A stretch of 64,000 nt of DNA, taken from the NCBI RefSeq assembly GCF_901538265.1, contig NZ_LR593886.1:2170001-2234000 (forward strand), written 5' to 3'. The notes under the pieces are model-generated. The model had not been told where the DNA came from. It searched no databases and was given only the letters and a program-made list of their open reading frames with translations. Shown here in pieces: positions 1 through 64,000 of the stretch. A program made the position numbers and the translations under genes. Origin of the DNA: Gemmata massiliana. Lineage in GTDB: Bacteria > Planctomycetota > Planctomycetia > Gemmatales > Gemmataceae. Each line of letters begins with the position of its first letter. The stretch's first letter is position 1.

Positions 1-3000
1 CACGACGCCATCGAAAAAGCCGTCCAGTGTTAGTTGCATGATGCGGATTTGCTCCTCGGATATGCTCCCAGAAGCAGCAGCGTACTTGTCGAGGGAAACG
101 ACAGGGGGGTGCTGCGCATTGAGGAGCACCCGAGCGGGGCAATGTTCGGATACAGCGAACCGCCGATGGGAGGCGGCTTCGCCTCGCTGCCATGAGCCGG
201 GAAGGTTGGCCGGCAGGCAGATGTAAGCGGCTTTAGAAAATATGTCATTGTCAATCACCGCATAATCGCCACGAATAAACTTGGAGAGTGGGGTGCCGGG
301 CTTCTCTGCAAACAGCTCCCGTCGATCAACAAAGATGTCGCGGTCTTCCCGAATACTTTTCCATTCCTCTCCACCGAATAGGTGTTGCATGAGCGCGAAC
401 TCTTCGGCCGAATCCGCCACTAGCCACTCCAATATCTTCTTGGCCCGGATATAGACTCGGAACAGACTTGTCTCTGCCATCTGTTTGAGTACGAATACGC
501 GAATAGTACCAGTGCGCACCCCCTCGTACGACAGATACCGGATCTCTCCCTGCTCCGTGTTGGCACTTAGAGGGCAGTGACTGCGATATAGCTCCCCCAC
601 AGCAGAGAAGATGGTGGGATGCGCCGGCGGAGAAGTCCAGCGAACTCGGCGGCGAGAGTGGCGCGATGCGGGGATGGCGAAATTGGATTCCGTCAGGCAG
701 GCCAAGATGTGCTGCCGCCGGGCCTTATCGTCAGTCACAGACGAGCTAATTTCAGTGACAGCTTGACGTAATGCTGTTACGAATGCTTCATGTATAGCTG
801 CCTGCAGTCCAGCGGAAAAATCAGGAGTGATCTCGATTTCATTACGCGACGGCAGAATTGGAGAATAACCTTTTTCAAAGTCGATGATGATGTAGAAGTG
901 ACGGATCGCGTTGGTGTCCCTATCGTAGTGTGTCCGCCCACTCGACTCTTCCACCTCCTTCACGACATATCGCTTGCCTGGCTTAAGGTACTCCGAGGTC
1001 TGCTCGAACACCCTCACACCAGCGTTGCTTACCAGCAGATAAGAGGCTGGAGCAGGATCCTTCTTGCGGTCCCCTCGAAGCGAAAGCAGAAAGGCCGCGC
1101 GAACGCGGAATCGGAATGAGCCGACCGCGTGTTCGGAATTAATTTCTCGGAGATCGACAAAGTGAACCGTATTTGCAGCGACCAATTGAACTTCATCCAG
1201 TGACTTCGGAAGGTTGACTGGCGGGTTCACCTCCAGAGTGTCACTTGCGTAGATGAAGAATCGCCGCACCATATCTGAGAATTGCGTCGCAGTCAGTGGC
1301 TTCTTTAGTTGGACGCGAATCTCCGTTCCTACCTCGCACGAAAAACGCTCAACGAAAAATGGCTTATCCACAGAGGTAAAGTCGACCTGCCAGCCGCCTT
1401 CACCGATCTCCCTGAAGAATCGCGTATAGACGTGAACACGGTCGGCGTGTTGAAAGACTGACGCGAAACCAATCCCGAACTGACCGATCGCTTGGTTAAC
1501 TTTCGTCTTGTTCGGCTTCGCCTCATCCAACTCGTCGCTCGCCCAGATCGACCGCCCAAGCGTAGTCAGATAGCGAGTAATATGCTGGCTCGACATCCCG
1601 ATGCCGTTGTCACGTATCGAGCACACACCCGGGGCCAGTAGCTGAATGGTAATTCTAGATTCGAACCCTTCACGGCTTAGACCTCGGCGGGTGGCGTTTG
1701 CATCAAGTGCGTTTTGAACGAGTTCACGAAACCAGACGTGTTCGGTGTCGCCATACAAGCCTTTCCCCATCAATAGCCTGATAATGGGGGTTGCCTCCAC
1801 TGTCAGGTATTCACCCCGAATGTTCGGTGATGTCCACTGGGGATAATAGAGTGTAATCGCGAACGGCGGAAACACCCGATAGTGTCTCCTCCATAGATCC
1901 GTCAGTTCGCGGATGAAAGTATCCGCGAAATGCTTGACCGTACTCACGAGCAAGAATCCGTCTCGATCGGCTACGCGCAATTCCGCAACAATCTGGCTTG
2001 CTGCAGGATCGAACCGGCACGACAAAAGATTGTGTTCGGGAGTGGAGTCAGAAGACGGACGGATACCCTTGACTCGGAGATCACTGGCGAAGACTGCTGC
2101 TGCTGCAACAGGGTGATTGAGATAGAAACATACCTGACTGACTAACCAGCAGAATGCGTAGTAACGGAGGTACGCCTCCGGGATCTGCCTACTCTCGGAG
2201 GTTCTGAGTTGTGGAGAGTCGAGTGACCATGCCGCAAGTCGCTCGTAAGCTTCACTGGGGAGTTGCAGTGAGAGAGGCACAGGGAGATGCCTTGCAGTTT
2301 CCCAGTAATGCCGGAGTGAAGACACAACGCGATGAGACTGGTACTTCTCTTTCGCCCGTTTTGCTTCCTGCACTTGGAAGGCAAGATTTACGCGGCAGAC
2401 CTGGACAACTTCCGCAGCGGTCGCCACAGTGTCTCTTTCGAACACGCCCATATGCCGCGTCTGATCACCGATCAAGGCGTCATAGATCGCCATCGTGTGA
2501 GCAGTTAAGTGTACAGCATCGATCTGCGAAACGAGGTGATCATCCAGTCGTCTCAGTCTCGCATCGGCCTGGAGTAGGTCCGTTACCGTTCCGATTTCAG
2601 GCTCTCTTTCCGCTTCGGCCGCGCCTCTGCGCAAGTCTAGGGGAAAGTGATCACGGTCATCGCCATATAACTCTAGGAATTTCGTGATCTTCTGGCCGTG
2701 AGCGTCCGTATACTTATAGTAATGAGCAGACCCTATCCTGGTGTCTAAATCGAGTACAGTGACTACATAGCCCCTGGCATACCTGATCGTATCGGTGTCG
2801 GCGCGATCATGGAGGGCGGGGGCAGGCAAGTGTAGGCACCTGCCGTTAGGCGTGATGTTCTGCGCCAGTCCATCAGCCGTATGGACGTGGCCGCTTAGTA
2901 GAACGTCGAAATTCGTCTGGATGTAATGCTTGCACTGCGATTCAGAGATGCTCGATAGCCACGAGAGCGGGTGGTGGATCAACAAAATCGAAAGTGCAGG

Positions 3001-3648
3001 TGTGGTCGTTGGCTTGTCCAGGCGGGTCAGTTGCGGAAGCCCCATCCACAAGTGTCGCTGGTCATCGACTTTGCCGGCTTCATTCCGGTGATATCCGCAT
3101 GCCCAGGCAGTGTTTGCCCCCGCCACATAGACTTGTCTCCCGCGGATCTCTATCGTCTTACTCCAACTCAGCGCATGTTTGGTATCACCAGCGGTTGCAA
3201 TTCCGTTGGCTTGAAATTCGCCGAACGCGCGGAACGGCAGGAGGAGAGTATCTATATCCGATTCGTTCTGGAATAATTCATCTAGATGCGTGACAGCACT
3301 AATCCCCTTCACCATGTCTGGGTTGATACGACGGGTGACGTCCCGGTCTACATCGTGGTTTCCGGGGACAAAAAAGAAAGGTATCCCCACCTCGGACCGC
3401 CGAGCGAGCAGTGCTCGTAACCTCTCAACGAACTGGGCGCTGAAGGCTGCGTACTCGCTTCTCTTTCCAGTATCAGCCAGGTCACCGGTCATGGCTACAA
3501 AGTCAGGCAGGCCGTGGACGTCAATCGCTTTCCGCTCGAGGTGGTCGAATAGGGTATCTAGATAGCGAGCCCGTTCCTCAGAGGCGTTCGCCCTCCAGTG
3601 GATGTCCGAGAAGTGCCACCAGACGATCGCAGCGCTATCATTTACCAC
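1..3648 (-). CDS. Metallophosphoesterase-GHKL (Hsp90-like) ATPase fusion protein, 3' end beyond window
   Basis: One frame is open from a GTG at 3648 to base 1 (1216 codons) with no stop, so the gene continues outside. Residues 1-260 carry the calcineurin-like phosphoesterase motifs in order: D15-x-H17, G55-D56, G96-N-H-D99, H225-H-P and G253-H-V-H256. Residues about 270-600 are mostly helical and I do not recognise them. A GHKL ATPase follows: N-box E642..N646..D649, G1 box D680-N-G-I-G684 and G2 box G722-Q-F-G-I-G-F. The rest, to 1216+, resembles the middle and C-terminal parts of Hsp90-like conflict proteins but is unassigned. GTG 3648 is chosen because motif I is only 14 residues downstream, the nearest in-frame ATG would delete it, a stop lies about 12 codons upstream, and GGGGAA precedes it. 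The DNA appears less GC-rich than its neighbours, which suggests transfer. A defence role (ATPase sensor with nuclease or phosphodiesterase effector) is inferred. Confidence 0.88.
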   Translation of the reverse strand, partial: MVNDSAAIVWWHFSDIHWRANASEERARYLDTLFDHLERKAIDVHGLPDFVAMTGDLADTGKRSEYAAFSAQFVERLRALLARRSEVGIPFFFVPGNHDVDRDVTRRINPDMVKGISAVTHLDELFQNESDIDTLLLPFRAFGEFQANGIATAGDTKHALSWSKTIEIRGRQVYVAGANTAWACGYHRNEAGKVDDQRHLWMGLPQLTRLDKPTTTPALSILLIHHPLSWLSSISESQCKHYIQTNFDVLLSGHVHTADGLAQNITPNGRCLHLPAPALHDRADTDTIRYARGYVVTVLDLDTRIGSAHYYKYTDAHGQKITKFLELYGDDRDHFPLDLRRGAAEAEREPEIGTVTDLLQADARLRRLDDHLVSQIDAVHLTAHTMAIYDALIGDQTRHMGVFERDTVATAAEVVQVCRVNLAFQVQEAKRAKEKYQSHRVVSSLRHYWETARHLPVPLSLQLPSEAYERLAAWSLDSPQLRTSESRQIPEAYLRYYAFCWLVSQVCFYLNHPVAAAAVFASDLRVKGIRPSSDSTPEHNLLSCRFDPAASQIVAELRVADRDGFLLVSTVKHFADTFIRELTDLWRRHYRVFPPFAITLYYPQWTSPNIRGEYLTVEATPIIRLLMGKGLYGDTEHVWFRELVQNALDANATRRGLSREGFESRITIQLLAPGVCSIRDNGIGMSSQHITRYLTTLGRSIWASDELDEAKPNKTKVNQAIGQFGIGFASVFQHADRVHVYTRFFREIGEGGWQVDFTSVDKPFFVERFSCEVGTEIRVQLKKPLTATQFSDMVRRFFIYASDTLEVNPPVNLPKSLDEVQLVAANTVHFVDLREINSEHAVGSFRFRVRAAFLLSLRGDRKKDPAPASYLLVSNAGVRVFEQTSEYLKPGKRYVVKEVEESSGRTHYDRDTNAIRHFYIIIDFEKGYSPILPSRNEIEITPDFSAGLQAAIHEAFVTALRQAVTEISSSVTDDKARRQHILACLTESNFAIPASRHSRRRVRWTSPPAHPTIFSAVGELYRSHCPLSANTEQGEIRYLSYEGVRTGTIRVFVLKQMAETSLFRVYIRAKKILEWLVADSAEEFALMQHLFGGEEWKSIREDRDIFVDRRELFAEKPGTPLSKFIRGDYAVIDNDIFSKAAYICLPANLPGSWQRGEAASHRRFAVSEHCPARVLLNAQHPPVVSLDKYAAASGSISEEQIRIMQLTLDGFFDGVV

Positions 3649-3660
3649 AACGTTTCCCCA

Positions 3661-4176
3661 CTCGCTGAAGTATCGCCAATTTAATCAATTAAATGCACAA
3701 ATTAACAAATATATTTTCATATTATTAATTCACAATCCTGAATCAGAGGCAGTAAACCATGACGATTTTATCAGTCCGCTCTGGCCGAATCTGACAAAAT
3801 TCCCCTATGCACCACACCAGGGCTCGATGCTCCCAGGGGTTGTCGCGCCTTGCACAAAAAAACAGCGTGAGTTCAAAAAGCGTTTTGCTCGATCAGTGGA
3901 CTGATGGAGGACAAAGGGGAAGTAGCGATCAGCTAATTCCGGCCAAGTCGCACTCCGATCGCCCGCACACGTACGCTGTGCAAGAGGACCCCTGCTTGCC
4001 TCGTTCCCCATCACGCCGCGCCTGAACCGTGCCATGCCGCCGATAAGGCCACTTCAATCTGCGAGAGCTACTGGTTTCCCGCGAACCGAGGTGCAGATAG
4101 GCCATGTAGCACTCGCGGCAGCAGGTAGCTATAACGCCCTCCGGCACTCCGCTGAAAAATATCAACGAATGTGTTA
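3661..4176. other. Intergenic region between two possible defence genes
   Basis: About 515 bases with no convincing gene. The half next to the phosphoesterase-ATPase gene (about 3665-3795) is AT-rich and holds the candidate promoter. The half next to the SLATT gene is GC-rich with only short, unconvincing ORFs. The length argues for separate transcription of the two flanking minus-strand genes. Confidence 0.6.
3708..3735 (-). promoter_or_regulatory. Candidate sigma70-like promoter of the metallophosphoesterase-ATPase gene
   Basis: Read on the minus strand, TTGTGA (3735-3730) and TATATT (3713-3708) are separated by 16 bases, inside a markedly AT-rich stretch. Transcription would start roughly 50-60 bases before the GTG at 3648. 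This is a motif match only. Confidence 0.35.
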
Positions 4177-5097
4177 TTAATTTAGTGTCATTCTAATATC
4201 AACAATCCCTTGCTGGGGCACCTCGACGGTCAACTCGTCCCTTACCGAGCAACCCTTCAGTACTCCTTCGGCGACGAATCTGCACGGGCCAGGTTTGAGG
4301 TCGGTCAAAGCGGCCCGGATCCCCCAGTGTTGTTCGGTCTGACCATCGCCAACGGCCAAGCCCCACCCATCGTCCAGCGCGGCTCCGTTCGTAACGGTAA
4401 CGTTAGCTCCCGCCGCCGCTGGCATCGGGGTGGGACGGGTCCGTGCGGCGTCGTCGAGCTGCTTGAGCGTACTCCTGAACTCGGTCGCCCACAGACTCGT
4501 TTCGTCCTCGACAACCTGCTGTACCCCAAGTACCGCGTTCCTCAGCCTCGCGAGGGCAGTGGCCACTTGATCCAAGGTAGGGGGCGGGGCGCCCACCCAG
4601 CCGGCCCGGAGCCGCTCCCAATCGAACTGAAATTCGTAGACGATCCGGGCGATCCTCTGCTCGGCGTCGAGGTAGCGGACCCAGGAGGAGGTGTAACCAT
4701 AGAAGTAATCGAGCGCAACTAAGAGGGCAGCCCCAGCGAGGACCACCGTGCCCCAACCCGGGTTAAATGCGAATCTCCCGTCAGACCCTAGCAATTGAGC
4801 AAGTACGGGTATGACGCTGGCCACGGTCACCGCCGTGATCGCGCCGACCCGGGTGATCTGGGCTCCTCGGCGCTTCCACCTCCGCCGCCGCAGGTACCAG
4901 TTTATCGCCTCCTGAGCTTCCCCGATCACGTACTTCCGCAGCTTTTCCAATGACTCCCCACCCGCCCCCTCCCACTGAAGTTCGGGGAAAGGGTCGGGGG
5001 TAAGGTCCGAAGCACGCGACCAGGAGAGGGGCCACGCGAACCGCCCCCAGCGGTTCGCGGCAGGAGTGGGCGTCGTAAACATGAGAGGCTGAGTCAA
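4177..5097 (-). CDS. DUF4231/SLATT-type two-transmembrane protein with C-terminal beta domain
   Basis: A 306-residue protein. A long charged helix (about 49-80, rich in R/K/W/Y) leads into two close hydrophobic segments (about 84-104 and 114-134), followed by another long helix with conserved aromatic and acidic positions. This is the layout of DUF4231/SLATT membrane proteins, which are known as predicted pore-forming effectors beside nucleotide-second-messenger and other immune genes. Residues about 225-306 look like a small beta-sandwich, which is unusual for the family. Residues 31-48 read like a translated interspersed repeat (TPDPFP..GGES), so the true start may lie downstream of it or the repeat may have been incorporated. 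No nucleotidyltransferase gene is adjacent. The phosphoesterase-ATPase gene follows about 530 bases downstream on the same strand. Family call by eye. Confidence 0.6.
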   Translation of the reverse strand: MTQPLMFTTPTPAANRWGRFAWPLSWSRASDLTPDPFPELQWEGAGGESLEKLRKYVIGEAQEAINWYLRRRRWKRRGAQITRVGAITAVTVASVIPVLAQLLGSDGRFAFNPGWGTVVLAGAALLVALDYFYGYTSSWVRYLDAEQRIARIVYEFQFDWERLRAGWVGAPPPTLDQVATALARLRNAVLGVQQVVEDETSLWATEFRSTLKQLDDAARTRPTPMPAAAGANVTVTNGAALDDGWGLAVGDGQTEQHWGIRAALTDLKPGPCRFVAEGVLKGCSVRDELTVEVPQQGIVDIRMTLN

Positions 5098-5350
5098 TTA
5101 GACTGTCCTGAGACAGATTTGAGCTACTTATTAAGATAATGCAAGTGTAAGCGTTTTTCCAGGACATGTCAACAATGTAGCTGGCGGTAACAAACCGTTT
5201 CACGGCCTTCGCCCCGAGCGAGCAGAACGGCACTGTACGCTCCGCAGCCTCGATTTCAAACATCGGGTTTGACCGGTCCCGGCTGGATGTGCAGGTGAAG
5301 CGCGACGACACCCTTACCGACATGCCGAACGTTCTACCAGCTCATCAGGG

Positions 5351-5660
5351 CAGGGCGATTGCACCATAAGTCATGTTCCGAATAGCACTTGTTCGAGGTA
5401 GTCGTCATTCCAGGCGGCGGTAAGCCGTTTCGTCTTCACACCCAGCTTCTGACTCTTCTCGTTCTTCAGCAGGCTCAGGGCCATTTGCCGCACCACGGCG
5501 AAGTTGGCGTCGGCTCGTCCCTTCCGAATCCGGCTCCGGTCCTCGCCGAACGACATGTCGAGTTGCCAATGGCACCCGTTCTCGCTCCCCCAGTGCCCCC
5601 GAACCGCGGTCCCGAACCGGCGCGCGCTCAACCTCTTGCTCAGGATGTAGTACCCGTGTG
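5351..5660 (-). pseudogene. ISAs1-family transposase, 3' remnant
   Basis: The minus frame ending at 5371 encodes the ISAs1 C-terminus: YYILSKRL, a partner of the HW..EN.CHWQLD..F.ED catalytic-Glu motif, then A..N....R..ALSLL. Homology stops at about 5655, where the frame turns into unrelated residues, so the N-terminal three quarters is gone. A terminal inverted-repeat-like end (CAGGGCGATTGCACCAT, from 5351) lies just past the stop. This is a different ISAs1 lineage from the intact copy at 6630-7835. Confidence 0.75.
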
Positions 5661-5691
5661 GTGGAACGGGCGGCTCCAGATCGTGAAGTAG

Positions 5692-5982
5692 GGGAACAAG
5701 AATCGGACGGAGCAGAAGTTGCCCCCGGCCGGGTGGATCTGGGAGGAGTCGATCGCCGAAGGGAAGTGGTCCGCGCTGGCCCTGGAACCGGTGATCGTGC
5801 CCGTCACCTACGGGCTCGCGAACGGGGTCTGGTACAAGGTGAAGCAGGGCATGCGCGGGTTGCTCGTTCACGATCGCAAGGGCGCGCCGGTCGTATTCCT
5901 GATTTGCCAGCCGGCCACGCGCTACTACCAAGTGATGACCCGGTCCGACTGGATGCCGGCGCTGGTCGGAGAAGTGATCTAG
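5692..5982 (+). CDS. Hypothetical small protein, possibly 5'-truncated
   Basis: The frame opens after a TAG at 5689-5691 and runs to 5982; the first usable start is TTG 5719 (87 residues). The sequence looks like a real protein: alternating hydrophobic strands and an ending VMTRSDWMPAL. I do not recognise the family. It begins where the ISAs1 remnant homology ends, so its 5' end may have been lost in that rearrangement. No signal peptide or TM segment is visible. Confidence 0.4.
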   Translation, partial: GNKNRTEQKLPPAGWIWEESIAEGKWSALALEPVIVPVTYGLANGVWYKVKQGMRGLLVHDRKGAPVVFLICQPATRYYQVMTRSDWMPALVGEVI

Positions 5983-6042
5983 CGTCAGGGCGCCGAAGCC
6001 CGTCGCTCCTCCGCCATGCCGAAGGCGAACAGCGCGCGGGCC

Positions 6043-6525
6043 TCAAAAGGCGTTCACCCGCTTCGCCTGGAGAACTGCACCGGCGGCAAGGACGATTGAC
6101 GTGAGGATGTTGAGGTAGCAGCCGATTCCGATCGAGATTTCGGCAAGCTCCTTGACGTCACCGCCGCCACGAATGCTCAAGGGCAACCAAAGCGCCAGCA
6201 GCACCGCCCCGCCGGACGCAATCACACACGCAATCGCGAGCTTCTTTGGGTTCGCCATGTTCCTGAGCATCAGGGCCGCCATCACACCGACGCTTATGTA
6301 GGCGAGTACGTCGAACTTGCCTCGCCAGTCGCGCCAGACCGCCAGTGACTCAGTGGCTGTCTTTCCGAGAATGGACAGGGCCACCGTGACGGCCGGGAGG
6401 AAGGCCGCAATTAGCCCGACGACGGCGGCTCCGATCATGATCTTCGTCGCGTGGAGGCTGACCTGATCGAGCAGCGTTTCATCCGACGTATCCCGCAATG
6501 CTTGCAATTCGGTTTCGCTTGCCAT
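6043..6525 (-). CDS. Small four-TM membrane protein of unknown function
   Basis: With ATG 6525 as start (a longer frame begins at 6594 but adds low-complexity residues), the product is 160 residues. A short charged N-terminus is followed by four hydrophobic segments at about 30-54, 73-88, 96-117 and 130-152. No catalytic motif or known family is recognised. The intact ISAs1 element sits about 100 bases upstream and may have separated it from its original promoter. Confidence 0.5.
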   Translation of the reverse strand: MASETELQALRDTSDETLLDQVSLHATKIMIGAAVVGLIAAFLPAVTVALSILGKTATESLAVWRDWRGKFDVLAYISVGVMAALMLRNMANPKKLAIACVIASGGAVLLALWLPLSIRGGGDVKELAEISIGIGCYLNILTSIVLAAGAVLQAKRVNAF

Positions 6526-6619
6526 CGGTGTTCTCGAAAGGGTTAAACGAGTCCGTTCCAAGTGGGAATCCGGAAGCCGGTGAAAAGCGGCCACGATTTA
6601 GCCCCGAATTGCTCGCTCA

Positions 6620-6629
6620 CCCTTTTGCG
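6620..6629. repeat. Left copy of 10-bp target-site duplication of the ISAs1 element
   Basis: CCCTTTTGCG directly abuts the left end of the IS. The identical 10-mer abuts the right end at 7836-7845. Confidence 0.9.
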
Positions 6630-7835
6630 CAGGGCCGGCGCACTTCATTTAGTCGTCAGAATCTTAAGCACTTTGAGCAGGTATTGATCGTCCCAGGCGG
6701 CCTTCATGCGTCGAGTACGAATGCTGCCCTTGGTGTCCGCCCGCTGGAGCAGGGACAGGGCAACCCGGCGAATCATGCCCAGGTTGGCCCCGGCGTGTCC
6801 GGCCCGAGCCCGGCTGTCGTCTTCCCGGAACGCGATGTCCAGACACCAATGGAGCCCGTTCTCAATGCCCCAATGGTTGCGGATGTACCCCGCCAGCTCG
6901 ACCGCCCCGATCCGCAAGCTGGTGAGGTAGTAATGGGCGGTGCTCTCATTCGGCTTCCCGTTCACCACCCGCTCCCGGCACACCAGGGCCACGGCCCCAA
7001 CATCGGCCCACCCGCTCGGTAGCCCTTCCGGATCTTCAACCACCGTCACGTACCGCTCTTCCTCGCGCCCGTGCCCGTCCTCGACCGCGGACCCCATGTC
7101 ACACCCGGCGAACGCGTCCTCCCCGGCCCGCGCGAACACCTCCGCCACCGCGCCGCGCAACCCCTTCTGGTTCCCCTTCACGCACACCACGTAATGCCCG
7201 CCCTGGGTGCGGATCTGGGACACCAACTCCTTCTGGCAAAAGGCCGCGTCGACGGTCACCACCGCGCCCGTCAGATCCAGGGCGCCCAACAGATCTGGGG
7301 CCGTGGTGATCTCGTGTCCGCCCTCGGGCACGGACCGCTGGCCCAGGATCAACCGGTTCTCCACGGCCCACGCCTCGACCAGATGCAAGCACCCGGTGAA
7401 CGTGTTCTTGGTGGACCGCCGGGCGCTCTTACCATCGATCGCCACGTGCACCAGGCCGGTACTCTCGCATGCGGCTGCCATCCAGCGCCCGAACCGGTCC
7501 GCGAACGCGTCCGGGTCCAGCTTGGCGAACACGCGCTCGAACGTGTCCGGGCTCGGAACCCCGTGGGGCAACCGCAGGTACGGGGCGAACAACGTTTGCT
7601 TGGCCCGACCGAACGCGGCCACCTGGTCCCACCCGTCGGCCCCGGCGATCACCGCACACGTGGCCAACGTGAGGATATCCACCAGCTCATGCAACTTGTT
7701 CTTCGTTTCGCGGCGCGGGTCTGGCACATCCGCAAACACCGCCAGCAGCGGAATACTCATCGGGGTTCCTCCATAACAACCCCGATATAGACGTAAATGC
7801 GGCTGCCGTCACGGGTTCATAGTGCGCCAACCCTG
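6630..7835 (-). mobile_element. Intact ISAs1-family insertion sequence, 1206 bp
   Basis: The ends are inverted repeats: left CAGGGCCGGCGCACT (6630-6644), right CAGGGTTGGCGCACT read inward from 7835 to 7821, 13 of 15 matching. Both are flanked by a perfect 10-bp direct duplication, which fits the 8-10 bp duplications of ISAs1 elements. It encodes one full-length transposase. Intact ends, duplication and ORF indicate a recent insertion, unlike the decayed IS remnants around it. Confidence 0.93.
6645..7760 (-). CDS. ISAs1-family DDE transposase, full length
   Basis: A 371-residue transposase that cuts and pastes its own element. The N-terminus has the ISAs1 signature (DPR......L..IL.......AGADGWD). 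The catalytic residues are D109 (AIDGKS), D171 (VTVDAAF) and E300 (HWGIENGLHW), with a basic C-terminal tail. ATG 7760 is the natural start, near the right inverted repeat. Length matches the family and no frameshift is seen, so it is probably active. Confidence 0.93.
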   Translation of the reverse strand: MSIPLLAVFADVPDPRRETKNKLHELVDILTLATCAVIAGADGWDQVAAFGRAKQTLFAPYLRLPHGVPSPDTFERVFAKLDPDAFADRFGRWMAAACESTGLVHVAIDGKSARRSTKNTFTGCLHLVEAWAVENRLILGQRSVPEGGHEITTAPDLLGALDLTGAVVTVDAAFCQKELVSQIRTQGGHYVVCVKGNQKGLRGAVAEVFARAGEDAFAGCDMGSAVEDGHGREEERYVTVVEDPEGLPSGWADVGAVALVCRERVVNGKPNESTAHYYLTSLRIGAVELAGYIRNHWGIENGLHWCLDIAFREDDSRARAGHAGANLGMIRRVALSLLQRADTKGSIRTRRMKAAWDDQYLLKVLKILTTK

Positions 7836-7845
7836 CCCTTTTGCG
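7836..7845. repeat. Right copy of 10-bp target-site duplication
   Basis: CCCTTTTGCG, identical to 6620-6629, immediately outside the right terminal inverted repeat. Confidence 0.9.
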
Positions 7846-8236
7846 TTAGCGGGCGTGAAGGGCCGAAGCCGTCCGCAGACCGCGGTGCAGGAGCACTTGA
7901 ACGAAGCGATATCGCAGGCGAATAAGGACATTGAGTTTCTGTCGCTCCAGAGCAAGCGCTCCCCTGAACCGCAGCGAAACTGCTCGTCGAGGTGCGCGAA
8001 TCGTTGCGGATCACGAAAAAGGGGCTGTCCTGTGTCCGACTGCTTGAGCGATCGCCGCAAATGCAAACGTGCGGCGTCCGAACACGAGGGGTTCGCTTTC
8101 TCATTTCGTCGTTGGCGCGACCCTCGCGTTCGTTTCCAATGGGCAACCCGGCACACGTGCCGGGTTGGTTCGCACTCTATCGGGTCCGGTAGCGCTTCTG
8201 CGGGCGTGGCGCTGACTCAGTTAGATCGCGCCCGCA
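7846..8236. other. Gene-poor stretch with a small perfect hairpin
   Basis: About 390 bases without a convincing gene. Frames on the plus strand suggest a decayed coding sequence that changes frame near 7985, but no family is recognisable. A 10-bp perfect stem with a 2-base loop lies at 8145-8166 (AACCCGGCAC/GTGCCGGGTT), upstream of the next gene. Confidence 0.4.
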
Positions 8237-8248
8237 GTGGGGTTGGGT

Positions 8249-8572
8249 ATGCAAGCGGTTTCTTGTGGGCTTACGATTGGTTTTGTGGTGATGGCTCTCG
8301 CATGCGGCGGGGCTGGAACAAAATCGGAACCCAAGGGCGCTGAGCAGAAGCAGTCCGAAGCCAAAAAAGTCTATTCAAGAGATGAATTCCGCCAAGCGAT
8401 TCTCAATAAAAATCAGGATGATGTTATTGCATTAATCGGCAAGCCAAATCGCACTACAGAAAGTGGGTATTGGTACTACGCTGACATCGTCAAAGACCCC
8501 ATATCAGGCAAATTGGAAGACAACATCCAGGTCGTTTTTGAGCATGGTAAAGTAGTTCGGGTCAACTACTGA
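8249..8572 (+). CDS. Small exported BamE/SmpA-like protein
   Basis: From ATG 8249 (GTG 8237 is an alternative) the product is 107 residues. The first about 20 are a hydrophobic export signal ending MALACGG, a weak lipobox-like site. A charged linker follows, then a domain with an F..AI helix, V..LIGKP..TT, a YWYYAD strand and VVFEHGKVVRV, the pattern of BamE/SmpA-like folds. It probably sits in the periplasm or on a membrane. Its last bases overlap the convergent gene ending at 8566. AT-richer codons suggest acquisition. Confidence 0.55.
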   Translation: MQAVSCGLTIGFVVMALACGGAGTKSEPKGAEQKQSEAKKVYSRDEFRQAILNKNQDDVIALIGKPNRTTESGYWYYADIVKDPISGKLEDNIQVVFEHGKVVRVNY

Positions 8573-8895
8573 CCGAAGCTGAAGTTTTGTCTTGTCCATC
8601 CTTCAACCTGGTCCCTCGCGCGCTGCAAGTAATCCTGCGCGTCTACCAGGGGGCCGGCAATTGCGTCGGCCGCTTTGTCGCCAATCTTCCCGGGGGTATC
8701 TTTTATCGCTTGGGCAATGCCGGCTGGAAGCTCTTTAATCGCTGTCTTAATAAGCTTGAATTCATTGTAAATGTGCTCTACTTTTTCATTCAAAAGCTTT
8801 GTCGCGGTTGCCGTTTCTTGCGCCGGATTCGCTCCGGTACCCAGCGAGTAGGCACTCACGAGCGCTTTCCGGAGCACATCGTCGATATTACTCAC
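8566..8895 (-). CDS. Small alpha-helical protein coupled to the tape-measure-like gene
   Basis: Start GTG 8895 overlaps the TGA of the upstream gene (GTGA), so translation is probably coupled. The 109 residues are mostly helical and Ala/Lys rich, with no signal peptide or TM segment. I know no family. Being coupled to a tape-measure-like protein suggests a phage-tail or related particle function. A longer reading from 9012 only adds frame-overlap residues and was not used. Confidence 0.5.
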   Translation of the reverse strand: MSNIDDVLRKALVSAYSLGTGANPAQETATATKLLNEKVEHIYNEFKLIKTAIKELPAGIAQAIKDTPGKIGDKAADAIAGPLVDAQDYLQRARDQVEGWTRQNFSFGQ

Positions 8896-9771
8896 GCTCG
8901 CATTCCGCACCGCACCGCGGCGCCGGTGCTGGAGCCGGGGCGCGTGCCCGGTTCGTTCGGCAGGTCGAGGCCCACGAGCGCGAGTATTTCTCGCACCGCT
9001 TCCGCGAGCCATTTCGTGAGATCGCCGATGGCGCGCCCGAAAGCGACCGTATACGTTACGGTCATCTCCAGCGGGCCATGCGTTCCGACGAGTGCGTTCG
9101 TTACCCCACCCACCACATCAATCAACAAGTCACCTAGCGGCTGTAGTGCTTTCATGAAGGCGTCGAGCGCTTCGCCTACTATGGCGAACGAAGTGCCCAC
9201 GCTGCTGCCGAACTTCGCCAACTGGTTTCCGGCGCGCCCGAACCATTCGTTCGCCGTTTCGAGTGCGCGAAGAAATGGCTCCATCGCCCGCGCCGCTGCG
9301 GCTCCCATCTGCCCCACAAATCCAATGGAATCGGCCGTGTTCCTTACGGACTTGCTCACGAGGTCGAGAACGGGCGCGAGCGCCTGCCCGATTACGGCGT
9401 GCAGGTCGTCCAGAGCGTTACCGAACTTCTGCACGCTCGCAGGATTGGCGAGCTTGACCAGTTGGCTTATCTCCTTGCCGAAGTCAACGAGCGCCTTGGT
9501 CGTGTTCGGGACAAGCAGCGTGAGATCCTTTGTGATCTTCGCAATTTCCGCAAGCGGCCCGGCGAGTTGCTTAAATCCTTGTCCGGCTTGGCCGACGACG
9601 GTGGACGTATCTTTCAGAAGCGGGGCAACTTCCTTCATTGCGTTGGTAAACTTCTCGATCCCCGCGAATGCCTGCGGGTATTGAGATGCAGCGCCCGTAG
9701 CGGCGCCAAGTCTGCCCGCAGCAGCGCCTGCCGCACCCAATCGTCCCACCGCCGCCGCACCTGCTGCCAAA
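8892..9771 (-). CDS. Phage tape-measure-like helical protein, probably 5'-truncated
   Basis: About 292 residues from a TTG near 9771; the frame opens after a stop at 9822-9824 and no better start exists. The N-terminus is Ala/Gly/Arg repeats. The rest is long amphipathic helix with repeated hydrophobic segments (LLIDVVGGVTNALVG, MGAAAARAMEPFL), the look of a tail tape-measure segment. Genuine tape-measure proteins are much longer and have tail genes around them, which are absent here, so this is probably a fragment of a lost prophage or tail-like particle. Family call is tentative. Confidence 0.45.
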
Positions 9772-10077
9772 CCTGCCCTATCCGCGCCCCGCCGTGCTCG
9801 AGTGTCGTCCCGGCCACCGTATCAGCGTTGCACCACGCAGGGGAACTCGGGATCGCGTAACGGCCGGCGAACCACGCCGTAGTTGGACGAGGTGTGCAAC
9901 ACCGTGAGACCCACAAATCTCAGATCCGCAGGCCCAGGAATTGGCGGAACATCCTGTTTCTGAGCCGACTTCGTAAGAGGAGACGATCAAACGATTAGGC
10001 GTGTTGGGGTGACTTGTGAGAACTGTGTTCGATCAAAAAACTGAATTTTCGGGCGGCCCCGGCTTCGGCGGGCAATT

Positions 10078-13000
10078 ATGGGGAAGAATACCAACCACTC
10101 GGAGACCCGTGGCGTGACTCACCCCGTCCTTGTTCGTCACCTGCAGAACACGTCTCGGGTAGGTGTGCCCGATGCGGACCTGTTGGACGCTTACACGCGG
10201 CGCCGCGATTCCGAAGCGTTTGCGGTTCTGGTCCGTCGCTATGGGCCGCTGGTGTGGAGCGTGTGCCGGCGGCAGTTGCGCGACACGTCGAGTGCGGATG
10301 ATGCCACCCAGGCCACGTTCCTGGCACTGGTTCGCCGCGCCCGGTGGGTGCGGGCCGCCACACTGGCCGCGTGGCTGGTTGGTGTCGCGCGCCGGACCAG
10401 CCGGAAGATGCTACTCAGCGATCTCCGCCGCCGGCGCCGCGAGGCGACCGCTCCGCCATCGCCGGTCGTCCAGCCCGATACGGACATGAGCGTGCGGGAT
10501 CTCCTGGCGGTACTCGATGAGGAAGTGGAGCAGTTACCGCTTCACTACCGCTCCGTGCTTTTGGCCTGTTACTGGCAAGGTCAGACACAAGCCGAGACCG
10601 CCCACCAACTCGGGCTCTCGGCGGCCTCGGTGAAGGGGCTTTTGGAGCGCGGCCGCGCCAAGCTGCTCGATCGTCTGCGCCGGCGCGGTGTGACGGCTGA
10701 TGTGGCTCTGCGTGGAATGTTGGCCGCACCGCTCGCCCTGGCGGCGTTGCCCGACCGTCTCCGTTCGCAAACCACGACCCTCGCCCTGACCGCGAGTGTG
10801 GGAACCGGGTGGGCGCCCACCGCGCTCGTTGGGCTCGTGGCCGGGGTCGTTGCGGCCATAGTGGGGGTGACACTGGCACAATCCGAAGGCGCGTCGCCCC
10901 CGCCCGCCGCGATTGCTCCTACTGCCGTAGCGGCCCGTTGGGGCGCGCCGCCAATGGCGACCGATGTGGATGACGACCCCTTGCCCAAGAGCGCCATCTT
11001 GCGGCTCGGCACGAGCCGGTTCAAGCACCCGGGCAACGCCATTGAACTGATTCTGTCGCCCGACGACAAAACGGTCGTCGCATACGGCGGTCAGTGGGTC
11101 ACGGCTTGGGACGCCTCGACTGGGAAAAAACTGTGGACGGCACCTTCTGCTAATTCGGGCGGGGGTGGAACTGCGGGGGAACGGCTTCTAGTCGCGAGTC
11201 CGGATGGGAAGCGGGCAATCTGGGTGGGCGCACGCGACCGTCTCGAAATTGCCGATATCGCATCCGGCAAATGCGCCCAAATCTCGGTGAAGGGCGAACC
11301 CAAGAATTTGCGGGTTACGGCCGTCGACATTTCACCCGGTGGTAACTCACTGGCCGTCGGCACGTCGATCGGAGTGTACCTCACCGACCTCACGGGAGCG
11401 GTGCACCAGAAGATCGCCAATCCCGGAGGCAAGCCCGCTTTCGGCGCCAACGGCAATGACCGGCTGTTGTTCGGTGGGGACTACAGTTTCGTCCGGTACG
11501 CACCGGGCGGCAAGCGGCTCGCGGTCGTCACTAGCGACGCCCCCAAAAGCCTGCGGTTCTGCGACCCGGACACGCTCAAGGAGCAGAGCCGGATCGAGCT
11601 CACGGCGTACCTGGTGCGGCTGGCGTTCTCGCCCGACGGCTCGCGGGTTGCGGTGACGGAGCGGGATAACGCGGTCCGCGTGTACGAAGTGGCCGGGGGT
11701 AAGCGCGTACACGATTGGGCCGTCAAGCTCAATAACCCCTTCGAGAACTACACGTCTGCCGTGGCGTGGTCGCCGGACGGGAAGTGGATAGCCGCAGGGG
11801 CAACCGACCACGCCATCTACCTGTGGGACGCGGTCACCGGAAAAGAAGCCGGTCGGCTCACGGGGTCCGGCTGGTACCCGTGGGGGTTGTCCTTCTCGTC
11901 CGATAGTAACGTGCTATTCTCGACCGGGTGGGACGGCGTCGTGCGGCGCTGGGACGTGGCCGCGGCCAAGCAATTGCCATTACCCAACGGAGCGGTTCGG
12001 GGCTCCGATGTTGTTGCGGCGTCACGGGACGGCTCCCGAGTGGCGTTCGCGACCGAGACCGACGAAATTCACATCGTGGATGTCGAGACGAAAAAGGAGG
12101 TGCAACGGCTCAAGGCGGCCGACTGCGGCGTCAGCCGCATGGCCTTCTCGCCCGACGGCAAGTACCTCGCGATTGGTGGCAGTCACTTGACCCAAGTTAA
12201 CGTGGTCCTCTGGAATCTGGCTACCGGCACGGTCGCCCGCCGCTGGGACTGGGAGAAGGGACGCGATCCACACGCGGCCGTGGAAGATATCCAGTTTTCA
12301 CCCGATGGCAGCCAGATCGCGGCGGTAGTATTTCGCCAGCACGCAGCTCATGTCCTGACCGTTCGCGAGGGCGCCCGCCAGGTTCTTCCGCACCAATACA
12401 TCTACGGTCTCGACTTCGCGCCGGACGGGACGATGCTCGCGACGGTCGGCTGGGATCGAGTGATTCGACTCTGGAACCCGAAGACAGGTCAGGTGGCGCG
12501 CCAAGTTGAGGTTCCCAGCAAAGACAAGCACGACGACGTGCGCATGTACGCCGTCCGATTTTCACCGGACGGACGCACGCTCGCCACCGCGCATATGAGA
12601 GCACACGTCTCGCTCTGGGATGTCAAGTCGCTCCAGAACAAGAGCCGCTTCGAGATCGGCGACTTCAGCCGTAACGCGCTGGCCTATTCTTCCGACGGGT
12701 TGCGATTGGCGACGGGCAACTACCAAGGTGTTGTGGTTTGGGACGCCCAAACCGGGGCCAAGCTCTGGGACCGCGGCAACATGGGGGACTCGGTTTACAC
12801 TGTCGAATTTGGCCGAGACGGGCGGAACGTGCTCGCCGGCGGCAACGGCGTGGGTTACCTCTGGGACACGCGGCCGGGTGACCCGCCACGAAAAGAACTG
12901 CCCGGCCTTTGGGCCGACCTGATCGGCGACGAGGCCGTGGCCGCCGACCGCGCGTTTTGGGCGCTCGCCGAGCGGCCCGCAGAGGTCGTTCCGCTTCTCG

Positions 13001-13389
13001 CGACAAAAACAGCGGTCCGAACCGCGCGCGAGGTGAACGCGGACCAAGTGGCGAAACTAATCGCGAAACTAGGGGCGGATGATTTCAAGACGCGTGAAAC
13101 CGCTGAATCCGAACTGGCGAAGCTCGGTCCCGGGGCTCAGCCGCAATTGGTGAAAGCTCTCTCCGTGAGCGATTCACCCGAGGCACGACTGCGGCTCGGG
13201 CGGTTGCTGGCCCGTACTGCGGATAGCGATACTACTCGCCGCCGCTATCAGCGACTTACGGCTCTCCTGGGGCAGATCGACACGCCCGAATCGCGGAAGT
13301 TGCTCCGCACGTGGGGCGACACTGCGGTCGATAGCCTCTCTGAGTACGCCACCGCGGCGTTGAAGCGGTGCAGCTCGAGGCAGCCTTAA
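10078..13389 (+). CDS. ECF sigma factor fused through a TM helix to a WD40 propeller
   Basis: 1103 residues. About 33-120 is sigma70 region 2 (DAYTRRRDSEAFAVLVRRYG, DDATQATFLALVR) and about 142-205 is region 4 (LPLHYRSVLLACYW, a Q-T-Q-A-E-T-A helix, then SAASVKGLLERGR). A TM helix lies at 248-268, then a Pro/Ala linker. A propeller of many WD40-like blades (FSPDG....A..D..I.LWD) spans about 310-940, and a helical HEAT-like tail spans 965-1103. This fusion class is known from Gemmata-like planctomycetes. The likely topology puts sigma in the cytoplasm and the propeller outside as a sensor; release of sigma would need proteolysis or conformational change (inference). No separate anti-sigma gene is adjacent. 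Confidence 0.9.
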   Translation: MGKNTNHSETRGVTHPVLVRHLQNTSRVGVPDADLLDAYTRRRDSEAFAVLVRRYGPLVWSVCRRQLRDTSSADDATQATFLALVRRARWVRAATLAAWLVGVARRTSRKMLLSDLRRRRREATAPPSPVVQPDTDMSVRDLLAVLDEEVEQLPLHYRSVLLACYWQGQTQAETAHQLGLSAASVKGLLERGRAKLLDRLRRRGVTADVALRGMLAAPLALAALPDRLRSQTTTLALTASVGTGWAPTALVGLVAGVVAAIVGVTLAQSEGASPPPAAIAPTAVAARWGAPPMATDVDDDPLPKSAILRLGTSRFKHPGNAIELILSPDDKTVVAYGGQWVTAWDASTGKKLWTAPSANSGGGGTAGERLLVASPDGKRAIWVGARDRLEIADIASGKCAQISVKGEPKNLRVTAVDISPGGNSLAVGTSIGVYLTDLTGAVHQKIANPGGKPAFGANGNDRLLFGGDYSFVRYAPGGKRLAVVTSDAPKSLRFCDPDTLKEQSRIELTAYLVRLAFSPDGSRVAVTERDNAVRVYEVAGGKRVHDWAVKLNNPFENYTSAVAWSPDGKWIAAGATDHAIYLWDAVTGKEAGRLTGSGWYPWGLSFSSDSNVLFSTGWDGVVRRWDVAAAKQLPLPNGAVRGSDVVAASRDGSRVAFATETDEIHIVDVETKKEVQRLKAADCGVSRMAFSPDGKYLAIGGSHLTQVNVVLWNLATGTVARRWDWEKGRDPHAAVEDIQFSPDGSQIAAVVFRQHAAHVLTVREGARQVLPHQYIYGLDFAPDGTMLATVGWDRVIRLWNPKTGQVARQVEVPSKDKHDDVRMYAVRFSPDGRTLATAHMRAHVSLWDVKSLQNKSRFEIGDFSRNALAYSSDGLRLATGNYQGVVVWDAQTGAKLWDRGNMGDSVYTVEFGRDGRNVLAGGNGVGYLWDTRPGDPPRKELPGLWADLIGDEAVAADRAFWALAERPAEVVPLLATKTAVRTAREVNADQVAKLIAKLGADDFKTRETAESELAKLGPGAQPQLVKALSVSDSPEARLRLGRLLARTADSDTTRRRYQRLTALLGQIDTPESRKLLRTWGDTAVDSLSEYATAALKRCSSRQP

Positions 13390-13604
13390 ACGCCGCACGG
13401 CGAGTGGACTTCTTCGCACGTACCAAACCGGTCGCACAGTGCGGGTTCGCCGACGTGAACGTGCTGCGGCGCATCTTCCAATGGTGCCTCGGGGTGCCCC
13501 GCGCCCGTCCTGTTCCTTACACGCCTCTCCAATTTGGCATTGGCGCCCTGACGAGTTTACGATCAAATCTCGCCGCTCGATGGGTTCAATTCTCGGCAAC
13601 GTAA

Positions 13605-13873
13605 ATGATGGGGTGCATCACGCCCCGCGCGCCCAAGCTCACGACGCGGTTGGTGAAACTGAAGGCTGCGTGCGAGGCGCTTGCGATCTCACGACGGTGG
13701 TTTTGGGAGACGTGGCACTCGACATTCACGGACCCGCGACCAGCCGACCAGCCGACCAGCGCAAGCGATTCGAGCGCAAGGTCTACGAGGACGAACTCGC
13801 CGTCGCGGTCAACGAGGCATCGCGGGGCAGGGCGGCGGTGCCGATGTCCCGCCGCACGATGGGTCGACTGTAG
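13605..13873 (+). pseudogene. Small HTH/excisionase-like gene, frameshifted by an 8-bp duplication
   Basis: The frame from ATG 13605 reads LVKLKAACEALAISRRWFW, a helix-turn-helix start, then loses sense after TDPRPADQ. The continuation RKRFERKVYEDELAVAV is in another frame, ending at TAG 13871-13873. The switch falls in a tandem 8-mer (GACCAGCC, nearly three copies, 13738-13760). Removing one copy restores a single 86-residue frame. No integrase gene is adjacent, but it belongs to a cluster of small mobile-element regulators. Confidence 0.65.
13738..13760. repeat. Tandem 8-bp repeat at the frameshift
   Basis: GACCAGCC occurs at 13738-13745 and 13746-13753, and GACCAGC(G) at 13754-13760. Loss or gain of one unit moves the HTH gene in or out of frame, so this could be a simple mutation or a phase-variable tract. 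Confidence 0.8.
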
Positions 13874-13891
13874 GCCACGGAGGTCGAACTC

Positions 13892-14011
13892 ATGCCACGG
13901 AAGGCACCGGTTTACATCCCCTTTGAACCGCACCCACGCGACTTGCCCTCGGAGCAATTAGCCGCGAAGGGCGCGATGAGCTCGAACAGTGCGCGGACTT
14001 TTTATGCGTGA
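13892..14011 (+). CDS. 39-residue small ORF upstream of an excisionase-like gene
   Basis: ATG 13892 to TGA 14009-14011. The stop overlaps the next ATG (TGATG), typical of translational coupling. The N-terminus (MPRKAPVYIPFEP) is protein-like; the second half shares DNA with a longer frame of the downstream gene. It may be a leader peptide or the start of a gene split by a frameshift. Confidence 0.35.
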   Translation: MPRKAPVYIPFEPHPRDLPSEQLAAKGAMSSNSARTFYA

Positions 14012-14130
14012 TGAGGCGGACGATTGAGACGTTCATCGCATCTGGCGAGTTGCAGTCTGCCAAACTCGGTCGGCGCCGTGTGGTGTACCGCGTCGGTGCG
14101 GAACTGTACCTCGCTCAACGGAGGGCTTAA
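14011..14130 (+). CDS. Excisionase-type MerR-like HTH protein
   Basis: From ATG 14011 (39 residues; GTG 14008 possible) the product contains FIASGELQSAKLGRRRVVYRV and ELYLAQR, the wing and recognition part of excisionase/HTH_17 DNA-binding domains. The first helix appears in the same frame upstream of the ATG (DELEQCADFL), so the gene may have a truncated or unusual start. Expected role: recombination directionality factor or regulator of a mobile element. Confidence 0.5.
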   Translation: MRRTIETFIASGELQSAKLGRRRVVYRVGAELYLAQRRA

Positions 14131-14133
14131 GAC

Positions 14134-14459
14134 GTGCCGTCTCCCATCCTCGAAGCGGTGCGGGTCGGCCTGGCTCGCATCTCGTCGCTCGCTCCGGGCG
14201 GGAGGGCGCGACGAAGTCCCACCGCACGACAGTGCTCCGCTGGATTACCCGCGGTGTGTCAGTTCGTGGTGTGAAAGTAAAACTCGAAGCGGTGCGGGTC
14301 GGCGGGAAGTACGTGACCAGCCTTGAGGCTTATGAGCGATTCGTGACTGCTTGCAGTGCCGGTGCAGGTCTGGCAAAACCGGAACGCACACCCGCGCAGA
14401 TGAAAAGAGATGCAGCAAGAGCAGACAGGGAGCTCGACCGCCTAATGGCTCTCAAGTGA
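14134..14459 (+). pseudogene. DUF1580-like HTH protein with frameshift
   Basis: The 5' part (GTG 14134) reads EAVRVGLARISSLAPGG. The 3' part, in another frame, reads TTVLRWITRGV...LEAVRVGGKYVTS.EAYERF and ends at 14459 with a helical tail (RDAARADRELDRLM). Together they match the small planctomycete DUF1580-type DNA-binding proteins found in integrated elements. The shift lies in a G-rich run near 14200. The 75-residue C-terminal frame (GTG 14232) may still be translated. Confidence 0.5.
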
Positions 14460-14628
14460 CTACGCGGCTGACAAAGCGTCGGGTAGCTGTTGATCCTACC
14501 CGTGCTACCCGTCGTATGCCGTCACTACCCGTAATCCTCGGTAAATCTCGCTTCGGTTAAGCGCTCTTGCAATGGGTGCTCAACTCGCTAAAGTGCTTGA
14601 ATTCCAAGCCATTGAACCACTTTGCTTG

Positions 14629-14687
14629 AGTAGCTGATTTCGCTTCATAAGCGAGGAGTCGTGGGCTCAATTCCCACCCCCGCTACT
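14629..14687 (+). other. tRNA-like fragment (CAT anticodon arm plus T arm), possible attachment-site relic
   Basis: A TCGC-TTCATAA-GCGA hairpin (14640-14654) matches an anticodon arm with CAT, followed by a perfect T-stem GTGGG/CCCAC (14661-14677) and a 3' side GCTACT pairing with AGTAGC at 14629-14634. A D arm is missing and the T loop is atypical, so it is not a working tRNA. Elements that integrate into tRNA 3' ends leave such copies. Confidence 0.4.
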
Positions 14688-14762
14688 GCGACAAGTCGAA
14701 CGTAACTAATAACTGACAAAGCAGTTAGGATTGCCGTTAGATGGTCCGGCGTCACGAGAACC

Positions 14763-15029
14763 TCACCGGCGAGTCGAGCGCAGAACCGCCACCTTCTTGG
14801 TGAACGCGAGTCGGGCGATCTCTTTCTTCTTGGCCGCCAGACGTGCTGAGTACTCACGGTGGAACCGTTGGACCGCGGCCATCGTGGAGCACCAGCCGGG
14901 CAGTTTGTCATTGATCCCGTCCAAGTAACCCCCGCTCCGCCGTTCGGTAATCCAACGGACGATCGCAAGCGGGCTCACGCCGGCCACGCCGATCAAATCG
15001 TAAGTGGCAAGGGTAAAAAACGTCAACAC
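14763..15029 (-). CDS. Small HTH/DUF1580-like protein
   Basis: 88 residues. PLAIVRWITERRSGGYLDGI then CSTMAAVQRFHREY resembles the DNA-binding small proteins of planctomycete integrated elements (a W-containing recognition helix, a wing, then a substrate-naming strand). It ends with a basic tail. The N-terminal residues look atypical and the IS5 remnant begins about 40 bases upstream, so the native 5' end may be missing. Confidence 0.4.
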   Translation of the reverse strand: MLTFFTLATYDLIGVAGVSPLAIVRWITERRSGGYLDGINDKLPGWCSTMAAVQRFHREYSARLAAKKKEIARLAFTKKVAVLRSTRR

Positions 15030-15066
15030 ACCCTACGTAGGAGTTCGCCCACGAAAGGGGTGGGAC

Positions 15067-15910
15067 GTGGCAATTTCACGAGCAACCGTGGTGGAGGACT
15101 TTCGGATTCCCGAGGCGTTGTGGGCGCGCCTCGAACCCCTCTTGCCTCGGGTCCGTCGGTCCCGCGAGGGCGGGCGCCCGCCCTCGCCCCAACGTAACGT
15201 TCTCGACGGCATCTTCTATGTCTTGCGGACCGGATGCCTGTGGAAGGTGGCCCCGCCCGAGTTCGGTTCCAGGAGCAATCTGCACCGGTACTTCCAGTGG
15301 TGGCCGAAGCGAGGCATGTTTCACAAGTTGTGGCAGGCGGCACTCCACGAGTACGACCACCGAACGGGCATCGTGTGGGACGGGCGGAGCATCGACGGGA
15401 GCGTGACCAAAGCTCCTCTACGGGGGAAAAAGACGAACAAGAATCCCACGGATCGGGCCAAGGTTGGCACCAAACGCTCGGTTTTGACCGACGGCCGTGG
15501 GGTGCCGGTGGGGTCTGAGGTGGCCGGGGCCAACCGACCCGATATGAGACTTGTCGAGACGACCCTAGAGAGCATTCCCGTCGCGCACCCCGAGCCCACG
15601 GAGACGAATCCGCAGCACCCGTGTGGGGACAAGGGGTAAGACCGTCCCCTCGGTCCGCGCATTGGTCGCCGCGTGGGGGTACACGGCCCAACATCCCGGT
15701 CAAGAAGTCCAAGGGAGCCGAACCCGTCAAGCGAGAGAAAATCCCCGGTTATCGCGCGCGGCGGTGGATGGTCGAGCGGACGCATAGTCGGAACCTCCTT
15801 CTCCCAGCGGATACTGATCCGCTGGGAGAAGGAGGCTCCGAACTACAAAGCCTTCCTCCACTTCGCCTGCGCCTGGATCACGTACCAGGTTGCAGGAGTT
15901 TTGGGATAGG
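15067..15910 (+). pseudogene. IS5-family transposase, broken by a stop and frameshifts
   Basis: From about 15067 the frame gives a typical IS5/DUF4096 N-terminus (IPEALWARLEPLLP, GGRPP..QRNVLDGIFYVLRTGC.W) and the first catalytic region with DGRSIDGS and GAKVGTKR-like residues. At 15637-15639 DKGY reads DKG-stop (TAC to TAA). The remainder (IPGYRARRWMVERTHS, then LIRWEKEAPNYKAFLHFACAWITYQ) is spread over two further frames. The transposase is therefore inactive. No convincing terminal inverted repeats were found. Confidence 0.8.
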
Positions 15911-16183
15911 CTTTTAATATACGTTGTTCGGGATGGCGGGTGGCGCGACCGCGACCGAAGGTCCGCTCAGTTCTTCACGTGCAAAACTTTGCTCGCGGCC
16001 AAATAGCCCCGGAAGGGGTTGGTCGAGGGCGAGGCGGGTCAATGCCCCAAAAACGAGTCCAGCTCACCTCGATGACAGCGGATACTTCCGCACGCGCGTA
16101 CAGTCGCGGCTCACTGTAAACGGTGCGCGCGGCGAGTTCTTAAGTTGTCGTTGTCAAGACGTGCGTCAAGTGGCGCGGTAGTA

Positions 16184-17071
16184 TTACCCCGGCTTACAAG
16201 CACGCAACAACGACTCCCGCCGCCGCCGCAACTGCGCGCGCACTTCGGCGTGTTCCTCGGCGAAGTGCGCGCGGCCGCGCACAGGTGCTCGCTGGCGTGG
16301 TGGATGTCCAAGATACCGGCCACGCCCGGCAGGTGTTCGGCCAACGGATTCCAGATCCACTTCGCGCCATCCGCCAGAACCGTGACCGAGCTCGTATCGC
16401 TCAATCCCAACCGCACCGCCATCTGCCACCAACCTGGCCCCAACTGCTCGCTCGTGCGGATCGCCGCTTGGATCACCTGCGCGTACGGCTTGGGCCGGTC
16501 GCGCTGTTGCCATGCTCCACCGACCGGCTTGCCCCGGTTGCGCTTGGCGAAGATCGACAACCGCATCTCGCGCCACCCACGGGTCGTGTGGACCGTCGTC
16601 CCGTCGGTCTGGAACTCGACCGCGCCCCCGGCCGCGCGCCGCGCCTCCCGGGCGTGTGGGTCGTCACGTTGCCAATCGCGCGTGGCCCCACCGTGCTCGT
16701 GACACGCGGCGCGGATCGTGTTGTCCCAGGCTACAAGCCCACAGACTCCTTGAGGTTGGAACTGGCCCGGTCGAACGACCAACTGGCTCCGGCCAGACAC
16801 AGCAGGCGCTGGGCACCGGAACTGACGAACCCACCGACCCCGGGGCGCTCGTCGGGTGGGTAGTGGGAACTGTTGCACGCCGGGCGCACCGGATACGCGC
16901 GCGGCAGGCGGACAATTTCGGCGGTCGGGACGGATCGTTGGGCGTGCCCTTTGTTGCGGGCGCGTCGTCGGCATTAGGAACAGAGGCGGGTCGCCGCCCC
17001 TTTTTTCTAGTCCGGCAAACGTGACCGGATGAGCTTGTTTTCGAGGGCTTTCGGGTCGCCGTCGGGGTCAC
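16184..17071 (-). pseudogene. ISKra4-family transposase, multiple frameshifts
   Basis: The middle part is diagnostic: EFQTDGTTVHTTRGWREM, FAKRNRG, then VTVLADGAKWIWNPL and GILDIHHASEHLCAAAR. The C-terminal helix (EEHAEVRAQLRRRRESLL) is in another frame, and the N-terminal Cys-containing region is spread over two more frames back to about 17071. The catalytic Asp of VLADGAKW is intact but the ORF is not. Confidence 0.75.
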
Positions 17072-17163
17072 GCCGGAACCGTCGGCGGGGCTTGTGCTGA
17101 ATCTTGTGTCAGGGAGGCGGGATGGTTATTCCCCATCCTTCTTCCCTTACGGAGATTGCGGCA

Positions 17164-17715
17164 ATGGATGTAATTCTCAAGGGCCAAGCCGAGAAGTTCG
17201 CCAACGAACGGGCCGCGCGGTGACCACACTCGACGACCTCAACGGGCTGATGCGGACCATGATGAAGACCGCCCTGGAACGCATGCTCAACACCGAGATG
17301 GACGTCCACCTCCACGGGCGCGGGGCTACGGAACCAAGTCACGCGCCCGCACCGAGCGGCCCGTCGACCGGCGCGCCCTCGACCGCGCCCAAGAACCGTC
17401 ACAACGGACATTCCAAGAAGACCGTGGGCCGCGATATGGGCGCGTTCACCCTCAAGACCCCGCGCGACCGCAACGGCACGTTCGAGCCCCCGTCGATCGC
17501 CCAGGAAGCTTGTGGCGGAGCGAGACCGAGGGCGCAAGGTGCAACGGTGCATCGTGCATCTGGTGCGCGCGGCGCGGAAGTACACGACCGAGACCGACGG
17601 CCGTGACGTTGCGGCGGACCTGAAGACGATCGCCCCGTCGGCGCGGTGCTGGAGGCCGAAGAGGCGCTCAAGGCGTTCGGTGCGAAGTGGGACGGGAGTT
17701 CGGCCGGGGCACCTC
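17164..17715 (+). pseudogene. IS256-family transposase with internal deletion
   Basis: An N-terminal block (DDLNGLMRTMMKTALERML, then HNGHSKKTVG and TPRDRNGTFEP) is followed directly by a block that belongs more than 150 residues further on in the family (RKVQRCIVHLVRAARKY, then VAADLKTI and EALKAFGAKWD). The catalytic core between them is deleted, and frames change at about 17222 and 17500. It ends at the start of the secreted-protein gene. Confidence 0.8.
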
Positions 17716-17729
17716 GTGAGGAGTTCGAG

Positions 17730-18158
17730 ATGAAGAAGGTTCTTGGTCCGGCTCTCGTTGCAGCGCTCGCGCTGCCCCTGATGATCGCGCCGCCGGCGAA
17801 GGCCGGTGACAGCCCGGCTGCCCAGGTGCAAGCCGTGACTGTCGCACAACCCGTCGCGGTCGCACAGCCCGTCGTTGCTCAGCCGATCGTGCAGCGCCAA
17901 GTGATTAAGCAGCAAGTGGTCCAGCAGCGGATCGTCCAACCCCGGACGCGCTCGCTCGCCATTCAGCGGATCCGTGATCCACTGAGCCGCACATCCGACC
18001 GGGACACGTGCGCCGTGCAGTTGAGGGGCTGCGGGACGGTCGGCGCGGTGGTCCCGGTCGGGTTCTCTTCTCCGTTCCACATTTCGACTCGCCTTTCACC
18101 CCGCGCTACGCGCGGCACGCTCACCCACACTCGGCGGCTGCCCGGGCCGCTTTGCTGA
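17730..18158 (+). CDS. Small secreted Val/Gln/Pro-repeat protein, C-terminus probably scrambled
   Basis: ATG 17730 follows a GAGGAG ribosome-binding site. Residues 1-27 form a clear signal peptide (MKKVLGPALVAALALPLM..AKAG). The mature part has short repeats of the VAQPV/VVAQPIVQRQ type up to about residue 78. After that the sequence becomes Arg/Thr-rich and nonsense-like to the stop, so the original 3' end was probably replaced in the rearrangement that placed the integrase fragment next to it. Probably an exported surface or periplasmic protein; function unknown. Confidence 0.45.
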   Translation: MKKVLGPALVAALALPLMIAPPAKAGDSPAAQVQAVTVAQPVAVAQPVVAQPIVQRQVIKQQVVQQRIVQPRTRSLAIQRIRDPLSRTSDRDTCAVQLRGCGTVGAVVPVGFSSPFHISTRLSPRATRGTLTHTRRLPGPLC

Positions 18159-18162
18159 GCTG

Positions 18163-19351
18163 CTACTTCATGTACGTGTCGATTACGGAACCGCTGGCGT
18201 GACCGAGCAGCGCGGCCGCGTGGTGCGGTCGAGTTGGTCCCCGACCACGGTTGCTGTAAGGTGCCGGAGTTGGTTCGGGCTCCAGAACGGCACCAGTTCC
18301 CCGGGACCGACCCCGGCGCCTCCGGCGCGCCGCGTTGGTACGTTCGATGGCCCGCTCGACCAGGCGCCCGTACCGCCGGCGGTCATATGTGTCCTGCAGT
18401 TTCCCGGAGAACCGGTTCCCGCGCCGGGCCTGGGCGAGTACCCGTCTGGGAGCGAACACCACGTCACCGGGTTTGAGGCCGGCGCCCGCGCCCGTGAGCA
18501 CGACTTGGGCGCGCGGGCCGAATGCGATGACCCGGGGCTTGCCGGCCCAGTCGGTCTTGTGCGCCTGTGGGGCGTACAGCCACACGAGTACCCCGTCCAC
18601 CTCGCGGGCCGCCACGGTGCGGCCGGTCCTCGGGAGCGGAACCGGCTCGTCAGGGCGCGTGGACAGTTCCCCGCGACGCATCCGGCAGATGTCCTGGGGC
18701 CGCATGCCGCCCAGCGCCTGTACCCGGACCATTGCGGACAGCAGTGGCGGCATCTCGGCCAGCGCGCCCTCCCATCCGGGCGGGGCCGGGAGCACCCGCT
18801 TCAGCTCGCGCCCCCGCGCCGGAGCCGCTCGACCGCGAGCAGGCTGCCCGCCACGTCCGCGGGCACCAGGTCCTCGGACAGCGCCCAGCGCCAGCACATC
18901 TGTACCGCGCTCACCAAATGGTTGACGTAAGTGCGCGACAGCGGCGCCCCGGTCTTCTTGCACTTCCGGTTCGCGACCAGGTGCTCCCGGAGCCGCTTCA
19001 GGTGCGGGCCGCGAAACCCGGACACCGGGAGGTCCGCGAACATTTCGTCGACCGCTTCGAGCGCGGTCCGGATGCGGTTCAGGGTGCCTTCTTGGTGTGC
19101 GTAGTACCCGGTGGCGTGGCGGTAGTACGTGACGAGCACCTCGGCGACGGTGCGCTCGGCGGTCGGGTTGGTTCGGGTCGGGCGGGCGAGGGCTTCGGCA
19201 CGTGGCCCGCGAGTAATTCGGCGACCCAGCCTTGTACCGCACCAGGGCCGTGCCGGGGTCGGCCCATGTGGACGCGGGCCTTGTTCCACCACACGTAGTG
19301 CTGGTTCGTGGGTTTGTGAAATTTGAGTTCGGGGATGCGGGTCTTGGACAT
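18163..19351 (-). pseudogene. Tyrosine recombinase (integrase) broken by several frameshifts
   Basis: Begins at ATG 19351 (MSKTRIPELKFHKPTNQHYV). A core-binding domain in a second frame (VLVTYYRHATGYYAHQ, KRLREHLVANRK, SAVQMCWRWAL) is followed by the catalytic domain in a third frame (GMRPQDICRMR for the first Arg, QAHKT for the Lys strand). A fourth frame holds the HLTATV box (NQLRHLTATVVGDQL), and the third frame returns for LLGHASGSVIDTYMK with the nucleophile Tyr. The catalytic residues are recognisable, but at least three frameshifts inactivate the gene. It starts 123 bases from the tRNA-Arg 3' end, the usual place for a tRNA-targeting integrase. Confidence 0.8.
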
Positions 19352-19358
19352 GCTGCGG

Positions 19359-19417
19359 CCCTTCTGAGTGACCGGTTTATGGGTAATCATTACCCATAAA
19401 CCGGTCACTCAGAAGGG
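19359..19417. repeat. Perfect 59-bp palindrome between tRNA-Arg and integrase
   Basis: 29-base arms (19359-19387 and 19389-19417) are exact reverse complements around the single base C19388; each arm contains GACCGGTTTATGGGTAAT. It ends 8 bases upstream of the integrase ATG, so it lies in the integrase leader and could form a large hairpin or be a two-fold operator. Unusually long and perfect for such a decayed neighbourhood. Confidence 0.9.
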
Positions 19418-19473
19418 TCGCACCGCGTGAGCGAAATCGGTGTAAACCGCTACTCGGCAAGGATTTGTGAGAG

Positions 19474-19547
19474 TACACCCGAGAGGATTTGAACCTCTAA
19501 CCCTCGGTTCCGAAGACCGATGCTCTATCCAGTTGAGCTACGGGTGC
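19474..19547 (-). tRNA. tRNA-Arg, anticodon TCG
   Basis: The minus strand folds to a full cloverleaf: acceptor GCACCCG/CGGGTGT, D arm with AGCTCAACTGGATAGAGC, anticodon stem TCGGT/ACCGA around loop CTTCGGA (anticodon TCG), T arm AGAGG-TTCAAAT-CCTCT. CCA is not encoded. Integrase pseudogenes lie on both sides, so its 3' end is a likely integration site. Confidence 0.93.
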
Positions 19548-19702
19548 AAATGCTTGTTTTTCAGTTGTTTATGAGCGTTTCGCTCCACTCGTCTCACTTC
19601 GTTTGACACCAGGTCTGACACCCGGCCTCTTCGCAAGTGACCAAGGGCACCAGTAACACCCGTGGCCGAGTCACAACAACCATTTTCTGAGAAACGGCCG
19701 CC

Positions 19703-20262
19703 GTGTCCACCGACGATTCTATCGCGCGCACGTCCGCGAACAAGCCAAACAAACCCTATCCCGATTTCCTGCCGTTTCCCCATCAAACGAGGCGTTGGGT
19801 GAAGAAGATCCGCGGGAAGATGCACTACTTCGGCTCGTGGGACGATCCCGACGGCGCCCTCAAGAAGTATCTCGAGCAGAAGGGTCCTTCATTCCGGACG
19901 GAAGTCGCGCCGAGTGTCAGAAGGTGTCACGGTCAAAGTCCTCTGCAACGCGTTTCTGAACCACAAAAAGCCACTGCTCAACGCAGGTGATCTCTCCCCT
20001 CGCACCTGGCAACCCCGGCGCTGACCGTCAGTCAGTTCACCAAGAACCGTCTGGACGCGGATTTGGAGCAGGACGACTTCGCCGAACTGCGCGCCACGAT
20101 GTCGAAGAAGTGGGAGACCGATCCGGGTGCGGAACTCCATCCAGCAAACGTGGAGCGTGTTCAATTGCGGATACGATTCGGAGATGCTTGCGGCGCCGGT
20201 GCGATTCGGGCCGGGGTTTGCGCGTCCTACGAAGAAGACGCTTCGGCTCGAGCGCGAAAAAC
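19703..20262 (+). pseudogene. Second tyrosine integrase, N-terminal remnant
   Basis: The N-terminal frame reads KPYPDFLPFPHQTRRWVKKI then GKMHYFGSWDDPDGALKKYL, the conserved opening of planctomycete element integrases. The sequence then shifts frame (VKVLCNAFLNHKKPLLNAG, DFAELRATMSKKW, LRLEREKLG) and ends near 20262, where transposase DNA begins. The catalytic domain is absent. Orientation is opposite to the integrase on the other side of the tRNA. Confidence 0.7.
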
Positions 20263-20279
20263 TAGGTCGGCAAACGTGA

Positions 20280-21048
20280 CTGGTGGATATTGTCTTCCAG
20301 GCGCTTGAGGTAGGCGTCTGGGTTACGCCGGAACTGGTGGCGCTCGACCCGGCGCCAGCGCCGGGTTTCCCGTTCGGATCGCACCTGCCGCCACGCGCCT
20401 CGGACGGCCCGCGCCAACTCGGTGGCCGTGACCTCCCGATGTCGGGTCGCCAACCCGGCGATCAACGGGGCCGCGCCCCGCAGCACCAGCGCCGGGCGGG
20501 CCCCGTTGCGACCCGTGGCCCGGCGCTCGTGGTACCGGTGGCTCCCGAACGCCCGCTCCAGGTCGTTGTTGGTGCGCGGCAGGTGAGCCACGTCGTAGCA
20601 GTGGAACAGCCCCGGCCAGTAGCCCCGGTCCACCTTCAGGAAATAGTCCACCGCCTCACCCAACACGCCGACCGGCGCCGGTGCCGCGCCATCGCGCCCA
20701 GCAGTCCGGCCAACTGGCTCCGCACACCGCCCCGCGCACCCAGGATCACGTGCCCCTGCGCGCCCGGCACCTCCTTCAATCGTCGGTCGTCGGTGAGCAC
20801 GACGGCCAACCGCTCGTCGTACCGGTCCCGCAGGTTGGTGACAGTGCGCTCGGCGATGACCAGCCCGCACCCGACCCGGTGGGCCGGATCTCGGGGACGG
20901 ACCGGCGCCCGACGAGGGCGATCACGTCGAGCCCGAACTCGTAATGCGGCAGCGCGAAGTGGCCCTCGGCCTCGGGCCGATCGGGCTTCTTGTAGGCTGA
21001 GCAGTTGACGTTGCGGCACCGGCGGATGGTCAAGTTGAGGCGCGCCAC
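20280..21048 (-). pseudogene. DDE-type transposase of unassigned family, frameshifted
   Basis: The N-terminus (about 21048) has RRCRNVNCSAYKKPD and FALPHYEFGLDVIALVGRR; a middle frame has VVIAERTVTNLRDRYDERL; the C-terminal frame has LFHCYDVAHLPRTNNDLERA then HRYHERRATGR and VLRGAAPLIAGLATR. The Asn-Asn-Asp-Leu-Glu motif is the likely catalytic Glu region. At least two frameshifts. I cannot name the IS family with confidence. Confidence 0.65.
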
Positions 21049-21292
21049 GCCGGCGAGCGGAGCGATGGTGCGGGCGGTTCGTGTAATCGGCCCGCATGTG
21101 TTCGCCGCCGTGCGAGCACGTGGTCCGCTGAGTCCGCAAGTCGTGTGCTCGTCGGCTCCAAACCCTTCGCCACCTTGCCTATCGGAGTGCCCTCACGGGA
21201 TCGAACCGAAGGGTAACCGAACCCGCACCCGTACGCCAGTTACGTTTGCTGTCGTAGAAAAAACGCCGCGTACTTCGCTAACCCGCCGAGCC

Positions 21293-21660
21293 GAGGTTCC
21301 GGTTCATCGCCGAGCGCGCCGACGAGTGGCCGAGAACGTACAGGATCGGGATTTCGATCCCGAAGGACCGAACGTGCGCTGGTGCGTCGACATCACCTAC
21401 ATCCCGACCCGCGAGGGGTGGTTGTACTTGGCCGCCGTCGAGGATCTGTTCAGCCGGATGATCGTGGGCGGGTCGATGGAGAGCCGGTTGGTGGTGAATG
21501 CGCTGGAGACAGCGATCCGGCGCCGTCGGCCCGAAACCGGTCTGGTGGCGCGCTCGGATCGAGAGAGCCAGTACGCGAGCGATCACTACCCGTGGGCGCT
21601 CGCGGCGGAAGGGATCGTGTGCAGCCCCGAGCCTCCCACCGGTTGGTCCCGTTGCCGGGC
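21293..21660 (+). pseudogene. IS3-family OrfB (integrase core) fragment
   Basis: The frame contains NVRWCVDITYIPTREGWLYL and VEDLFSRMIVGGSM, then ARSDRESQYAS, the rve-fold motifs with catalytic Asp (DITYI) and a degraded second Asp region (SDRE in place of the usual SDRG). The HTH-containing OrfA and the C-terminal catalytic Glu region are missing. Confidence 0.75.
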
Positions 21661-21838
21661 CGGGTGCGGGGTTCTGCGGGGAGTCGTTGCGCCCCGAGAG
21701 GCGCTCGCACAGGTCGTTCGGGTGGAACCGCACCCCGAACCGCGTGGGCATCCGCTCGGGCACCCGGCGCGCGGTCCACAGGTCCGTATCGAACCCATAC
21801 TCGGTCGGGGACGGGGCGAGCCACTGAGCACCTGACAA
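21660..21838 (-). pseudogene. IS630-family transposase N-terminal winged-helix fragment
   Basis: Minus-frame residues TDLWTARRVPERMPTRFGVRF then LSGRNDSPQNPAP match the winged-helix region of IS630 transposases (tdlWT..RV...I.r.FGV.yh......l...g.spQ.P). It is truncated at both ends and abuts the IS3 fragment. Confidence 0.6.
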
Positions 21839-22017
21839 CTTACAACTACACCATCATCAGAGTAGCTTTGCGTTCCGGCGGGACATTAGGGATCTATCAC
21901 TACTCAATTGCGGGGTAAAGTCGCCGGAGCTTGATCCGGGCGTCGTCGGTGGTGACGCGCCCGTTCGCACCCACTTCCCGGTCATTCCGTTCGACCTCCC
22001 AGGGCTCTTAGCTCGAC

Positions 22018-22095
22018 AGGTGCATCGCTGCCCGATACGAGAAGCTCAAGATCACGTACCTCGGGCGACTCCACCGAACCCTCGGAACCTGGTAG
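22018..22095 (+). pseudogene. IS5-family transposase C-terminal tail
   Basis: RCIAARYEKLKITYLGRLHRTL then a stop at 22093 matches the conserved C-terminal helix of IS5-type transposases (RYdKla.tyLg...la). Nothing upstream in frame belongs to it. Confidence 0.5.
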
Positions 22096-22512
22096 TTCGC
22101 ACCTACTTCTACAGAGCAGTCTTTTCTCGATCATTGTGAGCGCCTCGAATGACGCAATTGTCCGCCAATGTGAGCCAACAATCCGCCCGTACTCGGTGGC
22201 AGAATGTAAGACCGCCAGTGGGGTGCCACGTGAATATTTATCGCGAGGTAAAAAAAAACTGCTAGGCGATCCCCGATTATTCTCGTTTAGATACCAGTTT
22301 TTGCCTCGCTAGCGTCGAAGAGATTGGTCACAATCGAGACGAGTTGACATCCCGCGCTCAGTTGCCGCTAAATGCCGAGTTTCGGGGCGCAGATTTTGCT
22401 CGTTTATTGTGCGTCCCTCTCGCGGAATGACCGCTCCGAGAAGCGCGGAGCACCCGACGCTCGGGATCGCACCCGACGAGATGTTGTCCATTCCGAACTC
22501 CCCGGCGCAACG
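22096..22512. other. Leader region of the chemosensory operon
   Basis: About 415 bases without a gene, containing an AT-rich patch around 22227-22262 (ATATTTATCGCG, a run of A). It marks the change from mobile-element debris to the operon and should hold the operon promoter, but no clear box pair was identified. Confidence 0.45.
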
Positions 22513-22983
22513 ATGGCGACCGCCCACACGGAGACGACCGTTCTCCTCACGCGCCTGGGTTCCAGGTTGTGTGCGATCCCGCTTGTAGACGTGATGGAAA
22601 GCATGCGCCCGCTCCCCGCGGCACCCGTTCCGGGAGTACCGTCGTTCGTCAAAGGGCTCGCCGTCATTCGAGGGGCGCCGGTCCCGGTGGTCGATCTCGG
22701 CCTCTTGGTCGGCGCGACCGGGGCGGCGCCGACCGGGCGTTATGTTCTTTTGCGCCTCGGCGAGCGGAGGGTTGCCATCGCAGTAGACGGGGTGCTGGGC
22801 GTGCGCCGGCTGGACGGCTCGGCCCTCCACAAACTACCCCCGCTCTTCCAAACTTCCGATCCGGAACTCACGACAGGGATCGGGGTGCGCGACGAGCAGT
22901 TGCTCTTCGTCCTCCAAACGGCGCGAATTGTGCCAGACGAGGTTTGGCGGATCGCGGAGCCGAACGGGGCGGGCGAACGATGA
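22513..22983 (+). CDS. cheW: CheW-type adaptor (first of operon)
   Basis: ATG 22513 (a longer frame from 22372 adds residues unlike the family) gives 156 residues forming one CheW/SH3-like domain: an N-terminal strand TTVLLTRLGSRLCAIPL, VPSFVKGLAVIRGAPVPVVDL, and RYVLLRLGERRVAIAVDGVLGV. It should link the chemoreceptor to CheA in a cytoplasmic array. The stop overlaps the start of the CheR gene (ATGA). By position it resembles WspB/WspD-type couplers. Confidence 0.88.
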   Translation: MATAHTETTVLLTRLGSRLCAIPLVDVMESMRPLPAAPVPGVPSFVKGLAVIRGAPVPVVDLGLLVGATGAAPTGRYVLLRLGERRVAIAVDGVLGVRRLDGSALHKLPPLFQTSDPELTTGIGVRDEQLLFVLQTARIVPDEVWRIAEPNGAGER

Positions 22984-24542
22984 ACGCGCCGGATCGGGAA
23001 CTCATCGACCGCTTTCGGGACGCCGTTGCCCGGCGGTTCGGCCTCGACTTCGACGACAGCAGACGAGATTTCCTCGGGGAAATTCTTGTAAAGCACGTCG
23101 CGCGCGCGAAGAGCGCGGACCCCTTCTCGTACATCCACCGCCTGGTATCGGGTCAAGCCCCGCGGTCCGAAACCGCGGACCTCGCCACGGACCTCACGGT
23201 GGGGGAAACGTACTTCTTCCGGCACCCGGATCAGTTCCGCGCGTTCGTTACCGCTGCTGAATTGGACCGGCACCCCCCGCCGGGGCCGCGCCGCCTGCAC
23301 ATTCTCTCGGCCGGTTGCGCGTCGGGGGAAGAGGCGCACTCGCTCGCCATCCTGCTCCGGGAACACGTCCCGGACGGCTCCGGTTGGAATCTCCGGGTCG
23401 TGGGGATCGACCTCAACCCCGTTTCGCTCGCCCGGGCAGCCCGGGGCCGGTACACCGCGTGGTCGCTCCGGGGCAGTGACGAAACAATCAAACAGCGGCA
23501 TTTCCACGCGCGCGATCGAGAATACCAACTGGACGATTCCGTCCGCGCGATGGTGACGTTCGAGGAACGCAACCTCCTCAGCGACGCGCCCGACTTCTGG
23601 CGACCGGGCGCTTATGACGTGATCTTCTGTCGCAACGTCATCATGTACTTCACTCCGGAAGCGGCGCGGGCCGTGGTCGCCCGGCTGACGCGCGCCCTGG
23701 TTCCCGGGGGGCACCTCTTTCTCGGGCCGGCCGAGACGCTCCGGAGCGTCTCGAACGATTACCACCTCCTGCACACGCACGACACCTTCTACTACCAGCG
23801 CCGCCGGGACACGACGGACGCGCTGCAGTTCCCCGTCGAGTCCAGGATCGCGCGCGAAGATGCCCTCTTTCCCGTCCTGTCGGGCGCGGATGGTTCCTGG
23901 GTCACCGCGATCGGCGAAGCGTCGGACCGGATCGCGCGCCTCCGACGCGAGATGCGCCCAGTCGGCCCCGCCGCTTCCCCCGCCTCGGGCGGCCCGATCT
24001 CGGGAGACGAGGCGCCCCCGGTACCGGAGGTAGCCCGCCCGCTGGACCTCCGGACTGCGCGCGAAATGGTTCGGCAGGAGCGCTACGCCGACGCCCTCCA
24101 GGTACTCGGGGTTCCGGCCGGTGAAGACCGGCGCGACCCCGATGCCCAACTGCTGCGGGCCGTGATCCTGACGAATTGCGGGCATGTTGCAGAAGCCGAA
24201 CAGCTCTGCCACGATGTCCTTTCGGGCGACGAACTCAACGCCGAAGCCCGGTACCTCCTCGCGCTGTGCCGGGAACACGCCGGGGAGTTCGATTCGGCAA
24301 CGGAGGAGGACGGGATCGCGATCTACCTGGACCCGCGGTTCGCCATGCCGCACCTGCACCTCGGGCTCCTCCGCAAGCGCGCGGGGGACCGCGCGGGCGC
24401 GCACCGGGCGTTTCGCGAGGCTGCAGCCCTGCTCCCACGCGAGGACGCCTCCCGCGTCGTACTGTTCGGGGGCGGGTTCAGTCGCGAGATGCTCCTCCGG
24501 TTGTGCGAGGCGGAACTGCGCGCGCGTGAGGGCGACTCATGA
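22980..24542 (+). CDS. cheR: CheR-type chemoreceptor methyltransferase with C-terminal TPR
   Basis: ATG 22980, overlapping the cheW stop by four bases; 520 residues. The CheR domain (about 1-270) has an all-alpha N-terminus, the T-x-E-T-Y-F-F-R motif (LTVGETYFFR), the SAM-binding LSAGCASGEEAHSLA, VVGIDLNP and VIFCRNVIMYF. Residues about 360-500 are TPR-like helices (RYADALQVLG, AEARYLLALCREHAGEFDSA). It transfers methyl groups from SAM to receptor glutamates; the TPR is a known feature of WspC/FrzF-type enzymes and may gate binding to the receptor. A frame extending upstream to 22569 is antisense-like overlap and was discarded. Confidence 0.93.
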   Translation: MNAPDRELIDRFRDAVARRFGLDFDDSRRDFLGEILVKHVARAKSADPFSYIHRLVSGQAPRSETADLATDLTVGETYFFRHPDQFRAFVTAAELDRHPPPGPRRLHILSAGCASGEEAHSLAILLREHVPDGSGWNLRVVGIDLNPVSLARAARGRYTAWSLRGSDETIKQRHFHARDREYQLDDSVRAMVTFEERNLLSDAPDFWRPGAYDVIFCRNVIMYFTPEAARAVVARLTRALVPGGHLFLGPAETLRSVSNDYHLLHTHDTFYYQRRRDTTDALQFPVESRIAREDALFPVLSGADGSWVTAIGEASDRIARLRREMRPVGPAASPASGGPISGDEAPPVPEVARPLDLRTAREMVRQERYADALQVLGVPAGEDRRDPDAQLLRAVILTNCGHVAEAEQLCHDVLSGDELNAEARYLLALCREHAGEFDSATEEDGIAIYLDPRFAMPHLHLGLLRKRAGDRAGAHRAFREAAALLPREDASRVVLFGGGFSREMLLRLCEAELRAREGDS

Positions 24543-25105
24543 GTACCGGTTCGCAAACCGGCGCCCCCGACCTCCGGGACGATGTCGAGCAAATGCGCCG
24601 GAGCTTCGATCAGGTCTTCGCGGCCCCCGACCCGCCCCCGGCCGGGGAGCGCGACGATTTTGTGGCCGTTCGCGTCGGCGGGCGCCCGTTCGCGCTGCGC
24701 GTGGCCGAACTCGTCCGGATCGAGGCTGGCAGGAAGATCGTCGCCCTGCCCGGCGGTGATCCCTGGCTCCTGGGCCTCGCGGCGTGCCAGGGGAAACTGA
24801 TACCGGTGTACAGTCTGGAACTCGCCCTTGGCGACCGAACCACCGGCGAGAACACCTGGCTCGGGATCTGTGGCCGAGAAGACCCGTTGGGGCTGGCGTT
24901 CGGCGCGCTAGAGGGGTACTTCCGGGTTCCGCGGGCGGACGTCTACGGCCCGGGCGAGGCGGGATCCCAACAGAATGATGCGCACCGATCGGTGAGTATC
25001 GGGGGAGCGCTGCGCACCGTCGTACACCTCCCGTCCGTCCTCGCGGCCATTCGCGAGCGCGTGACGGCCCACACGAGTACGGAACCGGAAGGAGCGAGCC
25101 GATGA
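24539..25105 (+). CDS. cheW: Second CheW-type adaptor
   Basis: Begins with ATG overlapping the cheR stop (ATGA). 188 residues: an N-terminal helix of about 40 residues (DDVEQMRRSFDQVF) precedes the CheW domain (DFVAVRVGGRPFALRVAEL, WLLGLAACQGKLIPVYSL, then PLGLAFGALEGYFRV). The extra helix and the Ser/Gln-rich loop near residue 145 are not standard CheW. The stop again overlaps the next start. Confidence 0.87.
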   Translation: MSTGSQTGAPDLRDDVEQMRRSFDQVFAAPDPPPAGERDDFVAVRVGGRPFALRVAELVRIEAGRKIVALPGGDPWLLGLAACQGKLIPVYSLELALGDRTTGENTWLGICGREDPLGLAFGALEGYFRVPRADVYGPGEAGSQQNDAHRSVSIGGALRTVVHLPSVLAAIRERVTAHTSTEPEGASR

Positions 25106-26574
25106 CGGGTCAGTGGACCTTCGGAACGAGACTCGGTGTGGGATTCGGGTTCGCCGGGCTGGTGCTGCTGATCATCGGAACCGCGGGCTATTACAGCACG
25201 CACCGGTTGATCGAAAACGACAAACGGGTGAACCACTCCCACCAGGTGCGCCGGGAGCTGGCCGATCTGCAGTCCGAACTCAAGGACGCCGAGACCGGTC
25301 AGCGCGGCTTCGTTATTACCGGCAAAGAGAGCTATTTGGCGCCCTACCAGTCCGCGCTCGAGCAGATCAAGATCACCTTCGATCGCGTTCGGTCCCTCAC
25401 AACCGATAACGTCGATCAACAGAGGCGCCTGGATAAATTGCTCCCACTGATGGAGTCGAAACTGGCCGAACTCAAGCGGACCATCGACCAGCGCCGAAAG
25501 GACGGGTTCGAGCCCACGGCCAAAGTCATTGCCGAGGACCAGGGCAAGGAGCTCATGGACTCGATCCGCAGGGTCGTGGCCGAAATGGACCGGCAGGAGC
25601 AGGACCTGCTGGACGCGCGGAGCGCGGAGGCCGAAGCCACGGCGTCCGCGACGAAAGCCGTGATCCTCTGGGGCAGCCTCGTCGGGGTGGCCCTAGTCGC
25701 GCTGTTCGGCTGGTACATGGTCGCTTCGCTCCGGCGCCAGATCGGGTCGGCGGTCCAGCACATCCAAAGTTCATCGAACGAACTTCAAGCGGCGGCCACT
25801 CAACAGACGACCGTTTCACGAGAGCAGGCCGCGTCCATGAGCGAGATCGCCACCACCATTAAAGAACTGGTCGCCACCGCGCGGCAAATTGCCGAGAGTG
25901 CGCAGCGCGTCGCGGGGATCGCCGAGGACACGGCTCGAGGCGCCCGCACGGGCGACCAGACGCTGAAGGGCGCTCAGGACGCTGTCGCGAACATCCGGGG
26001 CCAAGTCGATCTCATTGTTTCGCACATGCTGGATTTGGGGCGCAAATCGCAGCAAATCGGCGGCATTTTGGAAGTGATTAACGAACTGGCCGAGCAGACC
26101 AACATCCTGGCCATCAACGCCTCGATCGAGGCCGCTGGTGCCGGCGACGCGGGCCGGCGCTTCGGGGTCGTGGCGGACGAGATCCGCAAACTGGCGGACC
26201 GCGTGGGCGGTTCGACCAAGGACATCAAGTCCCTGATCGAGGAGATCCGCGGGGCCGTCCACACCACGGTCATGGCCACGGAGACCGGCTCCAAGGCGGT
26301 CGACGTCGGCACGCGCCAAATTCGCGACGTGTCGGCCGGGTTCCAGCAGATCGTTCGGCTGGTCGAAACGACCACCGAGGCGGCGCGCGAAATCGAACTG
26401 AGCACGAAGCAGCAAACGACCGCCGTGGAGCAAGTAAACGAGGCGATTGCCAACATCGCACAGGCCTCCCGGGAGTCGGAGGTCAGTTCGACGCAGACCC
26501 TCCAGACCGTGACCGAACTGACCGGCCTGTCCCGAAATCTGGCGCGCCTGGTTCAACCGCAGGCGCGGGCGTGA
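25102..26574 (+). CDS. CHASE3-domain methyl-accepting chemoreceptor without HAMP
   Basis: 490 residues, ATG overlapping the cheW stop. TM1 about 11-30 and TM2 about 193-213 bracket a periplasmic CHASE3 domain (VNHSHQVRRELADLQSELKD, AETGQRGFVITGKE.YLAPY). After TM2 the coiled coil starts directly; no HAMP domain is visible. The signalling hairpin tip ELAEQTNILAINASIEAAGA with RRFGVVADEIRKLADR is canonical, and Gln/Glu pairs for methylation are present. It should form the sensing end of this array, matching WspA in layout. Confidence 0.92.
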   Translation: MTGQWTFGTRLGVGFGFAGLVLLIIGTAGYYSTHRLIENDKRVNHSHQVRRELADLQSELKDAETGQRGFVITGKESYLAPYQSALEQIKITFDRVRSLTTDNVDQQRRLDKLLPLMESKLAELKRTIDQRRKDGFEPTAKVIAEDQGKELMDSIRRVVAEMDRQEQDLLDARSAEAEATASATKAVILWGSLVGVALVALFGWYMVASLRRQIGSAVQHIQSSSNELQAAATQQTTVSREQAASMSEIATTIKELVATARQIAESAQRVAGIAEDTARGARTGDQTLKGAQDAVANIRGQVDLIVSHMLDLGRKSQQIGGILEVINELAEQTNILAINASIEAAGAGDAGRRFGVVADEIRKLADRVGGSTKDIKSLIEEIRGAVHTTVMATETGSKAVDVGTRQIRDVSAGFQQIVRLVETTTEAAREIELSTKQQTTAVEQVNEAIANIAQASRESEVSSTQTLQTVTELTGLSRNLARLVQPQARA

Positions 26575-26575
26575 C

Positions 26576-28630
26576 ATGGCGAAAGACCCTTACAAGTACT
26601 TCCGCGTCGAGGCCCGGGAACTCCTGGAGGGGCTCTCCCAGGGGATCATCGACCTCGAAAAACGGGGCGTCAGCAAGGAGCTGGTGAACCGGCTGCTGCG
26701 CCTCGCGCACACGCTCAAGGGGGCGGCCCGTGTTGTCAGACAGGGGGAAGTTTCCGAACTGGCGCACGGCATCGAGGAACTGCTGGAGCCCTTCCGGGAC
26801 GCCACTGGGTTGGTCCCGCGGGACCGGATTTCGCGGCTCCTGGAACTGGTCGATACGTGCGGCGAGCGGCTCAAACCCGTCTTTTCGCCCCCCGAACAGG
26901 AACGCGCCGCGGTCCCGGCCCCGCCCCAAGAGCCGGAAGGAGCGATCACCAACGTCCGGGTCGAGATCGCCGAGATGGACACGCTCCTTTACGACCTAGC
27001 CGACGCGACCGCGCACATCGGGGCCGTGTACCAAGAAACCGCGGCGCTCGACGCCGTGGTCGAGACCGCGAACGCGCTCGTGACCGAGTTGGCCTCGGTG
27101 CCCGGGCCGAGCGACAGCGGCGCGCGCGCCCGGGCCGAAGAATTGCGCACCGCACTGAAGCGGAGCAGTCGGTCCTTGCGTGCCGGCCTCGATCGCGCCC
27201 AGCGCGACCTCGGTGCCATCCGCGACCGGGCCAGCGACCTCCGGTTGCTGCCGGCGCGGGCGATTTTTGCGCCGATGGAACGCGCCGCGCGCGACGCCGC
27301 GGACGCTCTGAAGAAGCGCGTAGTGTTTGAAGCGGCGGGCGGCGAGCACCGACTGGACGCGCACGTTTTGTTGGCGCTGCGAGACGCCCTCGCGCACGTC
27401 GTTCGGAACGCCGTGGCCCACGGCATCGAACCCGAACCCGCGCGCGCCGCGGCCGGTAAAGCCCCGGAGGGCCGGGTCCGGCTCCGCGTGCAGAAGCGGG
27501 GCAACCGCGTTCATTTCGTCGTTGACGACGACGGGGCGGGCGTCAACCTCACCGCCATTCAGGATTCTTTGATCGCAAAAAGGCTGATTCCGACCAGCGA
27601 GGCCCGGGCTTTGCAGCTCCCCGAAGCCACGCGGCTCTTGCTCCAGGGGGGGGTGAGTACCGCGCCCGAGGTCTCCGAAGTTATGGGCCGGGGCATCGGG
27701 CTCGATGTCGTGCGCGCGACGGTCGGGCGGCTAAAGGGCGAGGTCGAGTTGCGCAGCGAACCGGGCCGCGGAACGGCGCTCGAGCTCATGGTCCCGGTGT
27801 CCCTCGAGTCGATGGACGTTCTGTCCGTGAGCGCGGGCGAGTCCAGCGTGCTGATCCCGTTCGACGCGATCCGCCAAACGATGCGGCTGGCGAACAAGGA
27901 TCTGGCGCGATCGGCGAGCGGGGCGGCGCTGGTTCTCGACGGGCACACGATCCCGTTCGTCCCGCTCGCCGAGGTCTTGAGCAAGAAGCGGCTCCCGGGA
28001 TCTTGGCCACAAACGTGGACGGTGGTCGTCCTCCGGGCGCGGGGGGCGCAGGGCGCCATCGGCGTGAACCGGCTGAACGGGGTCCGGAACGTGGTTCTGC
28101 GCCCGCTCCCGGCCCTGAGCGGCTCGAGCCCCCTCGTCGCCGGCGCGACGCTCGACGGGGAAGGCAACCCGGAACTGGTTCTCGACCCGCCCGCCCTGAT
28201 TACCGCGGTTCGTTCCGTGACCGGTCCCGCGACCGAACCGGTCGTTGCCCCGCCGGCCAGCGTCCTGGTCGTCGATGACTCGCTCACCAGCCGCATGTTG
28301 GAACAAAGTATTCTGGAAACGGCCGGGTACCGAGTCGATCTGGCGGTGTCCGGGGAGGACGCACTGGAGAAAGCGAAGCAGAAACCATACGCGCTCTTCG
28401 TCGTGGACGTGGAAATGCCGGGCATGAACGGCTTCGAGTTGCTGGAGCGGTTCCGGGCCGACCCCGTTCTGCAAAAGACCCCGGCGGTCCTGGTCACCTC
28501 CCGGGCCTCCGGCGACGACCGGCGCCGGGGGGAACAGGTCGGGGCCCGCGCCCACATTGCCAAAGGGGATTTCGAGGAGGCCCACCTGCTGCGCACGATC
28601 CGCCGACTCATCGAGGGGGAATCGACGTGA
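26576..28630 (+). CDS. cheA: CheA-type histidine kinase with C-terminal receiver (WspE-like)
   Basis: 684 residues. Order: HPt (phosphoacceptor H45 in RLAHTLKGAAR), a dimerisation helix region about 125-235, a HATPase domain about 250-405 (VVRNAVAHGIEP N-box, DDDGAGV, MGRGIGLDVVR), a CheW-like regulatory domain about 405-545 and a receiver about 560-684 with D611 (VVDVEMPGMNG). It autophosphorylates on His and can pass phosphate to its own receiver and to CheB. ATG lies one base after the receptor stop; its stop overlaps the cheB GTG. Confidence 0.95.
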   Translation: MAKDPYKYFRVEARELLEGLSQGIIDLEKRGVSKELVNRLLRLAHTLKGAARVVRQGEVSELAHGIEELLEPFRDATGLVPRDRISRLLELVDTCGERLKPVFSPPEQERAAVPAPPQEPEGAITNVRVEIAEMDTLLYDLADATAHIGAVYQETAALDAVVETANALVTELASVPGPSDSGARARAEELRTALKRSSRSLRAGLDRAQRDLGAIRDRASDLRLLPARAIFAPMERAARDAADALKKRVVFEAAGGEHRLDAHVLLALRDALAHVVRNAVAHGIEPEPARAAAGKAPEGRVRLRVQKRGNRVHFVVDDDGAGVNLTAIQDSLIAKRLIPTSEARALQLPEATRLLLQGGVSTAPEVSEVMGRGIGLDVVRATVGRLKGEVELRSEPGRGTALELMVPVSLESMDVLSVSAGESSVLIPFDAIRQTMRLANKDLARSASGAALVLDGHTIPFVPLAEVLSKKRLPGSWPQTWTVVVLRARGAQGAIGVNRLNGVRNVVLRPLPALSGSSPLVAGATLDGEGNPELVLDPPALITAVRSVTGPATEPVVAPPASVLVVDDSLTSRMLEQSILETAGYRVDLAVSGEDALEKAKQKPYALFVVDVEMPGMNGFELLERFRADPVLQKTPAVLVTSRASGDDRRRGEQVGARAHIAKGDFEEAHLLRTIRRLIEGEST

Positions 28631-29727
28631 AAAAGCTCCGCGTGCTGGTCGTCGAGGATTCCCTCACGGTGCGCAAGTACCTCGTGGAGCGCCTCCAGGC
28701 CGACCCCGAGTTGGAGGTTGTTGCCGAAGCGGGGGACGGCAAACTGGCCATCGAACTGTGCGAGCGCCTGCGGCCCGACGTCGTCACGCTCGACATGATG
28801 CTCCCGGTCATGAGCGGGCTGTCCGCCACGGAGTACATCATGGCGTACTGCCCCACTCCCATCGTGATCGTCTCCGCGTCGACGAACCGCGGGGAGCTGT
28901 TCCGGACCTACGAGGCGCTCGCCGCCGGGGCGCTCGACGTGATCGAGAAGCCCCTCGCCGACACCAGCACCCCGGAGTGGGAGCGGAACCTCGTCTCCAC
29001 CATCAAAGTCGCGGCGCGCGTCAAGGTCATTACTCACCCGCGGGGCCGATTGAAGGGGGCACAATACCCCTCCCGTGTCGAGCCCATTCTGGTCGCGCCA
29101 GCACTTCCCGATTCGCCCGAAACCGCAACCCGACCGTACCGCTGCGCTGCGGTCGGCGTTTCCACCGGCGGCCCCCAGGCCCTGGCCGCCCTTCTCGGCG
29201 CGCTCCCGGTGAACTTCCCGCTCCCGCTCCTCATCGTGATGCACATCGGCCACACGTTCGGGGGCGCGTTCGCCGAGTGGTTGGCCGACCAGTCCGCAGT
29301 TCCCGTGTCCGTAGCGGTCCACGGTCAGCCGCTGCCCGGGTACGGCGAGCCGGGCGCGGTGCTGGCGCCCCCGGACCGGCACCTCGTCGTTCGGGGGGGC
29401 CACTTCCGTCTCACCAACGAGCCCGAGGTCCACTCGTGTCGGCCGGCGGTGGACGTGTTGTTCCAATCCGTTGCCCAGGAAATCGGCCCCCGAGCGATCG
29501 GCGTGCTCATGACGGGGATGGGCCGCGACGGCGCCCGGGGACTGCTGGCCATGCGCAGCGCAGGTGCGATGACACTGGCGCAGGACGAGGAGTCGTCCGT
29601 CGTGTTCGGCATGCCGCGCGAAGCAATCCTGCTGGGCGCGGCCCAGCGCGTGCTCCCGTTGGACGAGCTGGCGCCGACTCTAATCGCACTCGGAGCGGCG
29701 GGGGGGCCGGGGGCGCGGAAATCATGA
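28627..29727 (+). CDS. cheB: CheB-type receptor methylesterase/response regulator
   Basis: GTG 28627 overlaps the cheA stop (GTGA). 366 residues: receiver about 1-125 with D56 (VTLDMMLP) and K in VIEKPL, then a methylesterase domain with S179 (GVSTGGPQ), H206 (VMHIGHTF) and D301 (MTGMGRDGA). It hydrolyses receptor methyl esters or deamidates Gln when phosphorylated. WspF is the counterpart in Wsp systems. Confidence 0.95.
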   Translation: MKKLRVLVVEDSLTVRKYLVERLQADPELEVVAEAGDGKLAIELCERLRPDVVTLDMMLPVMSGLSATEYIMAYCPTPIVIVSASTNRGELFRTYEALAAGALDVIEKPLADTSTPEWERNLVSTIKVAARVKVITHPRGRLKGAQYPSRVEPILVAPALPDSPETATRPYRCAAVGVSTGGPQALAALLGALPVNFPLPLLIVMHIGHTFGGAFAEWLADQSAVPVSVAVHGQPLPGYGEPGAVLAPPDRHLVVRGGHFRLTNEPEVHSCRPAVDVLFQSVAQEIGPRAIGVLMTGMGRDGARGLLAMRSAGAMTLAQDEESSVVFGMPREAILLGAAQRVLPLDELAPTLIALGAAGGPGARKS

Positions 29728-32081
29728 ACCCTCAAATTCTCGTAGTCGATGACAGCCTGACGGTCCGGATGGATCTGGAGGAGGCGTTCTCCGAAGCCGG
29801 GTTCGCGCCGGTACTCTGTGCCGATCTCGCGTCCGCCCGCACGGTTCTCGCTCGGGGGGCGATCGCTCTGGCGGTTCTGGACGTATTACTACCCGACGGC
29901 GACGGAATGGACCTCCTCGCCGAGATCCGAGCGAACCCCGCGCTTGCGAGCACCCCCGTGCTCGTCTTGTCCGCGGAGGCCGACGTCCGCGACCGGGTGC
30001 GGGGACTGGTGGTTGGGGCGAACGGCTACCTCGGCAAGCCCTACGACCGGCGCGACGTCGTCGACCGCGCCCGGGAACTCATCCGCCAGCGGTCCGCTCT
30101 CCCGGGAGGCCCCGCGCCGCTCGTTCTGATTATTGAAGACAGTCCGACGTTTCGGGAAGAACTGCGCGCGGTTCTGGAGTCCGGTGGGTACACGGTCCGC
30201 GCCGCCGGGACCGGTGAAGAGGGGGTGCGCCTCGCCGCCCAACTCCGGCCCGCCGGCGTCGTGGTCGATGGCCAGCTCCCCGGCATCGACGGCGCCACGG
30301 TGGTCCGCCGAATCCGCTCGAACCCGGCGCTCCGCCACATCCCGTGCCTCCTCCTCACCGGCTCGGTGGGAACGGACTACGAGCTCCAGGCACTGGACGC
30401 CGGCGCGGACAGTTACGTCCGCAAGGAGGAGGGCACGGAAGTCGTTCTCAGTCGGCTCGCCACGCTCCTGCGCTCGGCGGTCGCGCCGACGGCACTGGAG
30501 CGGCAACTCTCCCCCACGGGGCCGAAGCGCGTTCTGGCCGTGGACGACAGCCCGACGTTCCTGGACGCGGTGACGCAGGAACTCCGGCAGGACGAGTACG
30601 AGGTGTTCCGGGCCTCGTCCGGGGACGGCGCGATGGAGTTCCTCGCGCACCAGCCGGTCGATTGCGTCCTGCTCGACCTGGTGATGCCCGGAATGACGGG
30701 CGAGGAGACGTGCCGGCGCATCAAGGCGCTCCCGGGGTTCCGGGACGTTCCCGTGATGATTCTGACCGCGAACAAGGACCAGGAGGCCCTCCTCAGTTGC
30801 CTCAAAGCAGGCGCGGACGACTACATTCCGAAGGGGGTCGAGTTCGACGTGCTCCGGGGCCGGGTGCGGGCGCAACTGCGGCGCAAGCAGTACGAGGGAG
30901 AGAACCGCCTCATCCAAGAGGTCGTATCGACCCTCCGCAAGAGCGAGGCGCTGTTGGGGGGGCTGTTCGAGTCCGCGCCGGACGCGATCGTCGTCACCGA
31001 CCGCGACGGGCGGATCGTCCGGATCAACGCCCAGGCCGAGGCGATCTTCGGGTACGGCCGGGGAGAAGTGCTCAACCAACCGGTCGAGGTGCTAATGCCC
31101 GACCGGTTCCGGGACCAACACGGCCCCCTGCGCCGGTCCTTCGTGGCCGACCCGCGGCGCCGGGCCATCGCCCCCGAGCGCGAGCTGTGGGGGCGCCGGA
31201 AGGACGGGCGCGAGTTCCCGGCCGACATCGTGCTCGGCCCGGTGGTGACGGAGGAAGGGGTGCTCGTGCTGGCGACCGTGCGGGACGTGACCGCGCGCCG
31301 GGAGATGGAACTCGCGCTCCAGGCCCGGAACGAAGAGGTGCGCGAGATCTCCCAGCAGCTCTGGCAGACGGCGAAGCTGGCCACGATGGGCGAACTGGCG
31401 GCCAGCATCGCCCACGAGCTGAACAACCCGCTGGGCACGGTCAGCCTCGGGATCGAGGAGCTGCTCGCGCAGGCGCCGGCGGGCTCGCCCGCGCACCGGG
31501 AACTGAAGATCATGGAGCAGGAGACCGAGCGGATGGCCCGCCTGGTGGCCGACCTGCTCCAGTTCAGCCGGCCCGGGCAGCAGCAGGTGTCCACGTTCGA
31601 GGTGAGCGAGGAGATCGAAAAGACCCTCGAGCTGAGCCTCTTCTTCCTCCGCAAGCGCGGCGTCGAAGTGGTCCGGCAGTTCGCCCCCGACCCGCCCCTC
31701 ATTCAGGGGGACCGGCAGCAGCTCCGCCAGGTGTTCCTCAACCTGATCGTCAACGCCAGCGACGCGATGCCCCACGGAGGGGCGCTGACCATTCGGGTCG
31801 GCGCGGGCGCCCTGGCGGACGCGGCGCCCGCGGTCGCGCTCGAGTTCGCCGACTCCGGCACCGGTATCCCGCCCGAGAACCTCTCGAAGATCATGGAGCC
31901 CTTCTTCACGACCAAGGAGCCGGGCAAGGGAACCGGCCTGGGGCTGGCGATCTGCCGCCGGATCGTACACGAGCACCGCGGAACGATCGGGCTGAGTAGC
32001 GCGGTGGGGGCGGGCACCACGGTCCGGATCGCGCTGCCCGTTCACAACGGGGAGAACGGCCACCACCTGGACTCGGGGTGA
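29724..32081 (+). CDS. Triple-receiver, PAS-containing histidine kinase
   Basis: ATG 29724 overlaps the cheB stop (ATGA); 785 residues. Three receivers come first (aspartates in VLDVLLPDGDG, VVDGQLPGIDG, LLDLVMPGMTG). A PAS domain about 405-530 (LFESAPDAIVVTDRDGRIV) follows, then HisKA (MGELAASIAHELNNPLG), HATPase (NLIVNASDAM, SGTGIPP, GKGTGLGLAI) and a short tail. Phosphate from CheA-REC could reach the receivers and set kinase activity. Receivers 2 and 3 have altered switch-Lys surroundings (VRKEEG, IPKGVE), so they may differ in role. No DNA-binding domain is present. Confidence 0.9.
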   Translation: MNPQILVVDDSLTVRMDLEEAFSEAGFAPVLCADLASARTVLARGAIALAVLDVLLPDGDGMDLLAEIRANPALASTPVLVLSAEADVRDRVRGLVVGANGYLGKPYDRRDVVDRARELIRQRSALPGGPAPLVLIIEDSPTFREELRAVLESGGYTVRAAGTGEEGVRLAAQLRPAGVVVDGQLPGIDGATVVRRIRSNPALRHIPCLLLTGSVGTDYELQALDAGADSYVRKEEGTEVVLSRLATLLRSAVAPTALERQLSPTGPKRVLAVDDSPTFLDAVTQELRQDEYEVFRASSGDGAMEFLAHQPVDCVLLDLVMPGMTGEETCRRIKALPGFRDVPVMILTANKDQEALLSCLKAGADDYIPKGVEFDVLRGRVRAQLRRKQYEGENRLIQEVVSTLRKSEALLGGLFESAPDAIVVTDRDGRIVRINAQAEAIFGYGRGEVLNQPVEVLMPDRFRDQHGPLRRSFVADPRRRAIAPERELWGRRKDGREFPADIVLGPVVTEEGVLVLATVRDVTARREMELALQARNEEVREISQQLWQTAKLATMGELAASIAHELNNPLGTVSLGIEELLAQAPAGSPAHRELKIMEQETERMARLVADLLQFSRPGQQQVSTFEVSEEIEKTLELSLFFLRKRGVEVVRQFAPDPPLIQGDRQQLRQVFLNLIVNASDAMPHGGALTIRVGAGALADAAPAVALEFADSGTGIPPENLSKIMEPFFTTKEPGKGTGLGLAICRRIVHEHRGTIGLSSAVGAGTTVRIALPVHNGENGHHLDSG

Positions 32082-35000
32082 GCGCCCGCGCGCGACGGCC
32101 CGTGTCGAGCCATTTACCGGAGGGTGCTGCCTTGCCCGATTCCAGCCTGGGGCGGTTACTCATTGTCGACGACGAGATCGAGTTGCTCAACTCGCTCGCG
32201 GACAAGCTCGCGAAGCAGGGCTACGAGACGGTGCGGTTCTCCGCGCCCCGGGACGCGCTGCTCGCGCTGGAGAGCGAGACCTTCGACCTGCTGTTGACGG
32301 ACCTGATGATGCCGGGGATGGACGGCATCGCGCTGCTCCAGGCGGCCCGCCGGATCGACCCGGAACTGGCCGGGATCGTGATGACGGGTCAGGCGACCGT
32401 GCAAACGGCGGTCGACGCCATGAAGACCGGGGCCCTCGATTACGTCCTGAAGCCGTTCAAGATCAATACGATTCTGCCCGCCCTGGCCCGGGCCCTGGAG
32501 GTGCGCCGGCTCCGCCGGGAGAACATCCAACTGCGCGAGACGGTGGGGATCTACGAGCTGTGCAACGCGATCTCGTTCACCCTCGACCACCCGACCCTCC
32601 TGAACAAGGTCGTCGACGCGGCGCTGCAGCAGTGCGAGGCCGAGGAAGCTTCGGTCATGTTGCCCACCGAGACCGGGGACGAGCTCCGGGTCGCCGCCAT
32701 CCGGGGCGAGGGGCGCGGGTACCTGATCGGTGAGCGCGTGTTCCTGAGCCAGGGGATCGCGGGGTGGGTGGCCCGGCACGGCGAATCGGTGGCGATCTCC
32801 GGGACGGCGTACGATCCCCGTTTCGCACCCGTCCAGCCCCGCACCGATATCCGCTTCGCGATTTCCATGCCCATGCTGGTAGGCGGGAAGTTGATCGGGG
32901 TTCTAAACGTCAACTCGACGAGCCGGCGCCGCGCGTTCACCCCGGGGCAGGTCAAGGCGCTCAGCATTCTCGCCAACACGGGCGCGGCGGCCCTGGAGAG
33001 CGCGCGGCTCCACACGGCGCTGCGGCGCGCCGAGGAGCAGTACCGGTCCATCTTCGAGAACGCCTCAGAGGGCATCCTCCAGTCCACACCGGACGGGCAG
33101 GTGCAGATCGCGAACCCCGAGGCGGCCCGGATGCTGGGGTACGACTCGACCGACGACCTCGTCACCAACGTGCGCGATTTGGGGGCACAGGTCTACGAGA
33201 TCAGCGAGGACCGGACCGAGGTGGTTCGGTTGCTGGAGGAACGGGGCCGGGTGCGCGATCTCGAGTTACCAATGGTCCGGAAGGACGGAACCCGGATTTG
33301 GGTGTCGCTGAGCGGTCGGGCGGTCCGGGATCAGCACGGGAAGACACTGAGGTACGAGAGTACGCTCGGGGACATCACCCGGCGCAAGCAGGCCGAATGG
33401 CGGTCCGCTGCCGAGCACCACGTGGCCCGGATCTTGGCCGAGGCCCCGTCGCTGACCGAGGCCCTCTCCCGCACCCTCCGGGCACTCGGCGAGGATTTGG
33501 GCTGGGAGCAGTGCGCGATGTGGCGTGTGGACCCCCAAGACCGGGTGCTGCGGTGCGCGGAGATCTGGCGCCCCCAGCCCGGCGCGCGGGGCGAACCCGA
33601 ACCGTTCAGCCGCTCCGCCACGCTCTCGCGCGGGAACGGGCGGCCCGGGCGCGTTTGGGCGCTCGGACAAACCGTCTGGGTTCCGGACATCACCGTGGAC
33701 GCCGATGTCTTGCGGCGGAATCCGGCGGAGCAGACCGAGTACCGGGGCGCGGTCGCGTTCCCGATTCTGGTCGGGGCGGACGTTCTGGGGGTCATCGAGC
33801 TCTTCAGCCGGGAGGTGCGCCCGCCGGACCCGGCGCTCTTGGGGACACTTGACACGGTCGGTAACCAGCTCGGCGTGTTCATCGAGCGCAGACGCGCCGA
33901 GGAGGAACGCGACCGGTTCTTCGAGCTGTCGGTAGACATGCTCTGCGTGATCGGGTTCGACGGCCGATTCCAGATCGTCAACCCCGCTTGGGCGACAACT
34001 CTTGGCTGGCCCCCGGAAGAGTTTTCGGGCCGTCCGTACACCGATCTCATGCACCCGGACGACCGCGGGGGGGCCGGCCCCGACGCACTCGCGGCCGGTT
34101 CCGCGGCCCCGCTCTCGTTCGAGAACCGGTACCGCTGCGCGGACGGGTCGTACAAGTGGTTGTCTTGGCGTGCGGTGACCGATCCGGCCCGGCGGGTCGT
34201 GTACGCCTCGGCTCGCGACACAACGGCGAAGCGGCAGGTCGAAGCCGAGCTGCAACTACGGGACCGGGCCGTTCGGGCGGTCACGCAGGGGATCCTGATC
34301 GCGGACGCGGCGCAACCGGATAACCCAATTATCTACGCTACGCCCGGGTTCGAAAGAATGACCGGGTACGGGGTGGAAGAAGTGCTCGGCCGCAACTGCC
34401 GGTTCCTCCAGGGGCCGGACACCGATCGGGCAACGGTGTCCCGGTTGCGCGAGGCGATCCGCGTGGGCGAATCGTGCAGCGCGGAGCTCCTGAATTACCG
34501 GAAGGACCGAACGCCGTTTTGGAACGATTTGTCCGTCGCCCCGGTCCGGGACGAGACCGGGCGGCTGACGCACTTCGTGGGGGTTCTGACCGACGTTACG
34601 TCCCGGCGGCATTTGGAGACGCAACTGCACCAGTCTCAGAAAATGGACGCCATCGGTCGGTTGGCGGGCGGAGTGGCGCACGATTTCAACAACCTGCTGA
34701 CCGTCATCAACGGGTACAGTGACTTGCTCCTGGAGCGGCTCCCGGCGGCCGATCCTAACCGCGAGCTGGTCGCCGAAATCTATCACGCGGGGGAGTGCTC
34801 GGCCGGCCTGACCCGTCAGCTCTTGGCGTTCAGCCGCCAACAGATCCTGGCCCCGCGGGTACTCGATCTGAGCGCGGTGGTGGCCGATACCGAGAGGATG
34901 CTCCGGCGGCTGATCGGAGAGGACATCCGGCTGTCCACCGCTTCGGACCCGGGGCTGTGGGCCGTCCGGGCCGACCCGGGGCAAATCGAACAAGTGCTCC

Positions 35001-35773
35001 TGAATCTGGCGGTAAACGCCCGAGACGCGATGCCCCGCGGCGGCCAACTGACGATCGAAATCCGGAACATTGAACTCGACGCCGCGTACACTCGAACACA
35101 CCCGGACGCCCGTTCCGGTCCGCACGTTCAGATAGCCGTGTCGGACACCGGGTGTGGGATGAGCCCGGAAGTAATGGGCCGAATCTTCGAGCCGTTTTAC
35201 ACCACCAAGGACCTCGGCAAGGGGACCGGCCTCGGCCTCTCTACCGTTCACGGGATCGTGAAACAATCTGGTGGGCACCTCGGGGTGTACTCTGAAGTCG
35301 GTGTCGGGACGACGTTCAAGGTGTACCTTCCGCGCGTGAATGAAACCGGCACCGGTCCCCAACTACAGTCCGGCCCCCTCCAGACGAGCACGGGAACGGA
35401 GACGATCCTCCTCGTGGAGGACGAGGACCGGATCCGCTCACTTAGTCAGCACATTCTGGTCGGGTGCGGGTACGCGGTCCTCGCGGCGGCCAACGGGGAC
35501 GAGGCGGCGGAAGTTGCCGCGGGTCACGAGGCCCCGATCCATCTCTTGGTGACGGATGTGGTGATGCCGGGGGCCGGGGGGCGGACCGTTGCGGCGAGTG
35601 TGGCGAAGCACCATCCCGGGGTTCGGGTGCTGTTCGTCAGCGGGTACACGGACGACGCGGTGGTCCGGCACGGGGTACTGGAAGCGGGCGTGAACTTCCT
35701 TCAGAAGCCATTTTCGCCCGCGGCTCTGGCCCAAAAGGTTCGGGCGATTCTCGATGGAGGTGAAGGAACGTAA
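32078..35773 (+). CDS. LOV-domain multi-sensor hybrid histidine kinase
   Basis: GTG 32078 overlaps the previous stop (GTGA); 1231 residues. Order: receiver (D75, LLLTDLMMPG), GAF about 165-315, PAS about 322-445, GAF about 450-610, PAS about 615-725, LOV-type PAS about 728-845, HisKA with H868 (GGVAHDFNNLL), HATPase (NLAVNARDAM, DTGCGM, GKGTGLGLST), receiver (D1160, LLVTDVVMPG). The LOV core is complete: GRNCRFLQG with C774 as the flavin-adduct cysteine, then NYRKDRTPFWN and THFVGV. This predicts an FMN-binding blue-light input. No output DNA-binding domain is present, so the partner regulator is elsewhere. Confidence 0.93.
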   Translation: MSARARRPVSSHLPEGAALPDSSLGRLLIVDDEIELLNSLADKLAKQGYETVRFSAPRDALLALESETFDLLLTDLMMPGMDGIALLQAARRIDPELAGIVMTGQATVQTAVDAMKTGALDYVLKPFKINTILPALARALEVRRLRRENIQLRETVGIYELCNAISFTLDHPTLLNKVVDAALQQCEAEEASVMLPTETGDELRVAAIRGEGRGYLIGERVFLSQGIAGWVARHGESVAISGTAYDPRFAPVQPRTDIRFAISMPMLVGGKLIGVLNVNSTSRRRAFTPGQVKALSILANTGAAALESARLHTALRRAEEQYRSIFENASEGILQSTPDGQVQIANPEAARMLGYDSTDDLVTNVRDLGAQVYEISEDRTEVVRLLEERGRVRDLELPMVRKDGTRIWVSLSGRAVRDQHGKTLRYESTLGDITRRKQAEWRSAAEHHVARILAEAPSLTEALSRTLRALGEDLGWEQCAMWRVDPQDRVLRCAEIWRPQPGARGEPEPFSRSATLSRGNGRPGRVWALGQTVWVPDITVDADVLRRNPAEQTEYRGAVAFPILVGADVLGVIELFSREVRPPDPALLGTLDTVGNQLGVFIERRRAEEERDRFFELSVDMLCVIGFDGRFQIVNPAWATTLGWPPEEFSGRPYTDLMHPDDRGGAGPDALAAGSAAPLSFENRYRCADGSYKWLSWRAVTDPARRVVYASARDTTAKRQVEAELQLRDRAVRAVTQGILIADAAQPDNPIIYATPGFERMTGYGVEEVLGRNCRFLQGPDTDRATVSRLREAIRVGESCSAELLNYRKDRTPFWNDLSVAPVRDETGRLTHFVGVLTDVTSRRHLETQLHQSQKMDAIGRLAGGVAHDFNNLLTVINGYSDLLLERLPAADPNRELVAEIYHAGECSAGLTRQLLAFSRQQILAPRVLDLSAVVADTERMLRRLIGEDIRLSTASDPGLWAVRADPGQIEQVLLNLAVNARDAMPRGGQLTIEIRNIELDAAYTRTHPDARSGPHVQIAVSDTGCGMSPEVMGRIFEPFYTTKDLGKGTGLGLSTVHGIVKQSGGHLGVYSEVGVGTTFKVYLPRVNETGTGPQLQSGPLQTSTGTETILLVEDEDRIRSLSQHILVGCGYAVLAAANGDEAAEVAAGHEAPIHLLVTDVVMPGAGGRTVAASVAKHHPGVRVLFVSGYTDDAVVRHGVLEAGVNFLQKPFSPAALAQKVRAILDGGEGT

Positions 35774-36129
35774 GCGCCTTATGAAATTTTCAATTACCCA
35801 CAACTTGGGTCTTTAACTCGAAGGCGAGCATGATGTCGGTGAGCCGGGCGGGTCCTCGTCAGACCACCACGGTGCCCGGTGGTGGATCGTTCTCTTGTGC
35901 CAGGGACTCTCCTGTCGCGTGCGGCGAGGTTGAACCGCTCGGTGCTCGCATCTCACAGTGCACCCCGAAGGCGGTGACGGGTGCCCGTGCCGAGCCGGCA
36001 CACGGATTACGAGCCATCGCGGGGGGCAGCTGGCCCGTGTCGTACTCGCGGCCAGGACGTCGAGGGCTTGCGCGGCTGTCGGGCGGCGGGCAGAAATTTA
36101 CCAAACAGCCTCATGGTTGTATAATTCAG
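35774..36129. other. Gap after the chemosensory operon
   Basis: About 355 bases without a supportable gene. Nothing like a strong terminator hairpin was seen immediately after 35773. The far end joins a kinase pseudogene. Confidence 0.5.
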
Positions 36130-36537
36130 TCGCTCGGGCAGGTCCGGACGGAGGCCGATTGGGGCACCGGCTTCGCAGTACAGATCGCACGGAGCACGCT
36201 CGCCACGGTGTTCCCGGGGAACGCAGTTCTACCGGTCGCCATCTCGTACAGTACCGCGCCGAGGGCGAATCCGAGGCCGGCACCACCGGCTGGCCTTCGA
36301 TGAGTTCCGGGGCCACGAAGCGAGGGGTTCCGGCCGGCGCACTGTTGGCCGGAGCCCCGACCACACCGGCCCGGTTTTCAAGAGTACGTTCGCCGGTTTC
36401 AGGTCGCGGGATCGGCCGCGCCCCCGTGTTGCGTGAGGTGCGCTTCCCGACAGTCGCTGGCCACATACTCTATCGCCAGGTGGCACCCCGACTGATTCCC
36501 CGACCGCGTAAACGGCGCCCACGTTCTCGTGTCGGAT
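36130..36537 (-). pseudogene. Ser/Thr protein kinase catalytic-domain remnant
   Basis: Minus-strand frames carry subdomain pieces: IRHENVGAVYAVGE, RDLKPANVLLK (catalytic loop), AGTPRFVAPELIEGQ (activation-loop APE region) and FALGAVLYEMATGRTAFPG (subdomain IX), spread over at least three frames. The nucleotide-binding lobe and the usual C-terminal sensor region are missing. Planctomycetes carry many such STKs; this copy is dead. Confidence 0.7.
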
Positions 36538-37170
36538 CACCGCACGCGGCCCGGGCCTCCCGCGCGAACCGCCGCAGGTTCTCGTCGGTCGGGGGCCCGA
36601 TCCCGGCCGCGGTCGCCCGGCGCTTCAGGTAAGCTCTGTAATCCTCGCCCGTGTCCTTGCGGACGATGGCCTGCGTGGTCGCGTTGGCCTCCGGAGTGGT
36701 CGAATCCGCACCCACGGTCTGACCCCGCAGTAACTTCTTCTCGTGAGCGATCGCTAGGACGCTGGCGAACACTTGTTCGTGAATCGCCTCTGACAGGCGC
36801 TTGTGAATCTTGGTCGGGCTGGAGCGGTTCGGGGGTGCCTCGGTGGCCGGGATCGTGAAGAACGCCCGCCAGAACAGGCTGTCGGCACAGCGCCCAGGCG
36901 ATGCCGCATTGGTAGTCGATCCCCTCGAAGTATCCGACGAACAGCGCGCGAACGTATGTGCCCAGCGGCACCGACGAGCGCCCACCTCATCGGCGTAGTG
37001 GGGTCGGCACAGATCCCGGCGAACCGGTCGAGTGCCCTTCGGCCAAGGAGGGCGTTGAGGTGGGCGTAGAACGCACGGCCGGGGCTGCGGCAGGTCAGCG
37101 GACGTGACGAACAGTTCGTCCTGGTGAGACGACCGACGGCGACTCAAAGACGTAGCAACGACCTCAGCCG
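36538..37170 (-). pseudogene. IS1182-like transposase fragment, frameshifted
   Basis: Frames contain PLGTYVRALFVGYFEGIDYQ, then in another frame TKIHKRLSEAIHEQVFASVL, KKLLRGQTVGADSTTPEANA and RKDTGEDYRAYLKR, the N-terminal half and first catalytic Asp region of an IS1182-type transposase. The C-terminal half is replaced by the kinase remnant, so the element probably inserted in or recombined with that gene. Confidence 0.65.
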
Positions 37171-37537
37171 GTGATACACCTTCGACGCGCAACACCACCA
37201 AATAGTTGCGCTTTTTCAACGGGCTGATAGCGTCGCACAATTCCGACACAGCGGGTTCAGAAGTGTATTTTTGTTTGAATATTATTGATTATGTTAATTT
37301 TGTCAAAATATTAAAAATTATTCTCGTGACGATCGCTCAGGTAAACGAGTAATTCGCTGAAATTGCTCTTCGCGCCGGGTGGTTGAGCGGTCATATCGCT
37401 CGCCGGCGCGAACCGAACACACGTTCGGCGCGTCTCAATCACGGCTCGGGCCGTTCTAATTGGGAGGTTACTATGACGTGGATGACCACTTCCGAGACTG
37501 TTGCGTTTTTCGCCCCGTCGCCGGAGGGATCATTTCC
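37171..37537. other. AT-rich leader of the ABC-F gene
   Basis: About 365 bases. The stretch 37258-37335 is strikingly AT-rich (TTTGAATATTATTGATTATG type) compared with the flanks, consistent with a promoter region or insertion scar. A GGAGGG ribosome-binding site at 37522-37527 serves the next gene. Confidence 0.5.
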
Positions 37538-39121
37538 ATGCCTGCTTCCATTATTCTGTTCGATCTCACGTGGGCCGCGCCCGATTGCCCGCCGCTCTTC
37601 TCGCGCCTGAACCTGAACTTCGGCCCGGCCCGGACGGGGCTCGTTGGCCGTAACGGGGTCGGGAAGACGACGCTGCTCAAACTGATCGCCGGTGAATTGT
37701 GCCCGCGGTCGGGGAGTGTGTCCGTCGTCGACACTCTGGGGGTTCTGCGCCAAACGGTTCAGGTGAACCCGGACGAAACCGTTGCCGATTTGTTCGGTGT
37801 AACAGACGCTTTGGCCGTTCTGAACCGGGCCGAGCGCGGTGAAGCTACCGACGAAGAACTGGCCGATGCCGATTGGGCCCTGGAGGCGCGCGTCGCGTCT
37901 GCACTTGGTCGCGTCGGGCTTGAAACACGCCCTGAAACACTCCTCACCACTTTATCAGGCGGGCAGCGCACGCGGGCCGGACTCGCCGCGCTCGTCTTCG
38001 CGGAACCCGACTTCCTCTTGCTAGACGAGCCAACCAACAACCTCGACCGCGACGGGCGCGAGGCCGTCATCGAGTTGCTCGCCGGTTGGCGGTCCGGTGC
38101 GATCGTGGTCAGCCACGATCGGGAGTTGCTCGAAACCGTCGACGCGATCGTGGAACTAACCACGCTCGGTGCCACGCGGTACGGAGGTAATTGGAGCGCG
38201 TACCGCGCCCTCAAGACCCAGGAACTGGCCGCCGCGAAGCGAGACTTGGCGGATGCCGAAAAGCGCGTCGCGGACGTTGCCCGCAGTGCCCAGGTCACGG
38301 CCGAGCGCCACGCGCGGAAGAGCCGCGCTGGTCAGCGGAAGGGGGAGAAGGGCGGAACGCCGCGCATCATTCTTGGTGGGATGAAGGACCGGAGCGAGGA
38401 TACGAGCGGCGGGAACGCCCGGCTCGCCGAGCGCCGGCGCGAGGAAGCTCTTGAAGCCGCGTCCGCAGCTCGCGAGCGCATCGAGATCCTGCAACCGCTC
38501 ACCGTCCGGCTCCCACCGACGAACCTGCCCGCCAACAAAACGGTGCTGAAACTCGACGCCGTCACCGCGGGTTACGAACCGGACCGGCCGATCGTTCGGG
38601 AATTATCTGTGACCGTCATCGGCCCCGAGCGCATCGCCGTTACGGGACCGAACGGGTCCGGTAAGACGACGCTGCTGGCGCTCGTTACGGGGCAGTTGAG
38701 TCCCTGGGCCGGAACCGTTCAGGTGCTGACCGATTTCGCCGTGCTCGACCAGCGGGTGAGCGTGCTCGACCCAGCGACTACGATCCGTGACAACTTCTTG
38801 CGGATCAATCCGCGTGCGGACGAGTTCGCGTGTCGGACCGCGCTCGCCCGGTTCATGTTCCGCGCGGAAGCGGCGCTACAAACCGTATCCACACTCAGCG
38901 GTGGCCAACTCCTGCGTGCCGGCCTTGCCTGCGTGTTGGGGGGAGCGACCCCGCCTCCGCTCCTGATCCTCGACGAACCAACGAACCACCTCAATATTGA
39001 TTCGATCGAGGCGGTCGAAGCCGGGCTGCGTGCCTACGACGGCGCCCTGTTGGTGGTGAGTCACGACGAGTCGTTCCTAGAGGCCGTCGGCATTACGAGG
39101 CGGCTGGAGTTACAACCGTAA
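37538..39121 (+). CDS. ABC-F subfamily ATPase
   Basis: ATG 37538, 11 bases after GGAGGG, gives 527 residues; an upstream in-frame extension to 37460 is not family-like. Two nucleotide-binding domains: Walker A GRNGVGKTT and GPNGSGKTT, signatures LSGGQRTRAGL and LSGGQLLRAGL, Walker B FLLLDEPTNNLD and LLILDEPTNHLN, joined by a basic coiled-coil linker (about 205-320) and without membrane segments. ABC-F proteins act on the ribosome (translation factors or antibiotic protection); Uup/YheS-like subtype cannot be settled by eye. Confidence 0.9.
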   Translation: MPASIILFDLTWAAPDCPPLFSRLNLNFGPARTGLVGRNGVGKTTLLKLIAGELCPRSGSVSVVDTLGVLRQTVQVNPDETVADLFGVTDALAVLNRAERGEATDEELADADWALEARVASALGRVGLETRPETLLTTLSGGQRTRAGLAALVFAEPDFLLLDEPTNNLDRDGREAVIELLAGWRSGAIVVSHDRELLETVDAIVELTTLGATRYGGNWSAYRALKTQELAAAKRDLADAEKRVADVARSAQVTAERHARKSRAGQRKGEKGGTPRIILGGMKDRSEDTSGGNARLAERRREEALEAASAARERIEILQPLTVRLPPTNLPANKTVLKLDAVTAGYEPDRPIVRELSVTVIGPERIAVTGPNGSGKTTLLALVTGQLSPWAGTVQVLTDFAVLDQRVSVLDPATTIRDNFLRINPRADEFACRTALARFMFRAEAALQTVSTLSGGQLLRAGLACVLGGATPPPLLILDEPTNHLNIDSIEAVEAGLRAYDGALLVVSHDESFLEAVGITRRLELQP

Positions 39122-39145
39122 GCGCGTGATGGCCTGTTCCAAGGA

Positions 39146-39187
39146 CCGCAGGCCTCCTGCGGGTACACCCACCGCCCTTACGGGCGG
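39146..39187 (+). terminator. Twin short hairpins after the ABC-F gene
   Basis: CCGCAGG-CCT-CCTGCGG (39146-39162) and CCGCCC-TTAC-GGGCGG (39172-39187). No U-run follows, so terminator function is tentative; they may belong to a dispersed intergenic repeat. Confidence 0.4.
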
Positions 39188-39315
39188 GGTTCACCGGTCG
39201 CGCCGCTTCTTGTGGATCACATTTCTTTCCGCAACATTCGCCCGCCTTTTCCGCGCCTCTTTCATTTCACCCCCGTTACACTGGTGCGAATTCTGCCCTC
39301 CCTCACGGCGCGATC

Positions 39316-40656
39316 ATGCCGCCACCGGATCTCGAACCCTCAGCTCAGCCGCCGACACAAACGCGGTTCGTTGTCGCCGCGTGGCTCTGCGGACTTGCGG
39401 CCATTCTGTACCTCGATCGCATCTGCATGTCGCAGGCGGTGAAGCCGATCTGCGACGATTTGGGGCTTTCCAAGAACCAAATGGGCGACGTGATGGCCGC
39501 TTTCACGCTGGCCTACGGCATGTTCGCGGTGCCCGTCGGCCGGTTGGGGGACAAGCTCGGTCCGCGGTCCGTGCTCGGGGGCATCGTGCTCGTGTGGTCG
39601 GTGTTTACCGCGCTCACGGGCCTCGCGACCGGACTCGCTACGTTGCTCGTCGTGCGGTTCCTGTTCGGCGCGGCGGAAGCGGGCGCGTTCCCGAGCGCGG
39701 CGAAGGTGATGTCGCGGTGGTTCCCGCACAGCGAACGGGGCCGCGTGCAGGGTGTTATGCTCGCGTTCGCGCAAATCGGTGCGGTGATCGCGCCGGCCGG
39801 GGCCGCCTACCTCATCGATGCGGCCGGGTGGCGCTGGGCGTTCTTCCTGTTCGGGGCACTCGGAGTCGTGTGGGCGTGCGGGTTTTGGTTGTGGTTCCGC
39901 AACGATCCGTCACAGCACGCGAGCGTGAACGAAGCGGAACTCGCGCGCATCCACGCAGAAGAAGCCCCGCTCGCTCTCGACCCGGGACCGGTGCCGTGGC
40001 GGGCGGTTCTGACCAACCGCGGCATCCTCGTTCTCAGCCTCATCATGATTCTTGGGGCGTTCTACACCTACTTCTTCTACGGCTGGCTCCCGACGTACCT
40101 TCGCGACGCACGCGGAGTGGACAACAAAGAGGCCGGGTGGCTGTCGTCGCTCGTACTCGGCGGGTCGGCAATCGGGATGCTCGTCGGCGGGTGGCTCGCG
40201 GACCGCATCCCGCAGCGCGCGGCCGATCCGGTCGCGGCCCGGCGCTACCTCGGGGTGGGCGCGTACCTCACCGCGGCCGGCTTTCTTTACTCGGGCGTCC
40301 AGTGCGACGACGCGCTGTCACTCGCGCTCTTCTGGGGCGCGTCGTTCTGCGTGATGCACCTCACGCTCCCGAACTGGTGGTCGGTCATCATTCCGCAATC
40401 GGGCAAGCACGTCGGCACGGTCTTCGGCCTGGCGAACGGCGCCGGCGTGCTCGGGGCGATGGTGTCGCAGAAGTTCGTGGGCTGGTTCACCGATCGGCAA
40501 GAGAAACTGCACGGATTAACCGCACGCGCGGCGTGGGATCCGCTGATCGATCTGTACGTGTGCGTGCTCGTGTGCGCGGCGGGGGCGTGGTGGTTGTACC
40601 GCTTCACGCCGCTCGTGGAACCGCCGCCGCAACAGGAACAGGGCGAAGGGCGGTAA
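39316..40656 (+). CDS. MFS transporter, anion:cation symporter (hexuronate/glucarate) type
   Basis: 446 residues with about 12 hydrophobic segments. The first loop motif GRLGDKLGPRSVLGG and the YLDRICMS opening, followed by SKNQMGDVMAAFTLAYGMF, are typical of ACS-family sugar-acid transporters; MSRWFPHSERGRVQG and GWRWAFFLFGALG are further family blocks. It likely imports an organic acid or hexuronate with H+ or Na+. It stands alone between two hairpins; the enolase-superfamily gene 5 kb downstream could share its substrate range, but that is inference. Confidence 0.85.
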   Translation: MPPPDLEPSAQPPTQTRFVVAAWLCGLAAILYLDRICMSQAVKPICDDLGLSKNQMGDVMAAFTLAYGMFAVPVGRLGDKLGPRSVLGGIVLVWSVFTALTGLATGLATLLVVRFLFGAAEAGAFPSAAKVMSRWFPHSERGRVQGVMLAFAQIGAVIAPAGAAYLIDAAGWRWAFFLFGALGVVWACGFWLWFRNDPSQHASVNEAELARIHAEEAPLALDPGPVPWRAVLTNRGILVLSLIMILGAFYTYFFYGWLPTYLRDARGVDNKEAGWLSSLVLGGSAIGMLVGGWLADRIPQRAADPVAARRYLGVGAYLTAAGFLYSGVQCDDALSLALFWGASFCVMHLTLPNWWSVIIPQSGKHVGTVFGLANGAGVLGAMVSQKFVGWFTDRQEKLHGLTARAAWDPLIDLYVCVLVCAAGAWWLYRFTPLVEPPPQQEQGEGR

Positions 40657-40695
40657 GCACTGCCCGCACCTTGAATCGTGTGCCTTTGCTCGTGG

Positions 40696-40743
40696 CACAG
40701 ACCTCTGGCCTGTGGAGGCGCTCACACAGGCCAGAGGCCTGTG
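40696..40743 (+). terminator. 19-bp near-perfect stem after the MFS gene
   Basis: CACAGACCTCTGGCCTGTG (40696-40714) pairs with CACAGGCCAGAGGCCTGTG (40725-40743) with a single mismatch around a 10-base loop. It is strong enough to be a terminator although no T-run follows; the CCAGAGGCCTGTG core also looks like an interspersed repeat. Confidence 0.6.
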
Positions 40744-40878
40744 TCACCGAACCAAGAACTATAAGCACCCTTTTAGCACAACGCGCAGTTGCCCGAATCT
40801 CGTGCTGTCAACGCGCTCGTAATCGGGTACGCTAGACCTACTTCCCGCCGTGTCCGTCCGGCCGCCCGGAGTCTCGCA

Positions 40879-43854
40879 ATGCTCTCCCGTTTCGTCGTTC
40901 ACTTCGCGCTAATGGCCGCGCTGCTCGTGGTGCCCACGGGTACGTTCGCGGTCGAACTGCCCAAACCGGTGGATTTCGAGCGCGACGTGAAGCCGATCTT
41001 CGCGAAGCACTGCGTTTCGTGTCACGGTGCGGAGAAGTCGAAGGGCGGGTTGCGGCTCGATCGCAAGGCCGAGGCGCTTCAAGGCGGCGATTCGGGGAAG
41101 GCCATCGCGCCCGGCAAATCGGCGAACAGCTTGCTCATTGAACTCGTGACGAGCGATGATGCGGACCGCCGAATGCCGCCGAAGAAGCCGCAACTGACCG
41201 CGGCCGAAGTCGCCACGCTGCAACGGTGGATCGATGGCGGCGCGAAGTGGCCCGACGACGGGTCCGTCGCCGCGAACCCCGCGGACTGGTGGAGCTTCAA
41301 GCCGCTGAAGAAATCCGCTGTGCCCGGGGACGTGAACCCGATCGATCACTTCGTCCGCGCGAAACTCAAAGAGAAGGGTCTGGCACCCTCACCAGAAGCG
41401 GACCGGCGCACGCTGATCCGCCGGTTGTACTTCGACCTCATTGGGCTGCCGCCCACACCGGAGGACGTGGAAGCGTTCGTGGGCGACAAAAGCCCGAAGG
41501 CTTACGAGGCGCTCGTTGATAAGCTGCTCGCGGCGCCGCAATACGGCGAGCGCTGGACGCGGCACTGGCTCGACGTGGTCCACTTCGGCGAAACGCACGG
41601 CTACGACAAGGATCAACCGCGCCCGAATGCGTGGCCCTACCGCGATTACGTCATCCGCGCGCTGAACGCGGACAAACCCTACGGTCGGTTCATCGCCGAA
41701 CAGATCGCGGGCGACGTGCTGTACCCCGGCACGGTGGACGGGATCGAGGCGCTCGGGTTCCTCGCGGCCGGTCCGTGGGACTTCATCGGTCACATCGAAG
41801 TGCCCGAATCGAAAATCGATGGCAAGATCGCGCGGCACCTCGACCGTGACGATTTTGTCGCGAACACCATCGGCACGTTCATGGGCCTCACGGTCCACTG
41901 CGCGCAGTGCCACAACCACAAATTCGACCCGATCGCGCAGGAAGATTACTACCGCCTTCAGGCGGTGTTCGCGGCTCTCGACCGCACCGACCGAACCTAC
42001 GACGCGGACCCGAAAATCGCCTCGAAGCGCGCGGAACTGGACGCGAAGAAGAAGGCTGCGGTCGCGCGGATCGCGACGCTGGAAGCGGATGCTCGCAAGA
42101 CCGCGGGTGCGGAGCTAGAGGTACTGGAGAAGCAATTCCGCGAAGCAACCAAACCGACATCGACTCCCAAGCCACCGGAGTTCGGCTACCACTCACAGCT
42201 CTCCTCGAAGCAGGACAGCGCGAAGTGGGTGCAGGTCGATCTCGGCGAGAGCGTCAAACTCGACCGCGTCGTGCTGAAGCCGTGCCACGACGACTTCAAC
42301 AACATCGGCGCCGGGTTCGGGTTCCCGGTGCGCTTCAAGATCGAACTTTCGGACGACGCGACCTTCAAGAATGATGTCGTGGTGCTTGCAGACGAAACGA
42401 CGAAAGACTACCCGCCGTCCGGTATGGCCGCGTACACCACGAAGGCGGGTGGCAACGTCGGGCGATACGTCCGCGTGACCGCGACAGTACTGGCCCCGCG
42501 GCAGAACGATTACATGCTCGCGCTGGCGGAACTCGAAGCGTTCGATGCAGCAGGCACGAACCGTGCGTTGAACAAATCCGTGACCGCGCTCGATAGCATT
42601 GAGGCGCCCGCACGATGGCGCAAGAGCAATCTCACCGACGGCCTCGCACCTGCCGGGCCGAAGCTCTCCGCGCCCGAACTCGCGAAACTTACCGAGCGCC
42701 GGGACGCGCTGCTAAAAGCCGCTCTCGGCGAGAAGGGCGTCGCGGACCTCGCCGCTCTTCGAGTGGATGTGGCTACAACTGAGGCCGAACTCGCGAAACT
42801 CACTGGTTCGCGCCGGACCGCGTACATCGGCGCGATTCACACCGGGAGCGGCTCGTTCACCGGTACCGGCGCGACCGGCGGAAAGCCGCGATCGATTCAC
42901 GTGCTCCCGCGCGGCGACGTCACCAAACCGAGTAAGGAAGTCGGTCCCGGGGCGATCCCCGCGGTCCCCGGTATCGACGGCCGGTTCGATCTGCCGCCCA
43001 ATCACACGGAAGGCGACCGGCGCGCGACTCTCGCGAAGTGGCTCACGGACCCGAACAACCCGCTCACCTGGCGCGTGATGGCGAACCGTGTGTGGCAGTA
43101 CCACTTCGGCCGCGCCCTAGTGGACACGCCCAACGACTTCGGCAAAATGGGGCAACTCCCCACGCACCCGGAGTTGCTCGATTTTCTTGCGTCGGAACTG
43201 CGAGATCACCAGTCCGTCAAGGAGCTCCACAAGCTCATTGTGACGAGCGCCACCTACAAGCAAGTTTCGACCTCCACTGACGCGAACGCGAAGGTCGACG
43301 CGGACAACCGCTTTTTGTGGCGCCAGAACCGGCGGAAGCTCGAAGCCGAGGCGGTGCGAGATTCCATTCTCGCGGTCGCGGGCAAACTCGATCTCACACC
43401 GGGCGGGCCGAGCTTCCGCGACTTCGTGATCGAGAAGCCCGAGCACTCGCCGCACTACCAGTACCACCTGCACGACCCCGAAGACACAAAGGCCCACCGG
43501 CGCGCGGTTTATCGCTTCATCGTGCGGTCCAAACAGCAGCCGTTCATGGCGGCGCTCGATTGCGCCGACCCGTCACTCGCGGTCGAGAAGCGGAACGAGA
43601 CGCTCACGCCGCAACAGGCGCTTGCTCTCTTGAACAACAAGCTCGCGGTCGCGATGGCCAAGCACTTTGCCACGCGCATCGAAAAACTCGGCGCCACCGA
43701 CGCGGAGCGCGTGACGGCCGCGTTCCAACTGGCGCTCGGTCGCACGCCGAGCGCAAAAGAGCGCGACGCGCTGGCCGCCTACGCCAAAGAGCACGGATTG
43801 GCGAACATGTGTCGCGTAGTGTTGAACCTGAATGAATTCGTCTTCGTGGATTGA
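40879..43854 (+). CDS. Planctomycete cytochrome-c/DUF1549/DUF1553 secreted protein
   Basis: ATG 40879 starts a signal peptide (MLSRFVVHFALMAALLVV..TFAVE); the earlier in-frame start at 40789 lacks it. 991 residues. The PSCyt1 domain has haem motif C45-VSC-H49; DUF1549 follows (about 155-360, with WTRHWLDVVHFGE and CAQCHNHKFDPI, another C-x-x-C-H), then an F5/8-type-C/discoidin-like segment (about 435-570, WVQVDLGESVKLDRVVL) and DUF1553 (about 700-990, NRVWQYHFGRALVDTPNDFG). Such proteins are paired with DUF1501 proteins across planctomycetes, as here. Function is unresolved; extracytoplasmic redox or polysaccharide handling is suspected. Confidence 0.95.
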   Translation: MLSRFVVHFALMAALLVVPTGTFAVELPKPVDFERDVKPIFAKHCVSCHGAEKSKGGLRLDRKAEALQGGDSGKAIAPGKSANSLLIELVTSDDADRRMPPKKPQLTAAEVATLQRWIDGGAKWPDDGSVAANPADWWSFKPLKKSAVPGDVNPIDHFVRAKLKEKGLAPSPEADRRTLIRRLYFDLIGLPPTPEDVEAFVGDKSPKAYEALVDKLLAAPQYGERWTRHWLDVVHFGETHGYDKDQPRPNAWPYRDYVIRALNADKPYGRFIAEQIAGDVLYPGTVDGIEALGFLAAGPWDFIGHIEVPESKIDGKIARHLDRDDFVANTIGTFMGLTVHCAQCHNHKFDPIAQEDYYRLQAVFAALDRTDRTYDADPKIASKRAELDAKKKAAVARIATLEADARKTAGAELEVLEKQFREATKPTSTPKPPEFGYHSQLSSKQDSAKWVQVDLGESVKLDRVVLKPCHDDFNNIGAGFGFPVRFKIELSDDATFKNDVVVLADETTKDYPPSGMAAYTTKAGGNVGRYVRVTATVLAPRQNDYMLALAELEAFDAAGTNRALNKSVTALDSIEAPARWRKSNLTDGLAPAGPKLSAPELAKLTERRDALLKAALGEKGVADLAALRVDVATTEAELAKLTGSRRTAYIGAIHTGSGSFTGTGATGGKPRSIHVLPRGDVTKPSKEVGPGAIPAVPGIDGRFDLPPNHTEGDRRATLAKWLTDPNNPLTWRVMANRVWQYHFGRALVDTPNDFGKMGQLPTHPELLDFLASELRDHQSVKELHKLIVTSATYKQVSTSTDANAKVDADNRFLWRQNRRKLEAEAVRDSILAVAGKLDLTPGGPSFRDFVIEKPEHSPHYQYHLHDPEDTKAHRRAVYRFIVRSKQQPFMAALDCADPSLAVEKRNETLTPQQALALLNNKLAVAMAKHFATRIEKLGATDAERVTAAFQLALGRTPSAKERDALAAYAKEHGLANMCRVVLNLNEFVFVD

Positions 43855-43871
43855 GGGCGGTGGTGTGGAAA

Positions 43872-44122
43872 TCCGCCACGGATAAACGCAGGGAACAAGA
43901 AGGCAGATTGGCCACAAAAAGGCACAAAGGGCACAAAAGAAAACAGAGGACAGAGATCAGAAGACAGAGCCGCGGATCACGCAGATTACGCGGATCAAAC
44001 ACGAACAAGAGTGCGGTGGGTTCCTTTACTCGATCTCTGTTTTCTTTTGTGCCCTTTGTGCCTTTTTGTGACCAATCTGCCTTTTGTCTTGATCGGCGTA
44101 ATCTGCATTTATCCACGGCGGA
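43872..44122. repeat. 251-bp imperfect inverted repeat between the DUF1549 and DUF1501 genes
   Basis: Outer arms TCCGCCACGGATAAACGCAG and CTGCATTTATCCACGGCGGA pair, as do inner arms around 43904-43959 and 44032-44083 that share CAGATTGG, CACAAAAAGGCACAAAGGGC and AAAACAGAG with their complements. The centre (about 43960-44031) is unpaired. The shape is that of a MITE or foldback repeat or a large transcript hairpin; no ORF is inside. Confidence 0.85.
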
Positions 44123-44157
44123 TTGGTTTCTTCGCTTGCTTGTTCTGAGGTGCAACG

Positions 44158-45615
44158 ATGCTCTCCCGGCGCGATTTTCTGTTCCACTCGGGCGGCGGGT
44201 TGGGGGGCATCGTGCTCGCGTCGCTGCTCGGCGCGGATCGCCTGTTCGCGGACACGCCCACCCGGGCCGATGGCGGGCTGCACCACAAGCCCAAAGCGAA
44301 ACGGGTGGTGCAATTGTTCATGGCGGGCGGGGCGTCGCACGTCGACTTGTTCGATTTCAAGCCTGAACTGGTCAAGCAGCACGGGAAAGAGGCGAACTTC
44401 GGCGAACACGTCGAGGCGTTCCAAAACGGGCTGGGGCCGTGGCTCAAACCGGTGTGGGACTTCAAGCCATATGGGAAGTGCGCGAAGCCGCTAGGCGAGG
44501 TCGTGGCGCCGCTCGGCGACGTTGTGGACGAGATGGCGTTCGTTCACAACATGGTCGGCAAAACGGGCGTTCACAGTCAGGGGACGCTGCTTCAGACGAC
44601 GGGCTTCAACCGACCGGGGTTCCCCGGCATGGGGTGCTGGGCGAGCTACGGTCTCGGCAGCATGAACCAGAACCTCCCGACGTTCGTGGTACTCCCGGAT
44701 CACCGCGGGCTGGCGTCCAACGGCACCAAGAACTGGGACAGCGCGTTCCTGCCCGCACAGCACCAAGGCGCGGCGATCTACCCTGGCACGAAAACGCCCA
44801 TCGAAGACCTGTTCCCCGACGAACGCGCGAAGTTCATCACCCGCGCTTCCGACAAAGCCGGTATCGACCTGCTCGCGCAACTCAACCGCGTTCATGCTGA
44901 TACCCGGGCGGGTGACGAGCGCCTGGACGCTCGCATCAAAAGCTACGAGTTGGCCGCGAAGATGCAGCTCGCGGCGCCGGAGGCTCTGGATATCTCGAAG
45001 GAGACCGCGCGCACGCTCAAGCTGTACGGGCTGGACCACGGGAAGGGGACGTTCGATAAGGAAATCAATCGGGTCGAGGAAACGGACTACTTCGCGCGCA
45101 AGTGCCTAGTCGCGCGACGGTTGTTGGAGCGCGGGGTGCGGTTCGTGCAGATCTGGAGCGGCAACGACAACGGGTTCCCGCGCCGGAACTGGGACTCGCA
45201 CGAGGACGTGAAACGCGACCACGGCCCGCTCGCTTACGGCATGGCCCGCGGTGCGGCGGCTCTTATCGCGGACCTGAAGCGCCACGGTTTGCTCGAAGAC
45301 ACGATCGTTCTGTGGACCACCGAGTTCGGGCGGATGCCGTCCTCACAGGGCGGGAAGGGGCGCGACCACAACCCGTACTGCTTCACCAACTGGCTCGCCG
45401 GCGGCGGCGTGAAGGGTGGTGTGTCGCACGGTCCCAGCGACGACTTCGGGTACAAGCCTGCGGATCGCAAGAACCCGACGGAAGTGTACGACGTCCACGC
45501 GACGATCTTGCACCTGCTCGGCATCGACCACACGAAACTCACCGTGCGGCACAACGGGATCGACCGCCGGCTCACCGACGTTCATGGGCACGTGATTAAC
45601 GAACTGATCGGGTGA
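44158..45615 (+). CDS. DUF1501 family Tat-exported protein
   Basis: 485 residues. The N-terminus has the twin-Arg signal RRDFLFHSGGG and a hydrophobic stretch. The body has DUF1501 hallmarks: VVQLFMAGGASHVDLFD, GFPGMGCWASYGLGS, RRLLERGVRFVQIWSG, WDSHEDVKRDHG and VLWTTEFGRMPSSQ, a sulfatase/alkaline-phosphatase-like fold. It follows the DUF1549 gene on the same strand, the usual partner arrangement, but a 251-bp inverted repeat separates them. Substrate unknown. Confidence 0.93.
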   Translation: MLSRRDFLFHSGGGLGGIVLASLLGADRLFADTPTRADGGLHHKPKAKRVVQLFMAGGASHVDLFDFKPELVKQHGKEANFGEHVEAFQNGLGPWLKPVWDFKPYGKCAKPLGEVVAPLGDVVDEMAFVHNMVGKTGVHSQGTLLQTTGFNRPGFPGMGCWASYGLGSMNQNLPTFVVLPDHRGLASNGTKNWDSAFLPAQHQGAAIYPGTKTPIEDLFPDERAKFITRASDKAGIDLLAQLNRVHADTRAGDERLDARIKSYELAAKMQLAAPEALDISKETARTLKLYGLDHGKGTFDKEINRVEETDYFARKCLVARRLLERGVRFVQIWSGNDNGFPRRNWDSHEDVKRDHGPLAYGMARGAAALIADLKRHGLLEDTIVLWTTEFGRMPSSQGGKGRDHNPYCFTNWLAGGGVKGGVSHGPSDDFGYKPADRKNPTEVYDVHATILHLLGIDHTKLTVRHNGIDRRLTDVHGHVINELIG

Positions 45616-45744
45616 CGTTACCTTGGGATCGCGGTCGTCCCGGCCGCTGAACGTGGTTCACCTCACAAAGTGAGCCGATTTCCATACCCTTCCGAAGCGT
45701 GTTCGTTTTTGCGATCGGGATGATCGCGGTACCAGGAACGCACA

Positions 45745-46854
45745 ATGCGTATCACTCGAATTTCTGCATGGCAGGTCGATCTCCCGCTCCACGAGGGCAG
45801 CTACAAATGGTCCGGCGGGAAGTCCGTCACCGTGTTCGATAGCACGGTCGTCGCGGTGGAGACGGACGCGGGTACCACCGGGTACGGCGAGGTGTGTCCG
45901 CTCGGCCCCGCGTACCTTCCGGCTTACGCTGCCGGCGTGCGAGCCGGGCTGAAGGAACTGGCGCCGAAGTTGTTGGGCGAAGACCCGACGCAGTTGGGGA
46001 AGCTGAACCGCACGATGGACGCGGCCCTGAAGGGGCACCCGTATGTGAAGTCGGCCGTCGACGTCGCGTGTTGGGACATTCTGGGCAAGGTGTCTGGCTT
46101 GCCGGTGTGTGTGCTCCTTGGCGGGCGGTATGGCGACGACTTCCACCTGTACCGCGCGATCTCGCAGGAAGCGCCCGAGGCGATGGCGGCGAACGTTGCG
46201 GGCTACCGTGCGGAGGGGTACCGCCGGTTCCAACTGAAGGTCGGCGGCGACCCGGACACGGACATCGCGCGCATCAAAGCGGTGGCAGCGGTGCTCCAAC
46301 CGGGCGACCGCTTGGTGGCCGACGCGAACACCGGCTGGCTCCAGCACGAAGCGGTGCGCGTGGTGCGCGCGGTGCGAGACATTGATGTGTACATCGAGCA
46401 ACCGTGCCTCACCTACGAAGAGTGCCTCGCGGTGCGCCGAAACACTGATCACCCGTTCGTGCTCGACGAAGTGGTGGATGGAATTGACATGCTGGTCCGC
46501 GGACACGCCGAAGGCGCGATGGACGTGGTGAATCTCAAGATCAGCAAGCTCGGCGGGCTCACGAAAACGAAGCAACTGCGCGATCTGTGCATTTCGCTCG
46601 GGATCGGGATGACGCTTGAAGACAGTTGGGGCGGCGACATCGTGACGGCCGCGATCGCACACCTCGCGCACAGCACGCCGACCGAGTTCCTCTTCAGCTC
46701 AACCGACTTCAACAGCTACGTCACGCGGTCCATCGCGACTGGCGCGCCGCAGCGAAAGAACGGTCGGCTCGCCGCGCCGGTCGTTCCGGGGTTGGGCATC
46801 ACGCCGAAGTTGAGCGAGTTCGGTGCGCCTGCTGTGGACGTGCGCAACGGTTAA
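45745..46854 (+). CDS. Enolase-superfamily (mandelate racemase group) hydroxyproline dehydratase/epimerase-like enzyme
   Basis: 369 residues. A capping domain is followed by a barrel with the acid/base Lys K165 (QLKVGGDP), Mg2+ ligands D193 (VADANTG), E218 (YIEQP) and D241 (VLDEV), and a second Lys K265 (NLKISK). The K...K pair and the [18 protein letters not shown] block resemble cis-3-hydroxy-L-proline dehydratases and hydroxyproline-betaine epimerases more than muconate enzymes. Exact substrate not proven. Its stop overlaps the stop of the convergent permease gene. Confidence 0.85.
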
Positions 46855-47987
46855 CGGATATTGTGGGCCGGGTCCACTTTCTGGAACGACCGCAGCGCGG
46901 CCAGCCCAGATCCGACCGCCATGCACATCGTGACCGCCGCGGCGCCGCCCAGAATGAACGGGTGCAGGCGCACGGCGGTTCCCATTGCGGTCGCGCCCTC
47001 TGCGAGCGCGACCGTGATTGGCGCGGCCAGCGCGATACCGAACAACCCCACCCAGAACGATTGCGCCAGCACCGAGAACTTCAACCGCCATTTGGGAATA
47101 CCCATCGCACGGAGCGTGGCGAACTCGCGCTGGCTGGCCGCGGTCGCCGCGAACAGCGTTTGGCTCGTGACCACCGCGCCGACGAGCAGTCCGAGTAGCG
47201 CGGTGAACCCGATCGCGATGCCGGCCTTCGTTGTGGTCAGCCAGTGCAAGCGCGAGCGCGCGGAGAACTCGTCCGCGGTGAACGCGCTCAGTTGCGCGTA
47301 GCCGTTCATCCGGCGCGCGACCGCGCGCGCGTCTTCTGGTTTAGTGCATTTCGCCACCAGGTATGTGACTTCGTCTTGCTGGTAGCGGAGCAGTACGCGG
47401 GCGGTTTCGAGCGAGCAGAACAGGTACGGGCCGCCCAAACTGCGGCATCCCGTCACCAACCCCACCACGCGAACGCGGACGCCGAGGATTTCGGCCACGT
47501 CGCCGGCCCCGCGAATCCCGAGTCGACCGAGTTCGGACTCGTCCACCGCGATCGAGAGCGGCTGCGTGAGGCTCGCGAGTAGCTCGCGGTTGTTGCGGAC
47601 CACTTCCATTGCGGCGAGTGAATTGGCGTCGAGCCGCGTGCCGACGACGGTGCAGACTTCCGTGGTGGTTTTCGCGGGGATCTCGCCGTTCCGCGTCCAG
47701 GGGGTGAAGCCGATGATCGCGCCCTCCGCGCGCTCGACCTCGGGCTGGGCGGCGAGCCGGGACACCCAGCGCTCCGGGATGGGCCGACCGAAGTCCACGC
47801 TCCGCACGGCCGGGTAGCCGACCCACACGTCCGAGGTGGCGCGGTCCACCGGGAGCGACATCATCGAGAGCAGCCCGAGCACCAGCCCCGACTGCACCGT
47901 GACCAGCACCGCGCTGAACGCGACCGCGAGGATGGCCGGCAGGAACCGCTGCCGCTCGTACCAGATCGTGGTGAGAGAGTAGCTCAC
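46851..47987 (-). CDS. FtsX-like ABC permease (DevC/MacB type)
   Basis: 378 residues: one N-terminal TM (about 16-40), a large periplasmic MacB-core-like domain (about 45-240) and three C-terminal TMs (about 255-280, 308-330, 340-365) with [19 protein letters not shown], the FtsX coupling region. It should work with an ABC ATPase and often a membrane-fusion protein. Neither is in the adjacent sequence on the 3' side, and the next minus-strand gene upstream is a secreted protein, so partners are not encoded here. Confidence 0.85.
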
Positions 47988-48065
47988 TTCGGTTCCACTC
48001 CCCGTCGGAGTCGGGGCTCTTCGCGCCGCGGGGCGGTCATCCGGATATTGGTTCCCATCTTCGGC

Positions 48066-48968
48066 TTACGGGAACTTGCCGTCCTCGGCCTCTTGGTACG
48101 GATCCTCCGTAGCTCGTGGGTTGGACCAGTACGCCTTCACTGACCAGATTTCCTTATCGTCGAGGCGGACTCGCATCTGTGCCGACGACATGCGCGCGAT
48201 GCCGTAGCTCCAGGTTTGTGGGGCGCCGGGCTTCGGGCTCGCCAGTTCCAGGACCACCAGCATCTCGGGATCGTTGGCTTGGGCCAGAGCGAAGATGGCT
48301 CCTTCCGCCGCGCCCTTGTCGGTGGTGTAGCGGTAGAGTGGTTGGGGCATCAGCCGCAAGTCCTCCCAACCCTTGCCGGTCGGGACCGCGAACTCGCCCG
48401 AGTACCGGGCGGCCAGTTTCCGCATCTGGGCCAAACGCAACGCGGGTGTGGTCGCCGGTTTGGGGGCGTCCGGCAGTGGCTTCATGGCGAAGCCGTCCGA
48501 TTTTGGCGCCCACACGACCTTCTCGTTGCGCCGGCACTGGAGCGCCTGATCGCTGAGCGACGCGAACTCGCGCCGGACCGTTCCCTCATCGCCGATCCAC
48601 AGGCTCCCCACGGCCACGGGTCTCTCCCCCGAGAGCCACACGAAGATCGCCCCGTCGGTAGACACGTTTCGGGTCGGGTTGCTGAAGCGCGACACCGGCG
48701 TCTTCTCACGGACCAGCGGCTGTTTCGGCGCCTTCTCGGTCGCGATGACGAATTCGTCCAGCTTACGCGCCATGAACTCGAGTCGCTTCTGCTGAGGTTC
48801 CTCGTTCTTGGGTTCATCGGCCGCGCGAAGTTCGGAGCACCCAAGAAGAACGCATGCGGTGCTCGTCAAAAGGCGCAGGACACTCTTCCGAAACGCGCGC
48901 CCGAAACAACTTTCGCCCACGGCCGAATTGCGCGTCACGGGTCGGAGAATACTACCGGAGCGGGCCAT
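48066..48968 (-). CDS. Secreted or lipid-anchored protein of unknown function
   Basis: 300 residues. An N-terminal basic stretch and LLTSTACVLLGCSEL suggest a lipoprotein signal with Cys after LLG. The mature part is a mixed alpha/beta protein with EFVIATEKAPKQPL, AIFVWLSGERPVAVGSLWIG, PLYRYTT and a C-terminal WSYGIARMSSAQMRV strand; I recognise no family, though small secreted planctomycete proteins of this form are common. It may be co-transcribed with the permease, 78 bases downstream. The first about 25 residues may be an over-extended start. Confidence 0.6.
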   Translation of the reverse strand: MARSGSILRPVTRNSAVGESCFGRAFRKSVLRLLTSTACVLLGCSELRAADEPKNEEPQQKRLEFMARKLDEFVIATEKAPKQPLVREKTPVSRFSNPTRNVSTDGAIFVWLSGERPVAVGSLWIGDEGTVRREFASLSDQALQCRRNEKVVWAPKSDGFAMKPLPDAPKPATTPALRLAQMRKLAARYSGEFAVPTGKGWEDLRLMPQPLYRYTTDKGAAEGAIFALAQANDPEMLVVLELASPKPGAPQTWSYGIARMSSAQMRVRLDDKEIWSVKAYWSNPRATEDPYQEAEDGKFP

Positions 48969-49137
48969 CGCCGCCCTCCTAACGAACGAAACTCAGGAGC
49001 AAAAACTCAACGAGGAGTGTAAAGACATTTTGTCTGCATTTGCAACCTAAATCTTGCGTTCGCTGGACAAACTTGAGCCTGACAGCCCGAGTACCTCAGC
49101 GCGCGGCCCTGGAAAAACCAACCCGCGCGGTGCGGTC

Positions 49138-49992
49138 TCACACCCACAGGTGCATCTTTGACTTCAGGTCGGCGGGGAGCTTGTTGTCGAGCAACTTCCG
49201 CACCTCGTTCGGGTGGTACCGCGTGCTGAAGTGCGCCGCGATAATCAGCTCGTTTTTGAAGCGCGGGGCGCGCTCCACGAAGTCGTCCAGGTGCATGTGG
49301 CCGAACTTGTGGATCTTGTCGCGCCGGTGGCTCGCGCGGATGAAGCTCATTTCGGTAATGAGGATCTTCGCCTCGAAGCACGCGGGGCACGCATCCAGCC
49401 CGGCCGGGGACGTGTCGCCGGTGTAGGCCACGATCGGGATGCGCACCTCGCGCGTGATCGGGGTGCCGCTCAGCTTGAGGTCGCGGATCTTGTCGCCGGG
49501 TAGCCCGACGAACTCGTCTTTCAGTTTGTTGCGCCGCTCCCACACCACGAACCCGCGGCTCGGGATCGTGTGGGTCGTGGTGAACACCGTGACGAGGTGC
49601 TCGCGGCTCAACTCGATCTCGTCGCCGGCCGTCAGTCCCTTCAGGTGGGCGAGTTGCCGCCCGCGGTCGAGCCGGTGCATAATCATCATTAGCTTCTTCA
49701 CGTCTTCCAACCCCTCGGTCGGGACGTACACCGTCGGCGGTTCCATCTTCATCATCCGCCGCCGCGCCACGTACACTGGTAGCGCTGCGACGTGGTCCAG
49801 GTGCGTGTGCGACACGAACCACGTCGGGGTACCCATGAAGTCCCACGGCTGGGCGCCGAGGTCGAACCCGATCTTCAGTTCGGGGATGCGCCAGTAGCTC
49901 TGCACCGCGGCGCGTGACCACCCCTCGACCGTCAAACCTCCGTGCGAGAGCGAGTAATACGGGGCGTTGTCCACCGGCCGGTCGGGTAGCAT
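49138..49992 (-). CDS. Metallo-beta-lactamase-fold RNase Z-like hydrolase
   Basis: ATG 49992 gives 284 residues; a longer frame to 50733 is antisense to the lipoprotein gene. The zinc-binding motif H62-T-H64-L-D-H67 is present, with GDTSPAG, ITEMSF and a late His (ELIIAAHFSTRYH). The fold and the AAHFS motif match the RNase Z/ElaC-like group, which trims tRNA 3' ends. The flexible exosite arm of classical RNase Z is not obvious, so a related phosphodiesterase is possible. Confidence 0.75.
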   Translation of the reverse strand: MLPDRPVDNAPYYSLSHGGLTVEGWSRAAVQSYWRIPELKIGFDLGAQPWDFMGTPTWFVSHTHLDHVAALPVYVARRRMMKMEPPTVYVPTEGLEDVKKLMMIMHRLDRGRQLAHLKGLTAGDEIELSREHLVTVFTTTHTIPSRGFVVWERRNKLKDEFVGLPGDKIRDLKLSGTPITREVRIPIVAYTGDTSPAGLDACPACFEAKILITEMSFIRASHRRDKIHKFGHMHLDDFVERAPRFKNELIIAAHFSTRYHPNEVRKLLDNKLPADLKSKMHLWV

Positions 49993-50329
49993 GTCGCGTC
50001 CTTTAGGAAAACTGCGCGGAATCCGTCTTTTCCATCTTAACGACACGCGCCTGCGGTCGCGGTTCGTTCGGTGCCGATAGTTGGTGTGTGAGTCGGTCGC
50101 GCGGAAGTCAACACGCCCCGCTAAAACCGCCCCCGCGGAACCGGGGCCGCCTTTACCGCGTGTACCGACTGTTCGGCCGAACGGGGCCGATCCCGCTCGC
50201 ACTCGGGCGCCCGGCGTGCAAGTCACGCCGCCCGAAGCGTTAAACTTGTAGAAGCCCAACCGCGGTTGACCGGTGCGCTTGAACTCGGCATAACCCCTCG
50301 CTGAGGGGTCGGAATCGCAAGAGGGACAG
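49993..50329. other. Divergent intergenic region
   Basis: About 337 bases between the divergent RNase Z-like and glycine-zipper genes. It contains several small GC hairpins (ACCCCTC-GCT-GAGGGGT at about 50293-50309) and no gene. Promoters for both genes should be here. Confidence 0.5.
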
Positions 50330-50959
50330 ATGCGCCAGATACACTTTCGACGCCTGGGAGCTTTAGCGGTGTTCGCGTTCGCGGCGGCCGGGTCCGGCTG
50401 CGCGTCGATGAACAATACAGAAAAAGGTGCGATCGGCGGCGGCGTGGTCGGTACCGCGCTCGGCACCGCCGTGGGCGCGGCGACCGGGCACACCGGGGCC
50501 GGCGCTGTGATCGGTGGGTTGGCAGGGACCGCGACCGGTGCGCTCGTCGGCAACGACATCGATAAACAAGAGCGCCGGGACCGCGACATCAACCAGGCCG
50601 CGGCACTGGCGGCGGCCCAACAGCAGCAACAGCGCATGGGCATGTTCGACGTGATCCGGCTCGCACAGGGCGGGCACGACGATACGGTCATCATCAACCA
50701 GATCCGCACGACGGGCAGCACGTTCCAGCTCACCGCGTCGGACCTCGACGAGTTGAAACGCGCGGGCGTGTCGTCGCGTGTGATCGCGGAAATGCAAGCC
50801 GCGCGCCCGGCCCCGGCTCGTGTGATTGTTCGCGATGGGCCGCCGGTTGTCTACGATTCGGGACCACCGGTGTATGTGCGTCCGGCCCCAGTGGTTGTGG
50901 TCGGCCCCCCGCGCCCGTACTACTACGGTTACGGCGGGGGGTACTACCGCCGCTGGTAA
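50330..50959 (+). CDS. Glycine-zipper outer-membrane lipoprotein
   Basis: 209 residues. Signal peptide with lipobox (FAAAGSGC), then a glycine-zipper helix pair (GAIGGGVVGTALGTAVGAATG, GAGAVIGGLAGTATGALVG), a Gln-rich region and a small helical domain (DVIRLAQGGHDDTVIINQI), ending in Pro/Tyr/Gly-rich repeats. Similar to SlyB/YMGG-type envelope lipoproteins; the C-terminal Tyr-rich tail is unusual. Terminates before a strong hairpin. Confidence 0.85.
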   Translation: MRQIHFRRLGALAVFAFAAAGSGCASMNNTEKGAIGGGVVGTALGTAVGAATGHTGAGAVIGGLAGTATGALVGNDIDKQERRDRDINQAAALAAAQQQQQRMGMFDVIRLAQGGHDDTVIINQIRTTGSTFQLTASDLDELKRAGVSSRVIAEMQAARPAPARVIVRDGPPVVYDSGPPVYVRPAPVVVVGPPRPYYYGYGGGYYRRW

Positions 50960-50984
50960 TCGAATTTCTTATAGTGCGATGAAT

Positions 50985-51025
50985 CACGGCCCGGCGCGTT
51001 CACAAATTGAACGCGCCGGGCCGTG
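50985..51025 (+). terminator. Strong 18-bp hairpin after the glycine-zipper gene
   Basis: CACGGCCCGGCGCGTTCA (50985-51002) pairs perfectly with TGAACGCGCCGGGCCGTG (51008-51025) across a 5-base loop. No T-run follows, but length and GC content fit an intrinsic terminator in this genome style. Confidence 0.75.
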
Positions 51026-51121
51026 CTCATTGCGCCGGGGTTGCGGCACCTGTACGACCGCGTAAACTGATACTCTCTCCCACTGCCTCCACCGCCCCAC
51101 ACAACCGGAGCTACTGCCATC

Positions 51122-52429
51122 ATGGCGCTGCGAGTTCCCTTTCTGGTTTGTACCTTTTTGCTCACTGTGACGCCCGCCGTAGTAACTGCCGCCGATTGGC
51201 CCGGGTTCCGCGGCCCGAACCGCGACGGCATCTCCACCGAAACCGGGCTTCTTAAGAAGTGGCCGGACGGTGGCCCCAAACAGGTCTGGACCGCGAAGAA
51301 CCTCGGCCTCGGTTGGGGCACTCCCTCCGTGGCCGACGGCAAGATTTTCGGCATCGGCACCCGCGACGGGAAGGACGGAGTGTGGGCACTGAAGGAAGCC
51401 GACGGTACGGAACTGTGGTTCGCTCCGTTCGCCGACCCCGCAACGGGCCTCGCGCGGCAGACGAACGGCCCCGCCAGCACGCCCACCTACCACAACGGGA
51501 AGCTGTTCGTGGTCAGTGCGAACGGGACGCTCTCGTGCCTGGACGCGACCAAGGGCACCGTGTTGTGGAAGACGAACTACGTCGCCGACTTCGGCGGCAA
51601 GGTGCCCACGTGGGCGTACACGGACTCCGTGCTGATCGATGGCGACAAGGTGATCTGCATCCCGGGCGGAACGAAGGGCGCGGTCGCGGCGCTGAAGATC
51701 GAGAACGGTGAAGTGGTGTGGAAAACGGAAGTGAACCCGGTCGGCGGCGGGTTCGGGTACTCGTCCCCCGTCAAAGCGACGGTCGGCGGCGTTCCCATGT
51801 ATCTCGCGCTCCTCGGGCAGTCGTCCGGGCTGGTCGGGGTTCATGCCGAAACCGGCAAACTGCTGTGGCAGTACAAGAACACGCCGGCCGCGGGCGGGGT
51901 CGCACAGATTCCGATCCCGATCGTGAAGGGCGACAAGGTATGGGTGTCGTGCAGCTACGGCGGTGGCGCCGCTCTGCTCCAGATCGTTCCGAAGGGGCAG
52001 GGGGCGTTCGAGGCGAAGGAGCTGAAGGCGTACAAGAAGCCGGAACTGAACAACCACCACGGCGGCATGGTTCTGGTCGGGGACTACATCTACTTCGGAC
52101 ACGATCAGAACGGCGGCAAACCCGTGTGCGTGGAGTTCAAGACGGGCGACATCAAGTGGGGACCGGAGAACGCCCCCGCGGGCGGCCGGGGCTCCGCGGC
52201 GGTCCTGTTCGCCGACGGGCGCCTGTACTTCCGGTACGAGAACGGCGTCCTGGTGCTTATGGAGCCATCGCCCGAGGAGCTGAAGGTCGTTTCGTCCTTC
52301 AAGCTGCCGGCCCCGGACGTCAAGACTTACGCGCAGAGTTGGCCGCACCCGGTCATTGCGAACGGCAAACTCTACATCCGCGACCAGAACGTGATGTACT
52401 GCTACGACGTCAAAGAAAAGACGAACTGA
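51122..52429 (+). CDS. Secreted PQQ-type beta-propeller protein
   Basis: 435 residues with a signal peptide (LVCTFLLTVTPAVVTAADW). WPGFRGPNRDGIS is the typical start of planctomycete propeller proteins. Repeated blades show ALK...GTELWF, CLDATKGTVLWKT, ALKIENGEVVWKTE, VHAETGKLLWQYK. Like the PQQ_2 class, it is probably a non-enzymatic propeller (no complete PQQ-dehydrogenase Ca2+/PQQ set seen) acting in the periplasm. Confidence 0.88.
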   Translation: MALRVPFLVCTFLLTVTPAVVTAADWPGFRGPNRDGISTETGLLKKWPDGGPKQVWTAKNLGLGWGTPSVADGKIFGIGTRDGKDGVWALKEADGTELWFAPFADPATGLARQTNGPASTPTYHNGKLFVVSANGTLSCLDATKGTVLWKTNYVADFGGKVPTWAYTDSVLIDGDKVICIPGGTKGAVAALKIENGEVVWKTEVNPVGGGFGYSSPVKATVGGVPMYLALLGQSSGLVGVHAETGKLLWQYKNTPAAGGVAQIPIPIVKGDKVWVSCSYGGGAALLQIVPKGQGAFEAKELKAYKKPELNNHHGGMVLVGDYIYFGHDQNGGKPVCVEFKTGDIKWGPENAPAGGRGSAAVLFADGRLYFRYENGVLVLMEPSPEELKVVSSFKLPAPDVKTYAQSWPHPVIANGKLYIRDQNVMYCYDVKEKTN

Positions 52430-52447
52430 TATTTGGGTCTCGTCAGT

Positions 52448-52486
52448 AACACGGCCCCGGGCGCTGGGTGCGCCCGGGGCCGTGTT
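52448..52486 (+). terminator. 17-bp perfect hairpin after the propeller gene
   Basis: AACACGGCCCCGGGCGC (52448-52464) pairs perfectly with GCGCCCGGGGCCGTGTT (52470-52486); the loop is TGGGT and TGTTCTC follows. Confidence 0.8.
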
Positions 52487-52496
52487 GTTCTCGCAG

Positions 52497-52621
52497 GGTT
52501 CATAGGGCTTCCGCCCTGTGCTGCGTCAGACGGCCCCTTCGGGGCGAAGACAAATACTTCCAATGCCTCTCCGCCCCGGAGGGGCCGGCGTTCGTAGCAC
52601 AGGGCAGAAGCCCTGTGAACC
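52497..52621. repeat. 125-bp imperfect inverted repeat
   Basis: Outer arms GGTTCATAGGGCTTCCGCCC and GGGCAGAAGCCCTGTGAACC pair imperfectly; inner arms GGCCCCTTCGGGGCG and CGCCCCGGAGGGGCC add further stems. This has the look of a dispersed GC-rich intergenic repeat; it sits between convergent genes and may help terminate both. Confidence 0.75.
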
Positions 52622-52656
52622 AAGGCACCCCGTGCGTTCTTACCCTTCGTTTGCCC

Positions 52657-55600
52657 TTAGCCCACGTAGACGCCGCCGCTGAACGTCGGGTCGCCGGCTA
52701 AGAGGCTGGCCACCTGCACGCCGTTGACGAACGCTTTCACGTGCGGGCCGGCGCCGGGGCCGGCCCCAGTGAGCACGGCCGCGCGGCCGTTCACGGTCCC
52801 GACGCCCACGCGGACCCCGCCCCGGAACCCGGCGTCGTAGGCGAGGAAACTCTGAATCAGGGAGCCGTTCGCGCCGCTGAACACCTTCACGTGTCCACCC
52901 GGGGCACCCGGGCCGGAACCGGTGACGATGTCGTCGAGCCCGTCCCCGTTCACGTCCCCGGCGGCGACGTACACGCCACCGGAGAACCCGGCGTCGTAGG
53001 CGAAGAAGCTGCGGAGCAATGAGCCGTCCGCGCCGCTGAACACTTTCACGTGCGGCGTGGTGCCCGCGCCCGTTCCCGTGATGATGTCGTCGCGCCCGTC
53101 GCCGTTCACGTCCCCGACGCCCACGCGGACCCCGCCCCGGAACCCGGCGTCGTAGGCGAAGAAACTGCGGAGCAGTGAACCGTCGGCGCCGCTGAACACC
53201 TTCACGTGCGGTGTGGCCCCGGTGTCTGCCGAGACGATGATATCGTCGGACCCGTCACCGTTCACGTCCCCGGACGTGACGAACACGCCGCCGGAGAACC
53301 CGTCGAACGCCAGGAAGCTCCGGATCAGAGTGCCGTCGGCGCTGAACACTTTCACGTGCCCGCCCGGGGCGCCCGCGCCCGCTCCGGTGATTGTGTCCGC
53401 CCGTCCGTCGCCGTTAATGTCCCCGGACGCCACCCGGATCTCGCCCGAGAACCCGGCGAACGCGAGGATCGGGGTTCCCTTTTGGCCGGTCGCCGGGTCC
53501 ACCGGGACCACCGTTCCCGGCGCCCCGCCGCCGCCGCCGATGCTGATGACGGTCGCGCTGGCTGTGTCATCGTTCGTGATCGTGCCCGTACCCGTACCGG
53601 TCGCGATCGTCGTGTTGGTGGGGTTCGAGAGCACCACCGCGAACGTCTCGTCGGACTCGATCGCCGTGTCACCGGTCACCGTGACGGTGACTGTCTTCGA
53701 GGTCTCGCCCGGCGCGAACGTGATCGTGCCCGAGGCGCTCGTGAAGTCGGTGCCCGCGGTCGCGGTGCCGGCGGCGGTCGCGTAGTTCACGGTCACGGTC
53801 TGGCTACTGGGGACCGACAGGGTCACGGTGAAGCTGAAACTCGTCCCGCCCGTGTTCCCCTCGGCCGCCGTCACGTTGTTGATGGACACGGTCGGGGGCG
53901 CGCTCGTGATGACCACGTCGTTGCCGGTGCCGCCGACGTAGCTGATCGTGAACGTCACCCCGCCGACGGTGAGGGTCGCGCCCTCGGCCAGTCCGTTGAA
54001 GGTGCCGGTTACCGCGTCGACGAGGTCGTTGGATATGAGGGTGAAACTGGTGCCCGCGACGGGGGTGAACCCGAGCGTCACGGTCAGCGTTGCGCCTGTC
54101 ACGTCCACCGTACCGGTCACGGCCGCTTGGTCGTAATTGGTACCAGGGGTCGTGCCGTTGACTTCGGCGCTGAACGTGGAGCCGGCGGCGAGTGCCAGGT
54201 TGCCCGTATTCAGTGTCCCGGGCGACGTACCCGGGGCGACGGTGCCACCGCTCGCGGCCGTCACCGCGGGCACGGTGCCCGTCCCGCCCAGGGTGCCGCC
54301 GCTGGCGACTTGGACGCCCGAACCGGTGATGCTCCCGGTGACGAGCAGTGTGCCCGCGCTGATCGTCGTGGTTCCGGTGTAGGTGTTGGTTCCGGAGAGG
54401 GTGAGCGTTCCGGCCCCGGCCTTGGTGAGGTTGTTGGCCCCGGAGATGACGCCGGAGATGGTGACGGCGGCGGTGTTGTTGATCGCCGCGGCTCCGGAGA
54501 GTGCGATGGCGTTGTCGATGGTGGTGGCGCCGGTGATGGCGAGTGTGGTGCCCGCGGCCAGGGTAACGGCCCCGGTTCCCAGATTGTTATCCGCGGCCAC
54601 GCTCAGCGTGCCCGCGGAGACGGTGGTGGTTCCCGAGTACGTGTTGGCCCCCGACAGGATCAGGGCGCCGGTGCCCTGTTTGGTCAGATTACCGGTTCCG
54701 GAGATGATGCCGGAGAACGTGGTGCTGGAATTGTCCCCGCCCGCGGTCAGGGCGCTTGCGCCGAGGGTCACGTCGCCGGCCCCGGCGAGCGAACCGATTG
54801 TTTCGCTGGCCCCGAGGTTGAGTGTGGCTCCGGTGGCAACGGTGACAGCGCCGGCGTCCGCGAGAGCGGTACCGCCGTTGAGCGTGAGTGTGCCGGCGGA
54901 GACCGTGGTAGCCCCGGTGTAGGTGTTGGCACCCGAGAGGATGAGGGCGCCGGTACCGGCCTTGGTGAGTCCACCGGTTCCGGAGGCGACACCGGAGAAC
55001 GTGGTGCTGGTGTTGTCGCCGCCCGCGGTGAGGGTGAACGTGCTGAGGGTCACGTTCCCGGCGCCCGCGAGCGAGCCGACGGTTTCACTGGCTCCGAGTG
55101 TGAGCGTGGCTCCGGTAGCGACGGTGACGGCACTGGCGTCGGCCAGGGCCGTGCCGCCGTTAAGTGTGAGTGTACCCGCGGAGACCGTGGTAGCCCCGGT
55201 GTAGGTGTTAGCACCCGAGAGAGTGAGTGTTCCGGTTCCGGTTTTGGTGAGCCCACCGGTGCCGGAGGCGACACCGCTGAAGGCGGTGTTGGAGTTGTCG
55301 CCGCCCGCGGTGAGGGTGAACGTGCCGAGGGTTACGTTGCCGGCGCCGGCGAGCGAGCCGATAGTCTCGCTCGCCCCGAGGTTGAGTGTGGCTCCGGTGG
55401 CGACGGTGACGGCGCTGGCGTCGGCCAGGGCCGTGCCGCCATTGAGCGTGAGTGTGCCGGCGGAGACGGTGGTGGTTCCTGAGTAGGTATTGGTTCCGGA
55501 GAGGGTGAGCGTGCCGGCCCCGACCTTGGTCAGGTTGTTGGCCCCGGAGATGACCCCGGAGATGGTGACGGCGGCGGTGTTGCTGATGGTGGCGGCGCCG

Positions 55601-57573
55601 GAGAGCGCGATGGTGTTGTCGATGGTGGTGGCGCCGGTGACGTCCAGGATGGTGCTCGCGGCCAGGGTAACGGCGCCGGTTCCCAGATTGTTATCCGCGG
55701 CCACGCTCAGGGTGCCGGCCGAAACGGTCGTGGTTCCGGTGTACGTGTTGGCCCCCGACAGGGTGAAGGCGCCGGTGCCCTGTTTGATCAGATTACCGGT
55801 TCCGGAGATGATGCCGCTGAAGGTGGTGTTGGTGTTGTCGCCGCCCGCGGTGAGGAAGCTCGCACCGAGGGTCATGTTGCCGGCCCCGGCGAGCGAGCCG
55901 ATAGTTTCGTTCGCCCCGAGGTTGAGCGTGGCTCCAGTGGCGACCGTTACAGCACCGGTGTCGGCGATCGCAGCGTTGCCCGAGAGTGTGAGTGTACCCG
56001 CGGAGACCGTGGTAGCCCCGGTGTAGGTGTTGGCACCCGAGAGAGTGAGTGTTCCGGTTCCGGTTTTGGTGAGCCCACCGGTTCCGGAGGCGACACCGCT
56101 GAAGGCGGTGTTGGAGTTGTCGCCGCCCGCGGTGAGGGTGAACGTGCCGAGGGTTACGTTGCCGGCGCCGGCGAGTGAGCCGATAGTCTCGTTGGCCCCG
56201 AGGTTGAGTGTGGCTCCGGTGGCGACGGTGACGGCGCTGGCGTCCGCGAGAGCGGTACCGCCGTTGAGCGTGAGCGTGCCCGCGGAGACGGTGGTGGTTC
56301 CGGTGTAGGTGTTGGTTCCGGAGAGGGTGAGCGTTCCGGCCCCGGCCTTGGTGAGGTTGTTGGCCCCGGAGATGACGCCGGAGATGGTGACGGCGGCGGT
56401 GTTGTTGATCGCCGCGGCTCCGGAGAGTGCGATGGCGTTGTCGATGGTGGTGGCGCCGGTGATGGCGAGTGTGGTGCCCGCGGCCAAGTCGAGCGCGCCG
56501 GTGCCCAGGTTATTGTCGACGGCCACGCTCAAAATACCTGCGGAGACGGTGGTGGTTCCGGTGTACGTGTTGACCCCGGAGAGCGTGAGGTCGCTAGCCC
56601 CAGTTTTGGTCAGATTGTTGCTCCCGGAGATAACCCCGGAAAGGGTGAGCAGGGCCGTGGTGTTGATCGTAGCCGCACCAGTGAGCGCGATCGCATTGTC
56701 GATGGTGGTGGAGCCGGTAACGTCCAGGATAGTGCTTGCGGCCAGGCTGAGTGCGCCGGTGCCCAGGTTCGCATCGGCAGCCACGCTCAGCGTGCCCGCG
56801 CTGACCGTGGTGGTGCCAGTGTACGTGTTGGCACCCGAGAGGATGAGCGTGCCGGTACCGGCCTTGGTGAGCCCGCCGGTTCCGGAGACGACGCCGGAGA
56901 ACGTCGTACTGGAGTTGTCCCCGCCCGCCGTCAGGGTATTCGCGCCAAGGGTTACGCTGCTTGTACCGGCGAGCGAGCCAATAGTCTCGTTGGCTCCCAG
57001 ATCGAGGACGCCGGTGGCGCTCACGGTGACGGCGGTGGTGTCGGCCAGCGCGCTACCACCGTTGAGTGTGAGCGTGCCGTCGGACACCGCGGTGGCCCCG
57101 GTGAAGGTGTTGCCCCCCGAGAGCACCAGGGTTCCGGCGCCGGATTTCGTCAGCGTCGCCCCGGTTCCCGTGAGGTTCAATGAGATGGTGTTCGTACCCG
57201 TAGCGGTCGTGTCGGTGACTCCCGTACCGAGGCCCACCGCGTTACCGGCCAGTGTGTAGCCCGAGTCGCTGATCTGGATCTGGGTGACAGTTAACGAGGA
57301 GATGTCGTTATTGGTGCTCTGGTTGGCGCCGCCGGTCGTGAACACCAGGATGTCGTCGGCCGAGTCCGGGACTTCGGTGTTGCCCGCTCCGTCGTTCCAG
57401 TTGCCCGACGAGCTCCAGTCGGCGTCTATCGCCCCGGTCCACGTGAGCGTCGTAGGGACCGTGCGGTCTTCCAGGAGTGCCAGTTGCAACCGCGGGCGCA
57501 TCGGGTCGTGGTACCCGGGGCGGAGGGAGCGGGCCTTCTGGAGCCGACGGAGGAGAGAGGAGATCACTGTCAC
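52657..57573 (-). CDS. Giant surface protein: PATR repeats, Calx-beta, FG-GAP/VCBS propeller
   Basis: GTG 57573; 1638 residues. An N-terminus with ARSLRPGYHD and LQLALLEDRTVP, the LEDRTVP-type motif that marks many Gemmata-like large secreted proteins, is followed by about 11 PATR (autotransporter-associated beta-strand) repeats built on LTLSGANTYTGATTVSAG, in alternating 94-residue and shorter units, to about residue 1170. Then come a linker, a Calx-beta domain (about 1280-1380) and FG-GAP repeats (DVNGDGRDDIITG...HVKVFSGADGSLLRSF), at least five, to the C-terminus. No beta-barrel translocator is visible, so export by a different route is expected. Probably an adhesive cell-surface protein. 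Confidence 0.9.
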   Translation of the reverse strand: MTVISSLLRRLQKARSLRPGYHDPMRPRLQLALLEDRTVPTTLTWTGAIDADWSSSGNWNDGAGNTEVPDSADDILVFTTGGANQSTNNDISSLTVTQIQISDSGYTLAGNAVGLGTGVTDTTATGTNTISLNLTGTGATLTKSGAGTLVLSGGNTFTGATAVSDGTLTLNGGSALADTTAVTVSATGVLDLGANETIGSLAGTSSVTLGANTLTAGGDNSSTTFSGVVSGTGGLTKAGTGTLILSGANTYTGTTTVSAGTLSVAADANLGTGALSLAASTILDVTGSTTIDNAIALTGAATINTTALLTLSGVISGSNNLTKTGASDLTLSGVNTYTGTTTVSAGILSVAVDNNLGTGALDLAAGTTLAITGATTIDNAIALSGAAAINNTAAVTISGVISGANNLTKAGAGTLTLSGTNTYTGTTTVSAGTLTLNGGTALADASAVTVATGATLNLGANETIGSLAGAGNVTLGTFTLTAGGDNSNTAFSGVASGTGGLTKTGTGTLTLSGANTYTGATTVSAGTLTLSGNAAIADTGAVTVATGATLNLGANETIGSLAGAGNMTLGASFLTAGGDNTNTTFSGIISGTGNLIKQGTGAFTLSGANTYTGTTTVSAGTLSVAADNNLGTGAVTLAASTILDVTGATTIDNTIALSGAATISNTAAVTISGVISGANNLTKVGAGTLTLSGTNTYSGTTTVSAGTLTLNGGTALADASAVTVATGATLNLGASETIGSLAGAGNVTLGTFTLTAGGDNSNTAFSGVASGTGGLTKTGTGTLTLSGANTYTGATTVSAGTLTLNGGTALADASAVTVATGATLTLGASETVGSLAGAGNVTLSTFTLTAGGDNTSTTFSGVASGTGGLTKAGTGALILSGANTYTGATTVSAGTLTLNGGTALADAGAVTVATGATLNLGASETIGSLAGAGDVTLGASALTAGGDNSSTTFSGIISGTGNLTKQGTGALILSGANTYSGTTTVSAGTLSVAADNNLGTGAVTLAAGTTLAITGATTIDNAIALSGAAAINNTAAVTISGVISGANNLTKAGAGTLTLSGTNTYTGTTTISAGTLLVTGSITGSGVQVASGGTLGGTGTVPAVTAASGGTVAPGTSPGTLNTGNLALAAGSTFSAEVNGTTPGTNYDQAAVTGTVDVTGATLTVTLGFTPVAGTSFTLISNDLVDAVTGTFNGLAEGATLTVGGVTFTISYVGGTGNDVVITSAPPTVSINNVTAAEGNTGGTSFSFTVTLSVPSSQTVTVNYATAAGTATAGTDFTSASGTITFAPGETSKTVTVTVTGDTAIESDETFAVVLSNPTNTTIATGTGTGTITNDDTASATVISIGGGGGAPGTVVPVDPATGQKGTPILAFAGFSGEIRVASGDINGDGRADTITGAGAGAPGGHVKVFSADGTLIRSFLAFDGFSGGVFVTSGDVNGDGSDDIIVSADTGATPHVKVFSGADGSLLRSFFAYDAGFRGGVRVGVGDVNGDGRDDIITGTGAGTTPHVKVFSGADGSLLRSFFAYDAGFSGGVYVAAGDVNGDGLDDIVTGSGPGAPGGHVKVFSGANGSLIQSFLAYDAGFRGGVRVGVGTVNGRAAVLTGAGPGAGPHVKAFVNGVQVASLLAGDPTFSGGVYVG
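54368..54560. repeat. 193-bp segment identical to 56294-56486 within the surface-protein gene
   Basis: Base-by-base reading shows 193 identical bases at 54368-54560 and 56294-56486, 1926 bp apart (an exact multiple of three), covering the shorter type of PATR unit. Homologous recombination between the copies would delete 642 codons in frame. Confidence 0.85.
56294..56486. repeat. Second copy of the 193-bp identical repeat
   Basis: Identical to 54368-54560 on the same strand. The first difference is G after the shared CGGCCA in the other copy, A here. Confidence 0.85.
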
Positions 57574-58182
57574 GGTGTAGCCTCGCAGCTGGAGAATAAA
57601 AATGCCCCTCCGATGGTTCGGTCACCGGAGGAGAGGGAAGCCGAAGTGATCTGGAGTCGTTGGGCGGAGCATTTCGCGGACCGAATGCGCTCCGGACGTA
57701 CCGAGACGCGCGGGGCCGCTCCGGACATTGGGTCGCAGGGAGAGTTGCATCAGCTTACTTCCGTCATGAATGGCGCCGGATGATCGCCACCGCGCGAGTC
57801 GAATGCGAGCATTGAGCCGGAGCTCAGTCTGGCTCGAACTCCACTCTTAAGCTGAAAAAAATGCGCAAAGCAAGTAGTTTAGGTTGTTTCGGCGACGGAA
57901 ATTGTTCTTTCGTATGTAAACCGCGATCAATAAATCTGATGGGGGTTCTGGCGACGTGGGTGTTGTAACATCTTTATTGAAAAATGGTTGCGGCGCCAAC
58001 GCCCTCGTGGCTAGCGGCGAGGCGTGACGTACTTGTCGACTGTTGGCGCGATTGTTGGGAACTTGGCTTCCGATTCGTGTCAACATTCGGGCGCATCACT
58101 TGAGTCGGGTGCTCGTCGGAACTGGTAGGTGGAAGGCGCAGATTAGTGTGTCGCACGGACGGTGCGGTGCCACTCGAACGAA
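57574..58182. other. Intergenic region upstream of the surface-protein gene
   Basis: About 610 bases without a convincing gene. The part 57855-57985 is AT-rich (AAAAAAATGCGCAAAG, TTATTGAAAAATGG) and probably contains the surface-protein promoter. Short ORFs here have no protein-like composition. Confidence 0.5.
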
Positions 58183-58220
58183 AACGCCCGTCGCACGTCT
58201 TGCAGACCGCGACGGGCGTT
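58183..58220 (-). terminator. 12-bp hairpin after the secreted propeller gene
   Basis: AACGCCCGTCGC (58183-58194) and GCGACGGGCGTT (58209-58220) pair perfectly. It lies about 75 bases past the stop of the minus-strand gene ending at 58296. Confidence 0.6.
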
Positions 58221-58295
58221 AGAAGTGGGCTTGGCTAAATCTGTCCGTGTGTCGTGCGAACGCGACAGTTCCGGCCACAGTTGCCTTGTTTCCCG

Positions 58296-60158
58296 TTACT
58301 TCTTGTCGGCTTCCAGAATCCGGAGGGCGTCGATGTAGATGGACTCTTTGCCCTCGACCAAGTAGCCGATCTTTTCGAGTGAGCCCGGGTTGTAGCGGAA
58401 TCGGAATTCCTCGCTCGGGGTGCCGCCATCAACGGTCATTGTCCAAGACAGTTTGCTCACATCGATTGTCAACCGGAGCGTGTACCAGGTATCGACTTTG
58501 CACGGCGTCACTCTGACCCAGTCGCCCTCGGAACCGGGCTTACCGTTCAGGGCCATGAAATGGCCCTCGGAGATCGCCCACATCGGTCCGGTGGTGAAGT
58601 GATCCTTCTCCTGGATGTAGCACTTCACGCCCCCGTCCTTCGGACAGCGGACCTTGTTTTCGATCACGAACTTACCCTTCTGGGGGTTGCTCCACGCCCG
58701 GCCGTAACCCGCGGTTCCCGAAAGGTACAGTGCCCCGTCGCCCTCCGCGACCACGTCCTTCACGAACTTCGCTTTGGGATCAGCGACCCAGACGCCCCTC
58801 CAACCCGCCTCGCCGAACCCGCCGCGCACGTTCGATTTGCCGAGCGGGTACGGCGAGTCCGGTGTCTTGTCGCTGTTTTCGCCTTTGGCGTCGTTGAAAC
58901 CGGCGATGGCAATAGCGCCCGGGGGCAGCGGGATCTCCGGGGGGTCTGGATCTTTCGCGGGTGCCGGTTCACCTTTTTTGGGTGCCGGTTCGCCTTTTTT
59001 GGGGGCTTGCGCGGTCGAACTCCCGGTCGGTCGGGAACTGGCGGCGGGCAGCTTGCCGTACACTTTTTCCAAGGCCGTTCGGTCGGCCGCGGTCAGTTCC
59101 AGGGGCAAGAAGTGCAACCCTTCGGTCGCGCTCGCGGGGTTGTCCCCGTTCCAGAGAACGACCTTCGTCCCCTTGCCCCCGAAGGTGACGAGGAGGGGGC
59201 GCGCGTCCCCGCCCGGTGAAAAGCTGAACGCCTTCCCCGTAACCAGTGACCGCGGGTTGAAGAACTGAATGTCGCGCCCGGCCTGGTTCAGCACGCCCAA
59301 GTTCAGAACCGGGTGGAAGGCCATGTTCGTTCCGCCCGTCAGCTCGCCGACCCGGGCCGTCACTTTTTCGGTGTTGAACGCGGCCCACTCACCCCCGCCC
59401 CCGGTGTTCACGCCGACCGGCGGGCGCCACCCGCCGCCGCTCGGCATGAAGATCTTCTTCCCGTCCGGGCTGATCGCAAGCCCGTGCCCGCTGACGGCCG
59501 CGTTCCACTGCACGGACACCGGCTTCGGTCCCTTGTCGTCCAGTGCGTACTTCACGATGAATGCCCGCGCGCCCCACCGATCGAAGGTGACTTTGACCCG
59601 ACCGTCGGGGAAATCCTGAATCAGGATCTCGCCCTGGTCGTTCGGCGGCTGCACCCCGGTGAAAAGGGCCGACCCGTTGATCGGATCGACCGCGAGGAAG
59701 TGGCCGATCGCCTTTGTCTTGGTCGCGGTGCCGGCCGCGGGATCGACGGCGTAGATCTTGTAGGTCGCGGTGGATGCGTACACGAGCCCTTTGGTCGGGT
59801 GGCACGCGATGTGGGCCACGGCGTCTCCGCCCAGGTCGATTTCCTTCTTCTGTTTGCCCGTTTTCGCTTCCAGGGCGTAGACGGTCGATGCGCCCTTCGC
59901 ACCAACGAAGAGGGTGTCACCCTGGACGGCCATCACCGACGGCTTGAAATCGACCGAAACGCGCTTCACTTGGCGCTCGGTCACCGTGTCGAAGTAAACC
60001 AGCTCGCCCTTGTCCGGTTGGGACACGACGAGCGTCACCCCGTCGGACGTCATCGCCCACCCGCCGGGCGCGGGTAGCGGCAGCATCTTGCCTGTAATGG
60101 GATCGGCGGCGGACGCGCCCGACGCGATCAACAGCAGGGCCAGAACGGAACGGTACAT
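58296..60158 (-). CDS. Secreted beta-propeller protein with C-terminal lectin-like domain
   Basis: ATG 60158 (MYRSVLALLLIASGASA) is a clear signal peptide; the longer frame from 60245 is rejected because it precedes it with Arg/Ser-rich residues. 620 residues. About 30-370 is a propeller of YVTN/SMP-like blades (LVYFDTVTERQVKRV, STVYALEAKTGKQKK, KIYAVDPAAGTATKT). A Pro/Lys-rich linker follows with repeated KKGEPAP, then about 430-620 a domain with TWYTLRLTIDVSKLSWTMTV like a laminin-G/concanavalin fold. Extracytoplasmic; ligand unknown. Confidence 0.85.
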   Translation of the reverse strand: MYRSVLALLLIASGASAADPITGKMLPLPAPGGWAMTSDGVTLVVSQPDKGELVYFDTVTERQVKRVSVDFKPSVMAVQGDTLFVGAKGASTVYALEAKTGKQKKEIDLGGDAVAHIACHPTKGLVYASTATYKIYAVDPAAGTATKTKAIGHFLAVDPINGSALFTGVQPPNDQGEILIQDFPDGRVKVTFDRWGARAFIVKYALDDKGPKPVSVQWNAAVSGHGLAISPDGKKIFMPSGGGWRPPVGVNTGGGGEWAAFNTEKVTARVGELTGGTNMAFHPVLNLGVLNQAGRDIQFFNPRSLVTGKAFSFSPGGDARPLLVTFGGKGTKVVLWNGDNPASATEGLHFLPLELTAADRTALEKVYGKLPAASSRPTGSSTAQAPKKGEPAPKKGEPAPAKDPDPPEIPLPPGAIAIAGFNDAKGENSDKTPDSPYPLGKSNVRGGFGEAGWRGVWVADPKAKFVKDVVAEGDGALYLSGTAGYGRAWSNPQKGKFVIENKVRCPKDGGVKCYIQEKDHFTTGPMWAISEGHFMALNGKPGSEGDWVRVTPCKVDTWYTLRLTIDVSKLSWTMTVDGGTPSEEFRFRYNPGSLEKIGYLVEGKESIYIDALRILEADKK

Positions 60159-60783
60159 GCGGGAACCTCGGGACGGTGATCGTGGGCGGCGCTCACGCGG
60201 GGCGGGCGACTCCGATCGGTGGGATCGCGGGCCAGTTAGAGCCAAACGGTCGAGAGTCTTCTTGTGAGTTAGATTGTCCGTAACGGAGCGCGTCGCGTCA
60301 AGTTCGTCGCCGGAACGTAGCGGCCGCGGGCCGCGCGCACGGGTCTTGTTCGCCTTGCAATTCTTCCCCCACTGGGCTATTCCTCCCCATCCGAATTGGC
60401 GAGAGAAGACCCGAGGCGCAGCGTTGACGTAACGCTTTTGTCACGAGTGGAGTGCGGCGGTTGGAATTTTTTGTATTCTTTTGTTCATATGTGTAGAATT
60501 GGGGAGTAGTGCCGCGGCAGATGTATCTGAAAGCACTAGTGATTAGGGCCGAAAGATCACAAGGAAGCCGGGATTGTTAGCCAATGTTAGCGGGGCCGCG
60601 TCGATAGTTCGAACGGGGTGTGTGGCTTAAGTATTTGAAAAATCAGTGTTTAAGGCGGTTTTCTCCTCGAGAAGTGGGGCCGGAACCGAAAAGGTTAGCG
60701 ATTGTTACTCGGGCCATTTACGAGAGCACAGAAGTGCGGGTTCCAATCTGAGGTTCGAGATCACGTTTCACCCACGATCAGCC
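60159..60783. other. Divergent intergenic region before kdsD
   Basis: About 625 bases without a gene. The segment 60466-60510 is AT-rich (TTTTTTGTATTCTTTTGTTC) and resembles a promoter region for the kdsD operon. A reading frame joined to kdsD from 60646 lacks coding character. Confidence 0.5.
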
Positions 60784-61830
60784 ATGAGCGACTCCACCGG
60801 AACGGTGTTCGACAAGCTCGATTACGCCCGGCGCGTATTGCGGACCGAGGCGACCGCGCTCGAGGTCGTCGCCGGGCGCCTCGATGACGGCTTCGGGCGC
60901 GTCGCGGACGAGCTGTTCGCATGCCGCGGGCGCGTCGCGGTGATCGGCGTGGGGAAGTCCGCGGACGTCGGGCAGAAGATCGTCGGGACGTTCAATTCTA
61001 CCGGTACCCGGGCCTACACCCTCGACGCGACCCGAGCCGTCCACGGCGACCTCGGCAGCGTCCACCCCGATGACGTCGCGCTGCTGCTCTCGCACAGCGG
61101 CGAGTCGGAAGAACTGATTCGATTACTCGGCCCGTTGAAGAAGCTCGCTTCGTCCCTGGTGGCGATCACGAGCAGTGCGGGGAGCACTCTCGGTCGCGCC
61201 GCGGTCGCCGCCGTCGTGTACGGCCCGATCAAGGAAGCGTGCCCGCTCGCGCTCGCACCCAGTAGCAGCACGACGGTGATGCTCGCGCTCGGCGACGCGC
61301 TCGCGTTCACGCTGCTCGAACAGCGCCAGTTCACGGCCGACGAGTTCGCAAAATTCCACCCGGCTGGTTCGCTCGGGCGCAAGCTCGCGGTGGTTTCGGA
61401 GTGCATGCGGTACGGTGCCGAACTCCGGATCGCGGCGCAGACGGACACCGTGCGCGAGGTGTTCGCGAAGGTGCGGCACACCGGTCGGCGCACGGGCGCG
61501 ATCATGCTCGTGGACGCGGGCGGGCGGCTCGCGGGGCTGTTCACCGACAGCGACCTCGCGCGCCTCTTCGAGAACCGCGAGGACCGGCTCCTGGACGCGC
61601 CGATCGCGAACGTGATGACGCACGCGCCGGTCGTGATCGGGCCGCACGCGCGCGTGTCCGTCGCGCTGGACGTGTTAAAGGCGCGAAAGTTTAGCGAACT
61701 GCCCGTTGTTGATGAGGGCGGTAAGCCCGTCGGAATGCTCGATATTACCGATCTGATCGGACTCGATCCGCTGGCTGGGGGCGCGGAATCCCGGCCAACA
61801 CTGCGCGTGGTCGAGCGCAAGAGCGCGTAA
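60784..61830 (+). CDS. kdsD: Arabinose-5-phosphate isomerase (KdsD/KpsF/GutQ)
   Basis: ATG 60784 gives 348 residues; extension to 60646 is not family-like. The SIS domain has GVGKSADVGQKIVGTFNSTG and LLSHSGESEELI, and APSSSTTVMLALGDALAF; the HPAGSLGRKL block is conserved. Two CBS domains follow (CMRYGAELRI..DTVREVF; VMTHAPVVIGPHARVSVALD). It converts D-ribulose-5-P to D-arabinose-5-P, the first step of Kdo synthesis. kdsC follows directly. Confidence 0.95.
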   Translation: MSDSTGTVFDKLDYARRVLRTEATALEVVAGRLDDGFGRVADELFACRGRVAVIGVGKSADVGQKIVGTFNSTGTRAYTLDATRAVHGDLGSVHPDDVALLLSHSGESEELIRLLGPLKKLASSLVAITSSAGSTLGRAAVAAVVYGPIKEACPLALAPSSSTTVMLALGDALAFTLLEQRQFTADEFAKFHPAGSLGRKLAVVSECMRYGAELRIAAQTDTVREVFAKVRHTGRRTGAIMLVDAGGRLAGLFTDSDLARLFENREDRLLDAPIANVMTHAPVVIGPHARVSVALDVLKARKFSELPVVDEGGKPVGMLDITDLIGLDPLAGGAESRPTLRVVERKSA

Positions 61831-61834
61831 AGTG

Positions 61835-62368
61835 ATGCAGACGTCTGACATTCCCGCGCGGGCCGCGGCCATCGAACTCCTGTTACTCGACGTGGACGGC
61901 GTCCTCACCGACGGGCGCGTGGTCTACGCGGACGACGGGCGCGAGTTGAAGTTCTTCCACGTGCGCGACGGTTCGGGGTTGAAGTTGTGGCGCGCTGCGG
62001 GTAAGCGGGCGGCCATTGTTTCGGGACGAGATTCGCGCGCGGTGGAGCGCCGGGCGGCCGAACTGGGGATCGCCCCGGTCCTCCAGGGCCGCGACGACAA
62101 GCTCCGCGCGTTCGACGAAGTGCTGGCCCTGACCGGCGTGGCCCCGGAACAGGTGTGCGCGATCGGGGACGACCTCCCCGACGTGCCGGTGCTGCGGCGG
62201 TGCGGGCTGGCGGTGGCGGTGGCGGACGCCTGCCCCGAGGCCCGTGCGGTGGCGCACTACGTGACCGCGGTGCCCGGGGGACACGGGGCCGTGCGCGACC
62301 TGATCGAGTGGCTGCTCAAGGTGCAAGGCCGGTGGGCCGAACTGACCACCCGCTACACCAACACATAA
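61835..62368 (+). CDS. kdsC: 3-deoxy-D-manno-octulosonate 8-phosphate phosphatase
   Basis: ATG 61835 (a GTG at 61832 adds one residue), 177 residues, the length of tetrameric cap-less C0 HAD phosphatases. Motif I is D19-V-D21-G-V-L-T-D-G; motif II-like SGRDSRAVERR; motif IV IGDDLPDVPVL. It removes phosphate from Kdo-8-P to give Kdo for LPS. Four bases separate it from kdsD, so co-transcription is expected. Confidence 0.95.
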   Translation: MQTSDIPARAAAIELLLLDVDGVLTDGRVVYADDGRELKFFHVRDGSGLKLWRAAGKRAAIVSGRDSRAVERRAAELGIAPVLQGRDDKLRAFDEVLALTGVAPEQVCAIGDDLPDVPVLRRCGLAVAVADACPEARAVAHYVTAVPGGHGAVRDLIEWLLKVQGRWAELTTRYTNT

Positions 62369-62382
62369 CCCCGGAGTGGACG

Positions 62383-64000
62383 GTGCTGACGCCGCGGCGA
62401 ACGATGTTGTTGCTCGCCGGTTTCGTGCTCTTCGCCGGCGCGTATGCCGTTTACGCACAGCTCCTCGGCTGGCTCGACGGGTTACCCCAACTCCCCCCCC
62501 AAATGCTGGCCGTGCGCAACTCCGGCGACTTCGTGCCGCCCGAGGGGTCGACCGTTCTCAAAACCGAGCTGAAGCTGATCGAAGCGTTCGGGGCCAACAG
62601 CCCGGAAACGAACGGCGCGCACTACAAGATGCAGTTCGATTTCAAGAGCGGCGACTCGTCCGTGGTGGTCGCGTCCGGGATGCCACCGGACAAGCCCAAC
62701 TCGCACCGCGTTACTCTCACGCCGTTCAGCATCGCGGTCTTCAGTAAGCCGAAGCCGCCCCACCTCCGCCAACCGGGTGAGGTGACGGAGATCAGCACGG
62801 CCCACGCCGATAAGGGCGTGCTCGAGTTCGACCGCGTCATCAACAACCTCGCGGACATGAAAAAGGCGGCGATCGTAAAGGTCGAACTCATCAGCGATTT
62901 TGAACTGGCGCTCCCGGACCCGCGCCGCGGGGTCGTTCACATCACCAACAACCAGCGGACGAGCGACCCGAGCCGGTTCCTGGTGCTCCGCACCGTCGGT
63001 CCGGTGTTCTACCGCAACCCGAAGATGGCCGGCGCGAACGCGGCCGCGCCGGATTTCTGGACGGACGCGCCGGTCGAAATCGTGGACCGGCAGAACCTCC
63101 CGCGCTCGGTCGGTTCACCGGCGCCGGTCACGGCCCCCACCAAGAGCGAAGACAACCGCACCACGGGCGCGATCGCGGCGATTCTGAGCGGCCAGCGCCT
63201 GCCCCCACCGACCCTAACGGCAATCGGCCTCCGCGTGTACCTGGAACCGGACCCGCCCCCGAATCAGCCGAAGAAGGAGCCGAAACCCGGCGCGACCCCG
63301 GTGAAGGGCGTGCGCCGGATCGAGTTCCAGGAACAAGTGGTGCTGAACCTATGGGTGAACAACGGAGAGTCACTCGCGGGCACCACGCCCGTACAATCGA
63401 ACGCGCCAAAGAGTAGTGGCCTCGCGTTCGTTCCGCCCCCGGTGGCGATTGCGGGGCTTACCGGGGGACTCGGGACGGTCGCGTACAACACACGACTCAT
63501 GGACCGCGCGCTGCTCCAGATCGACACCCGCGGGCCGTTCGCTTACGACGCGGAGAAGGCACTCGCGCGGTTCGACGTGGTTCCGCAAACGGACTCGAAC
63601 TTGCCCAACGACGTTCAGGTGACGAAGATCCCCGCGCGCGGTGGCACGAGCAGCTTGTTCAGTCAGGTGCTCGAACTGGAATTCAACGGCGGACCGACCG
63701 GTGCCTCGCGTGCGGTCAACACACCGGCGATCAAGCGGCTCCACGCCTGGGTGAACGCGCCGGGGCGGTTCGTGACCGTAGCGTCGCAAGAGGAAACCGC
63801 GCCCACCACTCCTAGTGCCGCACCGACACTCAGTTCCACGCAGGCTTACGGGCGGGATCTCGTTCACGAGCAGGCCGTTAGCCGGACAATTTTGAAGGGC
63901 GAACCCGTTGTCGTTGTGCGCGACAATAACACACTCAAGGCCGGCTCGCCCCAGGAGCCGGCGACGCTCACCATCGAACCGGGACCGCCGATCGCTTCGA
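62383..64000 (+). CDS. Membrane-anchored LptC/LptA-like LPS-transport protein, 3' end beyond window
   Basis: GTG 62383 lies 14 bases after the kdsC stop, and the frame is open to the right edge (539 codons). Residues 8-26 form a TM anchor (MLLLAGFVLFAGAYAVYAQ), the rest is periplasmic with beta-rich stretches (VVHITNNQRT, FLVLRTVGPVFYRNP, RRIEFQEQVVLNLW) and near the edge RTILKGEPVVVVRDNNTLKAG, like an OstA/LptA-fold segment. The kdsD-kdsC-X order matches kdsD-kdsC-lptC-lptA-lptB, so X is probably the LptC/LptA bridge component; it is much longer than LptC. Function inferred from context and weak resemblance. Confidence 0.7.
   Translation, partial: MLTPRRTMLLLAGFVLFAGAYAVYAQLLGWLDGLPQLPPQMLAVRNSGDFVPPEGSTVLKTELKLIEAFGANSPETNGAHYKMQFDFKSGDSSVVVASGMPPDKPNSHRVTLTPFSIAVFSKPKPPHLRQPGEVTEISTAHADKGVLEFDRVINNLADMKKAAIVKVELISDFELALPDPRRGVVHITNNQRTSDPSRFLVLRTVGPVFYRNPKMAGANAAAPDFWTDAPVEIVDRQNLPRSVGSPAPVTAPTKSEDNRTTGAIAAILSGQRLPPPTLTAIGLRVYLEPDPPPNQPKKEPKPGATPVKGVRRIEFQEQVVLNLWVNNGESLAGTTPVQSNAPKSSGLAFVPPPVAIAGLTGGLGTVAYNTRLMDRALLQIDTRGPFAYDAEKALARFDVVPQTDSNLPNDVQVTKIPARGGTSSLFSQVLELEFNGGPTGASRAVNTPAIKRLHAWVNAPGRFVTVASQEETAPTTPSAAPTLSSTQAYGRDLVHEQAVSRTILKGEPVVVVRDNNTLKAGSPQEPATLTIEPGPPIAS

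Follow-up and report, generated by a model that had tools for sequence, protein, structure and literature searches.

A chemosensory operon of Gemmata massiliana ending in a LOV hybrid kinase without the active-site glutamine

Introduction

Can the output of a chemosensory array and blue light meet in a single protein? The question is raised by a 64,000-nucleotide stretch of the Gemmata massiliana genome (the window), in which a che operon ends in a hybrid kinase with a LOV domain. Integration of light with array output, as the original prediction proposed, is plausible from the sequence. Our preferred reading, to which we give about an even chance, is that the operon is an ACF-like cassette in whose output protein a conserved head is joined, at a point between residues about 603 and 725, to a blue-light hybrid kinase of a kind common in the lineage, with loss of the LOV glutamine (L837), and that this protein answers to both the array and light.

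Gene organization

Seven tightly coupled genes encode, in order, CheR, CheW, a CHASE3-containing chemoreceptor (MCP), CheA-REC, CheB, a kinase with three receivers and a PAS domain (working name HK3R) and the LOV kinase (Table 1), and none of them is an output gene. Five of the six junctions are 4-nt start/stop overlaps, including that between the last two genes, and 1 nt lies between the MCP and CheA genes. The predicted position of the LOV kinase at the end of a chemosensory operon is borne out, it being the last of the seven. The CheR part of the first product is clear, while its TPR_19 and TPR_2 matches fall under the Pfam cut-offs; comparison with the CheR of a related locus (L115) makes the ATG at 22980 the likely start.

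The LOV kinase is a single open frame of 1231 amino acids, in which Pfam recognizes two receivers, two GAF domains, three PAS domains (the LOV domain being one), HisKA and HATPase. The predicted count of nine domains, including two GAF, two other PAS and two receivers, agrees with this. A chance match or frame error is ruled out by the open frame, the Pfam domains and the matches to LOV domains in the PDB, and decay of the protein is unsupported, its acceptor residues and ATP-binding motifs being intact.

Table 1. Features of the chemosensory operon and of the LOV kinase, in window positions
Feature	Position	Strand	Evidence
CheR methyltransferase, probable C-terminal TPR region	22569..24542	+	Pfam CheR 1.7e-43
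CheW adaptor	24539..25105	+	Pfam CheW 1.1e-8
Chemoreceptor (MCP) with CHASE3 sensor domain	25102..26574	+	Pfam CHASE3 1.3e-42, MCPsignal 2.1e-38
CheA-REC hybrid kinase; Hpt H45, REC D611	26576..28630	+	Pfam Hpt, HATPase_c, CheW, Response_reg
CheB (REC + methylesterase)	28627..29727	+	Pfam CheB_methylest 6.1e-57, Response_reg 9.1e-19
HK3R, REC-REC-REC-PAS-HisKA-HATPase kinase; D53, D182, D318, H564	29724..32081	+	Pfam, residues
LOV kinase, REC-GAF-PAS-GAF-PAS-LOV-HisKA-HATPase-REC, last gene of the operon	32078..35773	+	ORF, Pfam, residues
Head, REC-GAF-PAS, residues 1-446, phospho-acceptor D75	32078..33415	+	67-85% identity per domain to L031, L115
Tail, PAS-LOV-HisKA-HATPase-REC, residues 603-1231	33884..35773	+	Collinear with other LOV hybrid kinases
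LOV domain, residues 725-849	34250..34624	+	PDB LOV matches to 1.5e-42
Adduct cysteine C774	34397..34399	+	
L837 (CTG) at the active-site glutamine position	34586..34588	+	
HisKA phospho-acceptor histidine H868	34679..34681	+	
C-terminal receiver phospho-acceptor aspartate D1160	35555..35557	+	

The LOV domain

The similarity of this segment to solved LOV domains (E values down to 1.5e-42) is far above chance. G771, N773, C774, R775, F776, L777, Q778, N806 and N816 are all present, giving the GxNCRFLQ motif with its adduct cysteine and both flavin-contact asparagines (N806, N816). The original prediction described an intact GRNCRFLQG core and Asn/Gln flavin-contact region; the core and the asparagines stand, but the glutamine does not. 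Strand I-beta of the domain lacks it, residue 837 being Leu where the five solved relatives compared have Gln. The LOV-deltaQ filter given in the available text of Dietler et al. 2022 (PMC9098866) asks for at least eight of nine named LOV residues and no Gln; with all nine and a Leu, the domain is, judged by its residues, a natural "LOV-deltaQ" domain. Leu and Ile are the main natural replacements in that paper, whose list has about 350 entries. The NCBIfam PRK13557, YtvA and blue-light kinase models match the region, all under their own cut-offs, and an AlphaFold2 model of the LOV segment alone, from a single sequence, was of low confidence (mean pLDDT 62.8).

Light sensing nevertheless stays likely, since published tests show signalling by LOV receptors that carry Leu in place of Gln (PMC9098866, in the portion available): the exchange left light signalling in YF1 largely unimpaired, strengthened it in NmPAL (17-fold versus 10-fold), and gave similar light-induced structural changes in AsLOV2. 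One could instead suppose that the domain binds flavin and is a redox or oxygen sensor, or a poor photoreceptor through loss of the glutamine, its natural cue being other than light. L837 itself, the often attenuated responses of LOV proteins without Gln and the redox ancestry discussed for these domains (PMC9098866) favour such a role, whereas the retention of the adduct cysteine and all nine filter residues, the signalling of Leu variants and the blue-light response of a natural deltaQ cyclase with Met at this site (PMC9098866) weigh against it, and we consider it rather improbable.

Glutamine is missing in 28 of the 106 Cys-bearing LOV domains of the sampled set, a count that includes three with a poor motif (L237, L238, L243). 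The census covered 124 loci; 17 without the adduct-site Cys were left uncounted at the Gln site, and one of the other 107 (L247) is a fragment that does not reach this position. At least 16 changes at the site are needed on a single tree of poor resolution. Given this scattered absence, the role of Gln is testable with natural pairs such as the LOV domains of the window (Leu) and of L123 (Gln), which are 74% identical.

Origin of the LOV kinase

The head shares 67-85% identity with two operon orthologues that have no LOV (REC1/GAF1/PAS1: 85/77/67% for L031, 84/74/73% for L115), compared with 22-37% with six other LOV kinases (54% across one 13-residue stretch). From LOV to REC the protein is 61-85% identical to LOV kinases of other planctomycete loci, and the LOV domain itself 61-74% identical to the six, against 35% to L031 and 30% to L115. 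Since the head matches non-LOV operon orthologues while the LOV-to-REC part matches LOV kinases, the kinase is by these comparisons a mosaic, with the join between residues about 603 and 725.

The blastp matches of about 62% to kinases of two other genomes (G289, G016) begin at residue 603. High identity to LOV kinases begins only at the LOV domain (about 725), and the PAS domain at 610-722 is 33-36% identical to the six LOV kinases and 33-39% across all full-length comparisons. The L031 alignment extends to residue 850 (55% overall), across that protein's non-LOV PAS domains, and a LOV kinase of G150 aligns from residue 307 on (47%). A sharp breakpoint at 603 is supported neither by the per-segment identities nor by these blastp extents. 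The kinase tree, built from 43 of 66 rows (at least 400 bits; L129 and L142 are labelled "none", their LOV having been missed by the distance rule), is weak; its AU test does not reject a clade of the window kinase with L031 (p-AU 0.242), so that an older kinase may have acquired only the LOV domain in front of it.

Residues 729-1230 match positions 33-538 of the 540 of PRK13557 (E 1.4e-176) with 588.1 bits, under the curated cut-off of 631. From its length and order we equate this model with the LOV-HK-REC kind.

Related loci

The last-gene head was present in 12 of 82 related loci, a biased sample made up of the 80 best among 547 loci confirmed with patterns taken from the LOV kinase, plus L115 and L116, which were included as matches to its head; L031 and L116 are probably from one genome (G249). 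Behind the head, four of the 12 have HD-GYP, two have GGDEF-EAL, and histidine-kinase tails also occur; a LOV tail was found in none of them. In the class the head is rare (3 of 297 genomes, counting that of the window).

Full che operons surround the head orthologues of L115 and L031, the former being 70% (CheR), 64% (CheW), 85% (MCP), 74% (CheA), 68% (CheB), 79% (HK3R) and 72% (head) identical to the window. An HK3R-like core lies upstream of the head in nine of the 12 loci. In four distant cassettes (L035, L036, L039, L042) this core is 58-62% identical versus 44-49% for CheB, and CheA, where found, only 24-26%; the head is conserved above CheB in three, L042 being the exception (46 versus 49%). 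On the stretch examined no che match lies near the head gene in four of the 12 loci (L034, L040, L043, L116), of which L034 and L116 adjoin contig ends. Exchangeable tails behind a conserved head would offer chemosensory cassettes a route to new outputs.

The original prediction knew of no Wsp-like operon ending in a LOV kinase. The literature accords with this, titles and abstract openings (with weak planctomycete-specific coverage) having yielded nothing on such an operon, but the genomes do not: G012, of the same genus, has a second, non-orthologous che cluster also ending in a LOV hybrid kinase, which rules out uniqueness. That region (flanks of L118 and L279) is the only one with CheA near the LOV gene among 66 other LOV neighbourhoods, which are part of the class's LOV matches and several of whose flanks end at contig ends.

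By a rough estimate, random placement in such kinase-rich genomes could produce about this frequency, and the lineage has many LOV hybrid kinases whose tails are related. Both points suit a LOV kinase that is co-transcribed with the che genes and otherwise independent, light or redox controlling H868 and D1160 and the head being vestigial or an independent receiver, with no integration. The head receiver has, however, kept both D75 and K125, its REC1 is 84-85% identical to the orthologues, and the gene overlaps that of HK3R; we think such independence unlikely, if less so than a redox role.

Proposed signal flow

In the integrated reading that we prefer, the CHASE3 receptor array would set the activity of CheA, which would phosphorylate a receiver of HK3R, and HK3R would in turn phosphorylate D75 in the LOV-kinase head, on the model of CheA3, CheS3 and CheY3 in Rhodospirillum centenum; CheA may act directly on the head. 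Blue light would form the C774-flavin adduct, with water in the role of the glutamine, and shift autophosphorylation of H868; phosphate would pass to D1160 and then on to a partner elsewhere, or be drained at D1160. Through the relay to D75 together with light control of H868, the kinase would therefore answer to array and light, and could bring the chemical and the light signal together in a single protein. We infer the phosphate transfers, flavin binding, light effect and output from sequence. If correct, this would be a photoreceptor tied to array phosphate flow without any light-sensing receptor, and a natural test case of Gln-less LOV signalling within a kinase.

More tentatively, array input at D75 and light input at the Gln-less LOV domain might form a coincidence or veto gate, with the cassette a plug-in platform whose head has repeatedly been given new outputs (HD-GYP, GGDEF-EAL, kinase, LOV kinase).

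Comparison with known systems

The Wsp system of Pseudomonas has CheR, MCP, CheW, CheA-REC and CheB, and carries two CheW proteins (WspB, WspD). The first five are common to the window operon, which differs in having one CheW, two extra kinases and no GGDEF response regulator, WspR itself being REC-GGDEF (PMC3447774). It could be argued that this is a Wsp system whose array controls c-di-GMP, with a modified version of WspR as its last gene, as the shared genes and the HD-GYP (4/12) or GGDEF-EAL (2/12) tails of related cassettes might suggest. With a kinase as the output of the last gene, all three GGDEF matches of the genome outside the window and a single CheW among the seven genes, Wsp membership is rejected, and we regard this reading as very improbable. 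The predicted "Wsp-like" operon is thus chemosensory without being Wsp proper.

Its gene content places the operon with ACF-like chemosensory cassettes. Like the ACF clusters of PMC3447774, which the available text defines by che clusters that encode multidomain response regulators, it has such regulators, in its last two genes; the CheR-TPR fusion is an associated, non-strict ACF feature. Around 40% of the ACF regulators carry HisKA-HATPase and some PAS or GAF, and the available portion of that account makes no mention of LOV, which the last gene of the window has.

The Che3 system of Rhodospirillum centenum likewise combines CheA-REC, a multi-receiver PAS kinase and a further receiver target; CheA3 phosphorylates REC1 of CheS3, and only CheS3~P phosphorylates CheY3 (PMC3868531, in part). 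Acceptor residues for such a relay are present in the window proteins. CheS3 has two receivers and an HWE kinase, whereas HK3R has three and HisKA, and CheY3 is a single domain, whereas the putative target here is the head of the LOV kinase (PMC3868531).

LOV-HK-REC hybrids such as Xac-LOV of Xanthomonas (PMC3366940, in part) share the order LOV, HisKA, HATPase, REC. Compared with Xac-LOV and PRK13557, the window kinase adds an N-terminal REC-GAF-PAS-GAF-PAS and a position at the end of a che operon, lacks the glutamine and scores under the model's cut-off. With the LOV-deltaQ receptors of Dietler et al. 2022 it shares the adduct cysteine, the conserved LOV residues and the replaced Gln; the natural case tested there is a LOV-GGDEF fragment with Met, whereas the window protein is a che-operon hybrid kinase with Leu.

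Gene organization of the LOV kinase operon

The open frame at 32078-35773 encodes a hybrid kinase of 1231 residues containing a LOV domain (Table), and is the last of seven genes of a chemosensory operon; the stretch (positions 2170001-2234000) lies on a single 10.1 Mb contig. The preceding genes encode CheR (with weak TPR matches), CheW, a CHASE3-MCP, CheA-REC, CheB and the neighbouring 3xREC-PAS-HisKA-HATPase kinase (HK3R), all on the forward strand. Five of the six junctions are 4-nt overlaps, and the MCP and CheA genes are 1 nt apart. The first receiver of the LOV kinase keeps D75 and K125, as phosphotransfer needs, the last receiver D1160 and K1210, and the kinase part H868, N980 and the G1049 motif. 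The original prediction, which placed a LOV kinase at the end of a chemosensory operon, is borne out for the protein and the operon, both real and well formed, but not for the glutamine discussed below.

Features of the LOV kinase, the operon flanks and related loci (domain limits outside the best Pfam stretches are our own setting)
Feature	Position	Remarks
REC (first receiver)	residues 28-135	Pfam
GAF (first)	residues 170-307	Pfam
PAS (first)	residues about 320-435	Pfam
GAF (second)	before residue 607	Pfam
PAS (second)	residues 615-719	Pfam
LOV-type PAS	residues 728-841	Pfam
HisKA	residues 860-921	Pfam
HATPase	residues 966-1086	Pfam
REC (last receiver)	C-terminal	Pfam
Frame before the integrase-core frame	20283-21008	no match
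Integrase-core frame	21005-21835	upstream of operon
Interval after operon	35774-37459	about 1.7 kb
The two longer ORFs scanned in this interval	35830-36303 (+), 36470-37249 (-)	no Pfam match
ABC-type ATPase gene	starts at 37460	downstream of operon
569-aa open frame	39126-40835	no Pfam or NCBIfam match
Gene with PSCyt1, PSCyt2 and PSD1 domains	40789-43854	
Second LOV domain of the genome (L194, L245)	G000:C1:1905764-1906126	
Second LOV-kinase-ended chemosensory cluster (L316)	G012:C1:3822000-3841900	with four-CheW protein

In the flanks, the integrase-core frame matches IS3-type transposases below the NCBI cut-off, and the 569-aa frame lies between the ABC-type ATPase and PSCyt/PSD1 genes. The PSCyt1, PSCyt2 and PSD1 domains of the gene at 40789-43854 point to a probable origin in the Planctomycetota.

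The LOV domain and its missing glutamine

The best match of the LOV segment to a solved LOV domain has E 1.5e-42. The NCBI models LOV-HK-REC, YtvA and blue-light kinase also match here, all scoring below their cut-offs. The adduct cysteine, C774, is present as predicted. The flavin-contact region, said to be intact at Asn and Gln, has L837 (codon CTG) at the Gln site, reading FVGVL versus FVGVQ or FVGIQ in five solved relatives. The excerpted text of PMC9098866 filters for natural Gln-deficient receptors by at least 8 of nine conserved LOV residues with Gln absent; the window's domain has 9/9. About 350 such proteins are described there, with mainly Leu and Ile as replacement. YF1 and NmPAL still signal to light after Gln-to-Leu exchange, and one natural receptor with Met answers blue light; responses without Gln are often attenuated (PMC9098866, same excerpts). 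Light sensing by the window's kinase is likely.

With a threshold of E 1e-28, 73 of the 397 genomes in the class have LOV matches, a count that includes the window's own. From these matches 124 loci were drawn; 107 have the adduct-site Cys, and the Gln site is readable in 106 of those: Gln 78, Leu 10 (including the window), Thr 5, Val 3, Met 3, Cys 2, Glu 2, Ser 1, Ile 1 and Ala 1. Where all nine other residues are intact (n=76), 57 have Gln and nine Leu. A quick tree of the 106 domains requires a minimum of 16 changes between Gln and not-Gln, a rough figure because 52 of the 101 inner branches are open and changes may go in either direction. Since the closest domain, at locus L123 (74% identity, tree support 84), has Gln, the window's Gln was probably lost after the two split.

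The genome's second LOV domain has Cys and Gln and is 57% identical to the window's. Three LOV-like loci of genome G028 (L140, L163, L171) keep the Asn and Gln positions but have the adduct Cys replaced by Ala, Leu or Pro.

Mosaic composition of the LOV kinase

Two orthologues of the operon were found, L115 (in G028) and L031. L115 is identical to the window at 70% (CheR), 64% (CheW), 85% (MCP), 74% (CheA), 68% (CheB) and 79% (HK3R). The REC-GAF-PAS head (residues 1-446) is present in both last genes, REC1, GAF1 and PAS1 having 84, 74 and 73% identity in L115 and 85, 77 and 67% in L031. LOV is absent from both last genes: in L115 the head is followed by HisKA-HATPase, and in L031 by a second GAF in common with the window (50%), other PAS domains and HisKA-HATPase-REC.

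Six further LOV kinases carry unrelated heads and resemble the window in LOV (61-74%) and HisKA/HATPase/REC (64-85%). The flanks read gave no che matches for five, and the sixth (G012) is inside a che cluster; the one on G028:C8 is without the adduct Cys. Matches to the window's LOV kinase start at residue 603 for the G289 and G016 kinases and at 307 (47%) for G150. Its PAS at 610-722 is only 33-36% identical to the six and 39% to L031. We read the LOV kinase as a putative fusion joined between residues about 603 and 725. The L031 match continues to residue 850, across its own PAS domains. Possibly LOV was instead put in ahead of an older kinase, since the kinase-part tree does not reject a window + L031 grouping (p-AU 0.242).

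The head and its proposed partner kinase

Beyond this proposed fusion, the head was followed in 82 loci, namely the best 80 of 547 matching patterns from the LOV kinase, plus L115 and L116. Twelve have it over at least 280 residues, with tails of HD-GYP (L032, L035, L036, L039), GGDEF-EAL (L043, L044) or histidine kinase (L031, L034, L040, L042, L115 by Pfam; L116 by tblastn only); LOV occurs in none of the 12. Close to the window the head is rare: of 297 genomes in the class, 3 carry it, counting the window's own. An HK3R-like core (>150 bits) is upstream in nine, adjoining the head gene in seven; L034 has a gap of about 0.7 kb and L032 one ORF between. L043 has a different hybrid kinase at this place, and L040 no kinase. 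CheA or CheB matches are upstream in 8/12. In the distant cassettes L035, L036, L039 and L042 the HK core is 58-62% identical versus 44-49% for CheB, and CheA, found in three, is below it at 24-26%; the head (46-55%) exceeds CheB in three of four. This points to HK3R and the head being a cognate pair but does not prove it.

Comparison with known systems

Che matches occur in 8 of 66 other LOV neighbourhoods. In G012, of the same genus, locus L118 encodes on one strand an MCP, a four-CheW-domain protein, CheB, a HEAT protein, CheA, a CheY-like receiver, a kinase, another receiver and a final REC-PAS-LOV-HisKA-HATPase-REC kinase with both adduct Cys and Gln (L279 is the other side of this region). 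A che cluster ending in a LOV kinase is therefore not unique to the window. In six more loci CheB and CheR are close to LOV, either within a single 1480-1836-aa open frame (L305, L312, L314, L315) or in separate frames (L264, L286).

Searches among open-licence papers for LOV together with chemosensory operons or planctomycetes gave no relevant hit among the entries listed. In the excerpted account of R. centenum Che3, CheA3 phosphorylates a receiver of CheS3, and CheY3 is phosphorylated only by CheS3~P (PMC3868531); by analogy this is the precedent for a proposed relay from HK3R to the head. Integration of the array signal in the LOV kinase is plausible. A 2012 paper described CheR-TPR clusters whose response regulators bear kinase, GGDEF, EAL, PAS or GAF domains (PMC3447774, in excerpt). 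The LOV kinase and its operon are a fresh variation on kinds already known.
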